From a halophilic archaeon SHRA6 (GTDB lineage: Archaea > Halobacteriota > Halobacteria > Halobacteriales > Haloferacaceae): a DNA stretch of 64,000 bases. Both the position numbers and the translations under genes were made by a program. The number at the start of each line of letters is the position of its first letter. Positions within the stretch are counted from its first letter, which is position 1. This document shows positions 1-64,000 of this stretch, piece after piece. The stretch is taken from assembly GCA_005239175.1 (NCBI GenBank), contig SOPS01000004.1:496001-560000 (forward strand). The letters run 5' to 3'. The notes under the pieces were generated by a model. It was not told the origin of the DNA, searched no databases, and saw only the letters and a program-made list of their open reading frames with translations.

Positions 1-570
1 GAGTTCGCCGCGCGTCAGGAGGTTCGTGATGAGGTTTCCGACCGTCCCAGCCGCGTAGTAGCAGTACTCCTCAAGCTCTTCGCGCGAGGAAATCCGTAGC
101 CCACCGTTTCCGGCGTGGCGTTCGACGAACATCGCCATTCCGCTGACAAGCTCTGAGACTGGCGGGACGATCGCTGCCTGAACGTCCTCAGGGAGGGTTT
201 CGAACGCAGCGAGTACGCGATCGGCGTTGGCAACGACAGTCCAGTCGGCCGAGCGGTCGGGCTCCGGTGGGAGCCACGGTTCGATCTCGGTCAGAAAGGC
301 GTCGATCGATACATCGCTTTCCGGATCAATTGCTTCATCGTAGGTTTCGAGGGCTGCGGCCTGCGCTTCGGGCGGGATGTGGCCGGCGTCCTCAACAGTG
401 TCTGCGATACGGCACAAAAGATACCCCAAGCAGATATGCGTCGACATCGGTTCTTCCAACACATCGACGGTCAGCGCGAACGTCCGCGAAACGTCCTGGA
501 CGGCGTCGCGACACCACGCGAGGTCGGCTTCAGCGTCGGCCCCGGGCGGGCGGGATTCGTGTCCATTCAT
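1..570 (-). CDS. Squalene/phytoene synthase family protein (5' part; runs off the left edge)
   Basis: Head-to-head prenyl synthase; the family joins two farnesyl or geranylgeranyl diphosphates into squalene or phytoene. The frame is open from an ATG at 570 to base 1 (190 codons), so the C-terminal third is outside the window. The N-terminus has the family signature SRTFAL, followed by YLLCRIADTVEDA, whose DTVED is the first Asp-rich diphosphate/Mg2+ site, and later YCYYAAGTVG, typical of the central helix. The form resembles haloarchaeal squalene synthases more than carotenoid CrtB, but without the C-terminus the product cannot be settled. It is transcribed away from the acyl-CoA dehydrogenase; the 157-bp gap holds both promoters. 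Confidence 0.85.
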   Translation of the reverse strand, partial: MNGHESRPPGADAEADLAWCRDAVQDVSRTFALTVDVLEEPMSTHICLGYLLCRIADTVEDAGHIPPEAQAAALETYDEAIDPESDVSIDAFLTEIEPWLPPEPDRSADWTVVANADRVLAAFETLPEDVQAAIVPPVSELVSGMAMFVERHAGNGGLRISSREELEEYCYYAAGTVGNLITNLLTRGEL

Positions 571-698
571 TCAAGTATCCTATCGTAAGGCAGCGGGGAT
601 AAAAAGTCTCTTGGGGTTTGCTCGGTGCCGGGATTGACACGAGCCAAGCCGCTGTCGATCGATTGTCACAGAAATGCATGAACAACCGTGTGGAAACG

Positions 699-705
699 CA
701 TAAGA
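699..705 (+). promoter_or_regulatory. TATA-like element of the acyl-CoA dehydrogenase gene
   Basis: The sequence CATAAGA follows a purine-rich BRE-like stretch (GGAAACG) and is centred about 26 bases before the ATG at 728. That spacing fits a leaderless haloarchaeal transcript starting at or next to the start codon. It supports 728 as the start. Confidence 0.45.
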
Positions 706-727
706 GCGGTCGGCCGAAGGACAAAAC

Positions 728-1870
728 ATGGATTTCAGCCTCTCTGCGGAACAACGACAGATCAAGGATATGGTTGCAGAGTTCGTCGACAAGGAGGTCA
801 AACCGCGCGCGGCCGAGATCGACGAAACCGACGAGTTTCCAGCAGAGCTGATCGACGAGATGGCCGAGCTTGGCCTCATGGGAATGCCGTTCCCGGAGGA
901 ATACGGCGGCGCAGGGTTGGATTACCACAGCTACGCGCTTGGACTGGCAGAACTCTCTCGAGGATCGGGTGGGCTGGGGACGATCGTGGCCGCGCACACG
1001 AGCCTCGCGGGAAACATGCTCTACGCGTTCGGCAGCCAAGAGCAAAAAGAAACGTACCTCACGCCGCTGAACCTCGGTGACGATATCGGCGCATTCGCGC
1101 TCTCTGAGCCAGGTGCGGGCAGCGACGTCCCGGCCATGGAGACGACCGCTCAACAAGACGGCGACGAGTATGTGATCGACGGCGGCAAGCTCTGGATCTC
1201 GAACGGTTCTGTCGCAGACACGGTCACACTGTTCGCAAAAACCGATCCTGACGCGGGGCGGAAAGGGATCTCCTCATTCGTCGTCCGACCCAACGAGGAC
1301 GACGGCTTCATCGTCGAGGGGACCGAGCACAAACTTGGTGATAAGGGGTGTCCGACCGCAGAGCTTCGCTTCGACGAGATGCGGATCCCGGCCGATCGAC
1401 GTCTTGGCGAGGAAGGCGATGGCTTCATCCACGCGTTGAAGACGCTCAACGGCGGCCGGATTACGATCGCCGCGCGATCGGTTGGGATCGCCCAGGCAGC
1501 CCTCGACGACGCGCTTGAATACAGCCAACAGCGCGAGCAGTTCGACCAGCCAATCTCTGGGTTCCAGTCGATCCAACACAAGCTCGCGGACATGGATACC
1601 AAACTCGAGTGTGCTCGCTTGCTGATGCATCAGGCCGCCGATAAGAAGATGCGCGGAGAGACGTTCATCAAAGAGGCCGCACAGGCGAAGCTGTACGCCA
1701 GCGAGATCTCCCGAGAGGTCGCAAACGAAGCGATCCAGATCCACGGCGGCTACGGCTACACGAAGGACTTCCCGGTCGAACGCTACTACCGCGACGCCAA
1801 ACTCAACGAGATCTACGAGGGGACGAGCGAGATTCTGCGGAACACGATCGCTGCACAGTTGCTCGATTGA
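728..1870 (+). CDS. Acyl-CoA dehydrogenase
   Basis: FAD-dependent dehydrogenase that introduces the alpha-beta double bond in acyl-CoA, passing electrons to ETF. The 380-residue length is normal. The N-terminal helical domain begins MDFSLSAEQ. The middle beta domain has the FAD/substrate signature FALSEPGAGSD and the substrate-edge motif KLWISNG. The C-terminal helical domain has IHGGYGYTKDFPVERYYRD and then IYEGTSEI, whose Glu is the catalytic base position of short/branched-chain enzymes. It stands alone in its transcription unit. Substrate length cannot be read from sequence; the AMP-ligase and MaoC hydratase elsewhere in the window are possible pathway partners. Confidence 0.95.
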   Translation: MDFSLSAEQRQIKDMVAEFVDKEVKPRAAEIDETDEFPAELIDEMAELGLMGMPFPEEYGGAGLDYHSYALGLAELSRGSGGLGTIVAAHTSLAGNMLYAFGSQEQKETYLTPLNLGDDIGAFALSEPGAGSDVPAMETTAQQDGDEYVIDGGKLWISNGSVADTVTLFAKTDPDAGRKGISSFVVRPNEDDGFIVEGTEHKLGDKGCPTAELRFDEMRIPADRRLGEEGDGFIHALKTLNGGRITIAARSVGIAQAALDDALEYSQQREQFDQPISGFQSIQHKLADMDTKLECARLLMHQAADKKMRGETFIKEAAQAKLYASEISREVANEAIQIHGGYGYTKDFPVERYYRDAKLNEIYEGTSEILRNTIAAQLLD

Positions 1871-1894
1871 ACCTCGGAGTCAGTACAGAAGGAC

Positions 1895-1970
1895 TGGCTC
1901 TGTTGAAACCCGTTCATCCTGACAAGAAGTACGTGCTGAATACAGAGCGCATATGCAGCAGATCACGACC
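1895..1970. mobile_element. Possible decayed insertion-sequence end (no transposase)
   Basis: This gap carries GGCTCTGTTGAAACC (1895-1909), resembling the terminal repeats I associate with haloarchaeal IS6-type elements, then GTGCTGAATACAGAGCG (1933-1949). The 10-mer GTGCTGAATA recurs in inverse orientation on the far side of the methyltransferase gene (2879-2888). No transposase and no target duplication are visible, so this is at best a relic. Confidence 0.2.
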
Positions 1971-2016
1971 CGGAAACGCATCATAGCACGGGAACAAATG
2001 AGCAGTAGGCCCGTGG

Positions 2017-2796
2017 TTATTCTGCAACTGCTCGGAATCCGAGCGTACGAGGCACTTTCGCCTTGAGCGCCGGTGACGAGCTCATGTCGGTATCTTCGTA
2101 GTCGTCTGGGTCGTCGCTGTGAGGCCATTCCCACATCTCCGTGACCGTGAAGCCAGCATCGACGAGTGCATTGTGGAGGTCACTGATGGTTCGATCCATG
2201 ACGATGATGTCCTCGTGTAAGACCTCGTCGTGCTTGTCGCGGCGGGTGCCGGTGTCGTGGTAGCTGCGTTCGAATTCTAACGTTGCGGGATCGAAGAGTT
2301 CGTGGACCGGGTGGGGCACATCGAAAGAGAGGTGTCCGCCTGCACGGAGTACGCGATGGGCTTCCCTAAACGCGGCGTCGAGATCCGCCACCATAAAATA
2401 CACAAATCCCGAGTGCGCCAGATCGAAGGCGTCATCAGAGACGGGAATGGTTGAGACATCGCCAGCAACGAACTCGGCATCCACACCGTAGAGGTTACGC
2501 AACCGCCTCGCATGGCGGAGTTGTTGCGTCGAAAAATCGACACCGATAGCGGTTTGAACACCATCCTGGGCAGCCCCGACCGTACCCTGTCCACCACCAC
2601 AGCCAAGCTCGATGAAGTCGATGTCCGATACCTCGGGGAGCCCTTCGGCCTGCCACTCGTCCAGTGAATCAGCGTCTGGTAAGGGCGAATACGTCGGCGG
2701 GAGACGCCCGTTATCCGTCGCACCGTTCCACATCGCCTGATGCTCGTCACTCCATTCGTCCCACAGCTCTCGATTTTCGCTATTCAGGCTCCGCAT
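2017..2796 (-). CDS. Class I SAM-dependent methyltransferase (UbiE/type-11 like)
   Basis: The 259-residue protein has a Rossmann-type methyltransferase core. Motif I is FIELGCGGGQGT near residue 60, followed by a basic linker, VAGDVSTIPVSDDAFDLAHSG (motifs II-III) and a RVLRAGGHLSFDVPHP strand. The substrate is unknown. The first about 55 residues are rich in Trp and acidic residues (ELWDEWSDEHQAMW) and probably cap the active site. The gene is monocistronic, flanked by two intergenic gaps that share an inverted 10-mer (see the IS relic entry). Start at the ATG at 2796. Confidence 0.88.
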   Translation of the reverse strand: MRSLNSENRELWDEWSDEHQAMWNGATDNGRLPPTYSPLPDADSLDEWQAEGLPEVSDIDFIELGCGGGQGTVGAAQDGVQTAIGVDFSTQQLRHARRLRNLYGVDAEFVAGDVSTIPVSDDAFDLAHSGFVYFMVADLDAAFREAHRVLRAGGHLSFDVPHPVHELFDPATLEFERSYHDTGTRRDKHDEVLHEDIIVMDRTISDLHNALVDAGFTVTEMWEWPHSDDPDDYEDTDMSSSPALKAKVPRTLGFRAVAE

Positions 2797-2859
2797 ATCC
2801 CACCTACTCGGAGACTACATAATGAATGTTGTTTAGATGGAGAAAATAACGCAGTTCCC

Positions 2860-2888
2860 GTGCTGACTACACCTCCTCTATTCAGCAC
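2860..2888 (-). terminator. Hairpin downstream of the aldo/keto reductase gene
   Basis: GTGCTGA (2860-2866) and TCAGCAC (2882-2888) form a perfect 7-bp stem around a 15-nt loop, 64 bases after the stop of the leftward aldo/keto reductase gene. On the minus strand it is followed by a T-rich stretch (TTATTTTC). Terminator is the simplest reading. The same 10-mer occurs near 1933, so it could instead be part of a decayed element. Confidence 0.35.
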
Positions 2889-2951
2889 GATCGCAAAAAT
2901 AGATCACTATCTGAGAATGTAAACAGCGTCGGAGGCTTCAATATACATCCT

Positions 2952-3926
2952 TCAGTCGTGTCCGGAGACCCGAACCGGCTCGTAGGGTTCTTCGAGGTAC
3001 TCGATGTCGCTCGATCGGAGGTCGATGTCGAGTGCCTCCACCGCGTCTTCAAGATGTTCAACTGACGTGGTTCCAACGATCGGCGCGGTGACAACATCCT
3101 TCGAAAGCACCCACGCAAGGGCGATCTGGGCCATCTTAACGCCCTTCTCGTCGGCGAGTTCGGCGACCCGGGCGTTAATCTCTTTGCCGCCGCCCTCGCG
3201 GTAGGGGTGGCGATACATGTGCTCTTCAGTCTCTCCGCGCGTCGTCGCATCGATCTCCGCATCCGGCCGCGTGAGGTACCCACGCGCCAGCGGCGACCAC
3301 GGGATCACGCCGATATCCTCGGCGGCACACAGCGGAAGCATCTCGCGTTCTTCCTCGCGATAGACGAGGTTGTAGTGGTTCTGCATTGTGACGAACCGAT
3401 CGAGTCCGAGCCGATCGCTCGTGTGCAACATATCCGCGAACTGGTGAGCCCACATTGACGACCCGCCAATATATCGCGTCTTGCCACGTCGAACTGCATC
3501 ATCGAGCGCCCGAAGCGTTGTCTCAGGCGGCGTGTCGTCGTCGTAACGGTGGATCTGTAGCAGATCGAGTGTGTCCATGCCCAGCCGATCGAGGCTCGCG
3601 TCCAGTTCCTGTTCGATCGCCTTCCGAGACAGCCCGCCAGAGTTCGGATCGTCCTCGTCCATCTGGAAGTAGACCTTACTCGCGACGACTGCTTCCTCGC
3701 GGCGGCCCTCTAGGGCCTTCCCGAGGACGCGTTCGGATTCGCCCTCGGAGTACATGTTGGCGGTATCGAAGAAGTTGATCCCGAGTTCGATCGCCCGATC
3801 GACAAGTTCGAGTCCTGCCTCCTCGTCTAACACCCACTCGCGCCAGTCACTCGTACCAAAACTCATACAGCCAAGACAGATCTTCGAGACCTCCATGCCG
3901 GTCGAGCCAAGCGTCGTGTACTCCAT
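2952..3926 (-). CDS. Aldo/keto reductase
   Basis: NAD(P)H-dependent (beta/alpha)8-barrel oxidoreductase acting on aldehydes, ketones or sugars. The 324-residue length is typical. The catalytic tetrad is visible: Asp and Tyr in FFDTANMYSEGESE, Lys in VVASKVYF, His in LQIHRYDDD. The C-terminal NADP-binding region contains PIVGTTSVEHLEDAV. It resembles the YajO/Tas-like branch. The enzyme is not tied to a pathway by its neighbours: the photolyase gene diverges from it and the methyltransferase gene downstream has its own promoter region. Confidence 0.93.
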   Translation of the reverse strand: MEYTTLGSTGMEVSKICLGCMSFGTSDWREWVLDEEAGLELVDRAIELGINFFDTANMYSEGESERVLGKALEGRREEAVVASKVYFQMDEDDPNSGGLSRKAIEQELDASLDRLGMDTLDLLQIHRYDDDTPPETTLRALDDAVRRGKTRYIGGSSMWAHQFADMLHTSDRLGLDRFVTMQNHYNLVYREEEREMLPLCAAEDIGVIPWSPLARGYLTRPDAEIDATTRGETEEHMYRHPYREGGGKEINARVAELADEKGVKMAQIALAWVLSKDVVTAPIVGTTSVEHLEDAVEALDIDLRSSDIEYLEEPYEPVRVSGHD

Positions 3927-4037
3927 GGGATGAACTCACCGCCAGACGACAAAAATCCGATCCCCCCAGCAAGCCACACGAGCGGTGTGATTCACATCGC
4001 CAGCGGTGTTTAGTGGCTGTCTCTCCTACAAACCATC

Positions 4038-5555
4038 ATGACGGTGTGGGTTCTCGGCGATCAACTCTCAACGAACTGCGGTCCGATCGAACACGCCGAC
4101 CACGTGCTCATGATCGAAGCACACGCGTTCGGCGATCGGCACCGCTATCACCCCCAGAAGCTCCTGACAGTGTTCGCGGCAATGCGATCGTTTCGCGATC
4201 GCCTGCGGGAAAGCGACTACGAGGTTACGTACCTCCGCGCAGAGACGTTCGGAGCGGCGCTCGATCGGTACTTTGAGGCGAGCCCCGATGACGACCTCGT
4301 CCTCATGGAGCCGCCGAGCTACGGGGCTGGCGATCGCCTCGAAGCCATGGTCGAAGCGCGCGGTGGAACGCTCACACGGGTCGAAAACGAGCTCTTTCTC
4401 ACGACGCCCGTGGAGTTCAACGCGTGGGCGGGCGAGCATACCGACGATCGCACGTATCGCCAAGAGAACTGGTATCGACACGTCCGCCGCGAGACAGGCA
4501 TTTTGATGGACGACGGCGAGCCGATCGGTGGCGAGTGGAACTACGACGACGAGAATCGTGAGACGCCGCCGAAAGACTGGGAACCGCCAGCAGTGCTGCG
4601 GTTCGAGCAGGACGAGACCACCCGCGAGGTGCGATCGTTCGTCGGCGATCGCTACCCAGACGCGTGGGGTCGACTGCCGGACCCCGACGAGCGCATTCCG
4701 TGGCCGGTAACCCGCGAGCAGGCGCTGGAGGCGCTCGAGTGGTTCATCGATACCCGACTTGGCGAGTTCGGCCCCTACCAGGACGCGATGGTAACCGACG
4801 AGTGGGCGCTGTCGCACTCACTCCTGTCTTCGGCGATCAACCTCGGGTTGCTCACACCAAGAGAAGTCGTTGATCGGGTCGAATCGGCCTACCATGCCGG
4901 GGACGCGCCGCTCAACAGCGTCGAAGGATTCATCCGTCAGGTGATCGGCTGGCGGGAGTTCATGCGGCACGTCTACCGGCGATCGATGCCAGAACTCGCG
5001 GCGGCAAACCAACTGGAGCAATCGCGGGAGCTGCCACCGGCGTACTGGACCGGAGAGACCGACATGCAGTGTCTGGCTGAGGCAGTCGACGGTGTGTACG
5101 ATCGCGGCTACGCCCACCACATCGAGCGGCTCATGGTGCTTTCGAACTTCGCGCTGCTGTACGGAGTCGATCCGGCCGAGCTGAACGAGTGGTTCCACCT
5201 TGGGTTCGTTGACGCGTACCACTGGGTGACCACGCCGAACGTGATCGGAATGGGTTCGTTTGGGACGGACGTGCTCTCCTCAAAACCATACGCCTCCTCG
5301 GGCAACTACATCAACCGGATGAGCGATCACTGCAAATCATGTCCCTATGCGGTCTCGAAGACGACCGGCGAGAACGCCTGTCCGTTCAACGCGCTGTACT
5401 GGGACTTCCTGAAAGAAAACGAATCGACGCTGCGTGGAACCGGCCGGATGGGGCTCATGTACTCACACGTCGACAACAAAAGCGACGAGGAGTGGGACGC
5501 GATTCGCGATCGGGCCGAGCGCGTGCGGCAACTAACGGTCCGCGGCGAACTCTGA
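4038..5555 (+). CDS. Photolyase-related protein with Fe-S cluster (FeS-BCP/PhrB class)
   Basis: Flavoprotein of the deoxyribodipyrimidine photolyase-related family; characterised relatives (Agrobacterium PhrB) repair 6-4 photoproducts and bind FAD, a lumazine-type antenna and a [4Fe-4S] cluster. The 505-residue protein begins with the antenna-domain signature VWVLGDQLS. The C-terminal half has GWREFMRHVYRR and the metal-binding cysteines C345, C432, C435 and C448. Their spacing (87, 3, 13) almost equals that of PhrB (88, 3, 13), so the cluster is very likely kept. The gene follows a TATA-like GTTTAGTGG. It sits alone between the divergent aldo/keto reductase gene and the SAMP gene 90 bp downstream. 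DNA repair is the expected role; a cryptochrome-like signalling role cannot be excluded. Confidence 0.93.
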   Translation: MTVWVLGDQLSTNCGPIEHADHVLMIEAHAFGDRHRYHPQKLLTVFAAMRSFRDRLRESDYEVTYLRAETFGAALDRYFEASPDDDLVLMEPPSYGAGDRLEAMVEARGGTLTRVENELFLTTPVEFNAWAGEHTDDRTYRQENWYRHVRRETGILMDDGEPIGGEWNYDDENRETPPKDWEPPAVLRFEQDETTREVRSFVGDRYPDAWGRLPDPDERIPWPVTREQALEALEWFIDTRLGEFGPYQDAMVTDEWALSHSLLSSAINLGLLTPREVVDRVESAYHAGDAPLNSVEGFIRQVIGWREFMRHVYRRSMPELAAANQLEQSRELPPAYWTGETDMQCLAEAVDGVYDRGYAHHIERLMVLSNFALLYGVDPAELNEWFHLGFVDAYHWVTTPNVIGMGSFGTDVLSSKPYASSGNYINRMSDHCKSCPYAVSKTTGENACPFNALYWDFLKENESTLRGTGRMGLMYSHVDNKSDEEWDAIRDRAERVRQLTVRGEL

Positions 5556-5644
5556 CCTCGGCGGCGACGCAGTGGCTATTCCAACCGTGATCCCGGTCAG
5601 GTGACGAACACAACAGCAATGCGGTATACGACCGAAAACAGTGT

Positions 5645-5911
5645 ATGGAGCTAACAGTCCACGGGCCACTTCGCGGCGTGACTGGATCGAAAACAGTCTC
5701 GATCGCGACTGACGACCACGAGGAATCGGTTCATAGCGTGCTCGAACGCTTTGTCGAGCAGTATCCACGAGCCAATCAGCAGCTGTTCGACGATGATGGA
5801 ACCCTCCGAGCAAGTGTTCGTGTGCTTGTCGACGGCGAACGTGCCGATCCGGAAACAGAGTGCCGACCGACAGCAGCGATCACACTCATTCCTGCCGCAC
5901 AGGGCGGCTGA
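5645..5911 (+). CDS. Ubiquitin-like small modifier protein (SAMP/MoaD/ThiS family)
   Basis: The 88-residue beta-grasp protein starts MELTVHGPLR and ends in the diglycine AAQGG needed for adenylation by an E1-like enzyme (UbaA in Haloferax). Family members either serve as sulfur carriers for molybdopterin or tRNA thiolation or are conjugated to lysines as archaeal ubiquitin-like tags. LFDDDGTLRASVRVLVDG matches the MoaD central region. No moaE or ubaA is adjacent, so modifier versus sulfur carrier cannot be decided. The gene follows the photolyase gene by 90 bp and converges on the acetamidase gene. Confidence 0.82.
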   Translation: MELTVHGPLRGVTGSKTVSIATDDHEESVHSVLERFVEQYPRANQQLFDDDGTLRASVRVLVDGERADPETECRPTAAITLIPAAQGG

Positions 5912-5959
5912 TCGAGGCCGGCACAAACAAGATCGAGTGAGAGCCCAGTCCGAAAATAT

Positions 5960-7264
5960 TCAGAGTCCGTACTGCTCGCGAACGACCGACGCCAGCCCCA
6001 CATCTTCGAGAATCTCCGTCGGGACAAGCATCGAAAGCTGCACAACACCCGGCAGGCGAGCGATCTCGACGCCGCCGGTGAAGGTACAGCGGGCTCGAAC
6101 CTCGCCTTCAGTCATGTCAAATAGCGACCCGGCCCGATCGAAGGCGTTGTCGGTTGCCTCGTTGACCGTCGCCCCTGAGCCGATGATCTGAAGCGGCATC
6201 GCATCCGACACGGTGTCGACACCGTACTGTGCAGCAAGCGCGTTAGCCGTCTCGCGCTCGTCGTCGGTGTACGGCTTGGCAATATCTGGGAGGTCCGACT
6301 CATTCGGCAGGAGGAGTGGGCCGTCCATCTCGACGTCTTTGATGACCTCGACTTCGAGCTCAGTCGTCCCACTCACATCAGTCGTGTGTAGTGACAGTTC
6401 CCCGTCACCCTGATTCGCGTGGAGGTCACCAACGTAGAGCCCACCACCGTCGACTCGCACCGGACAAATGAGCGTTGCACCCGGCCGCACATCGTTTGAA
6501 TCCATGTGGCCGTCAGTCCGTGCCTCGAGTTCGCTCTCGTCAGTGATTCCCCAGTCGTGATCTGCTCCGATGAGGAACTGGCCGAAATCGCCGGCGTTGT
6601 GCGAATCGGGGAGCTCAACCGCCGGCGTCGTCCCGATGTTGCCAATGAACGGCGCGAGGTGGCCGAGCGTTCCGGGGATCTCGTCTGGTTTGTACAGCAA
6701 AATCGGATGCTGGCGAGAGTTCTCGGGAAGCGCCATATTCTCGTCAGCATTCTCGGCGAGCTGATTGGCACCCTCTGGCCCGACAGTCAGCCCGATCGTT
6801 CGATCCTCGTCGAAGACGACCGTGTAGCCGTACTCGAAACCAAACGAGGAGGCGTTGGCCCCACACTCGGCACACCGAATTGCGTCCTCACCAGTCCCCT
6901 CAACGACCGTGTCGGGCCACTCTGTGCCACATTCCGGACAGCGGTGGTCAATAAACGGATCGTCGCCAAAGGCCTCATCTCGTTCGGCCATACTGCCAGT
7001 GCTAGTGGCGATACTCGTCACCGATACGTCTTTGATCCGGACGACAAGTGCGTCGCCGACCTCGGCGTTTTCAACACGGATCGGTCGGGTGACCTCATGT
7101 CCGCCGCGAAACGAGGGTGTAATCATCGGTCCCCAGCAGCCAGCGGGGGTGTGCGTTCGAACGGTCCCGCCGTCAGCAACGGTGCCCGCCCACTCTTGAT
7201 CGGGGCCGACCAACCCGAGCGTAAACTGGTCGACATCGAGTTCCTGTTGAATCTGTTGAGACAT
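5960..7264 (-). CDS. Acetamidase/formamidase family protein with inserted zinc ribbon
   Basis: Amidohydrolase of the FmdA/AmdA family, releasing ammonia from short-chain amides. The 434-residue protein has the family features HTPAGCWGP, PIRVENAEVGDALVVRI, the GHLAPFIGNIGTTPA segment, and GDLHANQGDGEL with a metal-binding His/Asp pattern. Between residues about 105 and 136 it carries CPEC and CAEC (C109, C112, C131, C134), a four-cysteine zinc ribbon set inside the N-terminal domain, which I do not associate with the textbook enzymes. The gene lies downstream of a 39-bp tandem repeat. A role in scavenging nitrogen from amides is inferred from family only. Confidence 0.85.
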   Translation of the reverse strand: MSQQIQQELDVDQFTLGLVGPDQEWAGTVADGGTVRTHTPAGCWGPMITPSFRGGHEVTRPIRVENAEVGDALVVRIKDVSVTSIATSTGSMAERDEAFGDDPFIDHRCPECGTEWPDTVVEGTGEDAIRCAECGANASSFGFEYGYTVVFDEDRTIGLTVGPEGANQLAENADENMALPENSRQHPILLYKPDEIPGTLGHLAPFIGNIGTTPAVELPDSHNAGDFGQFLIGADHDWGITDESELEARTDGHMDSNDVRPGATLICPVRVDGGGLYVGDLHANQGDGELSLHTTDVSGTTELEVEVIKDVEMDGPLLLPNESDLPDIAKPYTDDERETANALAAQYGVDTVSDAMPLQIIGSGATVNEATDNAFDRAGSLFDMTEGEVRARCTFTGGVEIARLPGVVQLSMLVPTEILEDVGLASVVREQYGL

Positions 7265-7330
7265 CTATTGTCTGTATGTGATCGATTAGCATAAATGATC
7301 TGTGAACAGTGGTTCGTCTGTACCGATCGT

Positions 7331-7447
7331 GAACTGCTCCGACACGTCGCGTGAAATTTAGTCAGTCGTAAACTGCTCCGACACGTCGCGTGAAATTTAG
7401 TCAGTCGTAAACTGCTCCAACGCGGCGCTTGAATCGCAGTCGATCGT
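7331..7447. repeat. 39-bp tandem repeat, two near-perfect copies plus a degenerate third
   Basis: Copies start at 7331 and 7370 and differ at one base (G/A at the first position); a third, diverged copy starts at 7409. The core reads AACTGCTCCGACACGTCGCG followed by TGAAATTTAGTCAGTCGT. The array fills most of the gap between acetamidase and cspA, both leftward, so it lies in the acetamidase upstream region. No spacers separate the copies, so it is not a CRISPR array. The remaining parts of this 299-bp gap hold the cspA terminator and no gene. Confidence 0.9.
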
Positions 7448-7463
7448 TGTCACTACTCGATCG

Positions 7464-7499
7464 AAAATAAGGGTGTGTGCATAGTCGCCGCTCACACCC
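7464..7499 (-). terminator. Transcription terminator of cspA
   Basis: GGGTGTG (7471-7477) pairs with CACACCC (7493-7499), a 7-bp GC-rich stem with a 15-nt loop, 64 bases past the cspA stop codon. On the minus strand the stem is followed directly by TTATTTT, giving the U-rich tail used by archaeal RNA polymerase. Confidence 0.55.
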
Positions 7500-7563
7500 G
7501 AAGACGGTCACAGCAAAACTGAAACCGCGGTTCGAAATCCGTACCGGGTAACTGCTCGCGCAG

Positions 7564-7758
7564 TTACAGTCGTTCGAGGTCTTTCGCGCGTGGGCCTTTT
7601 TCAGCTTGGACCACGTCGAATTCGACCTCTTGGCCTTCTTCGAGGTCTGGACCACCGACATCTTCCATGTGGAAGAACACGTCCTCGTCGACGTCGTCGC
7701 TTTCGATGAATCCGTAACCGCCAGTGTCGTTGAAGAAGGCTACCTTCCCTTTCGGCAT
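7564..7758 (-). CDS. cspA: Cold shock protein, CspA type
   Basis: Single OB-fold nucleic-acid chaperone of 64 residues, the normal size. RNP1 is present as GGYGFIESD and RNP2 as DVFFHMEDV, the two aromatic-rich strands that bind single-stranded RNA/DNA. Haloarchaeal CspA proteins are abundant, acidic versions of bacterial Csp. Its start region is unusual: a GAGGTG Shine-Dalgarno lies within a self-complementary segment (7763-7780), while a TATA-like TTTTTAT at 7785-7791 would instead predict an almost leaderless mRNA. A good hairpin terminator follows the gene. Confidence 0.95.
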   Translation of the reverse strand: MPKGKVAFFNDTGGYGFIESDDVDEDVFFHMEDVGGPDLEEGQEVEFDVVQAEKGPRAKDLERL

Positions 7759-7762
7759 GACA

Positions 7763-7780
7763 CCTCATGTGAGGATGAGG
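7763..7780 (-). promoter_or_regulatory. Self-complementary segment covering the cspA Shine-Dalgarno
   Basis: Read toward cspA the sequence is CCTCATCCTCACATGAGG, then TGTC and the ATG. The SD core GAGG(TG) can pair with either of two upstream CCTC copies: CCTCAT with ATGAGG (6 bp, 6-nt loop) or CCTC with GAGG (4 bp, ACAT loop). The two structures exclude each other. It matters only if the transcript starts upstream of it, which the nearby TATA-like TTTTTAT does not predict. Confidence 0.3.
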
Positions 7781-7952
7781 CAGGATAAAAACGTTTGGTA
7801 CAAAAACGAGACTGTTCCGAACAGTCCGACCGAATCACGGTGAGTGCGTACCACCTCATCAACCAATTGGACAGCGATCGCCACCAACCAGTCCGTGCAA
7901 GGTTCATATATGAAACTGCAGATTGATACCAAGCGGGCGTCTCCACAACAGT

Positions 7953-8759
7953 ATGCCAACCGTTGATTCCGACGGGGTTTCGATCAGGTATACCGTCGAC
8001 GGACCGCCGGACGCACCGGCGGTCATTGCGCTCGAAGGACTGGGCTACGGCCGCTGGATGTGGCGGTTTTTTGTTTCGGATGCCACGCCCGACCTACGGG
8101 TGATTCGTCCGGATAACCGGGGAACCGGTGAATCTGACGCACCGGAAGGGCCGTACACAATCGCCGAGATGGCCGCCGACGCCGCCGCGGTCATAGACGA
8201 GCTTGGGCTCGATCAAGTGCACGTCCTCGGGGCGTCAATGGGTGGAATGGTCGCACAACGACTTGCCCATGAGGACGATCGCGTCGAAACACTAACGCTG
8301 CTTTGTACGTCACCTGGCGGCGATCGAGCGACACCAACGCCCGAAGACGTGCTTGAACATATTTTTTCTGTGCCTCCGGATGCGACCGATCGCGAGGTGA
8401 TCCGCCATCGGATGGAGCCTGCCGTCTCAGACGACTTCTACAGTCAGGAGCCAGACCTCGTCGAATCGATCGTCGACGCTCGTCTCGAAAGTGACGCCGA
8501 ACCCGACGCACGGCAGGCTCAGGCGGCTGCGGTCGAAACGTTTGATGCCACCCACTGGGCGGCCGATCTGACGATGCCAGCCCTCGTGGTTCACGGTACG
8601 GCTGACCGGGTCCTTCCGTTCGAAAACGGCGAACTCCTCGCAGAAGTGCTGCCGAACGCAACCTTCGTGCCGATCGAAGACGGACACCACCTCTTTTTTA
8701 TCGAGAATCGAGATCAGGTGAACGACCGAATACTGACGTTTATCCATGAACATGTCTGA
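7953..8759 (+). CDS. Alpha/beta hydrolase
   Basis: The 268-residue alpha/beta-hydrolase has nucleophile elbow GASMGG, the acid Asp in VVHGTADRVLP and catalytic His in EDGHHLFFIEN near the C-terminus. The oxyanion-hole region near ALEGLGYGRWMW is typical of 3-oxoadipate enol-lactonase-like or esterase-like members, but no substrate can be assigned. The ATG at 7953 is chosen over an in-frame TTG at 7923 because the conserved fold begins immediately after MPTVDSDG. The stop overlaps the start of the acyl-CoA synthetase gene, so the two are translationally coupled and probably work on the same carboxylic acid or ester. Confidence 0.85.
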   Translation: MPTVDSDGVSIRYTVDGPPDAPAVIALEGLGYGRWMWRFFVSDATPDLRVIRPDNRGTGESDAPEGPYTIAEMAADAAAVIDELGLDQVHVLGASMGGMVAQRLAHEDDRVETLTLLCTSPGGDRATPTPEDVLEHIFSVPPDATDREVIRHRMEPAVSDDFYSQEPDLVESIVDARLESDAEPDARQAQAAAVETFDATHWAADLTMPALVVHGTADRVLPFENGELLAEVLPNATFVPIEDGHHLFFIENRDQVNDRILTFIHEHV

Positions 8760-10335
8760 AGAATCAACATTCCGAACGGACCCGCGCCCACATCCACATG
8801 CCGATCGCGGCTACGACTGGGTCGGAAATCTCTCTGGCCGCCGAGCAGCGCTTTCACCCGATCGAGTGGCGATAAAACACGGAGAAACGGGACAGACAGT
8901 CAGCTACGAAGAGCTTGATGTGCGGGCGAATCAGACCGCGAGATATCTTCGTGATCGCGGCGTCGAAAAGGGCGATCGGGTTGCGGTGGTGTCGCGAAAT
9001 CGATTTGAACTGTTGGATCTGTTCTTTGGGACCGCTAAGCTTGGAGCAATATTGGCACCCCTCTCACACCGTCTGGCCGAACGAGAGCTTGCGGCAGTGT
9101 TCAGTGACGTGGACCCACAGCTGTTGCTCGTGGAAACGCCCTTTGTCGGCGACTCGATCGATGCAATCGAGCGAGCCGACGCAGAGCCGGCGGTCCGATC
9201 GATCCCGAGTGACGGCGACAACGAGTGGACACCGTACACTGACGAACTGCCGAGCGATGGGTCGCCGATTGATCGTCCGGCAATTTCGCCCGCGGACCCC
9301 CACATGTTTTTACATACCGGTGGGTCGACGGGGACGCCCAAAGAGACCGTGCTCAGCCACGGCGCGATCAACGCGAACTCGTTCAATACGATTACCGCGT
9401 GGGGACTCCGAGAAGACGACGTGACGCCGCTTTTGTTCCCGATGTTCCACACCGGTGGGTGGAATGTGATAACCATCCCGTTCATCCACATGGGCGCGAC
9501 GCTCCTCATCAGCCCAGAGGTCAATCCAGGGAGGGTGTTAGATAACATCGAATCGGAGCGATCGACGGTCCTCGTGGGTGTGCCGGCGGTGCTCCGGATG
9601 ATGGCTCACCACGATCGATGGGACGAAACAGATCTCTCGTCGCTGCGGTTCGTCAAAAGCGGCGGCGGCCCCTGTCGGGATGCAGTGATCTCCGCGTGGC
9701 GCGATCGCGGCGTCGAGTTCTCGCAGGGCTACGGACTCACCGAGTGTGGGCCGAATAACTTCGCGATGCCCGATGCGTTTCCAGAAGTAAAGACCGAAAG
9801 CGTCGGCGTGCCTGTCCTCGGTGTTGACGCGCGGATCGTCGACGGCGACGGCGAGGCGGTCGAACCCGGTAAGATCGGCGAACTTGAACTCGCGGGGCCA
9901 GCCGCGGCCGATCGATACTGGAACAACGAAACTGAGACCGCAGAAACCTTCGGCGAGTGGGTCTCGACGGGTGATCTCGCCCGCGTCGACGCAGATGGCT
10001 TCTACCACATCGAGGGGCGAAAAAAGAACATGTTCATCTCGGGCGGTGAGAACGTCTATCCTCCGCAGGTGGAGGATGCGATCGCCGATCACCCCAAAGT
10101 TGAGGAGGTCGTCGTGATTGGAATCCCAGACGACCGATGGGGAACCGTCGGGAAGGCAGTCGTCGAAGGCGACGAGTCGCTGACACTCGACGAACTCAAA
10201 TCGCACCTCGCGTCACGAATCGCTCGCTACGCCATCCCGAAGCAACTCGCGTTCGTCGACGAAATGCCGATGAGCGGGCCGTCGAAGATCGATCGGACCG
10301 CAATTTCCGATCGCTTCGGCGCTGAGAACTCCTGA
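8746..10335 (+). CDS. AMP-forming acyl-CoA synthetase (class I adenylate-forming enzyme)
   Basis: Activates a carboxylic acid to acyl-CoA through an acyl-AMP. Over 529 residues all ANL motifs are present in order: P-loop HTGGSTGTPKETVLSH, A5 QGYGLTECGPN, A7 STGDLARVDADGFYHIEGR, A8 hinge ISGGENVYPPQVE, and the C-terminal catalytic lysine in GPSKIDR. It resembles medium/long-chain or phenylacetate/benzoate-type ligases of the FadD/MenE group; the substrate is not readable. ATGs at 8746 and 8752 are both possible; either overlaps the hydrolase gene by 8-14 bp. Confidence 0.93.
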   Translation: MNMSEESTFRTDPRPHPHADRGYDWVGNLSGRRAALSPDRVAIKHGETGQTVSYEELDVRANQTARYLRDRGVEKGDRVAVVSRNRFELLDLFFGTAKLGAILAPLSHRLAERELAAVFSDVDPQLLLVETPFVGDSIDAIERADAEPAVRSIPSDGDNEWTPYTDELPSDGSPIDRPAISPADPHMFLHTGGSTGTPKETVLSHGAINANSFNTITAWGLREDDVTPLLFPMFHTGGWNVITIPFIHMGATLLISPEVNPGRVLDNIESERSTVLVGVPAVLRMMAHHDRWDETDLSSLRFVKSGGGPCRDAVISAWRDRGVEFSQGYGLTECGPNNFAMPDAFPEVKTESVGVPVLGVDARIVDGDGEAVEPGKIGELELAGPAAADRYWNNETETAETFGEWVSTGDLARVDADGFYHIEGRKKNMFISGGENVYPPQVEDAIADHPKVEEVVVIGIPDDRWGTVGKAVVEGDESLTLDELKSHLASRIARYAIPKQLAFVDEMPMSGPSKIDRTAISDRFGAENS

Positions 10336-10415
10336 GCGCCTAACACAGAGCTGTGTGCAGCGTACGTCTGCACGATCGCCACAACACTTACAACCCGTGA
10401 TTCAAATCATTGTTC

Positions 10416-11132
10416 ATGATTGATATCACGATGGACATGGAGCAGTTTGACTGTCCGTTCATCGACACCACCGCAGATCACGACGTTGCCTTCTCGTCGA
10501 TCAACTGGCAACTCGATACAGCCGCCGAGCAGCTCGAAACGCGGATGATTGTCGAATCGCCCGACTGCTGGGAGCTCGACGCTGGGCTTACCGACCTCCG
10601 AGAGCACCCTAATATGACAGATTATAAGCAATTTTCGAAACAGGACGGGACGGCGGTGATTCGGACGACGATCGAAGAGACCAACGCGATGTCGACGATT
10701 ACGGATCACGGCGGGTACATTACCGGGCCGTTCCACATCGAAGACGGCTCAGAACGGTGGCAGGTTGGGTTCGACGACGAGCAAACCGCCCAGGATGCGG
10801 TTGTCGCGTTGGAGAAGGGAAACGAGTTCGACATTGAGCGACGATCCGATGTCGAACTCGATCAGTTATTCGACATTATGCGGCATGCAGACGCAGCCAC
10901 AACGCTGTTAGATGCCTGCAGAACCCTCTCTGCGGTCGAAGAGGACACACTCACCACTGCGGCCGAAGCCGGCTATTTCGAGTCACCACGGAAGGCGACA
11001 CTTTCGACGCTTGCCGACGAATTCGATGTCTCGACCGCTGCGGTCTCGAAAAATATGCGCCGTGGTGAAAAGAAACTCCTGCGGAGTGTAGTAACGGCAC
11101 TCGAGTCACTGGAGTCAGGGACAGACGAGTAA
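10416..11132 (+). CDS. HTH-10 (bacterio-opsin activator-type) transcriptional regulator
   Basis: The 238-residue protein ends in a helix-turn-helix of the HTH_10 family (PF04967), seen as LTTAAEAGYFESPRKATLSTLADEFDVS followed by TAAVSKNMRRGEKKLL. The N-terminal about 150 residues form a haloarchaeal sensor-like domain containing WQVGFDDEQTA. Relatives regulate diverse haloarchaeal genes; Bat regulates bacteriorhodopsin. Start at ATG 10416 rather than the in-frame TTG at 10410, behind an ACTTACAAC element. It lies between the hydrolase/ligase pair and the large ABC operon, all rightward, and is the obvious candidate to control one of them. Confidence 0.88.
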   Translation: MIDITMDMEQFDCPFIDTTADHDVAFSSINWQLDTAAEQLETRMIVESPDCWELDAGLTDLREHPNMTDYKQFSKQDGTAVIRTTIEETNAMSTITDHGGYITGPFHIEDGSERWQVGFDDEQTAQDAVVALEKGNEFDIERRSDVELDQLFDIMRHADAATTLLDACRTLSAVEEDTLTTAAEAGYFESPRKATLSTLADEFDVSTAAVSKNMRRGEKKLLRSVVTALESLESGTDE

Positions 11133-11281
11133 TTCGGGAGCGTCCACCGTACGTCACTGAGAATAGCGGGACGCGATGGCGATTTTACACATCGTACAGT
11201 CACCCATTGCATGGAAGGGACAGCAGATAGGTTATGATATTAACCGCGTAGCCTATGGCAATCGCCTATCGTCAAACATGT

Positions 11282-12739
11282 ATGCGAGAGAAAAACACAC
11301 GACGACGGTATCTACAGGCCATCGGGACGGCCGGAACGATTGGAATTGCAGGCTTCGCCGGCTGTACCGGCGGTAACGGGAATGGCAACGGAGACTCTGA
11401 AGATAATGGCGAATCCGGGAATGGCAACGGCGACTCAGACGGGAACGGCGACTCTGACGGTAACGGCGACTCCGATTCGACAGATGACAGTGGGCTTCCG
11501 AGCGGTACTCTCACGATCGGCGTATTGCAGCCGCTCACCGGCGATCTCGAATACTACGGCCTACAGTCACTGTGGGGATTCCTTTCTGGGCTGGCGTACA
11601 AGGTGGACCAGGAGCCGCTTGCGGTGGAGTCGGCGGGCACAGAAACGATCGAAGCAGACGAGTTGACGATCGAACTCCGTATCGAAGATTCACAGTTCGA
11701 CGCAGATCAGGCCCAGTCGGTGGCGACGGACCTCGTCGAGGATGTCGGCGTCGACTTGCTGTTCGGAACAGCCTCCTCAGGTGCTGCCCGCCGAGTGATC
11801 GAGACAGTCGCGATCCCCTCAAGTACGCCGTTCATCGCAGGCCCTGCGGCAGCCTCGGATTTCACAGCCGATTCAGACACCTGTAGCGAGTTCGTGTTCC
11901 GGGCGAGCGAAAACACGGTCATGGACGCCAGATCAGGCGGACGCTATGTTGCCCAGGAAACCGATGTCGAACGGGTGTACATCATGGCTGCGGACTACTC
12001 GTTCGGTCAAGCAGTCGCCGCAAACTATCGAACCGTTCTCGAGGCCGAAGGGGTAGAGGTCGTTGGCGAGCAGTTTGTTCCCCAAGGCTACTCGGAGTTT
12101 GAAGGATTATTCGAGAACGCCGTCGAAGCCGATGCGGATGCCGTGATCGGCGGCTTCACCGTTGCGACGTTGCCGCAGTTCCTCAGCGTCGGACTCGAAG
12201 GCGGCTACGACCTCCGGATGTTCGGCGGCTTCGCGACACAGATTAGCGTCAACGCGATCGGAGGCGTCGCCGAACGGGTCCTCGGCGAGGATCTGACCGA
12301 ACAGGACCTCAAAGACGCCAAACTCGGGCCGTTTACGACCCGATATCACTGGAACCAGTACGACAACCCGATCAACGACGCCTTTGTGGAGATGTACACC
12401 GATGCGTATGGGGTCGTGCCGGACCTGTTTACCTCCGGAACGTTCGCTGCTGCGTCCTCCGTCGTTCAGGCCGCCGAATCGAGCGGTTCGACCGATGGCG
12501 CCGATCTCGCGGCCGCCATGCGTGGCATGACGATCGCAGAGACGCCGAAGGGAACGGACGCGTACGTCTACCAGGAGTACAACAACCAGGCGCGCTCGGA
12601 GATGACTGTCGCGTACCCAGTTCCGAATACCGAGGACAACTGGGATGCGGCACTCATGCCCGGAGAGCCAGTCGCTCGAATCGGCATGGACGAGGTAACG
12701 CTCCCAGCAGACGACGACGATATGGACTGCTCATTATAA
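11282..12739 (+). CDS. Branched-chain-amino-acid-type ABC transporter substrate-binding lipoprotein (LivJ/LivK-like)
   Basis: Periplasmic-binding-protein-type receptor of the Leu/Ile/Val (type I) family. The N-terminus has a twin-arginine signal (NTRRRYLQ), hydrophobic core and lipobox GFAGC, so it should be Tat-exported and lipid-anchored. A low-complexity Gly/Asn/Asp/Ser tether of about 40 residues follows. The mature domain starts TLTIGVLQPLTGDLEYYG, the family's first strand, and has LLFGTASSGAARR and YFSGxxD-like DYSFGQAVAANY elements. I prefer ATG 11282, which puts the Arg pair at residues 6-8; an upstream in-frame ATG at 11255 adds nine residues. First gene of a six-gene operon; its TAA abuts the next ATG. 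Ligands of this family range from amino acids to aromatic and dicarboxylic acids and amides. Confidence 0.9.
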   Translation: MREKNTRRRYLQAIGTAGTIGIAGFAGCTGGNGNGNGDSEDNGESGNGNGDSDGNGDSDGNGDSDSTDDSGLPSGTLTIGVLQPLTGDLEYYGLQSLWGFLSGLAYKVDQEPLAVESAGTETIEADELTIELRIEDSQFDADQAQSVATDLVEDVGVDLLFGTASSGAARRVIETVAIPSSTPFIAGPAAASDFTADSDTCSEFVFRASENTVMDARSGGRYVAQETDVERVYIMAADYSFGQAVAANYRTVLEAEGVEVVGEQFVPQGYSEFEGLFENAVEADADAVIGGFTVATLPQFLSVGLEGGYDLRMFGGFATQISVNAIGGVAERVLGEDLTEQDLKDAKLGPFTTRYHWNQYDNPINDAFVEMYTDAYGVVPDLFTSGTFAAASSVVQAAESSGSTDGADLAAAMRGMTIAETPKGTDAYVYQEYNNQARSEMTVAYPVPNTEDNWDAALMPGEPVARIGMDEVTLPADDDDMDCSL

Positions 12740-13522
12740 ATGGTACTCCGAACGACCGGCTTGACGAAGCACTTCGGCGGACTCACCGCGATCGACGAGG
12801 TTACCTTCGAACTTGCTGGCGACGAGTGCTGCTCGCTGATCGGACCGAACGGCGCCGGGAAAACCACGTTTTTCAATCTACTGACCGGCACGCTCGCTCC
12901 CTCCGAAGGACGTGTGGAGTTCAAAACTGCTGGAGAGTGGCGTGATTTGACGGACGCCCAGACGCACGAGACCGCGCAGGCAGGCATCCACCGATCGTAT
13001 CAGATCTCCAATCTCTTCCCGACGTCGTCGGTGCTCGAAAATGTGCGGATCGCCGCACAGGCACACGGCTCCGATTCGTGGAAGCTCTGGCAGAACGCCG
13101 AGAACCTCACTCAATACACCGAAGAAGCGTACCGTATCCTCGATCGGGTCGGGCTCGAAGACGACGCTCACTCGACGGCCGCGGCATTGAGCCACGGGAA
13201 TAAGCGGAATCTCGAGGTCGCGATCGCACTCGCCGGTGACCCAGACGTGCTGTTGCTCGATGAGCCAACCTCAGGGGTCTCGACAGACGGAATCGAAGAC
13301 GTGATCGGTGTAATCGACGACGTCGCCGAGGATCACGCAATTCTGTTGGTCGAACACAATATGGACGTCGTCATGGAGGTGTCCGATCGAATTGCGGTGT
13401 TACATCAGGGGCAACTGATCGCCAACGACCAGCCGGATGCTGTGAGAGACGATCCAGCCGTGCAGGAAGCGTATCTTGGCGGGTATGCGGGCGGCGAAAC
13501 CGGCCGTGGAGGTGCCGCATGA
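12740..13522 (+). CDS. ABC transporter ATP-binding protein, LivG-like
   Basis: Nucleotide-binding subunit of the importer. The 260-residue protein has Walker A GPNGAGKTT, a signature segment ALSHGNKRNLEVAIAL (LSHGNKR in place of the LSGGQQR consensus, as is common in LivG), Walker B VLLLDEPTSGV and switch His in LVEHNMDVV. It begins on the base after the LivJ-like stop and overlaps livF by 4 bp (ATGA), which indicates tight translational coupling. Confidence 0.93.
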   Translation: MVLRTTGLTKHFGGLTAIDEVTFELAGDECCSLIGPNGAGKTTFFNLLTGTLAPSEGRVEFKTAGEWRDLTDAQTHETAQAGIHRSYQISNLFPTSSVLENVRIAAQAHGSDSWKLWQNAENLTQYTEEAYRILDRVGLEDDAHSTAAALSHGNKRNLEVAIALAGDPDVLLLDEPTSGVSTDGIEDVIGVIDDVAEDHAILLVEHNMDVVMEVSDRIAVLHQGQLIANDQPDAVRDDPAVQEAYLGGYAGGETGRGGAA

Positions 13523-14217
13523 CGCTGCTACGGCTCGATAACGTTCACGCGTCTTATGGACAGAGCACGGTCCTGCAGGGCGTCTCCCTTGAGATCGAGG
13601 CTGGCGAGGTCGTCGCACTAATCGGCCGAAACGGTGTCGGCAAAACCACGACGATTCGATCGATCCTCGGGCTCACCCCACCCAGTTCGGGAACGGTCCA
13701 GTTCCGCGACGGCGACATCACGGGAATGGAAACACACGACATCGCCCAGCGAGGGATCGGGTGGGTTCCCGAAGATCGTCGGATGTTTTCGAACTTAACC
13801 GTAGACGAGAACATTCGGATCGCCACGCCGAATCCGGCGAACGTCCCCGACGCATTCGAAACCGCGTACTCGACGTTTCCGGAACTTACCGAACACCGCA
13901 AAAAGCCAGCGGGCGACCTCTCTGGTGGCCAACAGCAGATGGTTGCGATCGCCCGCGGACTCGTCGGTGATAACGACCTGTTGTTGGTTGACGAACCGTC
14001 TGAGGGATTGGCACCGCTCATTGTCGACGCCGTGGCTGAAGCGATCGAAACCGTCAGTCAGGAGGCCACCGTCCTCCTCGTTGAACAGAACTTCCCGCTC
14101 GCCATGGAGCTTGCAGATCGGTACTACCTCCTCGCTCACGGCACCGTTGTCGATAGTGGTTCAACCGAAGGCGTCTCCCGAGATGACGAGATGATACGGA
14201 GGCACCTCTCGGCATGA
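13519..14217 (+). CDS. ABC transporter ATP-binding protein, LivF-like
   Basis: Second nucleotide-binding subunit, pairing with the LivG-like protein. The 232-residue length is normal. Walker A is GRNGVGKTT, the signature DLSGGQQQM, Walker B LLLVDEPSEGLAP and the H-loop position is Gln (LVEQNF), as usual for LivF. The segment GIGWVPEDRRMFSNLTV is the LivF hallmark (YVPEgR). It overlaps both neighbours by 4 bp. Confidence 0.94.
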   Translation: MTLLRLDNVHASYGQSTVLQGVSLEIEAGEVVALIGRNGVGKTTTIRSILGLTPPSSGTVQFRDGDITGMETHDIAQRGIGWVPEDRRMFSNLTVDENIRIATPNPANVPDAFETAYSTFPELTEHRKKPAGDLSGGQQQMVAIARGLVGDNDLLLVDEPSEGLAPLIVDAVAEAIETVSQEATVLLVEQNFPLAMELADRYYLLAHGTVVDSGSTEGVSRDDEMIRRHLSA

Positions 14218-15239
14218 TCGCAGACGTTACCGCGCTCTCAACGGCTATTGGATTGACTCAGCTCCCACTGTTAACAGACGTCACCATCGGGATCGCTCGA
14301 GTCGTGCTTGACGGTCTCTCGAAGGCAGCGTTGTTCGTCCTGATCGCGAGCGGATTGAGCCTCATTTTCGGGCTCATGGGAATCCTCAACTTTGCGCACG
14401 GGTCGCTGACGATGATCGGCGCATACCTCGGCGGCGTCGTGATGGTCGTGACCGTCACGAGCGACACCGCCGGGCCGACACGACTGCTGTTGTTTTTCCT
14501 CGCGATCGCGGCGGTTTTTGGCGCGTTAACCGCCTTCGGGGCAGCGATGGAACGAACGATAATCCGGCCGATTTACGACCGCGCCCCGCTGTTTCAGATC
14601 CTGTTGACATTTGGGGTCGTGCTGGTGTTAGACGAACTCGTCCGGATCATCGTCGAGTTCCGCGGGCTGCAACCACAAAGCGACTGGCAGGCGGCGATCG
14701 GGACCGCACCGGACAGCCTCTCAACGTGGTACGATGTCGCTGGGGTGAGTATCCGGGGACTGTATCTGTTTGAGATTGCGATCGGTGCCGCAGTTGTCGC
14801 GGCGATCTATCTGTTTCTCACACGGACACGATACGGCTTGTACATCCGCGCGGGAAGCGAGGATCCCGAGATGACACAGGCGCTTGGCATCGACATCCGA
14901 CGAGCATTCACCGTTGTCTTCGGGATCGGCGCCGGGCTGGCCGGCGTCGCCGGCGTGATGCTCATGTGGGATCCGAGGTACGGCGCATCGGTTCCGCTCG
15001 GGGTCGAGACGCTGCTCATCGGGTTCATTGTCGTGATTATTGGCGGGCTCGGCTCGTTCAAAGGGACGGTGGTCGCCTCACTGCTCGCCGGCGGCACCGA
15101 CGCGACAATGACGTGGGTGTTCCAAAACCACGTCCCGTTCCCCGGACTTCCAGAGATGGTGCTTTTCGTCGTCCTCGTTGGGGTACTAATCGTCAGACCA
15201 CAGGGATTGTTCGGGCTTGCGGAGGTGGGCGGCCATTAG
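14214..15239 (+). CDS. ABC transporter permease, LivH-like
   Basis: Integral membrane subunit of about eight helices and 341 residues. The family signature GLMGILNFAHGSLTMIGAYLG lies near residue 60. The cytoplasmic coupling loop contains IRAGSEDPEMTQALGIDIRR (LivH EAA-like motif), followed by MLMWDPRYGASVPLGVETLL. Overlaps livF by 4 bp and livM by 23 bp. It forms the transmembrane channel with the LivM-like subunit. Confidence 0.94.
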   Translation: MIADVTALSTAIGLTQLPLLTDVTIGIARVVLDGLSKAALFVLIASGLSLIFGLMGILNFAHGSLTMIGAYLGGVVMVVTVTSDTAGPTRLLLFFLAIAAVFGALTAFGAAMERTIIRPIYDRAPLFQILLTFGVVLVLDELVRIIVEFRGLQPQSDWQAAIGTAPDSLSTWYDVAGVSIRGLYLFEIAIGAAVVAAIYLFLTRTRYGLYIRAGSEDPEMTQALGIDIRRAFTVVFGIGAGLAGVAGVMLMWDPRYGASVPLGVETLLIGFIVVIIGGLGSFKGTVVASLLAGGTDATMTWVFQNHVPFPGLPEMVLFVVLVGVLIVRPQGLFGLAEVGGH

Positions 15240-16749
15240 CGATCCGTCCACATCGGATGACGGTTCCGATTCCGATCGGACGAGTGACGAGGCTTCGACA
15301 AACGACCCGATCACTGAATCCGAGGATCCGACAGACAACAGTAGACCTGAACACGTGGATCCGACAGACAATAGTAGTCCTGAATCCAGGGATCCGACAG
15401 CCGATCGGCGCACTGAATCTGTGGATCCAACAGACGATCGGCCCACTGAATCCGTAGACAAGACACACGATCGGCGCGGTGCACCGATCGATCGGCCAAC
15501 GAGTGCACGCGATACTGCGTTGCGGTACGCAGAGACACACATCTCACACGTCGCCGTCGTGTTCGCCTTCGTGTTGTATCCCGTCGTGTACAGCTTCCTC
15601 CTCGGAACACCACTGGGAGATGAGTTCGCGGTGTTGCTTCCACGGATTCGGACGATGATCGCCGTGCTGTATCTCGGCTTATTTGCGATGAGCTTCGACT
15701 TCATCTCGGGGTACACGGGATACCTCTCGTTCGGCCACGCGATGTTCTACGGAACAGGTGCGTATCTGGTTGTGATGGCCGCGAACGGGAAGCTGCCGAT
15801 CGTTAGCCCAGAGACACCATTCTTCGTCTTGCTCCTTGTGGCTGCAGCGCTTGCAGGTGTGCTCGCACTCGCTGTCGGTGCCGTTTCGTTCCGGCTCTCC
15901 GGAGTCTACTTCGCCATGATCACGCTCGGGTTCGCCGAGGTGTTACACGTATTCATTCAGAACTGGGACCGAGTATCTGACAACCCGCGTGATGGCGCTG
16001 CGGTCACCTCACCGGACGGCTTTGAGTTAGGTGTGCCCGGAATCGACGGACTCACGTTCGAGATCGGACGACTCGTTGGCGACAGCGTCGAGAACGCCTT
16101 CGGACTCGGGATCGACCTTTCGTCGGCAGAACTCTCATACTACCTGATCGGGGCTGTCGTTCTCGTGTGTTATTTCGCCTTACAGCGGATCATTCACTCT
16201 CCGTTTGGCCGCGTCCTGATCGCAATTCGGGAAAACGAAGAACGAGCCCGTGCAGTCGGATACCACACGTTCTTCTACAAGATGGGGGCGTTCGCGATCG
16301 CCGGCGCGTTTGCAGCGATCGCTGGCGGGCTGTACGCCGGCTACCGTCGGTCTGTCGCGCCGGAATCGACGTTCGATCTGTTCGTGACCGCCGACGCACT
16401 GCTCGCGTCAATAATCGGCGGCTTCGGCACGCTCGCGGGACCGCTATACGGACACCTCTTTCACGAGACGCTTAGTGGTATCTTGAGTACGGACTCAGAC
16501 GGACTTGCGCGGTACCTCCGCGAGACCATCCCACAGTCCGTCTTAGAGGCCGAACTCGTTGGAATAGAAGTGCTCAGGCTGGTAAACGTCCTGATCGACG
16601 GCCGTGCGGAGTTGTATCTCGGGATGATATTTATCCTGTTCGTGCTGTTTGTGCCGCGAGGCCTCCTCGGCAGTGTCCGTGATCGCCTCGGGGGAACGGT
16701 TAGCGAAGTGGTCGCGATGCGCGTCAGACAATGGAGGAAGAACCGATGA
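15217..16749 (+). CDS. ABC transporter permease, LivM-like, with repetitive acidic N-terminal extension
   Basis: Second membrane subunit. The conserved permease starts near residue 100 (HISHVAVVFAFVLYPVVYS) and has the LivM motifs SFDFISGYTGYLSFGHAMFYG, RLSGVYFAMITLGFAEV and the coupling loop AIRENEERARAVGYHTFFYK. Ahead of it lie about 95 residues without membrane segments, rich in Asp, Thr, Ser and Arg, including five 11-residue repeats (residues 37-91). The only upstream start is TTG at 15217, inside livH; the next plausible start, a GTG near 15355, would remove part of the repeats. The extension has no counterpart in typical LivM proteins and its role is unknown. The stop overlaps the next gene by 4 bp. 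Confidence 0.9.
   Translation: MRRWAAISDPSTSDDGSDSDRTSDEASTNDPITESEDPTDNSRPEHVDPTDNSSPESRDPTADRRTESVDPTDDRPTESVDKTHDRRGAPIDRPTSARDTALRYAETHISHVAVVFAFVLYPVVYSFLLGTPLGDEFAVLLPRIRTMIAVLYLGLFAMSFDFISGYTGYLSFGHAMFYGTGAYLVVMAANGKLPIVSPETPFFVLLLVAAALAGVLALAVGAVSFRLSGVYFAMITLGFAEVLHVFIQNWDRVSDNPRDGAAVTSPDGFELGVPGIDGLTFEIGRLVGDSVENAFGLGIDLSSAELSYYLIGAVVLVCYFALQRIIHSPFGRVLIAIRENEERARAVGYHTFFYKMGAFAIAGAFAAIAGGLYAGYRRSVAPESTFDLFVTADALLASIIGGFGTLAGPLYGHLFHETLSGILSTDSDGLARYLRETIPQSVLEAELVGIEVLRLVNVLIDGRAELYLGMIFILFVLFVPRGLLGSVRDRLGGTVSEVVAMRVRQWRKNR
15325..15489 (+). repeat. 33-bp coding tandem repeat (five copies) in livM
   Basis: Five successive 33-bp units beginning GATCC(G/A)ACAGAC encode DPTDNSRPEHV, DPTDNSSPESR, DPTADRRTESV, DPTDDRPTESV and a diverged DKTHDRRGAPI. 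Similarity is at DNA level and decays downstream, as in a minisatellite that has expanded inside a gene. Frame is kept because the unit is a multiple of three. Confidence 0.85.
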
Positions 16750-17768
16750 GCGCTGTCGGCATCACCGGAATTGGCACGTATGTCCCGGATCGAACGATCA
16801 CCGGCGAGGAGATCGCCGAGGCGAGCGGGATCCCCAAGGAGGTGGTCATCGAGAAGATGGGCGTGGTCGAGAAACATGTCTGTCCACCCGACGAAGATCA
16901 CGCCTCAGACATGTCGGTGCGGGCGGCCGAGCGCGCGCTCGCGGATGCCGCGGTTGCGCCCGAGGATGTAGACATGCTCGTCTACCACGGCTCGGAGTTC
17001 AAAGACCACATCGTCTGGAGTGCTGCTGCGAACATCGCAGATCGGCTCGGTGCCGAAAACGCGTTCGCAACAGAGAGCTACACGCTGTGTGCCGGGGCTC
17101 CGATCGCCCTTCGGCAGGCGGCTGCACAGTTGCAGGTCGATCACATTGACACTGCGTTGTTAGTCGCGGCGAGCCGAGAAGAAGACCTCGTTGATTACGA
17201 GGATCCGGACGCATCATTCATGTTCAACTTCGGCAGCGGTGCCGCCGCGATGGTCGTCGAGGCAGACCCTGGAGAGCGGATCCGAGCGTCAGTCCACGGC
17301 CACGCGGCTACGACGGACGGATCCTTCTCACATGATGTTGTGATGCCAGCGGGGGGATCGGCAAATCCACCAACCGAAGAAACAGTCTCGAATGGCAAGC
17401 ACACGCTTTCGGTTCCAGATCCAGATGATATGAAACGGCGTCTCGCGCCGGTCTCGCTGCCCGCGTTCCTGTCGGTCGCCGAAACCGCCCTCGATCGTTC
17501 TGCGATCGAAGCGTCAGACGTTGGGTTCGTCGCACTCACCCACATGAAACGATCGTTTCACGATCGCGTGCTGGAAGAGTTTGGGCTCGATCCAGACAAC
17601 GACGGCTTCTATCTCGATCGGTACGGCCACGTCCAGAGCGCGGATCAAATCCTCGCACTCGAAGAAGGACTCGCGGACGGGAGGGTCGATCCTGGCGATC
17701 CAGTACTGTTCCTCGCCGCCGGGACGGGGTACACCTGGGCGGCGTCAGTGCTGCGGTGGCAGGGCTGA
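16746..17768 (+). CDS. Ketoacyl synthase III / HMG-CoA synthase-like condensing enzyme
   Basis: Thiolase-fold enzyme (340 residues) that would join acyl-CoA/ACP units. It opens with VGITGIGTYVPDRTITGEEIAE, typical of FabH/HMGS. The nucleophile is C115 in YTLCAGAP and a catalytic His is H266 in ALTHMKRS. Aligning LDRYGHVQSAD with E. coli FabH LDRHGNTSAAS shows the third triad residue, Asn274 in FabH, as H295, giving a Cys-His-His set. ATG 16746 is chosen because the fold begins there and the overlap with livM is the ATGA type. As last gene of the transporter operon it probably processes the imported compound. Archaea lack FabH-type fatty acid synthesis, so a catabolic, thiolase-like or special acyl role is more likely. 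Confidence 0.85.
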   Translation: MSAVGITGIGTYVPDRTITGEEIAEASGIPKEVVIEKMGVVEKHVCPPDEDHASDMSVRAAERALADAAVAPEDVDMLVYHGSEFKDHIVWSAAANIADRLGAENAFATESYTLCAGAPIALRQAAAQLQVDHIDTALLVAASREEDLVDYEDPDASFMFNFGSGAAAMVVEADPGERIRASVHGHAATTDGSFSHDVVMPAGGSANPPTEETVSNGKHTLSVPDPDDMKRRLAPVSLPAFLSVAETALDRSAIEASDVGFVALTHMKRSFHDRVLEEFGLDPDNDGFYLDRYGHVQSADQILALEEGLADGRVDPGDPVLFLAAGTGYTWAASVLRWQG

Positions 17769-17780
17769 ACTGTTCTCATC

Positions 17781-18188
17781 TTAAGATTCATCGTGGGCAA
17801 CCGAAAGCACGACGGCCTCACCAGAGAGGACCGTCTCGTCTCGCTGTGGAACGCGTGCGGTCGTTTCAACACGGATTCGATCGCCGCCGATCACCTCACG
17901 AACCGACGCGGTGGCGACGACCCGATCGCCCGGCCGGACAGGTCCCTCGAACTGCAACTCCTGTGAGAGATAGATTATATCACCGGAAAGCGCCGCGAGC
18001 GCGGCACTAATCACCCCTGCGGACAGCGCGCCGTGGGCGATCGGACCTTCGAACATGGTCTCTGCGGCGTATTCTGGATCCGTGTGAATCGGGTTATGGT
18101 CTCCAGAGAGTTCAGCGAAGGCCTCGATCGACTCGCGCGTAATCGTCTGTGATGCGGTCGCCGTCTCTCCTACTGCTGCGACTGGCAT
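17781..18188 (-). CDS. MaoC family dehydratase (R-specific enoyl-CoA hydratase-like)
   Basis: Single hot-dog domain of 135 residues. It carries the hydratase signature as SGDHNPIHTDPEYA, with catalytic Asp and His, followed by EGPIAHGALSAG. Such proteins hydrate trans-2-enoyl-CoA in beta-oxidation or feed PHA synthesis. It converges on the condensing-enzyme gene with only 12 bp between stops. The match of function (acyl-CoA chemistry) with the ligase, acyl-CoA dehydrogenase and condensing enzyme is suggestive, though it is on the other strand. Confidence 0.92.
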   Translation of the reverse strand: MPVAAVGETATASQTITRESIEAFAELSGDHNPIHTDPEYAAETMFEGPIAHGALSAGVISAALAALSGDIIYLSQELQFEGPVRPGDRVVATASVREVIGGDRIRVETTARVPQRDETVLSGEAVVLSVAHDES

Positions 18189-18277
18189 ACCCCAACAGGG
18201 GCGGCCAGCGTTGTTGAATCGGTGGGTTCAGGAGTGAACCCGACGCGGCAGAAATCGTCGTAATCTATGCCTACTCG

Positions 18278-20872
18278 TTATTTGCGGAACGGCCGGAGCA
18301 CGATCGGGTGGTAGTCCGTATGCGGATCCCACCGCCGGAACGCGAGGCTGTTCGACATCACCGAGACGCTCGAAGCGGCCATCGCCAGTCCCGCAAGCGC
18401 GGGATTGAGCAGCCCGAGCGAGGCGACAGGGATGAGCGTCGCATTGTACGCCAGCGCCCAGAAGAGGTTCTGACGCACCTTCGCGATCGTCGCCTCCGAA
18501 ATCCGAATCACTTTCAACACATCAGCAGGATCGTCCCGCATTAGCGTCACGTCCGCAGATTCAATCGCCACATCGGTTCCCGACCCGATCGCGACGCCGA
18601 CCTGTGCGGTCGTGAGCGCCGGCGCGTCATTGACCCCATCGCCGACCATCATGACGCGACCGCCGCCAGATTGAATCTCGTCGATCACGTCGGCTTTGTC
18701 CTCCGGAAGCACCTCCGCACGAACGTTTGCCGGGTCAATGCCGACCGATTTGGCGACTGCCCGTGCTGTCCGTTCGTTGTCGCCGGTCAACATGTAGACA
18801 GATTGGCCGCGATCGCGGAGGGCAGCGACCGTCTGTTTCGCGCTCTCGCGAACGCTGTCCGCCGAAGCGACAACTCCAACGAGTGTATCGTCGACGGCCA
18901 CGAGCATCGCCGTCTTGCCCTCTGATTCAAGCCGCTCGAGCGCGTCGACCGCTGGAGTGGGATCAATTCCGTTGTCGCGCATGAGCTTGCGGTTGCCGAC
19001 GAGCGTCTCACCGAACCCCGTCGTCGCACGGATTCCGTGTCCGGGGACGTTCTCGAAGGACTCAGCGTCGTCCAGTTCGAGGTCTCTCTCCCGTGCGCCC
19101 GCAACGATCGACTTTGCGAGCGGATGTTCTGAGCTCTGTTCTGCGCTCGCTGCCGCGGCGAGCACGAACGATTCGTCGTCAAGTGGCCTGTCAGTCCGAT
19201 CGTCGTCCGCTGTGAGGGCTGCGCCGGCACCGTCAGCACGGACGTCTCCATCGAGTGCGACGACGTCTGTGAGTTCCAACTCACCGTGGGTGAGCGTCCC
19301 GGTCTTGTCGAAGACGATCGTGTCGATCTCACGGGCCTTTTCGAGTACGTCGGATCCCTTGAACAACACGCCGTTGGTGGCAGCGATCGTCGAGCCGACC
19401 ATCGTTGCCGCCGGGGTCGCAAGCCCCAACGCACAGGGACAGGCGATCAAGATCGCCGAGGCGAGGACAACCATTGAGAACTCGATCAACGGCACACCGC
19501 CGGCGACCGGTCCACCGCCGACCATCGCAAAGACTGGCACCAGTTCAGCGACCGCCGACAACTGCGCGGGAAACAGCGACCAAAGAATCGCCCACGCGAT
19601 CGCGTTGACGATCACTGCTGGAACGAAGTACGCGCTGATTCGATCGACCAGCCGCTGGATGTCCGGCTGTCGGGCCTGAGCTTCCTTGACGCGCTTGACG
19701 ATTTGCTGGATGGCGGTTTCAGAGCCGACCTTCGTGGCCTCAACGACGAGCACGCCGTTTTCATTGATTGTCGATCCGACAACCTCGTCGCCTGGCTCTT
19801 TTTCAACGGGGACACTTTCGCCCGTTAGCATTGACTCGTCGACAGCGCTGTCGCCCTCACGGACGACACCGTCAGTCGGGATGCGCTCGCCGGGACGAAC
19901 CTTCAGGCGATCGCCAACCTGGACATCTTCGAGGGGAACGACCGACTCCGAGCCGTCTTCGTGGACGATCGTCGCCTCCTCGGCTTCGAGTTCGAGCAGC
20001 GATCGAAGCGCATCGCTCGCCTGGGCTTTCGAGCGGGCTTCCAGATAGTTGCCAAGCGTGATGAACCACAGGATGAACGCGACTGCCTCGAAGTAGAGTC
20101 CGCTGCCGGCGATCGCATCCAGAAGGACAGCCACGCTGTACACGTAGCCGACGCTCGTTCCCATCGCCACGAGCGTGTCCATGTTCGCTTGGCCGTTGTT
20201 CACTGCCGCGTGATACGCGCCCACAATGAACTCGCGGCCGAGTGTCGCCATGAGTGCGGTCGCGAGGGCGAACTCGATCCACCCGATGTTGACGCCTGCG
20301 ATCGCCTCCGGCAAGGCCAGCAGCCCAAACATATCGGCCATCACGAAGAGGAACGGCACAGTCAGTGCGCCGCCGCCGACTACCAGCCGCCACTGCTTTG
20401 TCATCTCCCGCTGGGCGACTGATTCGCGATCGCCCTCCGAGCTCTCATCGGAATCAGGGCGCACCGGCTCGTAGCCCGCCGATTCGATCGCCGCGTACAC
20501 TGCCTCAAAATCGATATCTGCCGGGTTGTACTCGATGGTCGCCTCGTCAGCGGCGAAGTTCACCGTTGCGTCGATCACGCCGGGCACTGAGCTGACAGCG
20601 CTTGCGACGGCCTCAGAGCAACTCGCACACGACATGCCACCGACTTCGATTGTCTGGCGTTTACGCTCCGGCTGATAGCCGGCAGCCTCGATTGTCTCGT
20701 AGATCTCAGCGAGCGAGACCTGCTCTGGGTCATACGTGACCGTTCCCTCGTCAGTTGCAAAATTGGCGCTGGCGTCGCTTATGCCTGCAAGCGAGCCGAG
20801 CGCGTCTTCGACGTTCCCAACGCAGGTCGCACACGACATTCCCGATATCTCCAGTTGTGCAGTCCTACTCAT
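18278..20872 (-). CDS. copA: Copper-translocating P-type ATPase with two HMA domains
   Basis: P1B-type ATPase (864 residues) exporting Cu+ from the cytoplasm. Two N-terminal metal-binding domains carry GMSCATC (about residue 12) and GMSCASC (about residue 78). Then come the actuator loop with [13 protein letters not shown], the transmembrane CPC in [14 protein letters not shown], the phosphorylation site [12 protein letters not shown], the P1B-specific HP motif EHPLAKSI, and [11 protein letters not shown] with [10 protein letters not shown] near the end. A His-free CPC type indicates Cu+ rather than Zn2+/Cd2+. Upstream are a TATA-like GTATGTATAC and a 13-bp motif shared with the HMA chaperone promoter. 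Confidence 0.96.
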
Positions 20873-20913
20873 CTTGTGTATACATACGGTCTCCCTTCTG
20901 AACCCGGTTGTGG

Positions 20914-20926
20914 TTTCGAATCAAAA
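20914..20926 (-). promoter_or_regulatory. Candidate copper-module operator upstream of copA
   Basis: In the copA direction the sequence is TTTTGATTCGAAA, ending 42 bases before the ATG. The identical 13-mer lies in the same orientation and at almost the same distance (40 bases) before the HMA chaperone gene. Proximity to an Lrp-TRASH gene suggests that regulator as the binder; this is inference. Confidence 0.55.
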
Positions 20927-20982
20927 CCGCACATGAGCAAAGACGACGGATTCAAAATCCAACGCGCAGTCACCGTAGCAGG

Positions 20983-21576
20983 CTACGCGTCGGCGCTAAA
21001 GCGATCGTAGCGCTCTTCGAACCGCGCGAGACACGATCCACAACAAAAGTGGTACTCGGTGCCGTCGATCGTCGCTGTCTCACCCTCACTCGTAACAGTA
21101 TTTCCGCACTCCACACAGTCAATCGATAGCTGTGTCTCATCCGTGATCGACGGTGACCACGACTCGTCTGACAGCAGGTGGACGTCGATCGATCGGACAC
21201 GATCGACCGGAACCGCCGAATCCAGCAGTTCAGAGACACCCCCGGATCCAAGCGTCGCATGGACGAACACGGTCGAATCAGCGGTGACAAAGCGGTGTTC
21301 GACGCGATCGAGCGCAGCCAGCGCGTCCGCCACCGCTGTTGCGTGTCCCGGTTCGATCGCCAGTTCGATCAGGACTCCGACACCGCCGCGGAGGAGTTCA
21401 GTGTTTAAATCGAGCGTAAACCCCCTGATGACATCCAACTCAGAGAGTCGATCGATGCGATCGCGAACCGCAGGCGCTGACAAGTCGACGTGCGCTGCGA
21501 TCTCACTGTACGGCCGCCGGCTGTTTTCCAGAAGCAGCCGGATAATCTCACGATCGATCTTGTCGAGGTCGCGCAT
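20983..21576 (-). CDS. Lrp/AsnC-type regulator with C-terminal TRASH metal-sensing domain
   Basis: The 197-residue regulator has an AsnC-type winged HTH at residues 1-50 (DKIDREIIRLL, AAHVDLSAPAVRDRIDRL), an effector-like middle, and a C-terminal TRASH domain with CVECG and FCCGSCLARFEERY, a cysteine-rich copper/heavy-metal site. In Halobacterium a protein of this architecture (VNG1179C) is reported to activate a copper ATPase gene. ATG 21576 is preferred because the HTH begins at once; an extended form from 21600 would add eight unconserved residues. It lies between copA and the divergent copper chaperone gene, so it most likely controls both. Confidence 0.9.
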   Translation of the reverse strand: MRDLDKIDREIIRLLLENSRRPYSEIAAHVDLSAPAVRDRIDRLSELDVIRGFTLDLNTELLRGGVGVLIELAIEPGHATAVADALAALDRVEHRFVTADSTVFVHATLGSGGVSELLDSAVPVDRVRSIDVHLLSDESWSPSITDETQLSIDCVECGNTVTSEGETATIDGTEYHFCCGSCLARFEERYDRFSADA

Positions 21577-21650
21577 ACCGATCCTATACGATGGAGCCAC
21601 CTAACGCTTCCTACATCGGTTTTGTTTCAAAGGATATACTGCTATTTTGC

Positions 21651-21668
21651 TTTTGATTCGAAATCAAA
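21651..21668 (+). promoter_or_regulatory. Candidate copper-module operator upstream of the HMA chaperone
   Basis: TTTTGATTCGAAA (21651-21663) is identical to the motif before copA. Here it is extended into an inverted repeat, TTTGAT-TCGAA-ATCAAA (21652-21668). It sits just upstream of a TATA-like AATAGGATATT. The same element is placed to control the divergent Lrp-TRASH gene, which starts 75 bp to its left. Confidence 0.55.
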
Positions 21669-21702
21669 GGGCCAATAGGATATTGACGCGTACACTCAGT
21701 TG

Positions 21703-21897
21703 ATGAGTTTCGAGATGCAAGTCGAGGACATGAGTTGCAGCGGGTGTGAATCAGCCGTAGAATCAGCGATCGACGGCCTCTCAGGGGTGTCAGGTGTCCG
21801 TGCAGACCACGAGTCCGGTACCGTCGTTATCGACGGAGATCCGGATCGGAGCGTCGTCGCGGCGGCGATCGAAGATGCCGGCTACACCGTCTCGTGA
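21703..21897 (+). CDS. HMA-domain copper chaperone (CopZ-like)
   Basis: The 64-residue protein is a single ferredoxin-like HMA domain with the metal site MSCSGCESAVESAI and the usual second half SGTVVIDGDPDRSVVAAAIEDAGY. CopZ-type chaperones carry Cu+ to the N-terminal domains of CopA. ATG 21703 is used; a TTG directly ahead would add one Met. The downstream TIGR00725 gene follows after 10 bp and may be co-transcribed. Confidence 0.92.
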   Translation: MSFEMQVEDMSCSGCESAVESAIDGLSGVSGVRADHESGTVVIDGDPDRSVVAAAIEDAGYTVS

Positions 21898-21907
21898 GGA
21901 ACAACCC

Positions 21908-22354
21908 ATGCGAGTGAGTGTTATTGGTGGCAGCACGATCGATCAGGAGACCGCAAAGACCGCCGAAGCGGTCGGCTCCGAACTTGCGAGTCGAGGCCAC
22001 ACCGTCGTCTGCGGCGGCCTCGGCGGCGTCATGGAGGCAGCGTGCCGCGGTGCAGTTGCCGCCGGTGGGGAGACGATCGGAATTCTCCCGACCGATCGGG
22101 TTGAGGATGCGAACGACTACGTCACTACCCCGATCGCGACAGGGCTTGGCCACGCACGGAACCCGATCGTGGTGTTGAACGGCGACGCCGCGATCGCGAT
22201 CGACGGCGCGGGCGGCACGCTGAGCGAACTCGGGTTTACACGGGTATTCGAAAAGCCGACTGCCGGGATCAATACACACGGCGTCGATGGAATCAAACCC
22301 GTTGGGACCGCCGCGGAAGCGGTCAATTACGTCGAATCAGCGATCGAAGCGTAG
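21908..22354 (+). CDS. TIGR00725 family protein (LOG/SLOG Rossmann fold)
   Basis: The 148-residue protein of the SLOG superfamily (lysine-decarboxylase-like/LOG relatives) begins VSVIGGSTID and has the nucleotide-binding loop VCGGLGGVMEAACRGAVAAGG. Its second motif is DGAGGTLSELGF where LOG enzymes have PGGxGTxxE. LOG proteins release cytokinin-type bases from nucleotides; TIGR00725 members have no proven activity. It starts 10 bp after the copper chaperone gene and is probably co-transcribed, with no obvious copper link. Confidence 0.85.
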   Translation: MRVSVIGGSTIDQETAKTAEAVGSELASRGHTVVCGGLGGVMEAACRGAVAAGGETIGILPTDRVEDANDYVTTPIATGLGHARNPIVVLNGDAAIAIDGAGGTLSELGFTRVFEKPTAGINTHGVDGIKPVGTAAEAVNYVESAIEA

Positions 22355-22380
22355 CCGAGCGCTTCGATAATCGGGTTAGC

Positions 22381-23436
22381 TCACCAGGTTCCGTGGAACG
22401 TATCGAATTCTAGCTCGTCCAGTGGTTTGTTGCCAACAGCGATCTCGTACTCGCCGGGAGTCAACATCGGCTTGTGGAATCGCGGGCCGTCGTCGGTCGT
22501 GATCCGTGGACAGCCGGTGTTGACGAACGCGTCCATGTTGAAGTTCCGGAGGCGATCGGGGGTCACCTCGTCCATAGTGATCAGATAGGCGTTGTCGTTG
22601 TTCTCGACAATCTCCTGGGCGGTCTCCCAGCGACCCTGACCGATCTTCGTGCAGAAAATCACACCCCATTTCTCGGCGTCCATAGCACGGTGAACTGCGC
22701 CGTAGCGCTGTTTCAGGAACTTCTCGGGATCGGCGAGCGTGACGACGTTGTTCACCGGATCGGCGATCACGACGGTCTTGTCGGGGTGTTCCATCGCAAG
22801 CCCGAGCGGGTGGAACTTCCCGCCGCCGACGTACAACACCTGCTCGGCGTCGATGTCTGCAGAGGCATAGTTGCAGCCGAGGACCTGTCCCTCGTAGGTG
22901 AGCCGATCGTCCCCTCGACGAGTGTGGACGACGTAGTCGCGTTCTTCGAGCCACTCGACCATGTCGCCGAAGAGATTCATGTGTTGGGCAGTCGTCACGA
23001 GTCCCACGTTGGGATCGTCTTCTGGATCGGCCAGCTCTTCGAGCGACTCTTTCATGATCGGGTACGGATCGACGTTCGAAAACAGCGGGACGTAGATGAT
23101 GCGATCGGACTCTTTCATCGGTGAATGGCCGAAGTGGACGAAGACGTCTGTCCGCCGCATGAGATAGGTGTCGAGGTCACACGCGCCGTAACACGGCTGC
23201 CCGGAGAGCATGAACGTCACATCCGGCGCGAGTTCGCGAAGATCGTCGGCGACCGCTGGACCGCGGCGCTTCAGTCCCTCTGGAAACTGTAAACCTACTT
23301 TGGTAGCGTCGCGTTCTTCGATCTCTTCGACGATCCGATCGAGTTCGTAATCCCATTCTCGATCGTGCTTCAACGACATTCCGGTATTGCGGAGGTCTCC
23401 CTCGGTGTTCGGGGACGATGTCCCATCCTGACTCAT
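22381..23436 (-). CDS. dph2: Diphthamide biosynthesis enzyme Dph2
   Basis: Non-canonical radical-SAM [4Fe-4S] enzyme that transfers the 3-amino-3-carboxypropyl group of SAM to the diphthamide histidine of elongation factor 2. Three dispersed conserved cysteines are visible: in QPCYGACDLD near residue 85, in LGCNYASADI, and in NTGCPRITTDD. Conserved VGLQFPEGLKRR and YVGGGKFHPLGLA also match. The start is the ATG at 23436, or the in-frame ATG two codons upstream (23442); both lie about 25 bases after a CTTAACC element. A far longer open frame to the right is not conserved sequence and is rejected. Confidence 0.93.
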   Translation of the reverse strand: MSQDGTSSPNTEGDLRNTGMSLKHDREWDYELDRIVEEIEERDATKVGLQFPEGLKRRGPAVADDLRELAPDVTFMLSGQPCYGACDLDTYLMRRTDVFVHFGHSPMKESDRIIYVPLFSNVDPYPIMKESLEELADPEDDPNVGLVTTAQHMNLFGDMVEWLEERDYVVHTRRGDDRLTYEGQVLGCNYASADIDAEQVLYVGGGKFHPLGLAMEHPDKTVVIADPVNNVVTLADPEKFLKQRYGAVHRAMDAEKWGVIFCTKIGQGRWETAQEIVENNDNAYLITMDEVTPDRLRNFNMDAFVNTGCPRITTDDGPRFHKPMLTPGEYEIAVGNKPLDELEFDTFHGTW

Positions 23437-23540
23437 TGGCATGTATTGCGTACCGGGACGGTTAAGCGCGGTGTTTCCGAGAGATTTCCAGCACATTCTG
23501 GCGGTACATATATGCCTCGCCGCCGTGGTATTGGAAACGA

Positions 23541-24212
23541 ATGCAACGGGATGGCCCGGCAGTGTTCGATGACGATCGCGTCGGCCGCGAGCGCGAGGAG
23601 CTAACCGGCTGGGATCGAATCTTGACCGATACGATCTATTACGGCCTCGGTGGGGTGCTGCTGTTGACGTTTCCGGCACAGTGGCTCGTGTTTCAGACCC
23701 CAGCGATCGATCTCGAAGCAACAGCAGCGGTGTGGGGTGCACTCGTGGCGACCATCCTGGGTATTGGGTTCGCCCGGGGTGGTCACCTCGAAGCGATCGG
23801 CGAGTGGCCATCGCTTTCTGGGAGGGTCTTGGGATCGGTGGGTGGATATCGCAGTGTCCTCACCCGTGGCGTATACCTCTGTTCGACATTCCTCATCGCT
23901 GCGTACGGTGGCGCAGTCGTCGCCATTGCGGTGGCGTCCGTTGTAGGCGGGGTGAACGCATCAGGCCTCGCAGCGATCGTCGGGGCCTGTGTTGGAGCGA
24001 TCGCCATCGCTGCGCTGCCAACGGTGCTCAACGATAGCCATCGTCTCGCACCGATTCGGGTCGGCTACCACGCGATCGCGCTCGCCGCAACAGTACAGTA
24101 CGCTCGGCCATTCGATTTCGGGATTGGTGACCCAGCTGCCGCCCTCTTCGCGATCGGGCTCCTGGCAGCCGCCATCTTCGACGCGGTGTGGCTGCTCCGG
24201 CGCAGTCGGTGA
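23541..24212 (+). CDS. Multi-pass membrane protein of unknown function
   Basis: The 223-residue protein has an acidic N-terminus (VFDDDRVGREREELTGWDR) and about six hydrophobic segments, for example IYYGLGGVLLLTFPAQWLVF, TAAVWGALVATILGIGFA and ASVVGGVNASGLAAIVGACV. No catalytic motif or family signature is recognised. A TATA-like CATATATG lies 28-35 bases before the ATG, so the transcript may be nearly leaderless. It diverges from dph2. Confidence 0.7.
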   Translation: MQRDGPAVFDDDRVGREREELTGWDRILTDTIYYGLGGVLLLTFPAQWLVFQTPAIDLEATAAVWGALVATILGIGFARGGHLEAIGEWPSLSGRVLGSVGGYRSVLTRGVYLCSTFLIAAYGGAVVAIAVASVVGGVNASGLAAIVGACVGAIAIAALPTVLNDSHRLAPIRVGYHAIALAATVQYARPFDFGIGDPAAALFAIGLLAAAIFDAVWLLRRSR

Positions 24213-24258
24213 TGAGAATCTCGTCGATCGCATCCGATCCAATTCGTTGGTGATCTCG

Positions 24259-24324
24259 AGATCGATCCAACTCATCGGTGACACCCAGATCGATCCAACT
24301 CGTCGGTTACACCCAGATCGATCT
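24259..24324. repeat. 28-bp tandem repeat between a membrane-protein gene and an esterase gene
   Basis: Units start at 24259, 24287 and 24315 (the last truncated) and read AGATCGATCCAACTC, then (A/G)TCGG(T)xACACCC. A weaker copy (about 16 of 28 matches) precedes them at 24231. The repeat occupies most of the 183-bp gap; nothing else is seen in it except the esterase promoter. Confidence 0.8.
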
Positions 24325-24395
24325 AATGGACAGGGGTCGTCGGTGACATCGGTGTTACTCCCGGCTTCAAGATCAGCGACGTTGTACAACTGTGT

Positions 24396-25058
24396 ATGAC
24401 TGAGATACCGCTCGAACACGTGCATCTCGAAGCCGAAATCAAAAATGACGGCGCTGCCCCAGCAGTGTTCATTCTCCACGGACGCGGCGCGAACGAACAG
24501 GATCTCCTTCCGATCGCCGACAAACTCCCCGACGAGCTCCACGTTGTCAGCTTTCGCGCGCCCGATCGCCTCCAGGGCGGCTACACGTGGTACGATCTTG
24601 ATCTCTCGGGCGGCGGGGGACTCCACGAGAGCCAGCCGGATGCCGAGGGGTTTCGTCGAAGCCTCGACCTAGTTGCTGAGAGTATTGACGCTGCGGTCGA
24701 GGCGTACGGTCTCGATCCCGATCGACTCGGCCTGTTGGGATTCAGCCAGGGATCGATCATGAGCCTGGCGTTGCTGCTCGAATCACCCGATCGCTTCGCA
24801 TGGGTGGCCGCACTTCATGGCTACCTCGCAGACTCACACGCGGATCTCGATCCCGACGGCCTCGCTGGAACGCCAGTATTTGTCGCAGCAGGACGCGCCG
24901 ATCAAATCATTCCATACACCCGCGCAGAGGCCGCAGCCGACCGGCTCCGATCGATCGGTGCAGACGTGACCGTCGGCGTCTACGACGTCGGTCACGGTGT
25001 CGGTCCCAACGAACTTGGTGACCTCGTGGACTTTGTGACGAAAACCGTTCGAGACTGA
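24396..25058 (+). CDS. Alpha/beta hydrolase, phospholipase/carboxylesterase type
   Basis: The 220-residue serine esterase of the YpfH/carboxylesterase-2 family has an oxyanion-hole motif ILHGRGANEQDL, nucleophile elbow GFSQGS, acid Asp in VAAGRADQIIPYT and His in GHGVGPNELGD. Family members cleave short-chain acyl esters or lysophospholipids. It has no signal peptide, so it acts in the cytoplasm. It stands alone, 30 bp from the convergent antiporter gene. Confidence 0.9.
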   Translation: MTEIPLEHVHLEAEIKNDGAAPAVFILHGRGANEQDLLPIADKLPDELHVVSFRAPDRLQGGYTWYDLDLSGGGGLHESQPDAEGFRRSLDLVAESIDAAVEAYGLDPDRLGLLGFSQGSIMSLALLLESPDRFAWVAALHGYLADSHADLDPDGLAGTPVFVAAGRADQIIPYTRAEAAADRLRSIGADVTVGVYDVGHGVGPNELGDLVDFVTKTVRD

Positions 25059-25087
25059 CCGCCCTCACTGGCGACCGTTCGATTCGA

Positions 25088-26095
25088 TCACACGCCCGGC
25101 AGCGTTTCGGTCAGCCCGAGTGTTTCGAGGGTGAGCCAGAGGACAAACACCGCGTAGCCGCAAAGGAGGACGATTCCTTCGAGCCGTGAGATCTGTAATT
25201 CGGTACGCATCGCAGTAAAAAGCCCGACAGTCGCGAGCGTGAGGACACCCATCATTGGGACTGCGAGGGCGTAGTTGACGGTCGTTGTTCCGACCAGGAG
25301 CACGCCGATCGGGATGACCACGAGCAGATCGAACGTGTTGCTTCCAAGCACGTTCGCGACGCTGACCTCTCCCCTGCCTTCATCAGCCGCACGGATGCTC
25401 ACGAACGCGTCAGGCAGGCTTGTGCCAGCGGCGACGATCGTCAGCCCCCACAAGAACTCCGGCGTGTTCAGCGCCTCACCGAATCCAAGCGCAGCGACAA
25501 CCAAGCCCTCCACCGCCACGACGATCATCGCGAGCGAGAGCCCGAGCTTCAGCCACTCTCGTCCGACAGATTCCTCCGGCGGCTCAACCGGCGGCTCGTA
25601 GTCTGAGACATCCTGATACTGGATGAATAAGTACAGGCCGTACATCCCGATCGGCATCAACGCAAGCGGGCGGCTGATTTCGGCGGTCAACCCACTGGCT
25701 TCAGTGCTGTAGATCACGCCGAACGAAAACGTCAAGAGCAAAATTGCGATCGCGAGCATGTAGAACTGCCCTTCCTTGTAGACGATATCTCGGCTCACCT
25801 CAAGGGGGCTGCGTCGAAGCACGCTCACCCCTGGGATGATGAGGATGTTGAAAATCGCCGAACCGACGATCGCGCCGACACCCAGATCGAACGTATTGTG
25901 TCGGAGGACAGATAAGACGACGCTCGAAAGCTCCGGAAAGCTGGATCCGACTGCGACGATCACCGCCCCCTGGACGACTGCGGGCAGTCCGTAGTAGAGT
26001 GCAAGCCGCTGGCTGGCCGATTCAAGTAGCTCACTGGCCTTCCAGACAACTGCAGTAGAGGCAACCGTGAGAATGGTCAGCCACAGCAAAGACAT
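25088..26095 (-). CDS. Sodium/calcium exchanger family membrane protein
   Basis: CaCA-family antiporter of 335 residues with two inverted halves. The alpha-1 repeat has VAVGSSFPELSSVV and the alpha-2 repeat VAAGTSLPDAFVSI; each contributes the conserved Glu/Asp and Ser that bind the cation. About ten helices are visible, and an acidic cytoplasmic loop (YEPPVEPPEESVGREW) separates the halves. Ca2+ or another cation is exchanged for Na+ or H+. ATG 26095 is chosen because the first helix starts at once; an upstream ATG would add 15 charged residues. Confidence 0.92.
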   Translation of the reverse strand: MSLLWLTILTVASTAVVWKASELLESASQRLALYYGLPAVVQGAVIVAVGSSFPELSSVVLSVLRHNTFDLGVGAIVGSAIFNILIIPGVSVLRRSPLEVSRDIVYKEGQFYMLAIAILLLTFSFGVIYSTEASGLTAEISRPLALMPIGMYGLYLFIQYQDVSDYEPPVEPPEESVGREWLKLGLSLAMIVVAVEGLVVAALGFGEALNTPEFLWGLTIVAAGTSLPDAFVSIRAADEGRGEVSVANVLGSNTFDLLVVIPIGVLLVGTTTVNYALAVPMMGVLTLATVGLFTAMRTELQISRLEGIVLLCGYAVFVLWLTLETLGLTETLPGV

Positions 26096-26120
26096 ATCCG
26101 CAAACTTACGGCGCGGTGTC

Positions 26121-27506
26121 CTAAAAGAATCGATGCCCACTTGGCGAGCGGTCTATCTGCGTCCAGTTGTACGTGGATGCAGTTCTCGTAGGTGAAATGT
26201 AGTTATCTTCGCCGAGTCCGCGTCGGGTAGTCAGCGACTGCTCGGTCGTATTGGTTTCGTTGGACTGCTGAGTCGTCTTGTACCACTGGGGCTCGTCAAT
26301 TGTCCCGCTCCACGCGAACAGCTGCATATCATAGCGGGCAGTTTCGTTCGTTCCGACAGGAGAGTAAAGCACCTGGAGTAGATCAACCGTGCCGTCCGGA
26401 CGGATCACCGCCAAGGCCTGATAGTTCTCCACTGGCTCCTCGATTTGGTTAGGCTCGCCGGTCGCTCGGACGATGAACGCCGGACGACCGAAAACGTCGT
26501 TTGCTTCGACGCGTGTTTCGTTCGTATCGAGGTACCGCGAAATCGCGATCGCCATCATCCGAGCAACCGCCTCAGTGTCGTCGTTCCCACGAAACGACGT
26601 ATTTTGGAACGACGTCTCGTTGTTATAGGTCCACTGTGCGTACCGTTCTTCCCCGTCAGCATACAACTGAAGCGTTCGGTTTGCTCGCTCGCCCGCTGGT
26701 GGATACTCTAGACGCTGCCGCATCTCGTAGCTCGTCCGGTTTTCAACTGTTCCGCGGAGACGATGGGACACCGCTCCGGGATACGTAGTGTGATTACTCG
26801 GACCTGATTCTCTGATCGCAAACGTGTAGGATGAACCCATGACTCCGTTGAGGTGTGCCTCGCGGACAGCACCAATGTCACCGACACCGTCGGCATCGAG
26901 TCCCGGTGGATACCGTGATTCGGTCGCGTCGGGTTCGGAGGTGACTGGTTGAGACTCATTGGTTGTGTTGCCGAAGCGATCGCTGCCGTCGAACTCGGTG
27001 TTCCGATCGAACTCGGGTGTCGAATCCGAGAAGCTCAGCGGAACCCCCGCGGCCGCAGCGACCGCCACAAGCAACACGACCACGACTGCCGCAGTTTTAA
27101 AAACTGGCACTCGATTCAACAGCCCGGGCGACGGCTCCAACGTCGATTCCTCGTAGTACAGCGATCGATCAAAGAAGGTTTCATACACCGACTCGGCCGT
27201 CTCACGGTCGATCCCGTACAAGAGCATGTCGCGAACCGCTGCGGGGCCCCACACGGATACGTCGGCGTTCTCGTCGAGTCGAACGCGTCGACGATCGATC
27301 GTCACAAGTATATCATCGTCCGGGCCGGCGGCGGAGCCGACCCGTATCTGCTTGGATTCGCTCTCGCGTGTTGCCACGAGCAGGTTTCCCTCTCGATCAA
27401 CAGTCCACCCGCGTTCGGTCCACAGCGTCTCAATGAGGTCGAGCCGGTCCGATCGGTCCAGCCGCTCAAACGCGTCGGCAAAGCGTCGATCGGTAACGAC
27501 TCGCAT
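26121..27506 (-). CDS. Membrane-anchored haloarchaeal protein: endonuclease-like N-domain, LolA-like exterior domain
   Basis: The 461-residue protein has three parts. Residues about 1-125 resemble the compact N-terminal domain of Mrr-type proteins (DRLDLIETLWTERGWTV) but have no clear catalytic triad. One membrane helix follows (KTAAVVVVLLVAVAAAAG, about residue 135). The rest is extracytoplasmic, with many Asn-X-Ser/Thr sequons and a LolA/MucB-like pattern (SYTFAIRE, LYADGEERYAQWTY, AVIRPDGTVDLLQVLY). I infer a surface protein, possibly lipid-binding. Function is unknown. The stop lies 26 bp from the antiporter start, so the two may be co-transcribed. Confidence 0.65.
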   Translation of the reverse strand: MRVVTDRRFADAFERLDRSDRLDLIETLWTERGWTVDREGNLLVATRESESKQIRVGSAAGPDDDILVTIDRRRVRLDENADVSVWGPAAVRDMLLYGIDRETAESVYETFFDRSLYYEESTLEPSPGLLNRVPVFKTAAVVVVLLVAVAAAAGVPLSFSDSTPEFDRNTEFDGSDRFGNTTNESQPVTSEPDATESRYPPGLDADGVGDIGAVREAHLNGVMGSSYTFAIRESGPSNHTTYPGAVSHRLRGTVENRTSYEMRQRLEYPPAGERANRTLQLYADGEERYAQWTYNNETSFQNTSFRGNDDTEAVARMMAIAISRYLDTNETRVEANDVFGRPAFIVRATGEPNQIEEPVENYQALAVIRPDGTVDLLQVLYSPVGTNETARYDMQLFAWSGTIDEPQWYKTTQQSNETNTTEQSLTTRRGLGEDNYISPTRTASTYNWTQIDRSPSGHRFF

Positions 27507-27594
27507 ACATACTGTATCGGACGCACGCTCTCAAACGTTGCGGCGAGTGCGGCAGTTCGGCACGCATATACCGCCGCAGCACGAACGCCTTAAT

Positions 27595-27969
27595 ATGAGC
27601 GCACAATCGGTGACGCTGGAAGATCTCGGGCGAGAGCTCGGAGAGCACATCGCTGAGACGGACGTGTACGAGCGCTACGAAGCTGCAAGCGAAGCAGTCG
27701 AAAACGATCCAGAGGCCCAAGCGCGCATTTCGGAGTTCGAACAACTTCGACAGGAGTTCATGCTGGCAAAGCAATCCGGCAGCGCCGATCGAGAGATGCT
27801 GCGGAAAGTGCAAAACGCCCAAAACGAACTCCACTCACTTGCGGTCATGGAAGAGTATCTTGACGCCCAATCAGAGCTACAGAACGTGCTTGAGGACGTC
27901 AATCGGGCAATCTCCGAGCCGTTAGCTGTCGACTTCGGTGGAGAGGCTGGCGGCTGTTGTCACGACTGA
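27595..27969 (+). CDS. YlbF/YmcA family protein
   Basis: The 124-residue, almost wholly helical protein matches the YlbF family: TDVYERYEAASEAVENDPEAQ and FEQLRQEFMLAKQSG, and LHSLAVMEEYLDAQSELQNVL. In Bacillus, YlbF and YmcA form the RicAFT complex, which carries [4Fe-4S] clusters and steers RNA processing by RNase Y. This archaeal member ends GGEAGGCCHD, so a C-terminal cysteine pair could bind metal. The ATG follows a CCTTAAT box closely. It is 47 bp from the RecA-like gene in the same direction. Confidence 0.85.
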   Translation: MSAQSVTLEDLGRELGEHIAETDVYERYEAASEAVENDPEAQARISEFEQLRQEFMLAKQSGSADREMLRKVQNAQNELHSLAVMEEYLDAQSELQNVLEDVNRAISEPLAVDFGGEAGGCCHD

Positions 27970-28016
27970 TACTGGTGTGGTAATACTTAACCCGGATCGC
28001 GGCTAACGAATCAGGT

Positions 28017-28640
28017 ATGAAACGGCTGTCGACCGGCATTTCTGTCCTCGATCGCCAACTCGGGGGCGGTATTCCAAGCGGCAGTACGCTTGTCCTGTCC
28101 GCGACGCCGGCGAGTCAATCTGAGTTATTTCTCTATGAGTTTATCCGGGCGCGTCCCACGCTGTACCTGACAACGCTGCGGTCTGAGGATGCGGTTCGAG
28201 ATTCCATCGCCCGCACGCCACTTTCGATTGGTGACCCAAAAATCGCCGAGATCGGCGGCGATGCACCGCTGGATCAAGCAACCCAACTTATCGGGACCCT
28301 TCCCGAGGAGTCGACGCTCGTCATTGATCCGGTCAACCCGCTTGAAGCCGCCGACCCATCCCGGTACCGCCGATTCTTGAATCAGCTGGGAACACACTTA
28401 CAGAACACCGACAGCATTGCGATCCTCCACGCGTTGAGCGGGCGGCATACGGAACCGACGCGGGACGTGACCGAGTACATGGCCGATGTCGTGTTTGATC
28501 TCCGGACAGAGATTCGAGGCAGTGAAGTGATAAACAAACTCGCGGTTCCGAAGTTCAGGGGAGCTAGCGCACTCGAAGAAACGATCAAGCTGAACCTTGT
28601 CGATAGTGTCCAGGTCGACACCAGTCGAGACATCGCCTAA
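28017..28640 (+). CDS. RecA/KaiC-fold protein lacking a Walker A motif
   Basis: The 207-residue protein begins like RadA/KaiC/Rad55 ATPases (LSTGISVLDRQLGGGIPSGSTLVLSA) but, where a P-loop GxxGxGKT/S should follow, has TPASQSELF (residues 30-38): all P-loop glycines and the Lys are gone. The Walker B-like strand STLVIDPVNPLE and the later FDLRTEIRGSEVINKLAVPKF region (the Rad55/KaiC core end) remain. Nucleotide hydrolysis is therefore unlikely and a scaffold or regulatory role is inferred. Haloarchaeal genomes carry such proteins labelled as RecA-superfamily regulators. It follows the YlbF gene. Confidence 0.8.
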   Translation: MKRLSTGISVLDRQLGGGIPSGSTLVLSATPASQSELFLYEFIRARPTLYLTTLRSEDAVRDSIARTPLSIGDPKIAEIGGDAPLDQATQLIGTLPEESTLVIDPVNPLEAADPSRYRRFLNQLGTHLQNTDSIAILHALSGRHTEPTRDVTEYMADVVFDLRTEIRGSEVINKLAVPKFRGASALEETIKLNLVDSVQVDTSRDIA

Positions 28641-28655
28641 CCGCCGCAAAATACA

Positions 28656-28913
28656 TCAAACTGCTGTAAAAACGACGACAGCGATGGCTACTGCGATGGC
28701 GATCGCCGCCCACGGTGTCGCCCGCTCGAAGGTCTCCCCTGGGATCGCGTTCCGGCCGAAGAGGTACGCAAAGTACACAAAAAGCGGCGAAAGCTCGACG
28801 AGTGCGGGGAGGTCGGCGCCCAGACCCATCCGCAGCACGACAACGAGCGCGATCGTGCTTCCGCCGGCTGCCGCAGCGACGATCGTGTCTTGTTTGGCTT
28901 CAGCAAGGTCCAT
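28656..28913 (-). CDS. Small two- to three-helix membrane protein
   Basis: The 85-residue protein begins with DLAEAKQDTI and has hydrophobic segments VAAAAGGSTIALVVVLRMG, LSPLFVYFAYLFG and AAIAIAVAIAVVVF. No domain is recognised. The context (RecA-like gene converging, FKBP gene downstream at 40 bp) does not assign a function. Confidence 0.65.
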   Translation of the reverse strand: MDLAEAKQDTIVAAAAGGSTIALVVVLRMGLGADLPALVELSPLFVYFAYLFGRNAIPGETFERATPWAAIAIAVAIAVVVFTAV

Positions 28914-28953
28914 GTAAAATACTCGTCAACAGCGTCGATTGTGAGTGACCGGG

Positions 28954-29982
28954 TTACTCTTCGGCGAGCTCTTCGGCCAGCTCGTCGGCATCAAGATCGA
29001 CATCGTCGAGTGCAGCCTCGATGTCCTCGCCGCCAGCACCGCCGAGGCCGCCAAGGCCACCCATCATGCCGCCCATGCCGCCGGGGCCCTCGATCGTTTC
29101 CTGAACGATAACGCGATCGAGATCGAGTTTACCCATCACGTCCTGAGCGATCTGTTGTTTCGAGAACATCCACTGCTGGTTCATCGTCAGCTGTGGGGTC
29201 GCTTCGATGTAGAGTGTCTCTTTTTCGACGACTTCGATCTCCGTCTCTGGCTCGACATCCTCGTCGTCTTCCTCAGTGTCGTCTGCGTCGTCTGCATCGT
29301 CCTCTTCGTCTTCTTCGTCCTCGTCGGGTTCGACGATCGTTTCTTCCTCAACCTCGTCGGTCTGAATCCACACGTTCGGCGCAGACTGGAGGTACATCCC
29401 GAGCAGGCCGCTTGCCTGCGCTTCGCGGTCGTCGACGACGTCGACAATCTCGTAATCGTACTCGAGATCCTCACCAGCGAGTGGGTGATTGAAGTTCACG
29501 CGAGCGCGCCCGCCGATGATCGTCTCGATATGGCCCTGATCGCCGTCGATTGTCACCTGTGCGCCGGGGTATCGATCGTCCTCACCAATCTTGTCTGCAC
29601 TGACCGTGCGGACCTGGTCTGGATCGTACTCGCCGAACGCTTCGACTGCGGGGATTTCGACGGTCCCGCTCTCGCCGACTGAGGCACCAACGAGCGCCTC
29701 GTCAACGGCCTGGAAGATGTGGCCTTCGCCGATAATGATCGTCCGTGGAGAGAAGTCGTAGTTGTCGTCGTCGATGCCTTCCTCCTCGGCGATTTCCTTG
29801 TCGGTGGTATCGACGACCGTCCCGTCCTCGATGGTCCGAACGGTGTATGCGAGCTTGATGAAGTCGCCGTTCTGGAGTCCTTCAGGTTCTTCAGTTTCTT
29901 CGGGCGTCTCCTCTGATTCCGCGTCTACGTCATCGGCGTCTGTGGCCGCCTCAGCCACGTCTGCCTCCTGTTCGTCGCTCAT
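28954..29982 (-). CDS. FKBP-type peptidyl-prolyl cis-trans isomerase (SlyD-like, long archaeal form)
   Basis: Protein-folding enzyme of 342 residues. The FKBP core with an IF (insert-in-flap) chaperone domain is visible at about 45-215: GDFIKLAYTVRTIEDGTVVDTT, IIIGEGHIFQAVDEALVG, VEAFGEYDPDQV, and the SlyD NFNHPLAG segment. It is flanked by an acidic N-terminal tail and by a very acidic linker (about residues 230-265). A further about 80 residues include TPQLTMNQQWMFSKQQIAQ and a Gly/Met-rich GGMGGMMGGLGG stretch. ATG 29982 is preferred to an extension to 30018. Cytoplasmic; the acidic tracts suit high-salt solubility. Confidence 0.9.
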   Translation of the reverse strand: MSDEQEADVAEAATDADDVDAESEETPEETEEPEGLQNGDFIKLAYTVRTIEDGTVVDTTDKEIAEEEGIDDDNYDFSPRTIIIGEGHIFQAVDEALVGASVGESGTVEIPAVEAFGEYDPDQVRTVSADKIGEDDRYPGAQVTIDGDQGHIETIIGGRARVNFNHPLAGEDLEYDYEIVDVVDDREAQASGLLGMYLQSAPNVWIQTDEVEEETIVEPDEDEEDEEDDADDADDTEEDDEDVEPETEIEVVEKETLYIEATPQLTMNQQWMFSKQQIAQDVMGKLDLDRVIVQETIEGPGGMGGMMGGLGGLGGAGGEDIEAALDDVDLDADELAEELAEE

Positions 29983-30187
29983 ACCCGATACATCACCTGT
30001 TCGGCCCTTAAGGCGCACGGTTCGTACCGCAAAGCGTGTGAACGATCCGCATCGGAAACGGAGTACTCGAGGCCTTGATCGTTTTCCGATATAAAACAGT
30101 TCCAGTATAACAGATTCCGATCGAAACAGTTAGATTGGTTCTGTAGGGCTGTGGAAACGTCGGTTTCCCCTGCAGCGACCGATAATA

Positions 30188-30211
30188 CACTAATTAGTGA
30201 GAGTATAACTA
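30188..30211 (+). promoter_or_regulatory. Palindrome plus TATA box of the SdpA-like/HTTM operon
   Basis: CACTAATTAGTG (30188-30199) is a perfect 12-bp palindrome directly followed by a TATA-like AGTATAACT (30202-30210) 28-35 bases before the ATG at 30237. The layout suggests an operator overlapping the BRE position and a leaderless transcript. The rest of this 254-bp gap is AT-rich and holds the promoter of the divergent FKBP gene; no gene is seen. Confidence 0.45.
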
Positions 30212-30236
30212 TTTGAACAGTCGAGTTTTCTGAGGT

Positions 30237-31082
30237 ATGCTTGATCCGCAGATATGGTTTCTCGGTGTAATGTCTGGTCTCGTTGATACCTTGCGACCGT
30301 ATGCGGCGGTTGTGTTATCGATGACGTTCGTTTGGACGTTTCTTTTCGGCCTCGCAGCGGTGGCATTTGGCGATCGAAAGCAGTGGCTCAAAGACGGATT
30401 CATCGCGTACATATTCATCGGGTTACTCGCGTGCAACTTCGTGTTACCACTTGCGCCACATCCGTTTGTTTCGTGGGGACACTTTTCGGAACCCACGACG
30501 GAGACAGTCACGTATGAGGAACTCAGGCTTGTTGACGAACGTGGCGCAGAGCTGAAATATGACAGCCGGGCTACGCTTACATTTGATTCGGCGTCGATGC
30601 GGCCTGTTCGTGAGCGTGTCCGCAAAGAAGCTGCCGACGGCGGTGAGAACGAGACTGCACGAGCGCTCATAGAACAGGCGAGTGCCTACCGAAATAGTGT
30701 CAAAGGTCAATCGACGGTTGACAAGATGAAATTTCCACATCACGGTCTCACAAGCACCTGGGATCCAAAGACGCTCGATCAGTATGGTGAATTTGTTGGA
30801 ATTCGTCTCTACGAGATGACGTTTGTCACAACGCCGGACGGAACGACAGTCACAGAGTACGAAGAGACAGTTGTGGCCGAAACGTTTGTTAAAGACGTCT
30901 CAGTCGAGCCACACCCTCCTCGTTCGATGCTACCGCGATCGATTAATCGATCTGCCTCGAGCGAGATCGATCACTCGTCATCCCTCGAGCAACGATATCC
31001 AGACAAGATAACACCGGGGATGCAATCGACCGTTGGAAACGATATGATTCTACGCGCGGAGGTGCGGGCAGATGTTCGTTAA
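30237..31082 (+). CDS. SdpA/DUF5819-like membrane protein
   Basis: The 281-residue protein has two N-terminal helices (AAVVLSMTFVWTFLFGLAAV and GFIAYIFIGLLACNFVLPL) and then a soluble, presumably external domain. The junction PHPFVSWGHFSEPTTETVTYEELRL, followed by DERGAELKYDSRA, matches the pattern I know from DUF5819/SdpA-type proteins: a helix, an aromatic W-x-x-F, a Pro, then beta strands with a polar turn. Such proteins are typically encoded next to HTTM proteins, as here. In Bacillus SdpA and SdpB together mature the SdpC cannibalism toxin. Family assignment is by pattern only. No SdpC-like gene is visible nearby. Confidence 0.6.
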   Translation: MLDPQIWFLGVMSGLVDTLRPYAAVVLSMTFVWTFLFGLAAVAFGDRKQWLKDGFIAYIFIGLLACNFVLPLAPHPFVSWGHFSEPTTETVTYEELRLVDERGAELKYDSRATLTFDSASMRPVRERVRKEAADGGENETARALIEQASAYRNSVKGQSTVDKMKFPHHGLTSTWDPKTLDQYGEFVGIRLYEMTFVTTPDGTTVTEYEETVVAETFVKDVSVEPHPPRSMLPRSINRSASSEIDHSSSLEQRYPDKITPGMQSTVGNDMILRAEVRADVR

Positions 31083-32334
31083 TTACGTGCGCGACAGCGT
31101 TCGATCGTCACCAATAAACCTCGCGGCCGGTCGAGGACTGCTCGGAATCTGGGTTGTGTGGAAAACGATCTGGTACGATTGGATCAGACTCGTCAACGTA
31201 CCGTATTATGAAATTTCAAGCAGCCACTATGCATGGGCGGTGCCGGAATCAGTACCGTGGCTCCTCACTGTCGAGAAGTGGCTTCTCATTGCCATGGTGT
31301 TGCTCTTCATCGCGGGGTATCGGATTCAGGTGACTGGGTTCGTCAGCGCACTCATATTGGCACACTTCGGTGTGATTCGATCGATCCTCGTCAGCAGCGG
31401 CGAGGCGTCGAGTCTCTTTATTGGCTCGTTACTGATCCTGTTCTTTACGCTGTATGCCGAACAGGATCAGCTCTCGATCGACGGGGTACGGCGTGCATAC
31501 AGACGACCACCAGACGAGCTTACCCATCAGATAGTATCCACCGACAGCGATCGCTACAAGATGTCTGCGATGCAGCTATCGATGTGGCTGATCGCAATCT
31601 TGTTCTTTAGCACCGGGTTCAGCAAGGTTGTTGACGGCAATGGACTGGGGTTTGTTGCCCCAGATAACTTAACTCGGCTTGTGTTGGTTCGTTCATACGT
31701 CTATCCGTGGTTTGACCTCCAGTTACTCATTGTTGAGTATCCAATTCTCGGTGTGCTTGGCGGGATAGGGACGCTCGTTCTAGAACTCGGCTTAGTGGTC
31801 TCTGCGGTCACAGGAGTCGGGTTCAGCGTCTTCGTTCTTGGACTGATCGCGTTCACCCTCTCAAACGTCGCGTTGCTTGGAATCTTCTTTGTCGATAACC
31901 TGTTCTTCCTTGGAGCATTTTTCGGGTTTGATCGCGTCGTTCAACGACTCCAACGGGATCAACAGCTCACGGTGGCGTTTGAACCCCAGAATCATTTTAC
32001 TCTACTGACGGTGTATCTAATCAGGCTTCTTGATGCCGGCCAGGCGCTCACGTATCAAACAATGAGCAGTCACCTGGAGGCACGTGCACAGACCGACGGC
32101 GGTCAAACCAGAGAAGAGCTCAACGAACAAAACACAGCCGTGCGCGTGACCGATGGAGAGACCGCATACCAGGGGTACGAAGCATTCGTCAAACTGCTTA
32201 ATCAGTTCGTGTTTTTTGTTCCGATCGTCTGGATTATGCAACTGGATATGATCCAAGATTTCATTAGCCGATCGGCTGCTCTGGATTCGTCCCCATCGAC
32301 TGAGACGGATCGGAACTATCGGCAGAATCCATAA
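31072..32334 (+). CDS. HTTM-domain membrane protein (SdpB-like) with degenerate DCC thiol-oxidoreductase domain
   Basis: The 420-residue protein is related to vitamin-K-dependent carboxylase membrane domains (HTTM). About eight helices span residues 15-285, with the HTTM landmarks FSTGFSKVVDG, LVLELGLV and DNLFFLGAFFGFD. A C-terminal part (about 299-410) aligns with DCC/DUF393 thiol-disulfide oxidoreductases, but LTVAFEPQNHFTLLTVYLIR replaces a V-Y-x-D-G-x-C-x-x-C motif: both cysteines are lost (N307, T310). The later VTDGETAYQGYEAFVKLL keeps the DCC second half. A strong Shine-Dalgarno GGAGGTG (31058-31064) sits within the upstream gene, which it overlaps by 11 bp, so the two proteins are co-produced. 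Confidence 0.8.
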   Translation: MFVNYVRDSVRSSPINLAAGRGLLGIWVVWKTIWYDWIRLVNVPYYEISSSHYAWAVPESVPWLLTVEKWLLIAMVLLFIAGYRIQVTGFVSALILAHFGVIRSILVSSGEASSLFIGSLLILFFTLYAEQDQLSIDGVRRAYRRPPDELTHQIVSTDSDRYKMSAMQLSMWLIAILFFSTGFSKVVDGNGLGFVAPDNLTRLVLVRSYVYPWFDLQLLIVEYPILGVLGGIGTLVLELGLVVSAVTGVGFSVFVLGLIAFTLSNVALLGIFFVDNLFFLGAFFGFDRVVQRLQRDQQLTVAFEPQNHFTLLTVYLIRLLDAGQALTYQTMSSHLEARAQTDGGQTREELNEQNTAVRVTDGETAYQGYEAFVKLLNQFVFFVPIVWIMQLDMIQDFISRSAALDSSPSTETDRNYRQNP

Positions 32335-32393
32335 TCGAATTATTGGAATCTGAATCCGGCAGCGCTGTTGGAATCACCGGAGAGGAACGAAAA

Positions 32394-32448
32394 CCCGTAC
32401 TGAATACGGGCCACCTGAGACGCGAAGTTTACGGCGAGAGGCCTCAGG
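32394..32448. terminator. Two hairpins between convergent genes
   Basis: CCCGTA-CTGAA-TACGGG (32394-32410) is a 6-bp perfect stem with a 5-nt loop. CCTGAG (32414-32419) pairs with CTCAGG (32443-32448). They fill the gap between the rightward HTTM gene and the leftward ferritin-like gene and could terminate both. No T-tract follows the first stem, so the role as terminator is not certain. Confidence 0.4.
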
Positions 32449-32463
32449 ACGGTTAGAACCTCG

Positions 32464-33156
32464 CTATTCACAGTCAACGATGAACCCACCAGCGGCGTCG
32501 AGAACCTCAGATGGAGTTTTTGGGTCATCGAAGGCGGCAGGGAATGGCGAGTCATCGTTCAGCAGATTGAGATACGACGCGTGACGGGCCTCGACTGTGG
32601 CAATGGTTGCACCTGCGGTTAACAATCCCTCGCTTTCGATAAGACTGATCGCACCGTCGTAGGCTGAAACGCCCGTGTTTTCCAACACTGCAGCAATCTC
32701 GAGGAACTCGTTTACGTTGTCGTACCCGAAGTCGTAACAATCCTCTTCGACGGGATCGCCACCGAGGTCTTTGATGACAGAGGTTAGCGTATCGACGTGA
32801 ATCTCCTCGTGGTCGCGAACATCTTTGAGGTTCGAACGCACCTGTGAACTGACTCGGTTGCTAAAGCCGTTAAGCTTCGAACGTTTGAAGTCCTTTTGTT
32901 TGAACCGTTCGAGACCGTCACGATAGAACGCATATTCGAGATGTTCGAGGGTCAATGCGAAGTTGAGCACTTCCACATCGTCGAAATCGTCGTCGGTCCC
33001 ATCGTGAGCAAGCGCTGTGTTCGAACTACCGACAGCTAATGCGAGTGCTCCTGCTCCGGCAGCTGCCGATCGCCGAAGGAATGACCGCCGCGATGAAAGG
33101 CTAGCATTCCGAACTTTCGATACAAGCTTCTCGTCTCCAATGGAATGTAGTTCCAT
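32464..33156 (-). CDS. Tat-exported ferritin-like domain protein
   Basis: The 230-residue protein starts MELHSIGDEK and has a twin-arginine signal (SSRRSFLRRSAAAGAG, then ALALAV and an Ala-x-Ala-type site before HDGTDDD). The mature part is a four-helix ferritin-like domain of the desiccation-related (PCC13-62-like) group. Diiron-type ligands are visible: LTLEHLEYAF, RDHEEIHVD, AAVLENTG and VEARHASYL, so both ExxH pairs are intact. It would act outside the membrane, perhaps in iron or oxidant handling. ATG 33156 is used; a longer frame to 33288 is unlikely because it would bury the Tat signal. It converges on the HTTM gene. Confidence 0.85.
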   Translation of the reverse strand: MELHSIGDEKLVSKVRNASLSSRRSFLRRSAAAGAGALALAVGSSNTALAHDGTDDDFDDVEVLNFALTLEHLEYAFYRDGLERFKQKDFKRSKLNGFSNRVSSQVRSNLKDVRDHEEIHVDTLTSVIKDLGGDPVEEDCYDFGYDNVNEFLEIAAVLENTGVSAYDGAISLIESEGLLTAGATIATVEARHASYLNLLNDDSPFPAAFDDPKTPSEVLDAAGGFIVDCE

Positions 33157-33375
33157 ACCTATCTCTCGGGGGGAATCCGATTGAACCCCGTATATTTTCA
33201 CGCAGATATGGTTTTTTGAGCAAGTGCGTAACACAAAGATAACCCTAGAAATTGTATCTCGTTCTGCTACGAACGTCAGCCCGCCCAATTGTGCTCATAG
33301 GTCTATCTAATGCGAGACTGACGTCACAAGCCCAATTCGGCCAGTGTTTAATGGCCTCGTTTCAGTGATATATGC

Positions 33376-33921
33376 ATGTACGAGGTCGAACTCAAATTCC
33401 GCGTCGACCACGATCGGCTTCGCGATCGACTCATAGCGCTCGGTGCCGAACCAACCGGCCAGCGAACACAGACAGACACATACTACGACGCACCGCACCG
33501 CGAGTTCGCAGAGACTGACGAGGCCCTGCGAATTAGACGCGAGTCGACACAATCTGAGACAGTCGAAAAACTCACGTACAAAGGCCCTCTCGTCGAAGCG
33601 GAATCAAAGACTCGAATCGAACACGAAACCCGCGTCGCAGACGGAGCGGAACTCGATCGGGCGCTGGCAGGGCTGGGTTTCTCTCCCGCTGCAACCGTCG
33701 AAAAGCACCGAGAGTTCTACGCGCTGGAGGGGTACACCATTACACTCGATGCTGTCTCGGGTCTCGGAGAATTCCTCGAGATCGAAGCTGCGGCCGACGA
33801 GGAATCGATTTCGACAGTCAGAGACGGCGCGATCGACCTACTCGCGGAACTCGGCCTCGATCCCGACGACCAGATCAGAACCTCGTATCTCGGGTTGCTT
33901 CTTGCCTCGAAAGACAACTAG
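33376..33921 (+). CDS. CYTH-domain protein (CyaB/class IV adenylate cyclase-like)
   Basis: The 181-residue triphosphate-tunnel protein has the N-terminal ExExK motif EVELKFRV, charged tunnel strands TDTYYDAPHREF, EALRIRRES and TYKGPLV, and the acidic strand EFLEIEAAADEE. CYTH enzymes hydrolyse or cyclise triphosphates: thiamine triphosphatase, inorganic triphosphatase, or class IV adenylyl cyclase. Archaeal CyaB members are widespread and mostly uncharacterised, so cyclase activity should not be assumed. Start ATG 33376 follows a GTTTAATGG box. Confidence 0.9.
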   Translation: MYEVELKFRVDHDRLRDRLIALGAEPTGQRTQTDTYYDAPHREFAETDEALRIRRESTQSETVEKLTYKGPLVEAESKTRIEHETRVADGAELDRALAGLGFSPAATVEKHREFYALEGYTITLDAVSGLGEFLEIEAAADEESISTVRDGAIDLLAELGLDPDDQIRTSYLGLLLASKDN

Positions 33922-34037
33922 AGCTGTTATGGTCGTCCTCACCACTGAAAATATTGCCAATTAATGTGTGTGAGTTATGAATTGTTGCTCGAAGGTTTCC
34001 GCAAGTTATAGCACCTCCCAGATCGAACTGACCGGTA

Positions 34038-35240
34038 ATGGAGCGGAACATTCAGGTTAGCGAACTCGATCGCCGTGCGGTCGAGGACCAGGACGTCGAA
34101 ATCGTCGAACGGAAGGGGATCGGCCATCCCGATTCGATTTGCGACGGAATCGCCGAGCGAGTCTCACGAGCCCTCTCACAGCTGTATCTCGATCGTGTGG
34201 GGAAAGTACTGCACTACAACACCGACGAGACCCAACTCGTTGCCGGCCGGGCTGCCCCGAGCTTCGGCGGCGGAGAGGTCATCGAACCGATCTACATCCT
34301 GATTGTCGGGCGGGCGACAAAAGAGTACGAGGGCGAACAGCTCCCCGTCAACGCGACAGCACTGAGTGCGGCCAGAGAGTACCTCGCCGAGCAGATTCCC
34401 GAACTCGAATTCGGACGTGACGTGATCGTTGACGTGAAACTCGGCGAAGGATCCGGCGACCTCCAGGACGTTTTCGGCGAAGAGACTGTCGAGGTCCCGA
34501 TGGCCAACGATACCTCATTCGGCGTGGGCCACGCCCCGTTGACCGAAACCGAACAGATCGTCTACAACGCTGAACAGAAACTTAACACAACGTATGCCGA
34601 GGCACACCCCGAACTCGGGCCAGACGTCAAGATCATGGGCAAACGCGAAGGCGACGTGATCGATATTACAGTCGCTGCCGCGATGATCGACCGCTACATC
34701 GACGATCTCGACGACTACGACGAGGCCGTCTCCTCGGTCAAATCATACGTCACCGAACTGGCACGGGAGTACACCGATCGGGAGGTCGCGGTGGCGGTCA
34801 ACACCGCAGACGACTACGATGAGGGATCTATCTATCTCACGGTCACAGGCACGAGCGCAGAACAGGGCGACGATGGGTCGGTCGGTCGAGGCAACCGAGC
34901 CAACGGACTCATCACCCCGAACCGCCCGATGAGTATGGAAGCAACGTCTGGAAAAAACCCCGTCAATCACATCGGCAAAATCTACAATCTCCTCTCGACA
35001 GAGATTGCCGAGAGCGTCGTCGCGGAGGTCAACGGCATCCGCGACCTACAGGTGCGGCTTCTCAGCCAGATCGGCCGGCCGATCGATCAACCGCACGTCG
35101 CCGACGCGCAGGTCGTCACCGCAAGCGACGTCGCGATCTCAGACGTCGAAGCTGACATTCGGGCGATTGTCGACCGAGAGCTCGCCAACGTGACCGAAGT
35201 CACCCGCCAGACGATCGAAGGCGACATCGCGACGTTCTAG
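34038..35240 (+). CDS. Archaeal-type methionine adenosyltransferase
   Basis: Makes S-adenosylmethionine from methionine and ATP. The 400-residue archaeal form (distinct from bacterial MetK) shows [18 protein letters not shown] at residues about 20-38, [11 protein letters not shown], the ATP-site region [59 protein letters not shown] and [13 protein letters not shown]. The gene stands alone with a promoter (AGTTATAG) in the preceding 116-bp gap. It supplies SAM to Dph2 and the methyltransferases. Confidence 0.97.
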
Positions 35241-35244
35241 TCGG

Positions 35245-35263
35245 TTTTTACAGAGCGCGCTCT
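35245..35263 (+). terminator. T-tract and palindrome after methionine adenosyltransferase
   Basis: Directly after the stop is a TTTTT run (35245-35249) and then a perfect 12-bp palindrome AGAGCGCGCTCT (35252-35263). Archaeal termination can occur at a T-run alone; the palindrome may add a hairpin. The following bases to 35391 show no gene. Confidence 0.3.
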
Positions 35264-35391
35264 TCGGCTGTGGGTTGAAAATCAGGTAGTTTGTTCGGGC
35301 CAGATGAGACCCGGACGTAGCCGTCAATTCGATCGGTTCAGGCGACAATTGCGTGAACAGGGCTGCACCGGACAACAAAAGCGTGGAGTGC

Positions 35392-35958
35392 TTAGCTGAT
35401 GAACTTGTTGTCCCGCCAGTTGACGCCGTTCCCCTCAGCACCGCTTTGTCGTGGGCTCTCGACAACTTCGACCGTTGCGGGTCGTTCTTCGCCTTCGACG
35501 ATTCGAGTGGCGACAAGATCGCCGTCCTCTTCGGTAATCGCAGTCAGGTTGCCTTTCTCGGTCTGCAGTGCGATCTCGCGGAGCACGAGGAACATCGGAT
35601 ACTGCAGCGCCGAATTCTGCAAGACCGTCTCGCGATCGCCCTTGAAGCAGGCGAATTCGACAAGCTCGGACGGGATCTCCTCTTCTTCGTCCTGGACCCA
35701 CTGTGGGCCGCCCGCTCGCGGCGGCTCCTCTTCGTACACCCGAGTCTCGGTGACGCTTGCTTTCAGCTGGGCAGTTGGGGTGTACTTGCTGAGGTTGTCG
35801 TCGGTCGAGACCGCTTTGATAATGAGGGTGTTGTTTCGTCGAGTGATGTCAACGTCGGCGATTTCCGGGGGCAGTTCCGGATCGCTTTCGAAATACGACG
35901 TGACATCTTCGAGTGGCAGTTCAAGCGTTGAGTGGAGACGGTATACACGACCTGTCAT
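35392..35958 (-). CDS. Conserved haloarchaeal protein (DUF7110-like), function unknown
   Basis: The 188-residue soluble protein begins MTGRVYRLHSTLELPLEDV and has SDPELPPEIADVDITRRNNTL, typical of a small, strongly conserved haloarchaeal family that I recall as DUF7110. The first 80 residues look like a single alpha/beta domain (VDITRRNNTLIIKAVS); the remainder includes ACFKGDRETVLQNSALQYP. No catalytic motif is apparent. It is transcribed alone, leftward, with an unusually T/G-rich upstream region (GGGTTGGGTTGGGT near 35964). Confidence 0.75.
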   Translation of the reverse strand: MTGRVYRLHSTLELPLEDVTSYFESDPELPPEIADVDITRRNNTLIIKAVSTDDNLSKYTPTAQLKASVTETRVYEEEPPRAGGPQWVQDEEEEIPSELVEFACFKGDRETVLQNSALQYPMFLVLREIALQTEKGNLTAITEEDGDLVATRIVEGEERPATVEVVESPRQSGAEGNGVNWRDNKFIS

Positions 35959-36110
35959 GGATGGGTGGGTTGGGTTGGGTACGTCCGATGGGTTCGTCTG
36001 TCGAGGCGACAGTACCTACCGTACCTACGTGATCCGAGCATATATGACCTGCCCTTCGTGTTACGATTGCACAAATAACCGAAAACAGGAGATAGAGCGT
36101 CTTTACTCCG

Positions 36111-36455
36111 CTATTCTACTGCGAGCGTCGTTTCGAGCTCCCCACGCTCCTCGAGTTCGGCAAGGATGTCGCTGCCGCCAACAAACTCACCATCGACGAA
36201 CGTCTGTGGAATCGTCTCCCAGTCACTGTGTTCGCTCAGCGCCGATCGGTAGTGATCGAGCGCGGGCAACACATCGACCGTTTCGAAAGAGTCGCGGTAT
36301 TGACCGATGAGCTCCAGCGCTCGCGCTGAGTACCCACACTGGGGCATGAGCTGATTGCCCTTCATGAACAGCACGACCTCGTTGTTCTCGATCGCTTCCT
36401 CAACGCGCGCGGCGACCTCGTCGGCGTCCAGATCGCTTTCGGGTTGGAATGCCAT
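36111..36455 (-). CDS. Monothiol glutaredoxin (Grx4/Grx5 type)
   Basis: The 114-residue thioredoxin-fold protein has the monothiol signature LFMKGNQLMPQCGYSARAL (CGYS with a preceding KG), TIPQTFVDGEFVGGSDILAEL (cis-Pro and glutathione-binding GG-SD), all diagnostic of Fe-S-carrying glutaredoxins. These assemble or deliver [2Fe-2S] clusters. Haloarchaea lack glutathione and use gamma-glutamylcysteine, so the thiol ligand may differ. The start at 36455 is chosen because the domain begins just after; an upstream ATG would add 25 poorly conserved residues. Confidence 0.92.
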   Translation of the reverse strand: MAFQPESDLDADEVAARVEEAIENNEVVLFMKGNQLMPQCGYSARALELIGQYRDSFETVDVLPALDHYRSALSEHSDWETIPQTFVDGEFVGGSDILAELEERGELETTLAVE

Positions 36456-36559
36456 GTACACTGATTGGTGACTCTGCGGGAAATGCGTTGCGTCGTCACT
36501 CGATCGCATCGAGTGCTCCGGCGATCGCAACCGATTCTTGGTCTATTGCTGTGAATCGA

Positions 36560-37198
36560 CTACTCCTCGCGCCCGACTGGCACGACGTTAATGAGCGAGT
36601 GCACGGGGACACCATCGATCGTGTCGAGTCCCTGTTTGTCGACGATGACAACACAGGCGGCGGGCTCACCACCCTGTCCGCGGATCGCCTCGATCGTCTC
36701 ACGGAGCGTCGTGCCGCTCGTCACCGTGTCGTCGACCACGTAGCAGTCTCGATCGCGGATCGTCGCGAAGTTCCGCGAGAAGCCGCCGCCGAGGTCTTCG
36801 ATATCGCCTTCCTCCCACTGGTGTTTTGCGGGGGCGTACGAGCCAATGTCAGTTCCGAGCTCCTGGGCAACGACGGTTGCAATCGGCGTCCCAGCCTTCT
36901 CAATACCGATCGTGAGGTCGACATCCTCGCCTTCCTTCGAGAGCAGGTCGGCCATTGCCGCGCCAAGGTGGGTGAGCCGGGCGCTGTCGCGGCCGATCGC
37001 GCTCCAGTCGACGTGGATATCTTGGGGACCTCTGGCGGCGGTCGTCTCAGGCGAAGGCTCGCTTCGTGCGCCGCTGCGTTCGACGAGCCAGCTTGCGGTT
37101 TCGCGAGAGACGTTCAGCTCGTCTGCGATCTCGCCCTTCGAGACGCCACGGGATGCAAGCTCTGCTGCGCTGTCGATCAGGTCGTCTACGTTTTTCAT
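36560..37198 (-). CDS. gfcR: GfcR, PRTase-like transcriptional regulator of sugar catabolism
   Basis: The 212-residue regulator has an N-terminal HTH (GVSKGEIADELNVSRETASWLVER) fused to a type I phosphoribosyltransferase domain with the PRPP loop VVDDTVTSGTT. In Haloferax volcanii GfcR, an orotate-PRTase-like protein, activates genes of the semi-phosphorylative Entner-Doudoroff pathway and lower glycolysis. Here the ATG overlaps the end of the glucose dehydrogenase gene by 4 bp, the same gene pairing as in Haloferax, which makes the assignment firm. Its ligand is likely a pathway phosphate ester; the lack of pyrE neighbours argues against a role in pyrimidine synthesis. Confidence 0.92.
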   Translation of the reverse strand: MKNVDDLIDSAAELASRGVSKGEIADELNVSRETASWLVERSGARSEPSPETTAARGPQDIHVDWSAIGRDSARLTHLGAAMADLLSKEGEDVDLTIGIEKAGTPIATVVAQELGTDIGSYAPAKHQWEEGDIEDLGGGFSRNFATIRDRDCYVVDDTVTSGTTLRETIEAIRGQGGEPAACVVIVDKQGLDTIDGVPVHSLINVVPVGREE

Positions 37199-38256
37199 AT
37201 ACTGTCGAATTGAACGGCCGTTTTAATAGTCGTGTCGTCATCGACGAACGCCGTCTCAAACTCCTCGAGATCGTACACACCGGTGATCAACGCGTCGAGG
37301 AACGACTGATCCATTGCTGAGAGCGAATCGACGGCCGCCTTGAAGTGCGGGATATGAGAGTTAACACTGCCGACGATCGCCTTGTTGTGCAGCACAATCT
37401 CTCGGTGTAACGAGCCGCCATCGATTTCAAACGCCCAGTCGCCGGGGACGCCAAGGAGCGCGGCGACGCCGTTTGGAGCCAACGCTTCGATTGCCTCGAA
37501 GGCATGCTTGGCGTAGCCGGTCGCCTCGAAGATCAGGTCCGGCGCTTCGTAGTCGTCGGGAATCGCTGCCACTGGTGTCTCGTTCGAGTTGATGTACGTC
37601 CCACCGAGGGATTCGATGATGTCGATCGTCGGATCGGGCCGCTCGCGTCGACCGAGACAGTAGACGCGATCGAACGATTCCTCAAACATGGCAAGCGTCA
37701 AGAGCCCGAGACTGCCGTTGCCGAGGACGACCGCAGATTCTGGCTTCCACTCGAATGCCGATCGACTCGCCCGGGCGTGAGCCACGGCCTTCTCCGTGAT
37801 CGAAATCGGCTCGACGAGAAAGCCAACGTCCGCCAGCGACTCCGGAATTTCGACGAGATACTCGGCTGGGCTCGTGAAGTATTCGGCCATGAAGCCGTGT
37901 TTACCGACGATCCCTCGTTCGTGGTACTGGCCGTCGGGAGCCATATCCGGTTCGCCGCGATCGAAGTACTCGTTTGGGCCGTTGGGCGGGCGACGTACCG
38001 TCGGAACGACAATGTCTCCGGCCGTAAACGAGGTCCCGTTAGCATCTTCAACAACGCCAACGGCCTCGTGACCGAGAACAAGGTGATCTGAACCATCGGG
38101 TGCGCCGCCATGTCCGCCCGCGATCACCTCGTGATCTGTCCCGTCAACGCCGACCCGGAGGGTCCTCACCAGCACCTCTCCCGAGTCAGGCTCTGGTTTC
38201 GGCACGTCAATGAGTTCAGCTTTCCCGGCACCTGTCCTGACCGCTATCGCATCCAT
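37195..38256 (-). CDS. gdh: Glucose 1-dehydrogenase, zinc medium-chain type
   Basis: First step of the semi-phosphorylative Entner-Doudoroff route: glucose to gluconolactone with NAD(P). The 353-residue MDR protein numbers exactly like the Haloferax mediterranei enzyme: D38 (in GVDGTDHE), H63 and E64 (in LGHEAVG) are the known zinc ligands. The Rossmann loop is VVLGNGSLGLL and the following VYCLGRRERPD carries basic residues suited to NADP. ATG 38256 is preferred over an upstream in-frame start that would add 20 residues. It forms an operon with gfcR (ATGA overlap). Confidence 0.94.
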   Translation of the reverse strand: MDAIAVRTGAGKAELIDVPKPEPDSGEVLVRTLRVGVDGTDHEVIAGGHGGAPDGSDHLVLGHEAVGVVEDANGTSFTAGDIVVPTVRRPPNGPNEYFDRGEPDMAPDGQYHERGIVGKHGFMAEYFTSPAEYLVEIPESLADVGFLVEPISITEKAVAHARASRSAFEWKPESAVVLGNGSLGLLTLAMFEESFDRVYCLGRRERPDPTIDIIESLGGTYINSNETPVAAIPDDYEAPDLIFEATGYAKHAFEAIEALAPNGVAALLGVPGDWAFEIDGGSLHREIVLHNKAIVGSVNSHIPHFKAAVDSLSAMDQSFLDALITGVYDLEEFETAFVDDDTTIKTAVQFDSI

Positions 38257-38453
38257 ATATGAATGGAGGTGATAGACCACCAAAAGATTTATTCTATACT
38301 GAGTAAAGACTAACATGTCGGCGAACGCCGATCGAAGTCGGTCCAGCCCCCGATTTCGATCAATCCAGCCACCATCTGATGCGTTCGTCGCACCGTCTCT
38401 GCTCTCTCAGGCGGATCTCCGCCTTTTTGTCGATCCGTTACGTACTGAGTGAC

Positions 38454-39209
38454 GTGTGTACGCTTACGATTGCGTGGCGTGTCTTCGAGGACGCACCAGT
38501 TCTCGTCGCCGCCAACCGTGACGAGGCGACCGATCGTCCCTCGACTTCGCCAGGCTACTACCGGAGTGAACCGCCGATCATCGCCCCGCGTGACGAGGAG
38601 GCCGGCGGGACGTGGATCGGCTACAATGCCGCCGGAGTGTTCGTCGGGATTACGAACCGATGGGTCGATCGCCCGAGCGGCCGGTCGCGCGGCGCACTCG
38701 TTGCGGATTGTCTAGCGCAGGACAGTGCCGCGACTGCAGTCGAGTTCGTCGATCGATCGGTGCAAACGGAGACGTACGCGGGGTTTAATCTCGTCGTCGC
38801 AGACGCAGAAACGGCGACGCTTCTCGAATACGACGGGACGCTGTCGACTCGATCGCTCGACCCTGGCGTCCATGTGGTTGTGAACGTGGGTGCAGACGGC
38901 GCGTTCTTCGAGCCGACCGATCGCCCAGCGGTAGGTAGACAACAGGGAAAAAACGCCGAGACGCTTCAATCAGCGCTGCAACCGCACGCGGGGGAATCTG
39001 CTGACGAGTGGCTTGAGCGTGCTGGGACCGCACTGGGCGATCACGACTACGGCGTCTGTATTCACGGCGACGGCTTTGGAACCCGATCGGCTTCGCTCAT
39101 CCGGCTCGGCGTTCCCGATGTGGGACTGAACGATCGGTATCTGTTCGCTGATGGGCCGCCGTGTGAGACGCAGTTCGTCGAGGTTGCTGCGTCGATCGAC
39201 TCAACGTAG
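38454..39209 (+). CDS. NRDE/TANGO2 family protein with N-terminal cysteine
   Basis: The 251-residue protein starts (GTG) MCTLTIAWRVF and has the defining AANRDEATDRPS, then GGTWIGYNAAGVFVGITNR, the hallmarks of the NRDE family (PF05742; human TANGO2). The Cys at position 2 would be exposed after Met removal, as in Ntn hydrolases, and may be catalytic. GTG 38454 is the only start that places this Cys correctly. TANGO2-type proteins have been linked to haem handling in eukaryotes; the archaeal role is unknown. Confidence 0.88.
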   Translation: MCTLTIAWRVFEDAPVLVAANRDEATDRPSTSPGYYRSEPPIIAPRDEEAGGTWIGYNAAGVFVGITNRWVDRPSGRSRGALVADCLAQDSAATAVEFVDRSVQTETYAGFNLVVADAETATLLEYDGTLSTRSLDPGVHVVVNVGADGAFFEPTDRPAVGRQQGKNAETLQSALQPHAGESADEWLERAGTALGDHDYGVCIHGDGFGTRSASLIRLGVPDVGLNDRYLFADGPPCETQFVEVAASIDST

Positions 39210-39219
39210 CGCGGGCCGA

Positions 39220-39669
39220 TCACTGCTGACCGACAGCACGGCCAGACCGCTGTTGAATCCTGAGTGCCCACACATTGGGATTCTCCTGAATTTCGTACTT
39301 CGAGAGGAGATTCGATTGGTACGCGTTGGCTGCCATCGCCTCACGTGCAGCATCCCACTCATCAACCGAGATGCGATCGAGTGATCCCGAAACGATCACA
39401 CTCCGCCAAGAGCCGTCTGGAGTGACATCAAAGGTGGTGAAACTCGCTACGGCGGCCTGTTCTGCATATGTTTCCTTCCGAAGGTCACTGCTTGCCTCGA
39501 GAAATAGGAAGTACAGCGTGTCCTCTCCGTCGTACCCAAAAGACAGCGGGACCCCGTATGGCACTCCCTCTGCACTCATCGAGAGTACCCCGATCCCCAT
39601 CTCTGTCAATACGTCATCAATCTCGACATCATCCATTTCGAGACCCAATAAGGACTGAAACTCAGACAT
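39220..39669 (-). CDS. Pyridoxamine 5'-phosphate oxidase family (FMN-binding) protein
   Basis: The 149-residue split-barrel protein has the pattern MGIGVLSMSAEGVPYGVPLSFGYDG, TLYFLFLEASSDLRKETYAE and SWRSVIVSGSLDRIS of haloarchaeal FMN-binding members. These bind FMN or F420-like cofactors; the substrate is unknown. It converges on the NRDE gene 10 bp away. ATG 39669 is chosen because the upstream part of the frame is not conserved. Confidence 0.85.
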   Translation of the reverse strand: MSEFQSLLGLEMDDVEIDDVLTEMGIGVLSMSAEGVPYGVPLSFGYDGEDTLYFLFLEASSDLRKETYAEQAAVASFTTFDVTPDGSWRSVIVSGSLDRISVDEWDAAREAMAANAYQSNLLSKYEIQENPNVWALRIQQRSGRAVGQQ

Positions 39670-39793
39670 AGTGTAGACACTCACACACAAGCTTTTAAAA
39701 TTCGTGAGGAATCTCACCTGCTCAGAACGTCCCCCGGGTTTTTGATCGCACTGAAAGCCAGACTTTATAGAACCTGCGTCCTGTCATACTGGT

Positions 39794-40147
39794 ATGAGCG
39801 TCTCCGAGATCGAAGCGGAGCTGTCTGAGGACGAGCACGCCGGGCTAGAGCTGATCCGCGAAACCGGCGGCATCCACCAAAGCGACTTCTGGAAGGAGTT
39901 AGATGTCTCCTCGCGGAAGGGGAGCCGCATCGCCGAAGCGCTCGTCGACGCAGAGCTGATCCAGCGACAGGAAGCAGTGTATCAAGGACACACTACGTAC
40001 TTTCTGGAACCAGCACCCCGCGACCTCGATTTTAGCCTGTTGATGGCTGGCGATATGCTGTCGCCGTTCATCGGCGAAGAGGATATCGACGCCCGAAGCG
40101 ATGCCTTCTCACAGTGGGTCATGAACCTCGCGTACGATTCGCGATAA
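39794..40147 (+). CDS. Winged-HTH DNA-binding protein
   Basis: The 117-residue protein has a clear wHTH: LELIRETGGIHQSDFWKELDVSSRKGSRIAEAL (helices 1-3) and LIQRQEAVYQGHTTYFLEP (wing). A short C-terminal helical tail (LLMAGDMLSPFIGEEDID) follows. It resembles archaeal MarR/Lrp-like N-terminal domains. Start ATG 39794 is 27 bases after a CTTTATAGA box (leaderless layout). Targets unknown. Confidence 0.82.
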   Translation: MSVSEIEAELSEDEHAGLELIRETGGIHQSDFWKELDVSSRKGSRIAEALVDAELIQRQEAVYQGHTTYFLEPAPRDLDFSLLMAGDMLSPFIGEEDIDARSDAFSQWVMNLAYDSR

Positions 40148-40269
40148 GGAGCATTCGAACTGGGCCGTATCCCGATCGAACCAGATCATAGCCATTCGAA
40201 TACCCATCCTGGCAACGACGGATTGCAGGCACGCGAACGATTATTTGCTCCCAGTTTGATACCCCGACA

Positions 40270-41163
40270 ATGAGCTTTGTTTCCGCGATCGAAGGCGTCA
40301 CTCCGCCGCTCGTCACACCGTTTGCGGCCGACGGTTCGATCGACGAAGCGGCGTACAGATCGGTTATCGACCACGCGATCAACGGTGGAGTACGCGGATT
40401 GTTCCCCTGTGGGACTACCGGCGAGTTCGCAAGCCTCAGCGCTGCCGAACGGACACGTGCGATCGAGATCGCTGTCGATGCGGCCGACGATCGGCCAGTG
40501 CTCGCTGGCGCGGCAGGAACACACGTTGGTGATGTCGTCGCCGCAATCGAGTCAGCGACGGATTTGGGTGCAACCGCTGCGGTTGTCACACCGCCGTACT
40601 TCCACACGGCGAACGATCCCGACGGCAATCTTGGGTTCTTCCGAGCGATCGCCGAGCAGTCGCCGCTGCCGCTTTTGTTGTACAATATCCCGTCGTGTAC
40701 GGGCGCGCCGATCGATCCCGAAACCGTCGCAACGCTGGCTGCTGAGGAATCATACGTTGGAATCAAAGACTCGAGCGGTGACTTTGGGTACTTTTTGCAG
40801 CTGCTTCGAAAAACGCCTGAATCGTTTGCTGTCCTTCAGGGATTCGACAACCTGTTGATCCCATCGCTCCGGGCTGGTGCCGACGGCGGCATCCACGCAC
40901 TCTCGAACGTGATCCCGTCGATTTTCGCCGAGGCGTACGAGGCTGCCGAAACCGATCGCGGGCTCGAACTGCAGTTCGACGCGATTTCGCCGTTGTTCGA
41001 AGCGTGCCTCGAAACCGGATTTGCACCGGGAACCAAAGCGGCGCTTGCTCACCGTGGCGTGATTTCCGACACAGCTGTCAGACCGCCGCTCGTCGAGCCA
41101 AACGATGACACGGCGAACTCGATCGCTGATGCGTTGGACGCCGCGATCGCCACGATAGAGTAG
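40270..41163 (+). CDS. DapA/NAL family aldolase, probably KD(P)G aldolase
   Basis: Class I (Schiff-base) (beta/alpha)8 enzyme of 297 residues. Family landmarks are VTPPLVTPFAADGSID, FPCGTTGEFASLS (pyruvate-binding GTTGE), the Tyr in LLYNIPSCTG, and the catalytic Lys in YVGIKDSSGDFGYF. Either dihydrodipicolinate synthase or 2-keto-3-deoxy(phospho)gluconate aldolase fits. The second is favoured because the spED enzyme glucose dehydrogenase and its regulator lie 2 kb away, and GATPPL-type starts are common in haloarchaeal KdgA; sequence alone does not prove it. Confidence 0.8.
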   Translation: MSFVSAIEGVTPPLVTPFAADGSIDEAAYRSVIDHAINGGVRGLFPCGTTGEFASLSAAERTRAIEIAVDAADDRPVLAGAAGTHVGDVVAAIESATDLGATAAVVTPPYFHTANDPDGNLGFFRAIAEQSPLPLLLYNIPSCTGAPIDPETVATLAAEESYVGIKDSSGDFGYFLQLLRKTPESFAVLQGFDNLLIPSLRAGADGGIHALSNVIPSIFAEAYEAAETDRGLELQFDAISPLFEACLETGFAPGTKAALAHRGVISDTAVRPPLVEPNDDTANSIADALDAAIATIE

Positions 41164-41208
41164 CGACACCAGCACAGCACGTATCTGTGCAGACTACTGA
41201 TCGTGGGT

Positions 41209-41553
41209 ATGAAGCAACTGATCACCGAACACAACGATCTGTTACTCGCCCGGCTCGAAGCACCAGACCGGGTATTTGAGGTTTCGATCGAAACGATTGA
41301 GCCGACAGATGTTACCCTCCGGCTCAACCGCGACGGCGAGCGGGTCGGAAGTATTTACAATGACGACGGCACCGAACGGACGATGGCGCGGCTCACAACT
41401 GCACGAGAAGGCAGCGATTTCATTTCGGTTGCGGTTCCGAAAGCCTTCGTCAACTCTCTCCTCGATACCGCGATCGGCTCCGACAGAGTGACCGACCTGG
41501 AAAAAGCTGCGGGCTATCGGCTTCGCGTACTCAGCGACGTCGAAGACACGTAG
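41209..41553 (+). CDS. Hypothetical protein
   Basis: The 114-residue protein (MKQLITEHNDLLLARLEAP) is predicted to be beta-rich (FEVSIETIEPTDVTLRLNRDG) with a C-terminal helix pair. I do not recognise a family. Start ATG 41209; the in-frame GTG at 41203 is possible. It trails the aldolase gene by 45 bp and may be co-transcribed. Confidence 0.55.
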   Translation: MKQLITEHNDLLLARLEAPDRVFEVSIETIEPTDVTLRLNRDGERVGSIYNDDGTERTMARLTTAREGSDFISVAVPKAFVNSLLDTAIGSDRVTDLEKAAGYRLRVLSDVEDT

Positions 41554-41673
41554 CTCCAATCAAAGCGCCCAATTGTCGTTCCACCGTCGGATGCTTCGAA
41601 GGTGACGCACCGACAGTGTTCCTGTGTTACACAGAATCGGGGAGAACACCAACGACTTCAATCCTTAGAGTAG

Positions 41674-42729
41674 TCACGCAAGTAGCTCTTCAATGTCAAC
41701 CCGCGATGACAGCAACTCGCGCATGAGTTCAACGGTTCGCGCATCGCGTGTGCGACCGCTATGGACGATCTCCTCGGCCCGATCGACGACTGTCAGCGTG
41801 TCCGTGTTCACCGCAAGCACTGGCATGCCGGCTTCTTCAGCCTTCCCGAGGACCGCGTTTGACGGCCGGTGCCCGCCGGTCAGGATAAGACACTTCACGC
41901 CCGGTGCCTGGATAGCTGCGGTGTGGATATCAGAGCGATCGCCGCCGGTGATGACCGCGGCGTCGCGGGCCCGCCTGAAGAACCGGAGCGCCTCGTCGCC
42001 GCCCATCGCCCCGACGAGGAACCGCTCGACGTAGGCATCCGAGTCGACATTCGTGAGCGTTTCTGCGCCGAGTTCTGCGGCGAGATCGTCAATCGTCACG
42101 CCAGCGAGTTCCTTCTGCTGGGGGATCGCTCCCAACACGGGAATACCGCGGCCCTCCAGATACGGGATCACGTCGGTATCGAGCTCCTCGAAGGCGGTGT
42201 CGGCAACACGGTTGAACAGCACGCCTGCGAGCCGATCGCCGATGTCTTCGGCCGCCGCGAGTACACCGTCAACATCGCCCGGTTGTTCGTACTCTGCGAT
42301 CAAGAGGACCGACAAATCAAGCAGTTCGGCGACCTCGGGATCTGTCAGCCCGACAATCCCACCCGTCGACAGCGAGCCGCCGCCTTCGACCACCATTAGA
42401 TCGGTGTCTTCGGCGAGCGACTCGTACTCCGAGCGGACGCGATCGCGAAGTTCTTCGGCGTTCTCCTGGCCGCGGATCGCCCCGTCGATGAACGTCGGCG
42501 AGTACACCACCGGCTCCATCTGATGCATCTCCGCATCGAGGTCCAGTAGTTCGCGGGCGAGCATTGGATCTTGGTCGAGTGTCTTGCCGACGTTGCTCTG
42601 CAAGCGCGTGCCCTTGGGCTTCATGTAGCCGACTGACTGGCCGCGCGCTTTCGCGATCGTGGCGAGTGCAAGCGCAACTGCGGTCTTTCCGGTGCTTTCG
42701 TTCGTAGCGGTGACGAGGATGGATTTCAT
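41674..42729 (-). CDS. Phosphotransacetylase-like protein: BioD-type P-loop plus DRTGG domain
   Basis: The 351-residue protein resembles the N-terminal half of long bacterial Pta. Residues 1-200 are a dethiobiotin-synthetase-like P-loop domain (ATNESTGKTAVALAL, VVEGGGSLSTGG). Residues 210-320 form the DRTGG domain (VITGGDRSDIHTAAIQ, CLILTGGHRPSNAVL). The catalytic Pta domain is absent, so it is not a phosphotransacetylase itself. Its ATG overlaps the acetate-CoA ligase stop by 4 bp, which implies a regulatory or accessory role in acetyl-CoA/acetate metabolism. Confidence 0.88.
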   Translation of the reverse strand: MKSILVTATNESTGKTAVALALATIAKARGQSVGYMKPKGTRLQSNVGKTLDQDPMLARELLDLDAEMHQMEPVVYSPTFIDGAIRGQENAEELRDRVRSEYESLAEDTDLMVVEGGGSLSTGGIVGLTDPEVAELLDLSVLLIAEYEQPGDVDGVLAAAEDIGDRLAGVLFNRVADTAFEELDTDVIPYLEGRGIPVLGAIPQQKELAGVTIDDLAAELGAETLTNVDSDAYVERFLVGAMGGDEALRFFRRARDAAVITGGDRSDIHTAAIQAPGVKCLILTGGHRPSNAVLGKAEEAGMPVLAVNTDTLTVVDRAEEIVHSGRTRDARTVELMRELLSSRVDIEELLA

Positions 42730-44825
42730 AGTTGGTCTGGGTCAACGGTGAGTCTGATGTCGACGGCTTTCACGCCGGTGCCGTCGGGCGTTGCGACGAG
42801 GGGATTGATGTCGAACTCGAGGATCGCCGGGAAGTCCGTTACCAGCTGCGAGAGCCGCTGGATCGTCTCGACGACCCCGTCAATATCGACTGGATCACGA
42901 CCGCGCGCACCGCGCAACAGCGGTGCAGTCTTGATCTCTTCTGTCATCTCGGTCGCCTCCCGTTCGGTGACGGGTGCGACCCGGAAGGTGGTGTCTTCGA
43001 GCACTTCGACGAAGATTCCACCGAGGCCGAACATCATGAGCGGACCAAACTGCGGATCGCGGTTCATCCCGACAATTGTCTCGACGCCGCTGTCGAGGTC
43101 GATCATCTCTTGAACTTGCACGCCGAGAATATCGGCGTCCGGCTGGTAGTTTCGCGCGCGGGTGATGAGATCCTCGTAAGCGTCTTCGACATCGACGGTC
43201 TCGACGCCGACCTTCACGCCGCCAATATCGGATTTGTGTAAGATGTCCGGGCTGACGATCTTCATGACAACCGGCCCGTCGATCTCGCTCGCGATCGATC
43301 GGGCTGCGTCTGGATCGTCGACGATCTCTCCGTGCGGCGTCGGGATGCCATACGCATCCAAGAGTCCCATCGCCTCGACGCCAAGACGGTTGTCGTCACG
43401 GGACTTGACCGACGTGAGGATCTCACGAGCCGCGTCGCGATCGACGTCGAACTCCTTCGGTTCGTCGTACTCCCGTGTGCGGATGTCGCTGTAGGCAGCC
43501 AATGAGTCGAGTGCGCCGATCGCTCGAGACGGATCGAAGTAGTTCGGAATCCCTGCCTCACCGAGGATGTCCGCTGCGGCGGTCACACGCTCACCGCCCA
43601 TGAAGCAGGCTGCGACCGGTTTTCTGTGTTTTTCCCGGAGTCGAACTGTCGCCTCCGCGAGTTCCTCGTAGTCAAGCACTGCTGTTGGACACGACAACAC
43701 GAGCGCCATTCCGACGTTCTCATCGCCCAGGGCAATATCGAGGGCGTTTGCGAACCGATCGATGTCGGCGTCGCCGACGATGTCGACCGGATTGTAGATG
43801 TTCCCCTCTGCGGGCAATTGCTCTGAAAAGGCGTCAAGCGTCTCCTGGGTGAACGACGCCATCGACAGTCGCGAATCGCCGACTGCGTCAGTCGACATCA
43901 CGCCCGGCCCGCCGGCGTTCGTGATAATTGCGATCTCTTTGTCGTCCGGTAGCGGCTGGTTTGCAAGCATCTGTGCTGCGTCGAACAGCCCCTGGACAGA
44001 TTCTGCGCGAAGCACGCCGGCCTGATCGAGTCCAACCTCGTAGGCCTGCTCGCTGCCGGCAAGCGTTCCGGTATGCGAAGACGCCGCCTGTGCGCCCGCG
44101 TCGGTTCGTCCTGACTTGACGAGGACGATCGGCGTCTCCTTTGTCGCCTTGCGGGCAGCGTCGATGAACGCTCGACCGTCAGAGATGCCTTCAAGATAGC
44201 CGATCACGACGTCTGTGTCCTCGTCGTCACCCCAGTGTTCGACGAAATCGGTTTCGTCAAGGACTGCCTTGTTGCCAAGTGAGACAACGTCGTTGAATCC
44301 GACATCCTCGTCGTTGGCCCAATCGAGGACAGCCGTGATGAACGCACCCGACTGGCTCATAAACGACATGCCCCCTGTGAGCGCATTATCTGGCCCGAAG
44401 GTGGCGTTCATTCCGGTGGTTGTCGACATGATACCGAGGCTGTTGGGACCGACGACGTTGAGATCGTACGTCTCGGCGATCTCCCGGAGTCGTTTTTCGC
44501 GGGACGCACCGTCGCCGCCGGTTTCGCCGAACCCGGCGGTGATGACGACGACATTTTTCACGCCTGCCTTGCCGGCCTCCTCGACCGCCTGCAGGGCGAT
44601 CTTCGGCGGAACAACGACGACCGCCATATCGGCGCTCGCCGCTCCAATGTCTTCGACACACGGGAGGCCCAACACCTCGTCGTAGTTGGGGTTGACCGGA
44701 ATCACGGTCCCGTTGAAATCTGCGATGAGATTCGTGGTGACCGCGCGTCCGATCGACCCCTCACGCTCGGTTGCACCGATAACCGCGATGCGATCCGGTG
44801 CGAACAGCTCGGTTAGGGTACCCAT
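42726..44825 (-). CDS. acd: Acetate-CoA ligase (ADP-forming), fused alpha-beta
   Basis: Converts acetyl-CoA, ADP and phosphate to acetate, CoA and ATP; the archaeal energy-conserving route of acetate formation. The 699-residue chain has the alpha-type CoA-binding domain (IAVIGATEREGSIGR, VNPNYDEVLG), the Succ-CoA-ligase-like central part with the phospho-histidine region SSHTGTLAG, and a C-terminal ATP-grasp beta part (EIDGPVVMKIVSPDILHKSDIGGVKVG). Domain order matches haloarchaeal ACD. Overlaps the downstream Pta-like gene by 4 bp. Confidence 0.95.
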   Translation of the reverse strand: MGTLTELFAPDRIAVIGATEREGSIGRAVTTNLIADFNGTVIPVNPNYDEVLGLPCVEDIGAASADMAVVVVPPKIALQAVEEAGKAGVKNVVVITAGFGETGGDGASREKRLREIAETYDLNVVGPNSLGIMSTTTGMNATFGPDNALTGGMSFMSQSGAFITAVLDWANDEDVGFNDVVSLGNKAVLDETDFVEHWGDDEDTDVVIGYLEGISDGRAFIDAARKATKETPIVLVKSGRTDAGAQAASSHTGTLAGSEQAYEVGLDQAGVLRAESVQGLFDAAQMLANQPLPDDKEIAIITNAGGPGVMSTDAVGDSRLSMASFTQETLDAFSEQLPAEGNIYNPVDIVGDADIDRFANALDIALGDENVGMALVLSCPTAVLDYEELAEATVRLREKHRKPVAACFMGGERVTAAADILGEAGIPNYFDPSRAIGALDSLAAYSDIRTREYDEPKEFDVDRDAAREILTSVKSRDDNRLGVEAMGLLDAYGIPTPHGEIVDDPDAARSIASEIDGPVVMKIVSPDILHKSDIGGVKVGVETVDVEDAYEDLITRARNYQPDADILGVQVQEMIDLDSGVETIVGMNRDPQFGPLMMFGLGGIFVEVLEDTTFRVAPVTEREATEMTEEIKTAPLLRGARGRDPVDIDGVVETIQRLSQLVTDFPAILEFDINPLVATPDGTGVKAVDIRLTVDPDQL

Positions 44826-44931
44826 CAGTCGACGCTACTCACTGTATGTTCTTAAATCGACGTGTGTTTCTCACCATCCGAGGCTCGTAAGGCGCTCACG
44901 TACCCGAATTATCATGTAGTATCGGCAGTCA

Positions 44932-45951
44932 CTACCGGACTGAGATCGACGCGAGGTCACGATCGGAGATAACGACCGCAGCGACATAACAAACGACGCC
45001 GAGCATGACGATCGTCCCGCCGGCGGGGAGCCCAGCCTGATGGGCAACAACAAGCCCGATGATGATCGACGCTTCGCCGATCAACACGGCAAGGTACAGC
45101 GCCTCTCGGAAACTCGTGGCTACCTGTGAGGCCGCGGCAACTGGCACGACGAGCATCGCTGCAACGAGGATGACGCCAAGGATCTGCATCGCTCCGACGA
45201 CAACGAGCGCCGTGAGGACGATGAGAAGCGAGTTATACGCCGAAACGTTCAGCTGTGCGACCCGTGCGGCCTGTTCGTCGAACGTAATGAATAGCAGCTG
45301 TTTGTACTGTGTCGTGACGACGCCGAGCACGATCGCGCTGAGCACGAGCATCATCGTGCCACCGCTCGGGGGCACAACACTCACGTTGCCGAACAACACG
45401 CCCTCGATCGAGATCCCGGTGAGACCGCCGCCGTAGCTAATCACGAGCGTCCCGAGTGCGAAGCTCCCGCTGAGCATGATTGCGATCGGGACGTCGCCGT
45501 AGGAACTCGATCGCGCAGCAAGGTACTCAACGAGAAACGCGCCGAGGATTGCGACGATCAGTGCCGGAACGAGGTAGTTCGTCTCGATTCCGGTCGCACC
45601 GGTGACAAGCAGCCCGATCGCTACGCCGGCGAAGGCGGTGTGGGCGAGCGTCTCGCCGATCATTGCCATCTCGCGGTGAACGATGTACATCCCGATGAGC
45701 GGGCCGACGATTCCGATCAGCCCACCGATCGCAAGCATCCGCCAGCCGAACCGAAACGACAGCAGCGTGAACCCGGTTGCGTCGGCAATTAGCCCCCCGA
45801 GCGAGAGGAATACGCCGACGAGCCCGCCGCTCGAGAGGCCGTATGCCAACAGGGTATCGCTCACGAGAAACGCCGAGAGGATCGCAACGAATCCGAAGAC
45901 GGCGATCGCCGCCGACCGCAGCGCTTGGAGCCGTCGGGTCGAGTTTCGCAT
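44932..45951 (-). CDS. Metal ABC transporter permease (ZnuB-like)
   Basis: The 339-residue ABC-3 family permease has about eight helices. It has the typical GGLIADATGFTLLSFRFG region, LAHTAFAGVAIGLLVTGATG (LAH-A coupling motif) and the loop FDEQAARVAQLNVSAYN. It forms the membrane channel of the Zn2+/Mn2+ importer. ATG 45951 is used; a GTG at 45969 would place the start 8 bp after znuC and is equally possible. Last gene of a three-gene operon. Confidence 0.92.
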   Translation of the reverse strand: MRNSTRRLQALRSAAIAVFGFVAILSAFLVSDTLLAYGLSSGGLVGVFLSLGGLIADATGFTLLSFRFGWRMLAIGGLIGIVGPLIGMYIVHREMAMIGETLAHTAFAGVAIGLLVTGATGIETNYLVPALIVAILGAFLVEYLAARSSSYGDVPIAIMLSGSFALGTLVISYGGGLTGISIEGVLFGNVSVVPPSGGTMMLVLSAIVLGVVTTQYKQLLFITFDEQAARVAQLNVSAYNSLLIVLTALVVVGAMQILGVILVAAMLVVPVAAASQVATSFREALYLAVLIGEASIIIGLVVAHQAGLPAGGTIVMLGVVCYVAAVVISDRDLASISVR

Positions 45952-45977
45952 TGGATGAGCGTCGGACACGGCTGAAT

Positions 45978-46718
45978 TTAATGGTGGTGATGCACGACCC
46001 GACCGGACGCGCCGTAGGCCTCCGCGAGGGCATCGCTTTCGACAAACGATTCGGTGTCGCCGTGGTGGTACAGTTCGCGGTTGATACAGGCGATCCGGCT
46101 CGCGCGATCGGTGACGACGCCAATGTCGTGTTCGATCAGGACGATCGTGATTCCATCGCTGTTCAATCGATCCAATAGGCCGTAAAACGCGTCTCTCGAC
46201 TCGGCGTCGACGCCGACAGTCGGCTCGTCGAGTGCGAGCAGATCCGCCTCGGAGGCTAACGCACGCGCGATGTACGCTCGCTGTCGTTGGCCGCCAGACA
46301 GCGCGTTGATTCTGCGGTCCTGGAGTTCAGCGATGTCGACAGTCTCGATCGCCTCTGCAACGATCGCGTGGTCCTCTTCGGCAAGGCGTCGCGACCCTGC
46401 GTGGGCGAATCGTCCCATTTCGATGACCTCCCGGACGGTGATCGGCATCGTGGAACCCTTGCTCGTCGACTGCTGGGAGACGTAGCCGATTCGGTGGCCC
46501 GCAGAGAACTCATCGATCGGCTCGCCAAACAGCTCGACGGAGCCAGAATCAGGCTCAATCAGTCCAAGCATGATGTGCAAGAGCGTCGTCTTGCCGGAGC
46601 CGTTCGGCCCGATGAGACCAAGAAACTCACCGGATTCGACGGTGAGAGAGACATCACTCACCGCGGGGGTGTCCCCATAGGCAAACGACACGTCCGTCAC
46701 ATCGATAATTGGGCTCAC
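45978..46718 (-). CDS. Metal ABC transporter ATP-binding protein (ZnuC-like)
   Basis: The 246-residue ATPase has Walker A GPNGSGKTT, signature ALSGGQRQR, Walker B LLALDEPTVGVD and H-loop LIEHDIGVV. It ends in GRVVHHHH, a histidine tail that could hold metal. It lies 7 bp after the ZnuA gene and energises the importer with the permease encoded next. Confidence 0.94.
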   Translation of the reverse strand: MSPIIDVTDVSFAYGDTPAVSDVSLTVESGEFLGLIGPNGSGKTTLLHIMLGLIEPDSGSVELFGEPIDEFSAGHRIGYVSQQSTSKGSTMPITVREVIEMGRFAHAGSRRLAEEDHAIVAEAIETVDIAELQDRRINALSGGQRQRAYIARALASEADLLALDEPTVGVDAESRDAFYGLLDRLNSDGITIVLIEHDIGVVTDRASRIACINRELYHHGDTESFVESDALAEAYGASGRVVHHHH

Positions 46719-46725
46719 TCACCGA

Positions 46726-47856
46726 TCACTCGTTGATATCGAGTGTCGCTTCGAGTGCCGGGAAATTAATCGCTTCCATCTGATCGATGTATCCCCAGCC
46801 GTCCTCGTTCCACTTTGGAGTGCTGCCCGCGGCAGTGGTCATTGCAATAGTCTCGGTCGCGTCGCTCTCGGAAACGATCTGTTCGGCGAGCCGATCGGAC
46901 TCAAAGTAGCCGTAGGCGATGTGAGAGATTCCTTCCTCGTTTACGAGTTCGATCGTGTCAATGATATCCGAGCTCGTTGGTTCGTCCTGCGGGGACACAC
47001 CCTGTGGGGAGTGAACCGAGAAGCCGTAGCGATCGGCGAGATAGCCAAACGAGTTGTGTCCGCCAAACACGATCGTGTCTGTCTGTCGATCTGCGAGCAT
47101 TGATTCGAGGCGCTCGTGAAGATCCTGAAGTTCCGATTTGTACGCCTCCGCGTTTTCGAGATACACCGCTTCGTTATCGGGATCGGCTCTGGCCAACCCC
47201 TCGGCGATGTTGTCAACACACTTTTGCGCGCGGATGGGATCGACCCAGACGTGCGGGTCTAATTCGCCGTCGTGTTCGTGGTCGTCTTCTTCGCTGTGGC
47301 TATCGTCCTCTTGATGATCGCCGTCTTCATCGTGGGTGTCCTCCTCATCGTGGGTATCCTCCTCGTTGTCGTGATCGTCTTCTTCCTCATGATTGTCTTC
47401 TTCCTCATCATGGTGATCGTCTTCTTCTTCGTGACCATGCTCCGCACCAAACTCAAGCATATCGACACCCTCCAGAGCATTGATGAGGACGGTCTCGGTA
47501 TCCTCGCCGTCGATCGATTCGGCGGCTTCCTGTGCCCACCGCCACTCGGGGTTGTCGAGATAGATGAACACGTCGGATTCGGCGATCTGAGTCTGGAGAT
47601 CAGCGGTCGGCTCCCATCCGTGGCCCAGCTCTCCCGCAGGAACCGGATCGACAATTTCCATCTCCTCGCCGGCGACCTGCTGGGCCCAATCGGCGAGCGT
47701 GAAAAACGCCGCGAACCCGCCGCGGCCGTCAGGAGCTGTCGCTTCTGTATTCCCTGAAGCGTCGTCGTCCTCGGTGCCGTCGCCAATACACCCCGCAAGG
47801 AGGCCTGCAGTGAGTACACCTGACCCCTGTAGTACTGCGCGTCGCGTGTGGTTCAT
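46726..47856 (-). CDS. Metal ABC transporter substrate-binding lipoprotein (ZnuA-like)
   Basis: Cluster-9 (TroA/ZnuA) binding protein of 376 residues. It has a Tat-like start (NHTRRAVLQ), hydrophobic core and lipobox LLAGC, so it is lipid-anchored outside the cell. The domain begins AAFFTLADWAQQVAGEEMEI. A long His/Asp/Glu-rich insert lies at about residues 137-200 (many DDHHDEEED, EEDDHEHDG units). It precedes LDPHVWVDP, which carries the first conserved ligand His, and VFGGHNSFGYLADRYGFS carries the second. The insert is the usual ZnuA zinc-collecting loop, here made very acidic. Start of the operon. Confidence 0.93.
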   Translation of the reverse strand: MNHTRRAVLQGSGVLTAGLLAGCIGDGTEDDDASGNTEATAPDGRGGFAAFFTLADWAQQVAGEEMEIVDPVPAGELGHGWEPTADLQTQIAESDVFIYLDNPEWRWAQEAAESIDGEDTETVLINALEGVDMLEFGAEHGHEEEDDHHDEEEDNHEEEDDHDNEEDTHDEEDTHDEDGDHQEDDSHSEEDDHEHDGELDPHVWVDPIRAQKCVDNIAEGLARADPDNEAVYLENAEAYKSELQDLHERLESMLADRQTDTIVFGGHNSFGYLADRYGFSVHSPQGVSPQDEPTSSDIIDTIELVNEEGISHIAYGYFESDRLAEQIVSESDATETIAMTTAAGSTPKWNEDGWGYIDQMEAINFPALEATLDINE

Positions 47857-47867
47857 AACGACACGTA

Positions 47868-47915
47868 GTAAATTAATATAGAAAAGTGTTGTTATTCCAA
47901 AGGTGTAAATTAATA
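47868..47915. promoter_or_regulatory. AT-rich znuA promoter with perfect 11-bp direct repeat
   Basis: GTAAATTAATA occurs at 47868-47878 and again at 47905-47915, 37 bp apart, in the 94-bp gap before znuA. Each contains TTAATT, which could serve as TATA box, and the spacing could fit two regulator sites. It is much more AT-rich than its surroundings. Confidence 0.45.
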
Positions 47916-47950
47916 AATTGGGCGAAATTGTATTCTGTAGTTAATAATCG

Positions 47951-48430
47951 CTACTGCTCGGCGATCGGCGCGTCTTCGGCACCGGCGATCGACAAGAGCC
48001 GATCGGGATCGATCGGAAAGACAGCATTTGGCGTTCCCGCAGCAGCGTAGACCGTCTCGTATGAAAGCAGCGTGCGATCGAAGAATACCGGAACATCGCT
48101 GTCGTGACAGATCGGCGGGACCCCGCCGATCGACCAGCCGATGACCGAGCGAATTCGATCTGGATCGGCCATCTCAGCCGTTGCATCTGGCGATCCCATG
48201 CGATCGGCTACGGCATCTAAGTCGACGCGGTTTGCGCCGCTCGTGACCGCGACGGCAAGGTCACCATTGACAGAGACGACAATACTGCTCGCGATCTGTG
48301 CAGTCTCACAGCCGACTGCCGTCGCGGCAGCTGCGGCGGTCTTTGTCCCCTCGGGAAACTCGATAACGTCCAATTCGATACCGTAGCGATCCGCCGCCGC
48401 GTCGCGGAACTCCTCGGCTCGCGGGTGCAT
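47951..48430 (-). CDS. YbaK/EbsC-type aminoacyl-tRNA deacylase
   Basis: The 159-residue protein has the YbaK/ProX fold: GCETAQIASSIVVSVNGDLAVAVTSGANRVD, then SIGGVPPICHD and ETVYAAAGTPNAVFPIDP. Members hydrolyse mischarged Cys- or Ala-tRNA(Pro) or similar. The conserved Lys of YbaK (in AKTLV) is replaced here by the QIASSIV region, so specificity may differ. It is leftward, 94 bp upstream of znuA. Confidence 0.85.
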   Translation of the reverse strand: MHPRAEEFRDAAADRYGIELDVIEFPEGTKTAAAAATAVGCETAQIASSIVVSVNGDLAVAVTSGANRVDLDAVADRMGSPDATAEMADPDRIRSVIGWSIGGVPPICHDSDVPVFFDRTLLSYETVYAAAGTPNAVFPIDPDRLLSIAGAEDAPIAEQ

Positions 48431-48506
48431 ACCGGGGCAACGAAGACCGATCGCTTAGCATCACCGGTGGCGGAAATATATTAGCGCTCAGGCCGGAAGA
48501 GATCAT

Positions 48507-48683
48507 ATGGGTTCGATGAACGAACACGTCGCAAACGGCGTTATTTCAGTTGTCGTGAGCCTCATCATCACTGCAGTGGTCGCAAAACGAGAAGACGGAC
48601 CGTGGAGCCGCACCGATCTCCTGTCTGCGGTTGCAATCGCATCGTTCCTCTCGGGATTTTTCACGAGCTACTACGCTAAGTAG
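48507..48683 (+). CDS. Small two-helix membrane protein (58 residues)
   Basis: The ATG at 48507 opens a 58-codon frame ending TAG. It reads MGSMNEHVANGVISVVVSLI, continues TAVVAKREDGPWSRTD, and then LLSAVAIASFLSGFFTSYYA with a final Lys. It has two hydrophobic helices with a short charged turn. A CATATGG-like box and 74-bp gap precede it. No function is known. Its balanced codon use and lack of overlap with any other plausible gene support it as real. Confidence 0.65.
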   Translation: MGSMNEHVANGVISVVVSLIITAVVAKREDGPWSRTDLLSAVAIASFLSGFFTSYYAK

Positions 48684-48713
48684 CCGTCTCCGCAGTTCCT
48701 CACAGATCGGATA

Positions 48714-49028
48714 TCACTCCCCAGAGCCTGCGCTCCCATCCGCGTCGATTCGTGATTCGTACTTCTCGATCGATCCGGCCAGTGCGGCCTCCGCCTCGAT
48801 GTCGAGTTCTGTACCGAGTGCCAACAACGCAAATAATGCGTCGCCGTACTCGTCGGTGCTGACAGAAATTGCCGACGGATCGGTTCCGTAGCCGCTTGAT
48901 TTGGCCGCATCGGCAGCCATCTCACCTACCTCGGCAGTCAGATCGAGAAGCCGGTAGGCGGGCGGCGCGTCGAGCCCGTGTTCGTCGGTGAACGGAGCAA
49001 CACGTTGCTGGGCGTCGAGAAGAGACAT
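48714..49028 (-). CDS. MazG-like nucleotide pyrophosphohydrolase
   Basis: The 104-residue all-alpha NTP-pyrophosphatase has LLDLTAEVGEMAADAAKSSGYG and TDEYGDALFALLALGTELDI; the ExxE and ExxD pairs coordinate Mg2+. Such proteins clean non-canonical NTPs. The start at 49028 is chosen since the conserved fold begins there and a longer frame has no similarity. It diverges from the DUF5797-type gene. Confidence 0.85.
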   Translation of the reverse strand: MSLLDAQQRVAPFTDEHGLDAPPAYRLLDLTAEVGEMAADAAKSSGYGTDPSAISVSTDEYGDALFALLALGTELDIEAEAALAGSIEKYESRIDADGSAGSGE

Positions 49029-49125
49029 ACCAATCGACTCAATCGGCTCGCAGAAATCGGTACCGATCGATTGCGGAGCCGATCGGATCCGGAAACAAAT
49101 TAACCGCCCCCTCCGATCCACCGGT

Positions 49126-49629
49126 ATGAGTCTCTCCGATGAGGAACGCGATCGGCTGGCAGACATCGTAGAGTTACAGCCGACAAAAAACAAAGAGTTG
49201 CAGGACCGCTGGGGGCTCGAAAGCGGCAGTGACGTACACAGATATCTCGAAGGGCATCTCAAGGAGTTCTACTATCGCGACGACAACAGTCTGATCAGAG
49301 CGACGACGGAGGCGAACGATCTGGTCGATGTTGAACCAGGAATCGTCGACGATGACGAGGATGGTGTGCCAGACTCGATCCGGGTTGAGCCACTTGAGGC
49401 ACAGATTTTCGAGGTCCTTGCTGGGCCAGACGATCGCTCACAGAGCGTCGTCAGCGTCTTGCAGTCGCTTCGATCGACCCACGACATCGACCCCGACGTG
49501 GAGTCGGTTCGCCGCGGTCTGCAGAGCCTCAAACGCAAGGGCGTCGTCGAGGTTATCTATCGGACGGTTCCGACATTCCGGCTGGCTGTCGAGCGTGACT
49601 CGATCGAAGTCGACATCATCGACTCGTGA
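49126..49629 (+). CDS. DUF5797-like haloarchaeal protein (winged-HTH appearance)
   Basis: The 167-residue protein has MSLSDEERDRLADIVELQPTKNKELQDRWGLESGSDVHRYLE, consistent with one wHTH domain, YYRDDNSLIRAT (wing-like), an acidic linker VDDDEDGVPDSI, and a second HTH-like domain (SVVSVLQSLRSTHDIDPDVESVRRGLQSLKRKGVVEVI). I associate this with DUF5797. I infer DNA or RNA binding from the tandem HTH-like units. It converges on the DUF5787-type gene. Confidence 0.75.
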   Translation: MSLSDEERDRLADIVELQPTKNKELQDRWGLESGSDVHRYLEGHLKEFYYRDDNSLIRATTEANDLVDVEPGIVDDDEDGVPDSIRVEPLEAQIFEVLAGPDDRSQSVVSVLQSLRSTHDIDPDVESVRRGLQSLKRKGVVEVIYRTVPTFRLAVERDSIEVDIIDS

Positions 49630-49658
49630 ATCGAAAACGTCCACGCGTTAGCTGAGGT

Positions 49659-50657
49659 CTATGAGCGATCGCGCTGCCGGCGTCGCCGTTCACGAAGGAG
49701 CCTGACGACTGATTTGCCCGGACCGCCCTCAATGGGAAAGTTTCGCGTCCGCCATATCGGTGGCTCAGGCTCAAAGGCCGGACAGGATCCAGAACATTCC
49801 CGTGGCGTCGGAAGTGTCCCCTTCGCTGCACAGGCGGGAAGCAGCGCACGGCCGTCGCGCTCGAGTTCGAAATGCCGGCAATCGGGACGCATTGTCCGAT
49901 GATACGATCGAAACCCACGGCCGTAGGCCCGCTCTGCGAGCACGAGTCGCTTCGTCACCGATCGCTGCCCGCCTTTGATCTCCCTGTCAGCGTCCGAGCG
50001 GATGGCTGATGGGTACCAGTCGACTCGGGTGGAGTCAGCATCGACACCGTCGGCAAACGAACACGAGAGCACGCCAACCTCAACTGGAAACGCCTTCAGG
50101 AGCGCCGGCGAGACTGACCCATCCGTATCAGCGGTCGCGACCCAGACCTCGTCAGCTAACCGTGCGCGGACGTCGTGGGTGAGCTGGTCGGACAGCGCTC
50201 GTGCCGCTGCGGCGTCCAGATCGGGCTTGTTTTCAATCGCGACGATTCGGTTCACCCAGTCAGGATACCGGGCGATCCGTTTGATTTCGATCCGGTTGCC
50301 GCGTTTTCTCGTCTTGAGCAGTCCCCGATCGGCCGCGCGGTGGATCGACTCGCGGACGTATCGCCACGGATAGCCCGGATGATCGATGGCGTCGCGATAC
50401 CACGTCCACTCCGCGGGCGCGTGGACGAGGACGTCGAGCAAATCGCCGTCAATTTCATCCGAGCCAAAGGCCGATCGGGCCGCGAGCCCTACAGGATCGC
50501 ACTCGATAATAACGGTGTCCCAGCGCCGTCGCTTGGTGCCGATCTGGCGGGCGACGATCGCGTGGCCATCGACATTCATCTGGCGCTCCCACGCGAGTTC
50601 GGCCCATCGACAGACCCGGAGTTCGAAGGCGAACTCCGAATCGTTCCATCCGGTCAC
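49659..50657 (-). CDS. DUF5787-like protein with PD-(D/E)XK and Cas4-like cysteine pattern
   Basis: The 332-residue protein has a PD-(D/E)XK motif in YPDWVNRIVAIENKPDLDA (D133, E142, K144), followed by a helix with QLT. An N-terminal Cys (C16 in RVCRWAELAWE) is paired at the C-terminus with C260, C276, C288 and C292 (RPDC, LPAC, RECSGSC). Cas4 and AddB nucleases place one N-terminal and three C-terminal Cys around a [4Fe-4S] cluster, just as here, with one extra. I know it as DUF5787, of unknown function. Nuclease activity is inferred. A basic C-terminus (RERRRRQRDRS) suits DNA binding. Confidence 0.75.
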   Translation of the reverse strand: MTGWNDSEFAFELRVCRWAELAWERQMNVDGHAIVARQIGTKRRRWDTVIIECDPVGLAARSAFGSDEIDGDLLDVLVHAPAEWTWYRDAIDHPGYPWRYVRESIHRAADRGLLKTRKRGNRIEIKRIARYPDWVNRIVAIENKPDLDAAAARALSDQLTHDVRARLADEVWVATADTDGSVSPALLKAFPVEVGVLSCSFADGVDADSTRVDWYPSAIRSDADREIKGGQRSVTKRLVLAERAYGRGFRSYHRTMRPDCRHFELERDGRALLPACAAKGTLPTPRECSGSCPAFEPEPPIWRTRNFPIEGGPGKSVVRLLRERRRRQRDRS

Positions 50658-50684
50658 GGCTGTAGATATGGTCTCAAAGGACCG

Positions 50685-51128
50685 TTAGACGTACTCTTCG
50701 TTTTCGTTTTTTAATTCATCGAGGTACTCGTGGGCCTCTTCGAAGATCTCTCGCGGTCCGTCTTGGGTGATCGTGTTGAGCGCCTGTTCGTAGTCGCGCC
50801 ACTGCAGGTCGCGGTGTTCTTTCGAGAGTTCTGCGCTGGCTTCGAACGAATGGGCGATGAACAGATGAACCGTCTTGTGAATCGTCGTCCCATTCGCCTC
50901 GAACACGTAGTCGTAGTCCTTGCGGAACCCGTCGATGAGGCGGAAGTCCTCGATGCCCGCCTCCTCCTGTACTTCTCTGATCGCGGTTTGCTGAAGCTCC
51001 TCGTCCCCTTCGACACCGCCTTTGGGGAACTCCCAGTCCCCCGGTCGGCTCTTCAGGAGCAAATACTCCCGGTGGCCGCGGGTGTCGCGGAAGAGGATCG
51101 CTCCAGCACTCACTGCCTCTACCGTCAT
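50685..51128 (-). CDS. NUDIX hydrolase (bis(5'-nucleosyl)-tetraphosphatase-like)
   Basis: The 147-residue NUDIX protein has the box GGVEGDEELQQTAIREVQEEAGI complete (Gx5Ex7REUxEExGU), preceded by SRPGDWEFPKGG, typical of Ap4A hydrolases. It ends with an acidic Asn/Glu tail. The start at 51128 is just before VEAVSAGAILFRD, where the fold begins. It lies 27 bp upstream of the DUF5787 gene in the same direction. Confidence 0.92.
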   Translation of the reverse strand: MTVEAVSAGAILFRDTRGHREYLLLKSRPGDWEFPKGGVEGDEELQQTAIREVQEEAGIEDFRLIDGFRKDYDYVFEANGTTIHKTVHLFIAHSFEASAELSKEHRDLQWRDYEQALNTITQDGPREIFEEAHEYLDELKNENEEYV

Positions 51129-51292
51129 TAACCACGAGTAAGCAACCCCATCGTAAGAGCGTATCGGAGCACAGAACAGAGATAGATCAGATGACCGGCG
51201 TGTGAACGGCTGGCGCGGGTTTGCTTCTCGCGGGCGATCGGGGTAGGTGCGTTTTTTACGCTTGCCGACCACAGAACGGATACGACCGCACA

Positions 51293-51625
51293 ATGGCTTT
51301 CGTTACAAAACTCCGATTTCAGTCCGGCGACCGTACTGTCCTTGAAAACACCGTGACCGAGATCAAATCGATCGTCGAGCGCAAAGGCGGCGAGTGCAAA
51401 GGCCCACACTCTGCGCCGCCCGATCGACTCTTCGTCCCTCAGCAACAGACGCTCGCACCCGGCGAGAGCTTCCCGGACTGGGAGTACACCGTCTACACCC
51501 GCAAGATGGAGATCCACAACGCCGATCACATCGCCAGACAGGTCGGACACATGGACTTCCCTGACTCAGTACACGTCGAGATCGAGGTTGAGCAGAAACG
51601 ACCGCTCGGACACCGAAGTAACTGA
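51293..51625 (+). CDS. uS10-like ribosomal protein paralogue
   Basis: The 110-residue protein resembles ribosomal protein S10 (uS10/mL48 fold): TKLRFQSGDRTVLENTVTEIKSIVERKGGECKGPHSAPPDRLFVPQ and WEYTVYTRKMEIHNADHIARQ, ending DFPDSVHVEIEVEQKR. True haloarchaeal S10 lies in the tuf operon; this solitary gene is probably the known haloarchaeal paralogue of unknown role. A TTTTTTAC element precedes it. Confidence 0.85.
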   Translation: MAFVTKLRFQSGDRTVLENTVTEIKSIVERKGGECKGPHSAPPDRLFVPQQQTLAPGESFPDWEYTVYTRKMEIHNADHIARQVGHMDFPDSVHVEIEVEQKRPLGHRSN

Positions 51626-51714
51626 CACAGCCACGATTTTGATCGACCGGTCGACCCACTGTGCGGCTCGCCGACTTCTCACCTTTTATCTCCGCTGAGT
51701 GTCTGCATCGACGT

Positions 51715-52992
51715 ATGAGTACTGACGTACCCGACGAACTCATTTCTGTCCGACGACGGCTCCACGAACGTCCCGAACCCGCCTGGCGGGAGTTTTACAC
51801 CACCGCAGTGCTGCTCGAAGAACTTCGAACTCGGGACCTCGATGAACTACACTACGGCCGTGACATCCACGCTGACGGGGCGCGGCTGAATGTTCCTGAC
51901 GATGAGGAGCTCGATATCTGGCGATCGCGCGCGATCGAGGCTGGTGCGGACCCCGAAACCGTCGCGGAACTCGAGGATGGATTTACCGGCGCGATCGCCG
52001 TCCTGAAACGCGGCGATGGCCCGACTGTCGGCCTGCGTGTCGACATCGACGGACTTCCAATTCTCGAAGCCGACGAGGAGGACCACGCCCCAACCGCCGA
52101 GGGATTCCGATCGAAAAACGAGGGGTACATGCACGCCTGCGGGCACGACGCGCACGCGACAATCGGACTCGGCGTACTCGATGCGATCGCAGACAGCGAC
52201 TTTCAGGGAACGCTGAAGGTGTTCTTCCAGCCCGGCGAGGAGGCGATCGTTGGCGGCAAACCGATGGCCGAATCGGGTCACCTCGACGATGTTGACTCGC
52301 TGCTCGCGGTTCACATCGGCCTCGATCACCCCTCCGGCGAGGTTGTCGCCGGTATCGAGGGCTTCCTGGCAGTCACGCAGTTCCGCGCGACGTTCCACGG
52401 TTCGCCAGCACACGCTGGCGCACGGCCCGAAGAGGGCGACAACGCCGTCCAGGCGATGGCGACCGCGATCTCGAACCTCTACGGGATCGCCAGACACGCC
52501 GACGGCGAGACGCGGGTCAACGCCGGGTTGGTCGGCGGCGGCACGGCGACGAACATCATCCCCGAGGAGGCATTCATCGAAGGCGAAGTTCGTGGCGAGA
52601 CGACTGAGCTAATGGAGTACATGGTCGATCGTGCCGATACCGTGCTCGAGTCGGCAGCGGAGATGCACAACTGCACAGTCGACCTCGAAGAGCTTGGGGA
52701 GGCACCAAGTGCGGTTAGCGACGATGAACTCATCTCGATCGTCTCGTCGGTCGCGGGCGAAACTGCGGGCGTCAGTTCAGTCATCGACCGCGACACGCTC
52801 GGTGGGAGTGAGGATGCGACGTATCTCATGCAGACTGTCCAGGCTCAGGGCGGCACCGCCGCATACGTCGGTGTGGGCACCGACCATCCGGGTGGCCACC
52901 ACACGCGAACGTTTGACGTGGTCGAAGCGGACATCCAGATTGCGATCGATGTGTTGGCTGGGTCGATCCAGCGAGTTGCAGCGGAATCGTAA
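51715..52992 (+). CDS. M20-family amidohydrolase (aminoacylase/IAA-amino acid hydrolase-like)
   Basis: The 425-residue zinc peptidase-type amidohydrolase of the AbgB/hippurate hydrolase group has RRRLHERPEPAWREFYT, VGLRVDIDGLPILE, MHACGHDAHATIGLG (metal and catalytic residues), FFQPGEEAIVGG (general base Glu) and the dimerisation domain with FHGSPAHAGARPEEGDNAVQA. The insertion before the metal site (residues about 40-90) is longer than in most relatives. It cleaves N-acyl or N-aryl amino acids. ATG 51715 is the only good start. Confidence 0.92.
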   Translation: MSTDVPDELISVRRRLHERPEPAWREFYTTAVLLEELRTRDLDELHYGRDIHADGARLNVPDDEELDIWRSRAIEAGADPETVAELEDGFTGAIAVLKRGDGPTVGLRVDIDGLPILEADEEDHAPTAEGFRSKNEGYMHACGHDAHATIGLGVLDAIADSDFQGTLKVFFQPGEEAIVGGKPMAESGHLDDVDSLLAVHIGLDHPSGEVVAGIEGFLAVTQFRATFHGSPAHAGARPEEGDNAVQAMATAISNLYGIARHADGETRVNAGLVGGGTATNIIPEEAFIEGEVRGETTELMEYMVDRADTVLESAAEMHNCTVDLEELGEAPSAVSDDELISIVSSVAGETAGVSSVIDRDTLGGSEDATYLMQTVQAQGGTAAYVGVGTDHPGGHHTRTFDVVEADIQIAIDVLAGSIQRVAAES

Positions 52993-53025
52993 GTCAGTAT
53001 CGAACGCCCAGCGGTCTGAAAATAC

Positions 53026-53106
53026 GCTGTTTGGGGACCAATGAGGTTTGGGAATGTGCTGTTTGGGGACCAATGAGGTTTGGGAATGTGCTGTTTGGGG
53101 ACCAAT
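53026..53106. repeat. 32-bp perfect tandem repeat (2.5 copies)
   Basis: Units begin at 53026, 53058 and 53090; the first two are identical over 32 bp (GCTGTTTGGGGACCAATGAG, then GTTTGGGAATGT) and the third stops after 17 bp. It lies in the gap between the amidohydrolase and universal stress protein genes. Copies are directly adjacent, so this is not CRISPR. Confidence 0.95.
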
Positions 53107-53171
53107 TGATCGCCACACAGTAAGAACGGCACATAACTATTCGTGTGATGAACCCGTATACTCACCTGTAA

Positions 53172-53177
53172 GGTGAT
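53172..53177 (+). promoter_or_regulatory. Shine-Dalgarno deciding the universal stress protein start
   Basis: GGTGAT lies four bases before the ATG at 53182, complementary to the 3' end of 16S rRNA. It favours this ATG over the in-frame GTG at 53173, which lies inside the site. Confidence 0.6.
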
Positions 53178-53181
53178 AAAC

Positions 53182-53607
53182 ATGACTAACACAATACTCG
53201 TTGCGACAGACGGCAGCGACGGCGCAGACGTGGCTGTCGATCGCGCGATCGAACTGGCCGACGCAATGAACGCTACCCTGCACGCAATGCACGTCATCGA
53301 AGATATCGACGCGATCGTCGCGCCGATGACTGCCGAACAGGATACGGTTCGCAAAGGGACAGAGGCGTACGCTGAGGAGGTCCTCGGCGATGTCGCCGAT
53401 CGCGCCGAAGCGGCGGGCGTTCCGTGTGAGACGACAATCAAGCGTGGGGTGCCGAACGAACGAATTCTCGGCTACGTGGCGAACGTCGACGCCGATATGA
53501 TTGTGCTGGGCGCACTGGGTCGATCGAGCCTCGTGGACGTGTTGCTCGGAAGCACGGCTGACAGGGTCAGCAGGCGCAGCGACGTGTCGGTCCTGCTGGC
53601 GCGGTAA
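53182..53607 (+). CDS. Universal stress protein (UspA family)
   Basis: The 141-residue single Usp domain has ILVATDGSDGADVAVDRAIELA at the N-terminus and the nucleotide-binding GALGRSSLVDVLLGSTADRVSRRSDVSVLLAR, which fits G-2x-G-9x-G(S/T): it is an ATP-binding type. Cytoplasmic stress protein. The upstream region contains the 32-bp repeat. Confidence 0.95.
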   Translation: MTNTILVATDGSDGADVAVDRAIELADAMNATLHAMHVIEDIDAIVAPMTAEQDTVRKGTEAYAEEVLGDVADRAEAAGVPCETTIKRGVPNERILGYVANVDADMIVLGALGRSSLVDVLLGSTADRVSRRSDVSVLLAR

Positions 53608-53641
53608 CGAGTGTGAAACGTCACTCGCAGCTAGCAGTTTT

Positions 53642-55012
53642 TTAGTACTTTGGATCCGCACCGGTCGTCTCGTAGACGCGGTCGAGAATCGCATCGCGCT
53701 GGCGCTGCCAACCGGCCATCGCCGCAGGTGTCGAGGGGTATCGGCCGTAGTGGTCGATGAGTTCTTCTGCGAGTCGTTTTGCCCGGTAGAACTCGAGGAT
53801 CTGTTCCCAGTAGCCGTAGCTCTTTTTTGCCGTTCGAAGCGCTAACCGCGGGCCAACAGAGGCCTTTCCGCCGTAGAGTGCCTCTGCGAGCTTTTCGCCG
53901 GGAAGTGCCGCGAGCAACCCCATCAACTCATCGACGTCCACCGCAGTCGAGAGGATATTGTACACGTCGAGTCCAGCGTACCGGTGCCCGTAGTGTTCCA
54001 TGACGCGTTCGTTGTAGTGCCACAGTGACGCCTCGCTCACGTCGCCTGCCGAAATCGCCCGAACCGCCTGCTCAGCGGCGTACTTGCCGCCGTAGGCCGC
54101 GCCGGCGATCCCACCACCAGTCGTCGGGTTGACGTGGCCGGCGGCGTCACCGATCGCCATGTAGCCGTTCGCGACTGCTGAATCGTAGGGTCGGCGAGTA
54201 GGCAGCGCTGCCCCGAGTTTGTCGGTGACGGTTGCGTTTTTGAACTCCGGGCGATTTCTGAGGTCCTGTTTCAGATCTTCGATCATCTGCATCGGCTCTT
54301 CGTTCATCTGAAAGCCGAGTCCAGCGTTGATCGTCGTGGCCGTCCGCGGGAAGTACCACAGATATCCTGCCGCGCGTTTCGTCGGCTTGAACACCAGCGC
54401 GTCCTTCCATTCGACCGGTTCGTCGACCTCGACAATCTCGCGGTAGGCCGAACAGAACTGCGAGTACCGGACGTTCGTGTCGAAGTGTGTACCCGAAAAG
54501 TCTGTTTTGTCCTGCAAGAGCGACAGCGAACCCGCCCCGTCGAGAACGACTTCCGCGTCATACGTGACGGGGTCGCCTTTTCGGGTCCCGCGCACACCGG
54601 TGACGGTCCCGTCGTCGTCCTGGACGACATCTTGGACGACGGTGTCGTAGTGGATCTCCGCGCCGGCGTTCGTTGCCCCCTCGATGATCCGGCGGCCGTA
54701 CTCCCAGCGATCGATCACAGCGAGTTCACCTGGCACCGGAATTTCAAGAACCGTGTCCTCGCTCGGAATCTCGAAGCGACCGTGGTCGACCTCGGTATTG
54801 GTAAAGGAGGGTTCGATCTGCGACCGAGGGATTGAATCGGGGAAGTTGCCCGCACCCTTCAGCGCGTCACCGCAAGCGATGTGTCCGGCCTCTGATTCGT
54901 CCTTTCGCTCGACAATGACCGTGTCGAGCCCGGCGTTGGCCGCCGTCGCGGCGGCGTAACAGCCGGATGTGCCCGCCCCGACGACGACGAGATCGTAGCT
55001 GAGATCGCTCAT
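53642..55012 (-). CDS. Geranylgeranyl reductase-family FAD oxidoreductase
   Basis: The 456-residue flavoprotein opens with the FAD-binding YDLVVVGAGTSGCYAAATAANAG and VIVERKDESEAGHIACGD, and has the second FAD motif MAIGDAAGHVNPTTGGGIAGA. The last 100 residues are a helical substrate/membrane-associated domain. The family includes digeranylgeranylglycerophospholipid reductases that saturate archaeal lipid chains; whether this paralogue is the lipid enzyme is not decidable. ATG 55012 precedes the FAD motif; the upstream extension has no similarity. Confidence 0.85.
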   Translation of the reverse strand: MSDLSYDLVVVGAGTSGCYAAATAANAGLDTVIVERKDESEAGHIACGDALKGAGNFPDSIPRSQIEPSFTNTEVDHGRFEIPSEDTVLEIPVPGELAVIDRWEYGRRIIEGATNAGAEIHYDTVVQDVVQDDDGTVTGVRGTRKGDPVTYDAEVVLDGAGSLSLLQDKTDFSGTHFDTNVRYSQFCSAYREIVEVDEPVEWKDALVFKPTKRAAGYLWYFPRTATTINAGLGFQMNEEPMQMIEDLKQDLRNRPEFKNATVTDKLGAALPTRRPYDSAVANGYMAIGDAAGHVNPTTGGGIAGAAYGGKYAAEQAVRAISAGDVSEASLWHYNERVMEHYGHRYAGLDVYNILSTAVDVDELMGLLAALPGEKLAEALYGGKASVGPRLALRTAKKSYGYWEQILEFYRAKRLAEELIDHYGRYPSTPAAMAGWQRQRDAILDRVYETTGADPKY

Positions 55013-55116
55013 TGGTTGGAATGACCGCCCCATTAGCAAAACTCTTTATTCACATCCTGACGGCGATCGGTCGACGCAAATGGGACCGATTGAGCCTCGC
55101 CTGCCTCTGTCAAGGT

Positions 55117-56181
55117 TCACTCTTCGGTTTCGTAGTGCTCGCCAGCGGCTTTCGGGATCCGAGTTCGGCCAACAAACGCCAACACGAGAATGACGACAAT
55201 GTAGGGAATCGTCTGGACGAGCGTGTCGGGGATCGCATACCCCAACTGCTGGAGCCGAATCTGGATTGCCTCAAGCCCGCCAAAGAGTAGCGACGCGCCG
55301 AATGCCCCGAGTGGGTTGTAGTTGCCGAACAGATATGCGACGATCGCGATGAAGCCCCGCCCCTCGACCATTGTCTCGCCGGTGCCACCGAAGAGGCCAA
55401 TCGTCAGTGACAGTGATGCCCCGCCCATCCCGGCAAAAACGCCTGACAGGAGTACGCCAGCATATCGGACCCGTGAGACGCTGACGCCCGCGGTATCGAG
55501 CGCTCGCGGGTTCTCACCGGCTGCACGGATGTATCGCCCGAACGAGGTCCGATACAGAACCACCCACGCGATCGCGACCGATGCGATCATGATCACGATC
55601 GGCCAGTTGCCGATCGTCACGCCGAGGCTGCCGCTGTCACGGCTGCCGAAGTACAGCGTCGAGGCGAACGGCGCGAGCCCAAGCGCGATGAGCCACACTG
55701 CGAGCCCAGCGATAATCTGGTCGGCCTTGAACTCGATACAGACGACGGCGAAGACCCACGCGAGAACAACGCTCGCGAGGACGCCCCCGGCAAAGCCGAT
55801 CCAGATCGCGGGAATGAATGCGATCGTTGTGTCCGGACCGAGGACCGCCGTGAGGTACACGGCGGCGAACGCCGAGATGATGAGAAGCCCCTCCAAGCCG
55901 ATGTTGATTACCCCGCTTTTTTCGGCGAAGATCCCGCCGATCGCCGCCAGCGCGATCGGCGTCGAGATCCGCAGCGCCTGCACGAGAACGCTCCATCGGA
56001 AGACGATCCGCGAGAGATCGCCGGCGACCGACGTTGGGAACAGAAGGCCCAACACGCCCAACAGCGCAAGGATCCCAGCGAGGACTCCGAGTACCCGCTT
56101 GATGTACGAGGGACTGGTGAGTCGCGATCGGAGTGAGCTGTCACCCGTGTCCGACTCGAGTGCCCCCTCGTCTTCACTCAT
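55117..56181 (-). CDS. BMP-type ABC transporter permease (second subunit)
   Basis: The 354-residue permease of the simple sugar/nucleoside branch (RbsC/NupQ-like) has SGVINIGLEGLLIISAFAAVY, the family hallmark, and RYIRAAGENPRALDTAGVSVSRVRYAG as coupling loop. About nine helices. Start ATG 56181 is fixed by the strong Shine-Dalgarno at 56186-56194; it overlaps the preceding permease by 8 bp. Confidence 0.93.
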   Translation of the reverse strand: MSEDEGALESDTGDSSLRSRLTSPSYIKRVLGVLAGILALLGVLGLLFPTSVAGDLSRIVFRWSVLVQALRISTPIALAAIGGIFAEKSGVINIGLEGLLIISAFAAVYLTAVLGPDTTIAFIPAIWIGFAGGVLASVVLAWVFAVVCIEFKADQIIAGLAVWLIALGLAPFASTLYFGSRDSGSLGVTIGNWPIVIMIASVAIAWVVLYRTSFGRYIRAAGENPRALDTAGVSVSRVRYAGVLLSGVFAGMGGASLSLTIGLFGGTGETMVEGRGFIAIVAYLFGNYNPLGAFGASLLFGGLEAIQIRLQQLGYAIPDTLVQTIPYIVVILVLAFVGRTRIPKAAGEHYETEE

Positions 56182-57448
56182 CGACATCACCTCCATCAGT
56201 GGCCGCCGCGCCCGGAGCCTGACTGTCGGTTCCCAGCAGCCGTTTGCCGATCATCCGGAAGAACTCCGGCATCGCAACGAAGAGGATGATGAGCCCTCGG
56301 AGCACCCCGATCAAGTCAGAGGGAACATCGGTCTGGAACGCCACCTCGACAGCACCGCCTTTGAGCATACCAAACAGCAGTGCCGCGGGAAGGACACCAA
56401 GCGGGTTGTTCCCCGCTAAGATCGAGACGGTAATCCCGTCGAATCCCAGCGCCGGGACTGAGGACTCCCAACGGGCAGTCTGCATCAACACCCAAAGCGC
56501 CCCGGCGATCCCGCCGAATGCACCCGAAATCGTGAGGCTCCGGACGATCGTCTTCTTCGAGTCGACGCCGCCGTACTCTGCGGCCTCGGGCTGGACCCCG
56601 CTGGTACGGATATCGTAGCCGAAGGACGTGTGTTCGAGCAGGTAGTACAGTCCGGCGATCGCAAATAGTCCGGCAATAAGCCCGAGTTCGCTGAAATTGC
56701 TCGAGGCAGGGAATGCAATCGAGGGCAGTTGTGCATAGTCGGGAATCTCATAGGTCGCAACGACAGAACTCGAAGGATCACGGAAAACAGACGAGACGAG
56801 CACAAACGCGATGTTCGCGGCGATGAAGTTGAGCATGATCGTCGTGATCACCTCGTTCGCGTCCGCGTACGCTTTTAACAGCCCTGGGATCGCGCCGTAC
56901 AGCCCGCCGAAGAGCGCCCCGACAGCAAGGCCGAGGATAATTAAGATCACGCCGCCTGCGAGCCCGGCCGGCACCAGCGGTGCAGCGTACACCATTGCGA
57001 GTGCGGTGGCAAGCGCACCGATGACGAGTTGCCCCTGTGTTCCGATGTTGAACAGTCCCGCACGGAAGGAAATGGCGACCGAGAGGCCAGTAAAGACCAG
57101 AAGCGTCGTCTCTTTGAGCGTAAAGCCGAATCGGAAGTTGAACACCGACCACGACGGGTCAATCAGCCCAGGTTCTCCAAGCAAAAACGGACTCCCGAGC
57201 GCCCCGTTGAACAACAGGAGATAGATCTGTACTGGGTCGTAACAAAACCCGATCGACGTGTACGGCAAATAGAACGCGGCCGTGCTACACTCGGTTACCC
57301 GCCCGGAGACAAGAATGATAACTGCACCGACGAGGATCGCAAAGACCAACGACGCGAGGCTGATGAGCGCACGTTCGGCGGCCGATCGCTCAACAAGCCA
57401 GCCGAGACTCTCACGGATCCGTCCGCGGAGGCGATCGGCGCGGCTCAC
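56174..57448 (-). CDS. BMP-type ABC transporter permease (first subunit)
   Basis: The 424-residue permease has a long external loop after the first helix (VTECSTAAFYLPYTSIGFCYDP), then FRAGLFNIGTQGQLVIGALATA, the same GLFNIG hallmark as its partner, and IRTSGVQPEAAEYGGVDSKKT as coupling loop. It overlaps the ATPase gene by 4 bp and its partner by 8 bp. Together they form the membrane channel. Confidence 0.93.
   Translation of the reverse strand: MSRADRLRGRIRESLGWLVERSAAERALISLASLVFAILVGAVIILVSGRVTECSTAAFYLPYTSIGFCYDPVQIYLLLFNGALGSPFLLGEPGLIDPSWSVFNFRFGFTLKETTLLVFTGLSVAISFRAGLFNIGTQGQLVIGALATALAMVYAAPLVPAGLAGGVILIILGLAVGALFGGLYGAIPGLLKAYADANEVITTIMLNFIAANIAFVLVSSVFRDPSSSVVATYEIPDYAQLPSIAFPASSNFSELGLIAGLFAIAGLYYLLEHTSFGYDIRTSGVQPEAAEYGGVDSKKTIVRSLTISGAFGGIAGALWVLMQTARWESSVPALGFDGITVSILAGNNPLGVLPAALLFGMLKGGAVEVAFQTDVPSDLIGVLRGLIILFVAMPEFFRMIGKRLLGTDSQAPGAAATDGGDVDE
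56186..56194 (-). promoter_or_regulatory. Shine-Dalgarno of the second BMP-type permease
   Basis: Read leftward, GGAGGTGAT lies four bases ahead of ATG 56181 and inside the end of the upstream permease gene. It is a full complement of the 16S rRNA 3' end and decides the start against the ATG at 56196, which it directly follows. Confidence 0.75.
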
Positions 57449-59037
57449 AATTTCCCCCCAGTATTGTCCGCCTCATCATCGGTTGTACTCTCAGTGTCAG
57501 CCAAGGTTGCGTCGACCCCACCATCGATCGATTCGCCAGCCATCAACAGTCCGATCTCTTCTTCGGTCACCGAGGCGGGATCGACGACGCCGCTGAAGGA
57601 GCCGTCGTGCATGACCGCCAATCGGTCCGAAAGGCTCTGGACTTCCGAGAGGTTCGAAGAGATCAACAACACGGCCGCGCCGGCCATCCGGAGCGCCTGT
57701 AGCTGTTCGTGGATGAACTCCATCGCACCGATATCGACGCCGCGAGTCGGGTGCGTCGCCACGACGAGTTTGGGCTCACGATCGAACTCCCGCCCGACGA
57801 TGAACTTCTGTTGATTCCCCCCAGAGAGCGATCCTGCGGTCGAGGCAGCGTTTGGCGGTCGGACGTCGTATTCGGCGATAATATCTTCGGCGTGCTCGGT
57901 GGCACGATCCCAGTTGATCCGGCCGTTCTTCGCGAACTCTGTCGCACGTTGGCTGCCAAGAATGCCGTTTTCGACGAGATCGAACGGCATCACCATCCCG
58001 CGCTCTTGTCTGTCTTCCGGGACGTATGCGATTCCCGCACCAATTCGCTCGCGCCGTGACAACTGCTCCAACGGTTTACCACGGTACGTCATCGATCCGG
58101 ATTTCGTCGATCGAAGCCCAGTAATCGCCTCAACCAGTTCCGATTGGCCGTTGCCGTCGACCCCAGCGATGCCGAATATCTCGCCCTCGCGAATGGAAAA
58201 GGACACGTCTGAGACAGCCTCGACCCCGCGATCGTCCTCTGCAAATATGTCATCCACAGATAGCACAACTTCTCCGGGTTCGTTCGCCGAGAGCTGTGGC
58301 TCCATGAGAACTTCTCGGCCGACCATCCGCTTTGCAAGTTCTTCGCGCGTCACCGTGTTGGCGTCCATTGTTCCGACGTTTTTCCCGTTGCGGAGAATAG
58401 TGATCTCGTCAGCAGCCTCCATCGCCTCACCCAGCTTGTGCGTAATGAAAATGATCGTCTTGCCCTGTGCGGTGAGCTCTGTGAGAACCTCGAACAGTTC
58501 GTCGACCTCCTGTGGGGTGAGTACCGCTGTCGGCTCATCGAGGATGAGAATGTCTGCGCCGCGATACAGCGCTTTGAGGATCTCGACGCGTTGTTGGACA
58601 CCGACGCTAACGTCTTCGATCGGCGCGGTTGGATCGACATCAAAGCCGTACCGCTCGCTCAGTTTGCGGACCTCTTTGATGGCCTGCTCGTGGTCGACGA
58701 GCAGCCCCCCATACTTTTTTGGTTCGTTGCCGAGCACAACGTTCTCGGCGATCGTCATCGGGTCGACAAGCATGAAGTGCTGGTGGATCATGCCGATGCC
58801 GATGTCGATCGCATCGCTTGGAGAGTCGAAGGAGCGCTCAATGCCGTTGATATGAATCTTGCCCTCTGTTGGCTGGTACAGCCCGTAGAGGACGTTCATT
58901 AGTGTCGTTTTCCCGGCGCCGTTCTCGCCGAGCAGCGCGTGAACCGTCCCCTCCTCAACAACGAGATCGACGGCATCGTTGGCAACGACCCCCGGAAACC
59001 GCTTGGTAATGGTATCGAGATGGACCGCGGGTGTCAT
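57445..59037 (-). CDS. BMP-type ABC transporter ATPase (double NBD)
   Basis: The 530-residue ATPase has two ABC cassettes. The first is complete: Walker A GENGAGKTT, VSVGVQQRVEIL, Walker B LILDEPTAVL, H-loop ITHKLGEAM. The second has GVDGNGQSEL in place of a P-loop (as in RbsA and NupO) and keeps SLSGGNQQKFIVG. It energises nucleoside or sugar import with the two permeases. ATG 59037 is chosen because a TATA-like TTTATGA sits about 27 bases upstream, and the next conserved residues (VHLDTITKRFPG) follow immediately. Confidence 0.94.
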   Translation of the reverse strand: MTPAVHLDTITKRFPGVVANDAVDLVVEEGTVHALLGENGAGKTTLMNVLYGLYQPTEGKIHINGIERSFDSPSDAIDIGIGMIHQHFMLVDPMTIAENVVLGNEPKKYGGLLVDHEQAIKEVRKLSERYGFDVDPTAPIEDVSVGVQQRVEILKALYRGADILILDEPTAVLTPQEVDELFEVLTELTAQGKTIIFITHKLGEAMEAADEITILRNGKNVGTMDANTVTREELAKRMVGREVLMEPQLSANEPGEVVLSVDDIFAEDDRGVEAVSDVSFSIREGEIFGIAGVDGNGQSELVEAITGLRSTKSGSMTYRGKPLEQLSRRERIGAGIAYVPEDRQERGMVMPFDLVENGILGSQRATEFAKNGRINWDRATEHAEDIIAEYDVRPPNAASTAGSLSGGNQQKFIVGREFDREPKLVVATHPTRGVDIGAMEFIHEQLQALRMAGAAVLLISSNLSEVQSLSDRLAVMHDGSFSGVVDPASVTEEEIGLLMAGESIDGGVDATLADTESTTDDEADNTGGKL

Positions 59038-59186
59038 CTGCCCTGTGGTTTTGTTGGTGGTTTCATAAACCCGTGGATACTCGCTCTGACCGAAAGTCAC
59101 TCAGTTCCGTTTCGAGCGTATCGAATGTTCAAACACTTCGACCGAACATCGTTCCTACCCCTGTGTGTTCGGATCGAATTTCGTCC

Positions 59187-60371
59187 TTACGGCTCCGTCG
59201 GAACCTCGATCTCGCCGTCGATAATCTCCTGGCGAGCGGTCGCAACTGCGTCTTTGACGTCTTGGGAGATCTCGTCGCCGAGTTCGTCGCCGTAGACAAC
59301 TCCAACACCCTCTTCTTCGAGGCCGAGTGTGACGGCCGAGCCGCCCTGGAAGCTCCCCTCGATCGTGTTCTGGATCGACTCGTACACCGGCGTTTCGACG
59401 AGCTTGACCATGCTCGCGAGGATGACGTCCGCAAAGTCTGGTTCGGTGATCGACTGATCGGAGTCGACGCCGATCGCGAACCGCCCTTCGTCGTCTGCAG
59501 CCTGGAAGACGCCGACACCAGTTCCGCCAGAGGCGTGATAAACAATGTCCGCACCGTCGTCGTACATCGATAGTGCCGCCTCCCGGCCGGCGCTCGGATC
59601 GTTGAACGACCCGGTGTACGTCGAGGTGGATTCGACGTCACCGTCGGCGTACTCGACACCCGCCTCGAAGCCGGCCTGGAACGTCCGGATAAGCGGGGCA
59701 TCGACACCGCCAACGAAGCCGACGAGTGACTCGTCGGTGTTCGTCGATCGCTCGTCGTCATCAGAGCCAACAGAGAGATCCGTCTGGGTGAGTTGCGCGG
59801 CGAGATAGCCGACGAGGAACGAACCCTCGTTCTCACGGAACAGGTAGTTCGCAACGTTGTCCGCGTCTTCGACAACCGCATCGACGATCATGAACTGCTG
59901 ATCGGGGTAATCCGCAGAGGTCTCCGTCAGCGCGTCCTGTTGTGCGAAGCCAATACAGGTGATGAGGTCGTAGCTGCCGTCCTCAGCGAACTGCCGCTGG
60001 AACTGGCTGAATTCGCCGGTGTCGTTCGGCTCAACTTCGTTGTACTCGATGTTGAAATCCTCATCGGCTGCCAAGAGCCCCCGTTGTGCGGCGTCGTTGA
60101 ACGAGTTGTCGCCAAGGCCTGCCTCGGCGTACACCATCCCAATGTTGGCGTCGATGTCATCTCCGTTGCCATTGCCATCGTCGCCGTTGCCGTTTCCGTC
60201 ATCACCGTTACCGTTACCGTCGTCACCGTTGCCATTCCCACCGTTGCCGTTGCCATCGTCGCCGTTACCGCCGTTCCCATCTGATGGGCCGCCGGTACAG
60301 CCAGCCAAGCCCGCAATACCTGCGATTCCTGCTCCCTTGATAATGGTCCGCCGATCGATATTTCTGGACAT
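59187..60371 (-). CDS. BMP-family substrate-binding lipoprotein
   Basis: The 394-residue binding protein has a Tat signal (NIDRRTIIKGAG), lipobox LAGC, a tether of repeated Gly-Asn-Gly-Asp-Asp units (about residues 28-68), then IGMVYAEAGLGDNSFNDAAQRG, the BMP (PnrA/TmpC) start, and AQQDALTETSADYPDQQFMIVD, VGFVGGVDAPLIRTFQAGFEAG and HASGGTGVGVFQAA. Known ligands of the family are purine nucleosides or riboflavin-type compounds. It is the first gene of the importer operon; a 149-bp gap separates it from the ATPase gene. Confidence 0.93.
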   Translation of the reverse strand: MSRNIDRRTIIKGAGIAGIAGLAGCTGGPSDGNGGNGDDGNGNGGNGNGDDGNGNGDDGNGNGDDGNGNGDDIDANIGMVYAEAGLGDNSFNDAAQRGLLAADEDFNIEYNEVEPNDTGEFSQFQRQFAEDGSYDLITCIGFAQQDALTETSADYPDQQFMIVDAVVEDADNVANYLFRENEGSFLVGYLAAQLTQTDLSVGSDDDERSTNTDESLVGFVGGVDAPLIRTFQAGFEAGVEYADGDVESTSTYTGSFNDPSAGREAALSMYDDGADIVYHASGGTGVGVFQAADDEGRFAIGVDSDQSITEPDFADVILASMVKLVETPVYESIQNTIEGSFQGGSAVTLGLEEEGVGVVYGDELGDEISQDVKDAVATARQEIIDGEIEVPTEP

Positions 60372-60429
60372 CTATGTACGTATGATTGAGCATCGGTGTA
60401 TAAATTCGTCGGTTACGTGCGTATTACAG

Positions 60430-60837
60430 TTAGTACGGAGATATCAGGGCTGACAGATTTGGCGCCCCCGAATCTTTGGATGGTGAGTCAAGCAGTGTTT
60501 CGGCCAGCCGATCGGCGACTCCTTTACTCACACTCCCCACAACGGAGAGTGCTTCATATTCAGGCGACTCAAGAGCGAGCACCTCGTCAAAAAACCGGAC
60601 TAACACCAGGTAGGTCTCGTATTCTGTCTCGGCGATCGCAGTTCCCTCGCAGGTGAGTGTGGCACCCTCATACGGCTCACTTGTGACGAGTCCTGCCGAT
60701 TCGAGCCGCTGGATCGTTTGGGTAACCGCTGGGGGCGATTTGTCCAACAGATCGGCGATCACACCCGGTGGGACAGGTGATCCCGCGTCCGCCTCGTAGA
60801 GGTACATTGCGAGGAGATATGTTTCACGCTCGGTCAT
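60430..60837 (-). CDS. DtxR/MntR-family regulator without histidines
   Basis: The 135-residue protein has the DtxR wHTH (YLLAMYLYEADAGSPVPPGVIADLLDKSPPAVTQTIQRLESAGLV) and dimerisation helices (FFDEVLALESPEYEALSVVGSVSKGVADRLAETLL). The metal ligands of the family are missing: the ELEH-type block is LSVVGS and there is no histidine anywhere. It has one Cys (LTCEG). Either it responds to something other than a metal ion or it has lost ligand control. It follows the FAD protein gene by 6 bp and shares its promoter, which carries a DtxR-type box. Confidence 0.8.
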   Translation of the reverse strand: MTERETYLLAMYLYEADAGSPVPPGVIADLLDKSPPAVTQTIQRLESAGLVTSEPYEGATLTCEGTAIAETEYETYLVLVRFFDEVLALESPEYEALSVVGSVSKGVADRLAETLLDSPSKDSGAPNLSALISPY

Positions 60838-60843
60838 TGATCG

Positions 60844-61578
60844 CTACCGATCGAGACTTGGATGTGTCTCCTGCTCGTCGGGATGTGGCTCCCCGAAGCG
60901 GGCCTGCATTGTCTCGATCGACTCGGCTTCTCGGCTCCGCCGTTCGTCCGCGTCGATCTCTTCACACCCGGGCGGAAGGTCTCGTCCACGGTCGGTGAAG
61001 TACCCCGCAGGAGTGACCCAGTCGTGATAGAACGGCCGCTCGTGGTCCTCAAGGATCGTCACCGCCACCTCCGCGCCGTGGCCCGCACAGACGATCGCCT
61101 GATGGGGTTTTTCGGCCAGCCGACCGGCGGCATACAACCCGTCGACGCCAGTTCGCCCCCGTTCGTCGACATCAACGAACGCCTTCCCACGATCGATAAT
61201 CCCGAGGCCCTCGATCGTGTCGAGGTAGCCAATCTCGTTTTTTGTCGCTGCGACAACGTAGCGGCTCTGTATTCGATCGCCGGCGTCGGTTTCAATCTCG
61301 AACCCCGCCTCGGTCTGCGCTACGGCCCTCACAGTTGCCTCAATGTGATCTGCACCGGCGCGATCGGCCTGTTCGGCCATGAGATCCAACAGCTGACGGG
61401 CGTTGACGCCCGCCGGAAATCCGGGGAAGTTCTCTAGATGTGCGTTCCGCCGGAGGATCGACTCGCCCGAATCGACCACGAGCGTGTCCAGCCCGTGTCG
61501 GGCGGTAAACGTCGCCGCCGAGAGTCCGGCGACTCCGCCCCCGATCACGACGATGTCCGATAGTACCGTGTTTTCCAT
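60844..61578 (-). CDS. FAD protein resembling thioredoxin reductase without the NADPH domain
   Basis: The 244-residue protein has IVVIGGGVAGLSAATFTARHGLDTLVVDSG (FAD) and, about 100 residues later, DVDERGRTGVDGLYAAGRLAEKPHQAIVCAGHGAEVA, the second FAD-binding part of thioredoxin reductase. In TrxR the NADPH domain with its CxxC lies between these parts; here they are joined after VVAATKNEIGYLDTIEGLG and no CxxC exists. A 45-residue C-terminal tail is acidic and unique. It starts 5 bp after the DtxR-type box. The electron donor must be something other than NADPH bound in the usual way. Confidence 0.8.
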   Translation of the reverse strand: MENTVLSDIVVIGGGVAGLSAATFTARHGLDTLVVDSGESILRRNAHLENFPGFPAGVNARQLLDLMAEQADRAGADHIEATVRAVAQTEAGFEIETDAGDRIQSRYVVAATKNEIGYLDTIEGLGIIDRGKAFVDVDERGRTGVDGLYAAGRLAEKPHQAIVCAGHGAEVAVTILEDHERPFYHDWVTPAGYFTDRGRDLPPGCEEIDADERRSREAESIETMQARFGEPHPDEQETHPSLDR

Positions 61579-61582
61579 GTTT

Positions 61583-61596
61583 TTAGGCTAACCTAA
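61583..61596. promoter_or_regulatory. DtxR/IdeR-type iron box
   Basis: TTAGGCTAACCTAA is a near-perfect inverted repeat (TTAGG-CTAA-CCTAA) that contains the half-sites of the DtxR/IdeR consensus TTAGGTTAGSCTAACCTAA. It ends 5 bases before the ATG of the FAD protein and should cover its transcription start, so a bound regulator would repress the FAD protein/DtxR operon. Confidence 0.75.
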
Positions 61597-61688
61597 ATAG
61601 CAATAGTTCCATCGGTTGCGTATACTTCGATGAAGCGCTCAACAGAGGGAACACAGATGGGCGGCCGCGATCGATCGCTCTTTCAGCG

Positions 61689-63050
61689 CTACTGGACTGC
61701 TTCGTGGATATCTGCCTCAGCGGCCTCGACGAGATTGTCGACGTCGTCGCTTTCAGCGTACAGTCGCACGTACGGTTCGGTCCCGCTTGGACGGACCAGT
61801 AGCCACGAGCCATCGGCAAACGAGAGTCGGACGCCGTGGTCGGTTGATACGGAAGCGTCGGGAAACGTCTCAGGGAGTGTCGTTTCGAGTGTGTCCATCA
61901 CGTCTGCTTTCTGTTCATCCGGACAGTCGACACTGACCTTTCGATAGGGCCGTTCGGCGATCGGCTCCCGGAGGGCGTCGAGTCCGGATTCAGCAATGAG
62001 GCGAGTCAGTACGGCCGCGCTGGTCACGCCGTCGATCCAGCCACTGAACGCGGTATGGATGTGCTTCCACGGCTCGGCCGCGAAAACGACGTCGCCGCCG
62101 TCGGCTTCCGCCGCAGCGATTCCTTCGTGCAGTGCGCCAAGTCGGACTCGTTCGACGCGCCCGCCGGCGGCCTCAACGCGCTCGTCGATCCGACCGGAGG
62201 CGTTCGGGGTCGTGACGACGACTGGATCGGCCACGTCGATCGCCCGGGTGTAGTGTTCGGCAAGAATCGCGAGAACAGTATCCTCGTGGACGACTTCGCC
62301 GTCGCGTTCGACGACGACGATCCGATCGGCGTCGCCATCGTGGGCGATCCCCAGATCGGCATCACCGTCGGCGACGAACGCCCGCAGATCGCCAAGCGTC
62401 TCTGGAGTCGGCTTGCTCGGCCGGCCGGGGAAGTGCCCGTCGACGTTGCCGTTGAGGGTGACCACGTGTGCGCCCTGCTCACGAAGGACGGGTGGCGTTC
62501 CGAGTGCGCCCATCCCGTTGCCACAGTCGACGGCGATTTTCAGCCCATCTGCGGCCGCGCCGAACCGCTCGGCGTAGCCGGCGACGGCCGATCGATACGC
62601 GTAGAGTGGCTCACCGGTCGTCGTTGACTCCCACAGGTCCCAGTTGGCAGGGGCTGGCGGCTCCTCGACAGCCGCCTCGATCGCTGACTCGATCGAGCGG
62701 TCGACCTCAACCCCGTCTCGAAACACTTTGATCCCGTTGTCCGTCGGCGGGTTGTGTGAGGCGGTGAGCATGATCCCAGTCCGTCCTCGAGAGGCGAACG
62801 CGAGCGCTGGCGTTGGCAATACCCCGACCCGCTCTGCGGGGACACCCGCTGAGAGTACACCCGCTTCGACCGCTGCGGCGAGCGCCGGCCCAGTCACCCG
62901 GCCGTCTCGGCCGATCGCCACAGTTCGATCATCAACGTCGAACTTCTTGCGAACGAGTGTCCCCACGGCGCGACCGATCGACTGCGCCAATTCGGGAGTA
63001 ACCCGCGATTGGGCGTCGCCTCTGATCCCCGCAGTTCCGAACAGCTCCAT
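61689..63050 (-). CDS. glmM: Phosphoglucosamine mutase / phosphomannomutase family protein
   Basis: The 453-residue alpha-D-phosphohexomutase has N-terminal FGTAGIRGDAQSRVTPELA, the phosphoserine loop LTASHNPPTDNGIK, Mg2+ site AHDGDADRIVVV, sugar-binding FAAEPWKHIHTAF (where GEqSGH is typical) and C-terminal phosphate-binding RPSGTEPYVR. It interconverts hexosamine or mannose 1- and 6-phosphates for glycan synthesis. The sugar loop differs from E. coli GlmM, so substrate preference is open. Its stop is 111 bp from the FAD protein start. Confidence 0.88.
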   Translation of the reverse strand: MELFGTAGIRGDAQSRVTPELAQSIGRAVGTLVRKKFDVDDRTVAIGRDGRVTGPALAAAVEAGVLSAGVPAERVGVLPTPALAFASRGRTGIMLTASHNPPTDNGIKVFRDGVEVDRSIESAIEAAVEEPPAPANWDLWESTTTGEPLYAYRSAVAGYAERFGAAADGLKIAVDCGNGMGALGTPPVLREQGAHVVTLNGNVDGHFPGRPSKPTPETLGDLRAFVADGDADLGIAHDGDADRIVVVERDGEVVHEDTVLAILAEHYTRAIDVADPVVVTTPNASGRIDERVEAAGGRVERVRLGALHEGIAAAEADGGDVVFAAEPWKHIHTAFSGWIDGVTSAAVLTRLIAESGLDALREPIAERPYRKVSVDCPDEQKADVMDTLETTLPETFPDASVSTDHGVRLSFADGSWLLVRPSGTEPYVRLYAESDDVDNLVEAAEADIHEAVQ

Positions 63051-63163
63051 GATTCGCCTAACAGCGGCGATTGATTAGAACGTGCTGTTTTCGCGCCGAT
63101 CGTACACAGATAAAATCGGATACCGATCCCGTATTTTTGTACTCGGAGATCAATCAATCGCAT

Positions 63164-63442
63164 ATGAAAAACCGCGTTCGTGCGCACGTGTTCGTCTCAG
63201 GCACCGTCCAGGGAGTGTTCTACCGCGCGTCGACCCGCGATGCCGCTCGCGACGTTGAGGTCGATGGATGGGTGAAAAACCTGCCTGACGGCCGCGTTGA
63301 GGCGGTCTTCGAAGGCGATCGCAAGGCTGTCGAGTCGATGGTCGAGTGGTGTCACACCGGTAGCGAGCGGGCAAACGTCAACGACGTCGAGGTATCCTTC
63401 GAAGAGCCGGAAAAAATCGAAGGGTTCGAGATTCGGCGGTGA
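63164..63442 (+). CDS. Acylphosphatase
   Basis: The 92-residue protein has the catalytic motif VSGTVQGVFYRASTRDAA (active-site Arg and phosphate cradle) and, further on, VDGWVKNLPDGRVEAVFEGD with the catalytic Asn. It hydrolyses acyl phosphates. ATG 63164 is preferred since the extension to 63071 has no similarity. Confidence 0.95.
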   Translation: MKNRVRAHVFVSGTVQGVFYRASTRDAARDVEVDGWVKNLPDGRVEAVFEGDRKAVESMVEWCHTGSERANVNDVEVSFEEPEKIEGFEIRR

Positions 63443-63450
63443 GGACGACA

Positions 63451-63525
63451 GTCGATCGACACCGCCATGAGGAGAATGGTCGATCGACACCGCCATGAAG
63501 AGTATGGTCGATCGACACCGCCAGT
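63451..63525. repeat. 28-bp tandem repeat between convergent genes
   Basis: Copies start at 63451, 63479 and 63507: GTCGATCGACACCGCCATGA then (G/A)(G)AG(A/T)ATG; the third is truncated. It fills the gap between acylphosphatase and the convergent LivF-like gene. No spacer, so not CRISPR. Confidence 0.9.
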
Positions 63526-63532
63526 GAGAAGC

Positions 63533-64000
63533 TCACCCACCGAGGTACAGCTTCGAAACCTCGGGGTTATCAAGCAGCTCGTCGGCGACGTCCTCATAGC
63601 GAACGGTTCCCTGATCGAGCACGTAGCCGCGATCGGAGATCGACAATCCCTCACGGGCATTCTGTTCGACCATCAGGATTGAGGTCCCGAGATCGTTGAC
63701 CGTCCTGACGTTTTTAAACACGTCCTCGACGATAGACGGCGCGAGCCCTGCGCTCGGTTCGTCGATGAGAAGCACATCTGGCTCCATCATAAGCGCCCGT
63801 GAGAACGCGAGCACCTGCCGTTGGCCCCCAGAGAGGGTCCGTGCCTTTGCAGCCCGCTTCTCTTCGAGAATTGGGAAGCGATCGTACAGTTCCGCGATTC
63901 GATCGTCGACGCCGTCCTCGCGGGCGACGCCGCCCATCTGGAGGTTCTCTTCGATCGACAGCGACGGAAACACGTTGTCCGTCTGGGGAACGTAGCCGAC
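63533..64000 (-). CDS. ABC transporter ATP-binding protein, LivF-like (3' part; runs off the right edge)
   Basis: The open frame continues from 64000 leftward for 156 codons to its stop at 63533. It starts in GYVPQTDNVFPSLSIEENL, the LivF hallmark, then TLSGGQRQVLAFSRALMMEPDVLLIDEPSAGLAP (signature and Walker B) and LMVEQNAREGL. Walker A is beyond the window. This is a second branched-chain-amino-acid-type importer, separate from that at 11-17 kb. Confidence 0.93.
   Translation of the reverse strand, partial: VGYVPQTDNVFPSLSIEENLQMGGVAREDGVDDRIAELYDRFPILEEKRAAKARTLSGGQRQVLAFSRALMMEPDVLLIDEPSAGLAPSIVEDVFKNVRTVNDLGTSILMVEQNAREGLSISDRGYVLDQGTVRYEDVADELLDNPEVSKLYLGG

Follow-up and report, generated by a model that had tools for sequence, protein, structure and literature searches.

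The palindrome CGATCG is over-represented, beyond what codon and dinucleotide usage yield, in the genome of a haloarchaeon, in that of its congener G195 and in that of G144, a relative from another genus, and the existence of a HIP1-like CGATCG palindrome in this clade is well supported. The window, by which we mean the whole 64,000-nucleotide stretch of DNA analysed here, contains the motif throughout; the motif and the gene from which our counts start are the following.

1..64000, strand not applicable: CGATCG palindrome, 352 dispersed copies, 5.5 per kb, in genes (all frames) and between genes
4038..5555, + strand: gene of a deoxyribodipyrimidine photo-lyase-related protein, 505 aa, PF04244, with 13 CGATCG, 8.6 per kb, a local high

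Abundance of CGATCG against null models

An exact count agrees with the 13 copies, or 8.6 per kb, that an earlier note on this DNA had given for the photolyase gene, the starts lying at 4084, 4133, 4185, 4196, 4262, 4331, 4445, 4522, 4632, 4646, 4980, 5099 and 5507. The same note had extended this density to most of the window, which is indeed dense, but not as dense as the photolyase gene. Base composition predicts 20.4 copies in the 64 kb (0.32 per kb, in line with the earlier estimate of about 0.3), as against 352 seen, and a third-order Markov model predicts 244. However, this model was trained on counts that include CGATCG itself, i.e. on motif-full sequence, and codon-aware nulls were therefore used. 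In the called coding sequences, which make up 57 kb of the window, 321 copies stand against 95 (sd 8) under a synonymous shuffle and against 171 (sd 8) under a shuffle that also preserves the dinucleotides at codon boundaries (z 18.8), and under this latter null the runner-up among 64 palindromes reaches a z of 3.6. What is more, each of the three coding frames lies above the same null (44, 154 and 123 copies seen, 11, 101 and 60 expected), and the excess extends to intergenic DNA: 59.5 kb of it, drawn from the window together with 17 sampled stretches of 20 kb from the window's genome (G000), contain 251 copies, where second- and third-order Markov models give 78.5 and 134.9. Over the full genome of 3.36 Mb the count is 16,962, or 5.05 per kb, and the shorter word GATC occurs there at 3.4-3.7 times its base-composition expectation. 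The CGATCG excess is real, but ordinary usage of codons and dinucleotides accounts for much of the 17-fold difference from base composition.

A regular spacing of the motif is ruled out by the gaps in the window, which are near geometric (mean 182, sd 173). Across 1,984 sampled gaps the mean is 200 and the sd, at 241, exceeds it, with excesses at distance 4 (48 overlapping copies) and at multiples of 3 (780); we attribute these excesses and the wide sd to overlap, to the reading frame and to motif-poor stretches. As a separate observation, GGCGCC is strongly depleted in the G000 samples and the window (49 copies, 175 under the dicodon null), and likewise in many, not all, of the sampled relatives.

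The favoured unit and its codon context

When the ten NGATCN classes are compared with the dicodon null, CGATCG alone is clearly above it, at 1.84 in G000 and 3.18 in G144, a genome from a different genus of the same family, with the nine remaining classes at 0.70-1.09 and 0.65-1.10, respectively. CGATCG is above expectation in each of its ten flank classes, most strongly in those with C or G outside, and the octamer ratios in G000 are 2.74 for CCGATCGG, 2.05 for GCGATCGC and 1.44 for ACGATCGT. The favoured unit is the hexamer CGATCG with any flank, and the HIP1 octamer GCGATCGC is ruled out as the unit, given that every flank class is enriched and that CCGATCGG lies above it. The earlier remark that the motif often occurs as GCGATCGC holds weakly, for 41 of the 352 copies in the window and, genome-wide, for 1,642 as against 16,962 CGATCG. 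The most depleted one-letter neighbour is CAATCG/CGATTG, at 0.56 in G000 and 0.42 in G144.

Codon choice carries the same signal. Among the Asp codons of G000, GAT has a share of 87% in the C_CG context and 64% between C and C-not-G, whereas the shares without the upstream C are 53% and 52% in the same two downstream contexts and 28% before other letters. Expressed as the log odds of GAT in C_CG versus C_CH, this amounts to 1.40 [1.12, 1.69] in G000, 2.06 [1.34, 3.02] in its congener G195 and 2.02 [1.14, 3.06] in G144. Elsewhere the same quantity is -0.06 (named Halorubrum loci), -0.10 (Halobellus) and -0.22 [-0.34, -0.10] in a pool of 41 other genomes, namely the 42 other genomes minus G016, whose loci are under 10 kb. 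Similarly, the Arg codon CGA takes 64% before TC vs 22% elsewhere in G000, and 85% vs 34% in G144. GAT is favoured before C, also outside the motif, in many sampled haloarchaea; the additional effect of the full hexamer is found, among the sampled genomes, only in this clade.

Distribution among haloarchaeal genomes

G000 tops both the count and the density of CGATCG among 195 genomes of the order and 148 of the family. Its congener G195 contains 15,984 copies genome-wide, and G144, at about 51% GC, contains 11,565 (3.5 per kb), such that the window's genus and G144 together span 3.5-5 copies per kb, i.e. one per 200 to 280 bases. Such raw counts mislead, however, since many haloarchaea avoid the word (G037, 88% complete, has 4 copies in 1.9 Mb) and the 2-3.7 per kb of some GC-rich genomes is largely compositional; G003, at about 3.7 per kb over its whole genome, even lies above G144. 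Against the dicodon null, a strong excess appears in a 45-genome sample only in G000 (1,398 vs 783) and G144 (133 vs 40, and 304 vs 93 in a larger sample), with G195 weaker in a first 20-kb sample (41 vs 25) and clear in a larger one (274 vs 157). This sample comprises 340 kb of G000 and 40 kb of most others, half of that for G195 and G220 and shorter stretches for G158, G099, G111 and G016, and it leaves out G060, G267, G230, G313, G260 and G233. In three of the 42 other genomes (G003, G099 and G111) the excess is mild (z 3.2-4.0) and comes without the codon-context effect, and the other 39 stay at a z of 1.7 or less.

One could argue from these 39 genomes, and from the 171 of 321 copies that the null accounts for in the window's coding sequences, that composition is the whole explanation, i.e. 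that haloarchaeal codon usage, dinucleotides and amino-acid pairs yield the count. Set against this are the difference between 321 and 171 (sd 8) itself, the excess between genes, a hexamer codon-context effect that is absent from the 41 pooled genomes, and the conservation of CGATCG described below, and we find such an account barely credible. Codon usage and dinucleotides alone are rejected on the strength of the dicodon nulls, the NGATCN classes and the codon-context test. The earlier note had allowed that a Markov model or codon usage might fully explain the count; none of the Markov, shuffle, dicodon and codon-context tests does so.

As for the identity of the carriers, the window's photolyase shares, over best segments, 97% identity with that of Halalkalirubrum salinum N1521, the closest named one, and 75% with that of Natronocalculus amylovorans AArc-St2. 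A 23-row tree built from photolyases joins the window and these two species in one branch (support 100/99), although a tree of a single gene is a weak guide to the species tree and this one has L178 (translated straight through) on a long branch. Match and tree place the host in Haloferacaceae, so that it is not cyanobacterial, and they bear out the archaeal host of the earlier note. The window's genus is probably Halalkalirubrum and that of G144 probably Natronocalculus; we infer that G195 is H. salinum N1521 and G144 N. amylovorans AArc-St2.

Other palindromes and other genomes deserve mention in their own right. CTCGAG, which most other sampled genomes avoid, lies above the dicodon null in two relatives from family f7, G112 (L079-L080; 115 vs 67) and G128 (L081-L082; 176 vs 114), where it is possibly an alternate iterated palindrome. 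GTCGAC lies above the same null in two genomes of family f1, genus g12, namely G173 (L038-L039; 78 vs 45) and G220 (L040; 33 vs 20), both of which have CGATCG below it. Finally, in 177 kb of Haloferax loci (L145-L152 and L167) the words are nearly absent (GATC 0.15 per kb, CGATCG 0.04 per kb), in agreement with the low GATC reported for Haloferax in PMC5867850.

Conservation and turnover between relatives

In an alignment of G000 and G195 of about 64 kb with 4,554 differences, CGATCG is shared between the two congeners at a fraction of 0.856, which ranks it first of 139 same-composition hexamers with at least 100 occurrences (mean 0.719); with G144 the fraction is 0.43, first of 70 hexamers with at least 40 occurrences (mean 0.14). 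Over 64 genes of G000 and G195, 71 differences fall on motif sites, where identical codons with identical flanks elsewhere predict 110.7, counting classes with at least 15 sites (0.64, Poisson p 3.6e-5); in this comparison, loss at motif positions 5 and 6 is not reduced (1.13 and 0.93 of expectation).

Turnover was also expressed relative to the identical change with identical neighbours elsewhere, several of the rates resting on 1-5 events. Loss of CGATCG is then at 0.12-0.62 in seven of nine distinct one-letter changes, several transversions included; the remaining two stand at 0.92 and 0.98, on 1 and 4 events. Five of the six inner changes show a raised gain, at 1.9-4.8 (CAATCG 3.2, CGGTCG 2.2, CGCTCG 1.9, and two at 4.7-4.8 on 1 and 4 events); gain is not raised, in the same alignment, via CCATCG (0.5, 1 event) or via the three outer changes (0.7-1.1). 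A word that is lost slowly and gained fast bears the signature of a selection-like force. As to the codons, GAT is lost at 0.040 in C_CG and 0.064 in C_CH, with no significant difference (p 0.36), and its loss in the motif context is lower than in contexts without a following C (p 7e-7); Arg CGA before TC likewise shows reduced loss (p 3e-6). Changes polarised with G144 comprise 9 gains, 20 losses and 10 ambiguous cases, and so give no sign of a net spread of CGATCG, on a number of changes that is too small.

The change from CGATTG to CGATCG is the fastest T-to-C of 162 contexts (0.45, with a median of 0.026), and CAATCG/CGATTG is, as noted, the most depleted neighbour of the motif. Both would be expected if a Vsr-like or other T:G-directed repair restored CGATTG to CGATCG and the motif accumulated in this way. 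That said, the Vsr repair endonuclease (PF03852) has no match in any of the 26 genomes searched, including G000, G195 and G144. Other losses, several transversions among them, are suppressed as well, which the repair of a single mismatch type cannot explain, and T:G-directed repair as the source of the motif strikes us as very improbable.

A different case is weak selection at each site, in which an abundant protein of the clade (DNA-binding, nucleoid, replication or recombination) would bind CGATCG by preference, so that new copies would be favoured at any location. The slower loss for most changes and the faster inner gains fit a scaled strength that we estimate at about 1-2, and the conservation extends to the distance of G144; in fact, weak selection for a DNA-binding protein would leave almost the same trace as biased conversion between chromosome copies, to which we return below. 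However, the near-random spacing in the window, the presence in all frames and the lack of a preferred location speak against it, some 17,000 sites would each require a tiny benefit, and no CGATCG-binding protein is known. We regard weak selection as possible but doubtful.

Motif-poor stretches

The motif thins out in one segment of the window.

30047..33375, strand not applicable: motif-poor segment that the syntenic G195 contig of the congener lacks, with 10 CGATCG, 3.0 per kb, GC 51.5%

Nine starts lie in 30,001-33,000, which agrees with the earlier note's figure of about nine copies for a poorer stretch at 30.2-33.2 kb. The segment carries three called genes, one ferritin-like (PF13668) and two without a Pfam match. 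It would fit acquired DNA still unfilled with CGATCG, although this reading is only suggestive, as 2% of equal-sized windows (3.3 kb) have an equally low density.

Elsewhere in the window, 7,823-18,268 spans about 10.4 kb, as against about 1.3 kb on the syntenic G195 contig. Its CGATCG density is ordinary (5.3 per kb), and this suggests a deletion in the congener rather than a recent acquisition in the window's genome. Among the 17 sampled 20-kb stretches of G000, two fall below half the usual density, L016 (G000:C3:100001-120000; 2.25 per kb) and L022 (G000:C1:800001-820000; 2.35 per kb); they are richer in CTAG (1.10 and 0.85 per kb, respectively) and are possibly genomic islands.

Methyltransferase searches

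The earlier note had suggested that a methylation or repair system acting on GATC might be behind the motif; a GATC or CGATCG methylation system is not supported by the protein families searched. In the METHYLTRANSFERASES results, PF02086 (Dam type) has matches in 79 of 195 genomes, a set without G195, and none in G000 or G144, and neither PF00145 (C5 type) nor PF05869 has a match in G000, G195 or G144. A Dam-type or C5 methyltransferase as the driver is thus rejected, as far as the searches with these three families go. PF01555 finds one protein in each of G000, G195 and G144. The G000 enzyme is 0.92 identical to that of G195 and 0.59 to that of G144. Among 14 proteins compared from genomes beyond the clade, 11 are 0.56-0.67 identical to it and three, at 0.27-0.31, are different enzymes; judged by these identities, the G000 enzyme represents a type that is widespread among haloarchaea. 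Its family is probably that of the conserved orphan methyltransferases which PMC6471742 and PMC5867850 tie to CTAG; this specificity is taken from the family, as no NCBIfam model scores above cut-off for the G000 enzyme. With ordinary identities, and with CTAG still avoided in G000, G195 and G144 (0.06-0.19 of expectation), there is no sign of a switch of this enzyme to CGATCG. G000 also carries a type I system (HsdM), which is rejected as the driver since PF02384 has no match in G144; G195 has only two weak ones.

Could a CGATCG or GATC methyltransferase that escapes recognition, working with mismatch repair as has been suggested for cyanobacterial HIP1, nevertheless make and keep the sites? 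Families of the type IIG and PglX-like kind lie outside the profile searches and could hide such an enzyme, and the cyanobacterial motif does go with enzymes of this specificity (PMC4390886). Against this stand the empty searches, the ordinary identities and CTAG avoidance of the lone PF01555 enzyme, a type I HsdM without a counterpart in G144 and, what is more, the unit itself, as the cyanobacterial model, as given in PMC4390886, predicts an octamer and we find a hexamer. We consider a hidden methyltransferase unlikely.

Discussion

What, then, maintains the motif? The excess in all frames and between genes, together with the slowing of most types of loss, argues against codon effects, gene-specific regulation and the repair of a single mismatch type. 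It would rather be a force that reads the intact hexamer, and not a codon, a gene or one type of mismatch. One candidate is mismatch repair or gene conversion biased by the hexamer, in which the CGATCG-bearing copy of the chromosome would serve as the template. Haloarchaea are polyploid and undergo gene conversion between their chromosome copies, and a bias of this kind could therefore work as a drive across thousands of sites, none of which would need a function of its own. It is our tentative belief, held at somewhat short of even confidence, that CGATCG is maintained by mismatch repair or gene conversion with a bias directed by the hexamer. It counts against this explanation that no CGATCG-reading protein was identified in our analysis, and, with the steps of the mechanism inferred, the present data do not tell biased conversion and selection apart.

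Since no methyltransferase of the GATC- or CGATCG-linked families searched was found, the methylation-coupled HIP1 model may be unneeded here. The case apparently arose independently of cyanobacterial HIP1. Taken together, these points would amount to an archaeal, methylation-free sequence drive, in which recognition of the bare hexamer would bias repair or conversion between chromosome copies, such that the word spreads and is kept, and which would have evolved independently of cyanobacteria; we put it forward as a conjecture of rather low probability.

HIP-like palindromes were already known from cyanobacteria (PMC4390886) and GATC excess from haloarchaea (PMC6471742). Among the literature matches listed, which consist of titles and starts of abstracts and are incomplete for subscription papers, no haloarchaeal report of CGATCG or GCGATCGC was present, and we likewise found there no earlier report of an archaeal case that works at the level of the hexamer, is limited to one clade and lacks the usual enzymes. 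The reason for HIP1 in cyanobacteria is an open question, and the proposal in PMC4390886 explains it by methylation together with mismatch repair. Here the core is the same, the origin apparently independent, the host an archaeon with relatives free of the effect, and the usual enzymes have so far not been found; this offers a natural way to ask whether methylation is required, and named relatives with strain names (N1521, AArc-St2) make modification, repair bias and binding proteins testable.

Comparison with known systems

According to Fullmer et al. 2019 (PMC6471742), GATC is over-represented in most haloarchaeal genomes. The GATC excess linked to the Dam-like orphan methyltransferase of that study (cHG W) may be compared with ours insofar as GATC is at 3.4-3.7 times base composition here, and differs in that beyond the dicodon null only CGATCG is in excess here and in that the most CGATCG-rich genome, G000, is without PF02086, as is G144. 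The alternate HIPs of some cyanobacteria (TCGATCGA and others) are alike as iterated palindromes other than GCGATCGC. Their hosts possess a methyltransferase specific for the alternate sequence (PMC4390886), whereas here no matching enzyme was found in the families searched (PF02086, PF00145 and PF05869).

The likeness drawn by the earlier note, that to the cyanobacterial HIP1 (GCGATCGC), stands in that CGATCG is over-represented beyond composition, dispersed genome-wide, present in all frames and conserved around the same core, and falls short in that the favoured word is a hexamer with any flank, where the cyanobacterial unit is an octamer. In particular, the CGATCG sites are kept above comparable words (rank 1 of 139 and 1 of 70), and such conservation is a defining trait of HIP1. 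The two differ further in that the host here is an archaeon, and in that the CGATCG excess of cyanobacteria mostly vanishes once HIP1 is subtracted (PMC4390886). Cyanobacterial HIP1 accompanies CGATCG or GATC methyltransferases, and a GATC-specific DmtA is found in almost all cyanobacteria outside Group C1, whereas the window's genome has no PF02086; that said, some high-HIP1 cyanobacteria are also without a recognised CGATCG methyltransferase, and three of the four have the highest absolute CGATCG densities (PMC4390886). Finally, the genomic islands of Synechococcus elongatus are marked by sparse HIP1 (PMC3025956), and the thin motif in 30,047-33,375 of the window may be a parallel to this.

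Follow-up and report, generated by a model that had tools for sequence, protein, structure and literature searches.

MmcB-like proteins (DUF1052), a recognised PD-(D/E)XK family whose motif is AD-ExK, are short, single-domain proteins of about 160 residues (PMC1189080). In the restriction enzyme PaqCI, the catalytic triad is D54/E73/K75 (PMC10201449). Cysteines add a further element in Cas4, where protein Pcal_0546 combines one N-terminal cysteine with a C-terminal C-x2-C-x5-C motif (C64, C200, C203 and C209; PMC4176176). The restriction enzyme NotI is described in the same paper, through a citation, as holding a mononuclear iron in a Cys4 site.

A haloarchaeal gene whose product recalls these systems is found in the window, i.e. 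the whole stretch of 64,000 nucleotides that was analysed.

49659..50657, minus strand: DUF5787 protein, paralogue A, 332 residues; predicted PD-(D/E)XK nuclease bearing a winged-helix insert and, at the C-terminus, a Cys4 module

The open reading frame noted at 49659-50657 in an earlier, sequence-only reading exists and has 332 codons, but it lies on the minus strand and begins with GTG (residue 1 in the numbering used here); the plus-strand frame at these positions is interrupted by stops. The product matches Pfam family PF19100 (DUF5787) with 341 bits and an E value of 6.9e-102, exceeding the gathering score of 25 bits, and its earlier assignment to this family stands. NCBIfam and PADLOC searches with the protein give no match, and PDB searches by sequence and by profile return chance matches only. 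NCBIfam, PDB sequence and profile searches and Pfam scans of homologues contain no sequence-level match to a known nuclease. The family, earlier described as having no known function, is named in no paper of the literature searched for 'DUF5787'. A second member, paralogue B, is encoded in the same genome (G000:C2:991269-992057; L112:1387-2346, minus strand) and shares its D, ExK and Cys4 residues with paralogue A. DUF5787 proteins are probably haloarchaeal metal-dependent PD-(D/E)XK nucleases, with a D47/E142/K144 site, a winged-helix insert, a Cys4 module and two paralogues devoted to core maintenance.

Predicted fold and conserved active-site positions

The AlphaFold model of the protein, computed from 80 aligned sequences, has a pLDDT of 83.7 and a pTM of 0.82 (model residue n corresponds to residue n+1 of the protein). 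It runs from helix 1 through strand 1 and strand 2, which bears D47, to a domain of ~65 residues, and then into strand 3, which leads into E142-N-K144. A helix with Q158 and D162, strands 4 and 5, further helices and a cysteine-bearing hairpin follow. The predicted domains are located as follows.

50490..50636, minus strand: nuclease core, first half, residues 8-56; helix 1 (E8, E12 and E20 invariant), strand 1 (R37, Q38, G40), strand 2 (R44, D47)
50262..50456, minus strand: winged-helix domain, residues 68-132; between the two catalytic strands, with many winged-helix matches
49992..50258, minus strand: nuclease core, second half, residues 134-222; strand 3 (E142-N-K144), helix with Q158/D162, strands 4-5 (T175, P191, G195)

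In a Foldseek search of the PDB, the best match is PaqCI at a weak E value of 0.02, and none falls below 0.001. A second-look aligner (VIA) places on the core 3DNX (SPO1766), with 143 of 146 residues aligned and a Z of 10.1, and PaqCI, with Z of 9.8 and 9.1; values of about 10 exceed the background of 7-8 given for the aligner by only a modest margin. XisH proteins 2INB and 2OKF are placed there as well, with 111-112 residues aligned, rmsd of 2.6-2.7 and Z of 7.8 and 7.7. The first of these structures, 3DNX, we take to be a member of the MmcB-like/DUF1052 family (PF06319). Matches on the core, as opposed to the insert, therefore come from PD-(D/E)XK proteins of three different families. The insert itself, residues 68-132, is matched by dozens of winged-helix chains (Z 7.4-8.7, rmsd about 2-3). 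Cas4, AddB and Dna2 are not among the structural matches listed for the model, an absence that excludes nothing.

The best viral structural match of the model is also an MmcB-family protein. A profile of the core, with the insert removed, scores 22.8 against seven MmcB-like phage proteins, close to the maximum of 21.7 reached by shuffled controls in 40 trials; it aligns the ExK motif and the later proline/glycine region, but D47 does not fall on the MmcB acid. Since this score is barely above the controls, neither homology to the phage proteins nor membership of the MmcB family is claimed, and a shared fold is proposed. Pfam scans of 80 homologues yield no PF06319 match.

The active site was approached with an alignment of 111 paralogue-A orthologues, to which 30 paralogue-B members were added. 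All 141 sequences share E8, E12, E20, R37, Q38, G40, R44, D47, R61, P132, W134, E142, N143, K144, P145, L155, Q158, D162, T175, P191 and G195, together with the cysteines C260, C276, C288 and C292. Two features among them are candidates for the catalytic site.

50517..50519, minus strand: D47, proposed first catalytic acid; invariant (141/141), core strand 2
50226..50234, minus strand: E142-N143-K144, ExK half of the putative active site; invariant (141/141)

The residues listed in the sequence-only reading (P132-D133-W134, E142-N143-K144, C16, C260, C276, C288 and C292) are all present as placed, and its choice of E142 and K144 as active-site residues agrees with their identity in every homologue of both paralogues. 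D133, the acid that it had taken from the PDW motif, is another matter. It is aspartate in 103 of the 111 paralogue-A and 22 of the 30 paralogue-B sequences, a variability by which it was ruled out as catalytic acid, and its choice was very probably wrong. In contrast, D47 is invariant and sits on the core strand before it in the model. Judged from conservation, the catalytic acid is therefore most likely D47. Thus, a conserved acid and a (D/E)xK motif occupy adjacent core strands, D47 on strand 2 and E142/K144 on strand 3 of the predicted model.

Collectively, three families as whole-core matches and an invariant D...ExK on the right strands make the case for a PD-(D/E)XK fold good, if indirect. 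The model supports a core of the order helix-strand-strand-[insert]-strand-helix-strand; the restriction-endonuclease-type core anticipated by the sequence-only reading is thus borne out at the level of prediction, the two catalytic strands being separated by a winged helix. A non-catalytic binding protein could likewise account for the invariance across DUF5787; in it, fold and winged helix would serve DNA binding only and the Cys4 module would act as a redox or metal sensor. Such a regulator-like role would agree with the resemblance of the winged helix to MarR/ArsR/Fur-type regulators and with the conserved cysteines. It is very unlikely: degenerate members of the PD-(D/E)XK families usually lose catalytic positions, and here all three are kept without exception in both paralogues.

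The C-terminal cysteine module and basic tail

Beyond the nuclease-like core, the protein contains four invariant cysteines, and a fifth lies in helix 1.

49782..49880, minus strand: Cys4 module, C260-x15-C276-x11-C288-x3-C292; identical in all 141 sequences, modelled as a beta hairpin with a short helix
50610..50612, minus strand: C16 in core helix 1; conserved in 138/141, serine or alanine in three

The sequence-only reading had seen in C16 and three of the C-terminal cysteines the one-plus-three plan of the [4Fe-4S] iron staple of Cas4 and AddB. The importance of the cysteines is upheld, and the plan is not. Spacing is C-x15-C-x11-C-x3-C in paralogue A and C-x12-C-x12-C-x3-C in the own-genome paralogue B, as against C-x2-C-x5-C in Cas4. 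C16 is replaced by serine in two Halobaculum sequences (L077 and L098) and by alanine in one B sequence, all of which keep C260, C276, C288 and C292. Because the four are invariant and C16 is replaceable, the metal site most likely consists of the C-terminal Cys4, and C16 is probably not an essential ligand, as far as conservation can tell. A RecB-like nuclease of the Cas4, AddB and Dna2 kind, whose [4Fe-4S] cluster would be held by C16 together with three C-terminal cysteines, is accordingly quite unlikely. The predicted PD-(D/E)XK core, the location of C16 on the helix before it and a Q158-L159 pair after the ExK strand, reminiscent of the RecB motif QhXXY, would suit it. The spacings, the sufficiency of the four invariant cysteines for a site and the invariant aspartate (D162) at the place of the motif's tyrosine argue against it.

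A likely Cys4 site at the C-terminus leaves the choice of metal, where an iron-sulphur cluster and zinc or mononuclear iron are about equally probable. The Cys4 may simply bind a structural zinc, or a mononuclear iron as reported for NotI, and the protein would then be an ordinary nuclease to which a winged helix and a zinc finger are added; the chances of this reading as a whole fall somewhat short of even. Four cysteines around a predicted beta hairpin and a short helix recall many zinc modules. In Pfam scans, 45 of 80 homologues weakly resemble DUF7140 (best E 0.001), whose own-genome member ends in another Cys4, and NotI, as cited in PMC4176176, is a precedent for iron bound by Cys4 in a restriction enzyme. 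On the other side, the module modelled alone (pLDDT 56, a low-confidence model) gives no fold match, although a model of this quality is uninformative. In addition, histidine replaces a C-terminal cysteine in none of the 141 sequences, a constancy more typical of Fe-S than of zinc ligands. DUF7140 is a short family, and in the own genome its Cys4 module forms the C-terminus of a membrane protein (L166:589-1629, C1).

The protein ends in a basic tail, as the sequence-only reading had observed.

49662..49718, minus strand: basic C-terminal tail, residues 314-332; 9 K/R and 2 D/E

The tail, 19 residues long, is net positive in 93% of the paralogue-A homologues. With 56 K/R and 49 D/E, the whole protein is non-acidic for haloarchaea, most of its neighbours in the window being acidic. 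Such a near balance of charges in an acidic proteome is as expected of a nucleic-acid-binding protein.

Paralogues, gene neighbourhood and possible role

DUF5787 proteins occur in 289 of 292 genomes of the class Halobacteria, nearly all with at least two copies; the three genomes that lack them measure 1.9-2.3 Mb. Of 97 genomes, 96 have a match to paralogue B. The two paralogues separate cleanly into clades, with identities of 26-41% between and 52-100% within them, which indicates a duplication older than the sampled haloarchaea with both copies kept. In a wider sample of the phylum outside Halobacteria no relative is found; the single weak match, in the zinc-knuckle region of a methionyl-tRNA synthetase, was judged a chance match of cysteines. 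The viral contigs and phages searched contain no DUF5787, and plasmids yield one record, an 828-kb Natronorubrum plasmid.

The neighbourhood of paralogue A is equally stable and comprises two genes that recur across genomes.

50685..51293, minus strand: NUDIX hydrolase, diadenosine-tetraphosphatase type; 27 bp upstream of the DUF5787 gene, start probably ATG at 51128
51299..51625, plus strand: uS10-like protein, Pfam E 3e-12; its gene points away from the NUDIX gene in 78/80 loci

Paralogue A lies downstream of the NUDIX gene on the same strand in all 80 loci, and within 200 bp in 69 of them. The nearest PDB matches of the NUDIX protein are Ap4A hydrolases. In 20 neighbourhoods of paralogue B, no NUDIX gene is conserved on the same strand; a convergent gene of beta-lactamase fold is found near it in 13 of 19.

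Other genes nearby deserve mention. The uS10-like protein scores below the curated uS10 equivalog score and is probably a paralogue of ribosomal protein S10. A weak MazG-like gene is located at 48714-49262 (minus strand), so that genes of nucleotide house-cleaning type, this one and the Ap4A-type NUDIX gene, flank the DUF5787 gene on both sides within 1.5 kb. A DUF5797 protein (E 2e-81), which also matches a helix-turn-helix weakly, is encoded at 48988-49629 (plus strand); its gene converges on the DUF5787 gene in 47 of 80 loci. Further away, at 46726-47856 (minus strand), lies the gene for the binding protein of a zinc-type ABC transporter, next to the ATPase and permease genes; the protein has a very long insert rich in His, Asp and Glu.

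Two ancient and near-universal paralogues, the absence of viral and phage copies and the NUDIX pairing point to core DNA or RNA maintenance rather than defence. The suggestion of a 'repair or defence nuclease' can thus be divided. Repair or another core maintenance of nucleic acids is plausible. A defence nuclease directed against viruses or plasmids is highly improbable: the fold is common among restriction and defence enzymes, and PaqCI, a restriction enzyme, is the nearest whole-core structure of known function, but DUF5787 is a near-universal chromosomal gene, vertically kept in a fixed neighbourhood, with a single plasmid record and no PADLOC match.

A serious rival to DNA maintenance, albeit an unlikely one, is a catalytic role in the metabolism of RNA 5' ends or of nucleotides, exerted together with the Ap4A/NpnN-hydrolysing NUDIX protein, for example to remove or break down Np4N-capped or damaged RNA. 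The DXO/Rai1 RNA decapping family has the same PD-(D/E)XK fold, and the pairing with a NUDIX protein closest to Ap4A hydrolases is constant. Ap4A itself occurs in Haloferax volcanii (PMC8646023). Conversely, the winged helix and the nearest structural relatives (PaqCI, MmcB-like proteins and XisH) act on DNA or are linked to it, and the lack of a conserved same-strand NUDIX partner for paralogue B speaks against this role.

In the preferred reading, a nuclease of core maintenance, D47 on strand 2 and E142/K144 on strand 3 would form the active site and cleave phosphodiester bonds in a metal-dependent manner. The winged helix between the catalytic strands would contact DNA beside the cut site. 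The Cys4 module may bind a single structural metal, be it iron-sulphur, mononuclear iron or zinc, and together with the basic tail could help to hold or recognise the substrate. A and B would have separated before the haloarchaeal radiation and, since both are kept, probably serve core genome maintenance on different substrates. Paralogue A is probably co-transcribed with the NUDIX gene. It is tempting to go further and propose a haloarchaea-specific pair of core nucleases with an inserted winged helix and a self-contained Cys4 Fe-S site, unlike the split iron staple, one paralogue being the partner of an Ap4A/Np4N hydrolase. This precise combination is rather improbable; if true, it would tie stress-nucleotide or RNA-cap metabolism to nucleic-acid cleavage through the partner of paralogue A. 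Core roles are to be expected of two paralogues present in nearly all sampled members of a genetically tractable class, and the predicted triad and metal module, the DNA-binding insert and the constant gene partner allow function to be tested directly in H. volcanii.

Comparison with known systems

MmcB-like proteins share with DUF5787 the PD-(D/E)XK core and the D...ExK order, and 3DNX is the best whole-core structural match. They differ by the lack of an inserted winged helix and a Cys4 module, are found in bacteria and phages, and show no significant sequence or profile similarity to DUF5787. The endonuclease domain of the Type IIS enzyme PaqCI has the same core and the same D...ExK order once the DUF5787 insert is removed. 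Unlike in DUF5787, its catalytic D and E stand 19 positions apart and no winged helix intervenes, and it is a restriction enzyme with a separate target-recognition domain. XisH proteins have structurally the same core, but these cyanobacterial proteins are small, consist of a single domain and lack both insert and Cys4.

Cas4, AddB and Dna2 resemble DUF5787 by a PD-(D/E)XK core, conserved cysteines and a glutamine after the ExK strand. The cysteines are arranged differently, Cas4 having one N-terminal cysteine and three closely spaced ones, and DUF5787 four C-terminal cysteines with long spacers. The RecB motif QhXXY corresponds to Q158-L159-x-x-D162, in which the glutamine is invariant and the tyrosine has become an invariant aspartate. 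The inserted winged helix sets DUF5787 apart from all three. NotI, as known through its citation in PMC4176176, parallels the predicted metal site by its Cys4 with mononuclear iron. DUF5787 would thus add to the PD-(D/E)XK nucleases a branch that bears an inserted winged helix and a Cys4 module.
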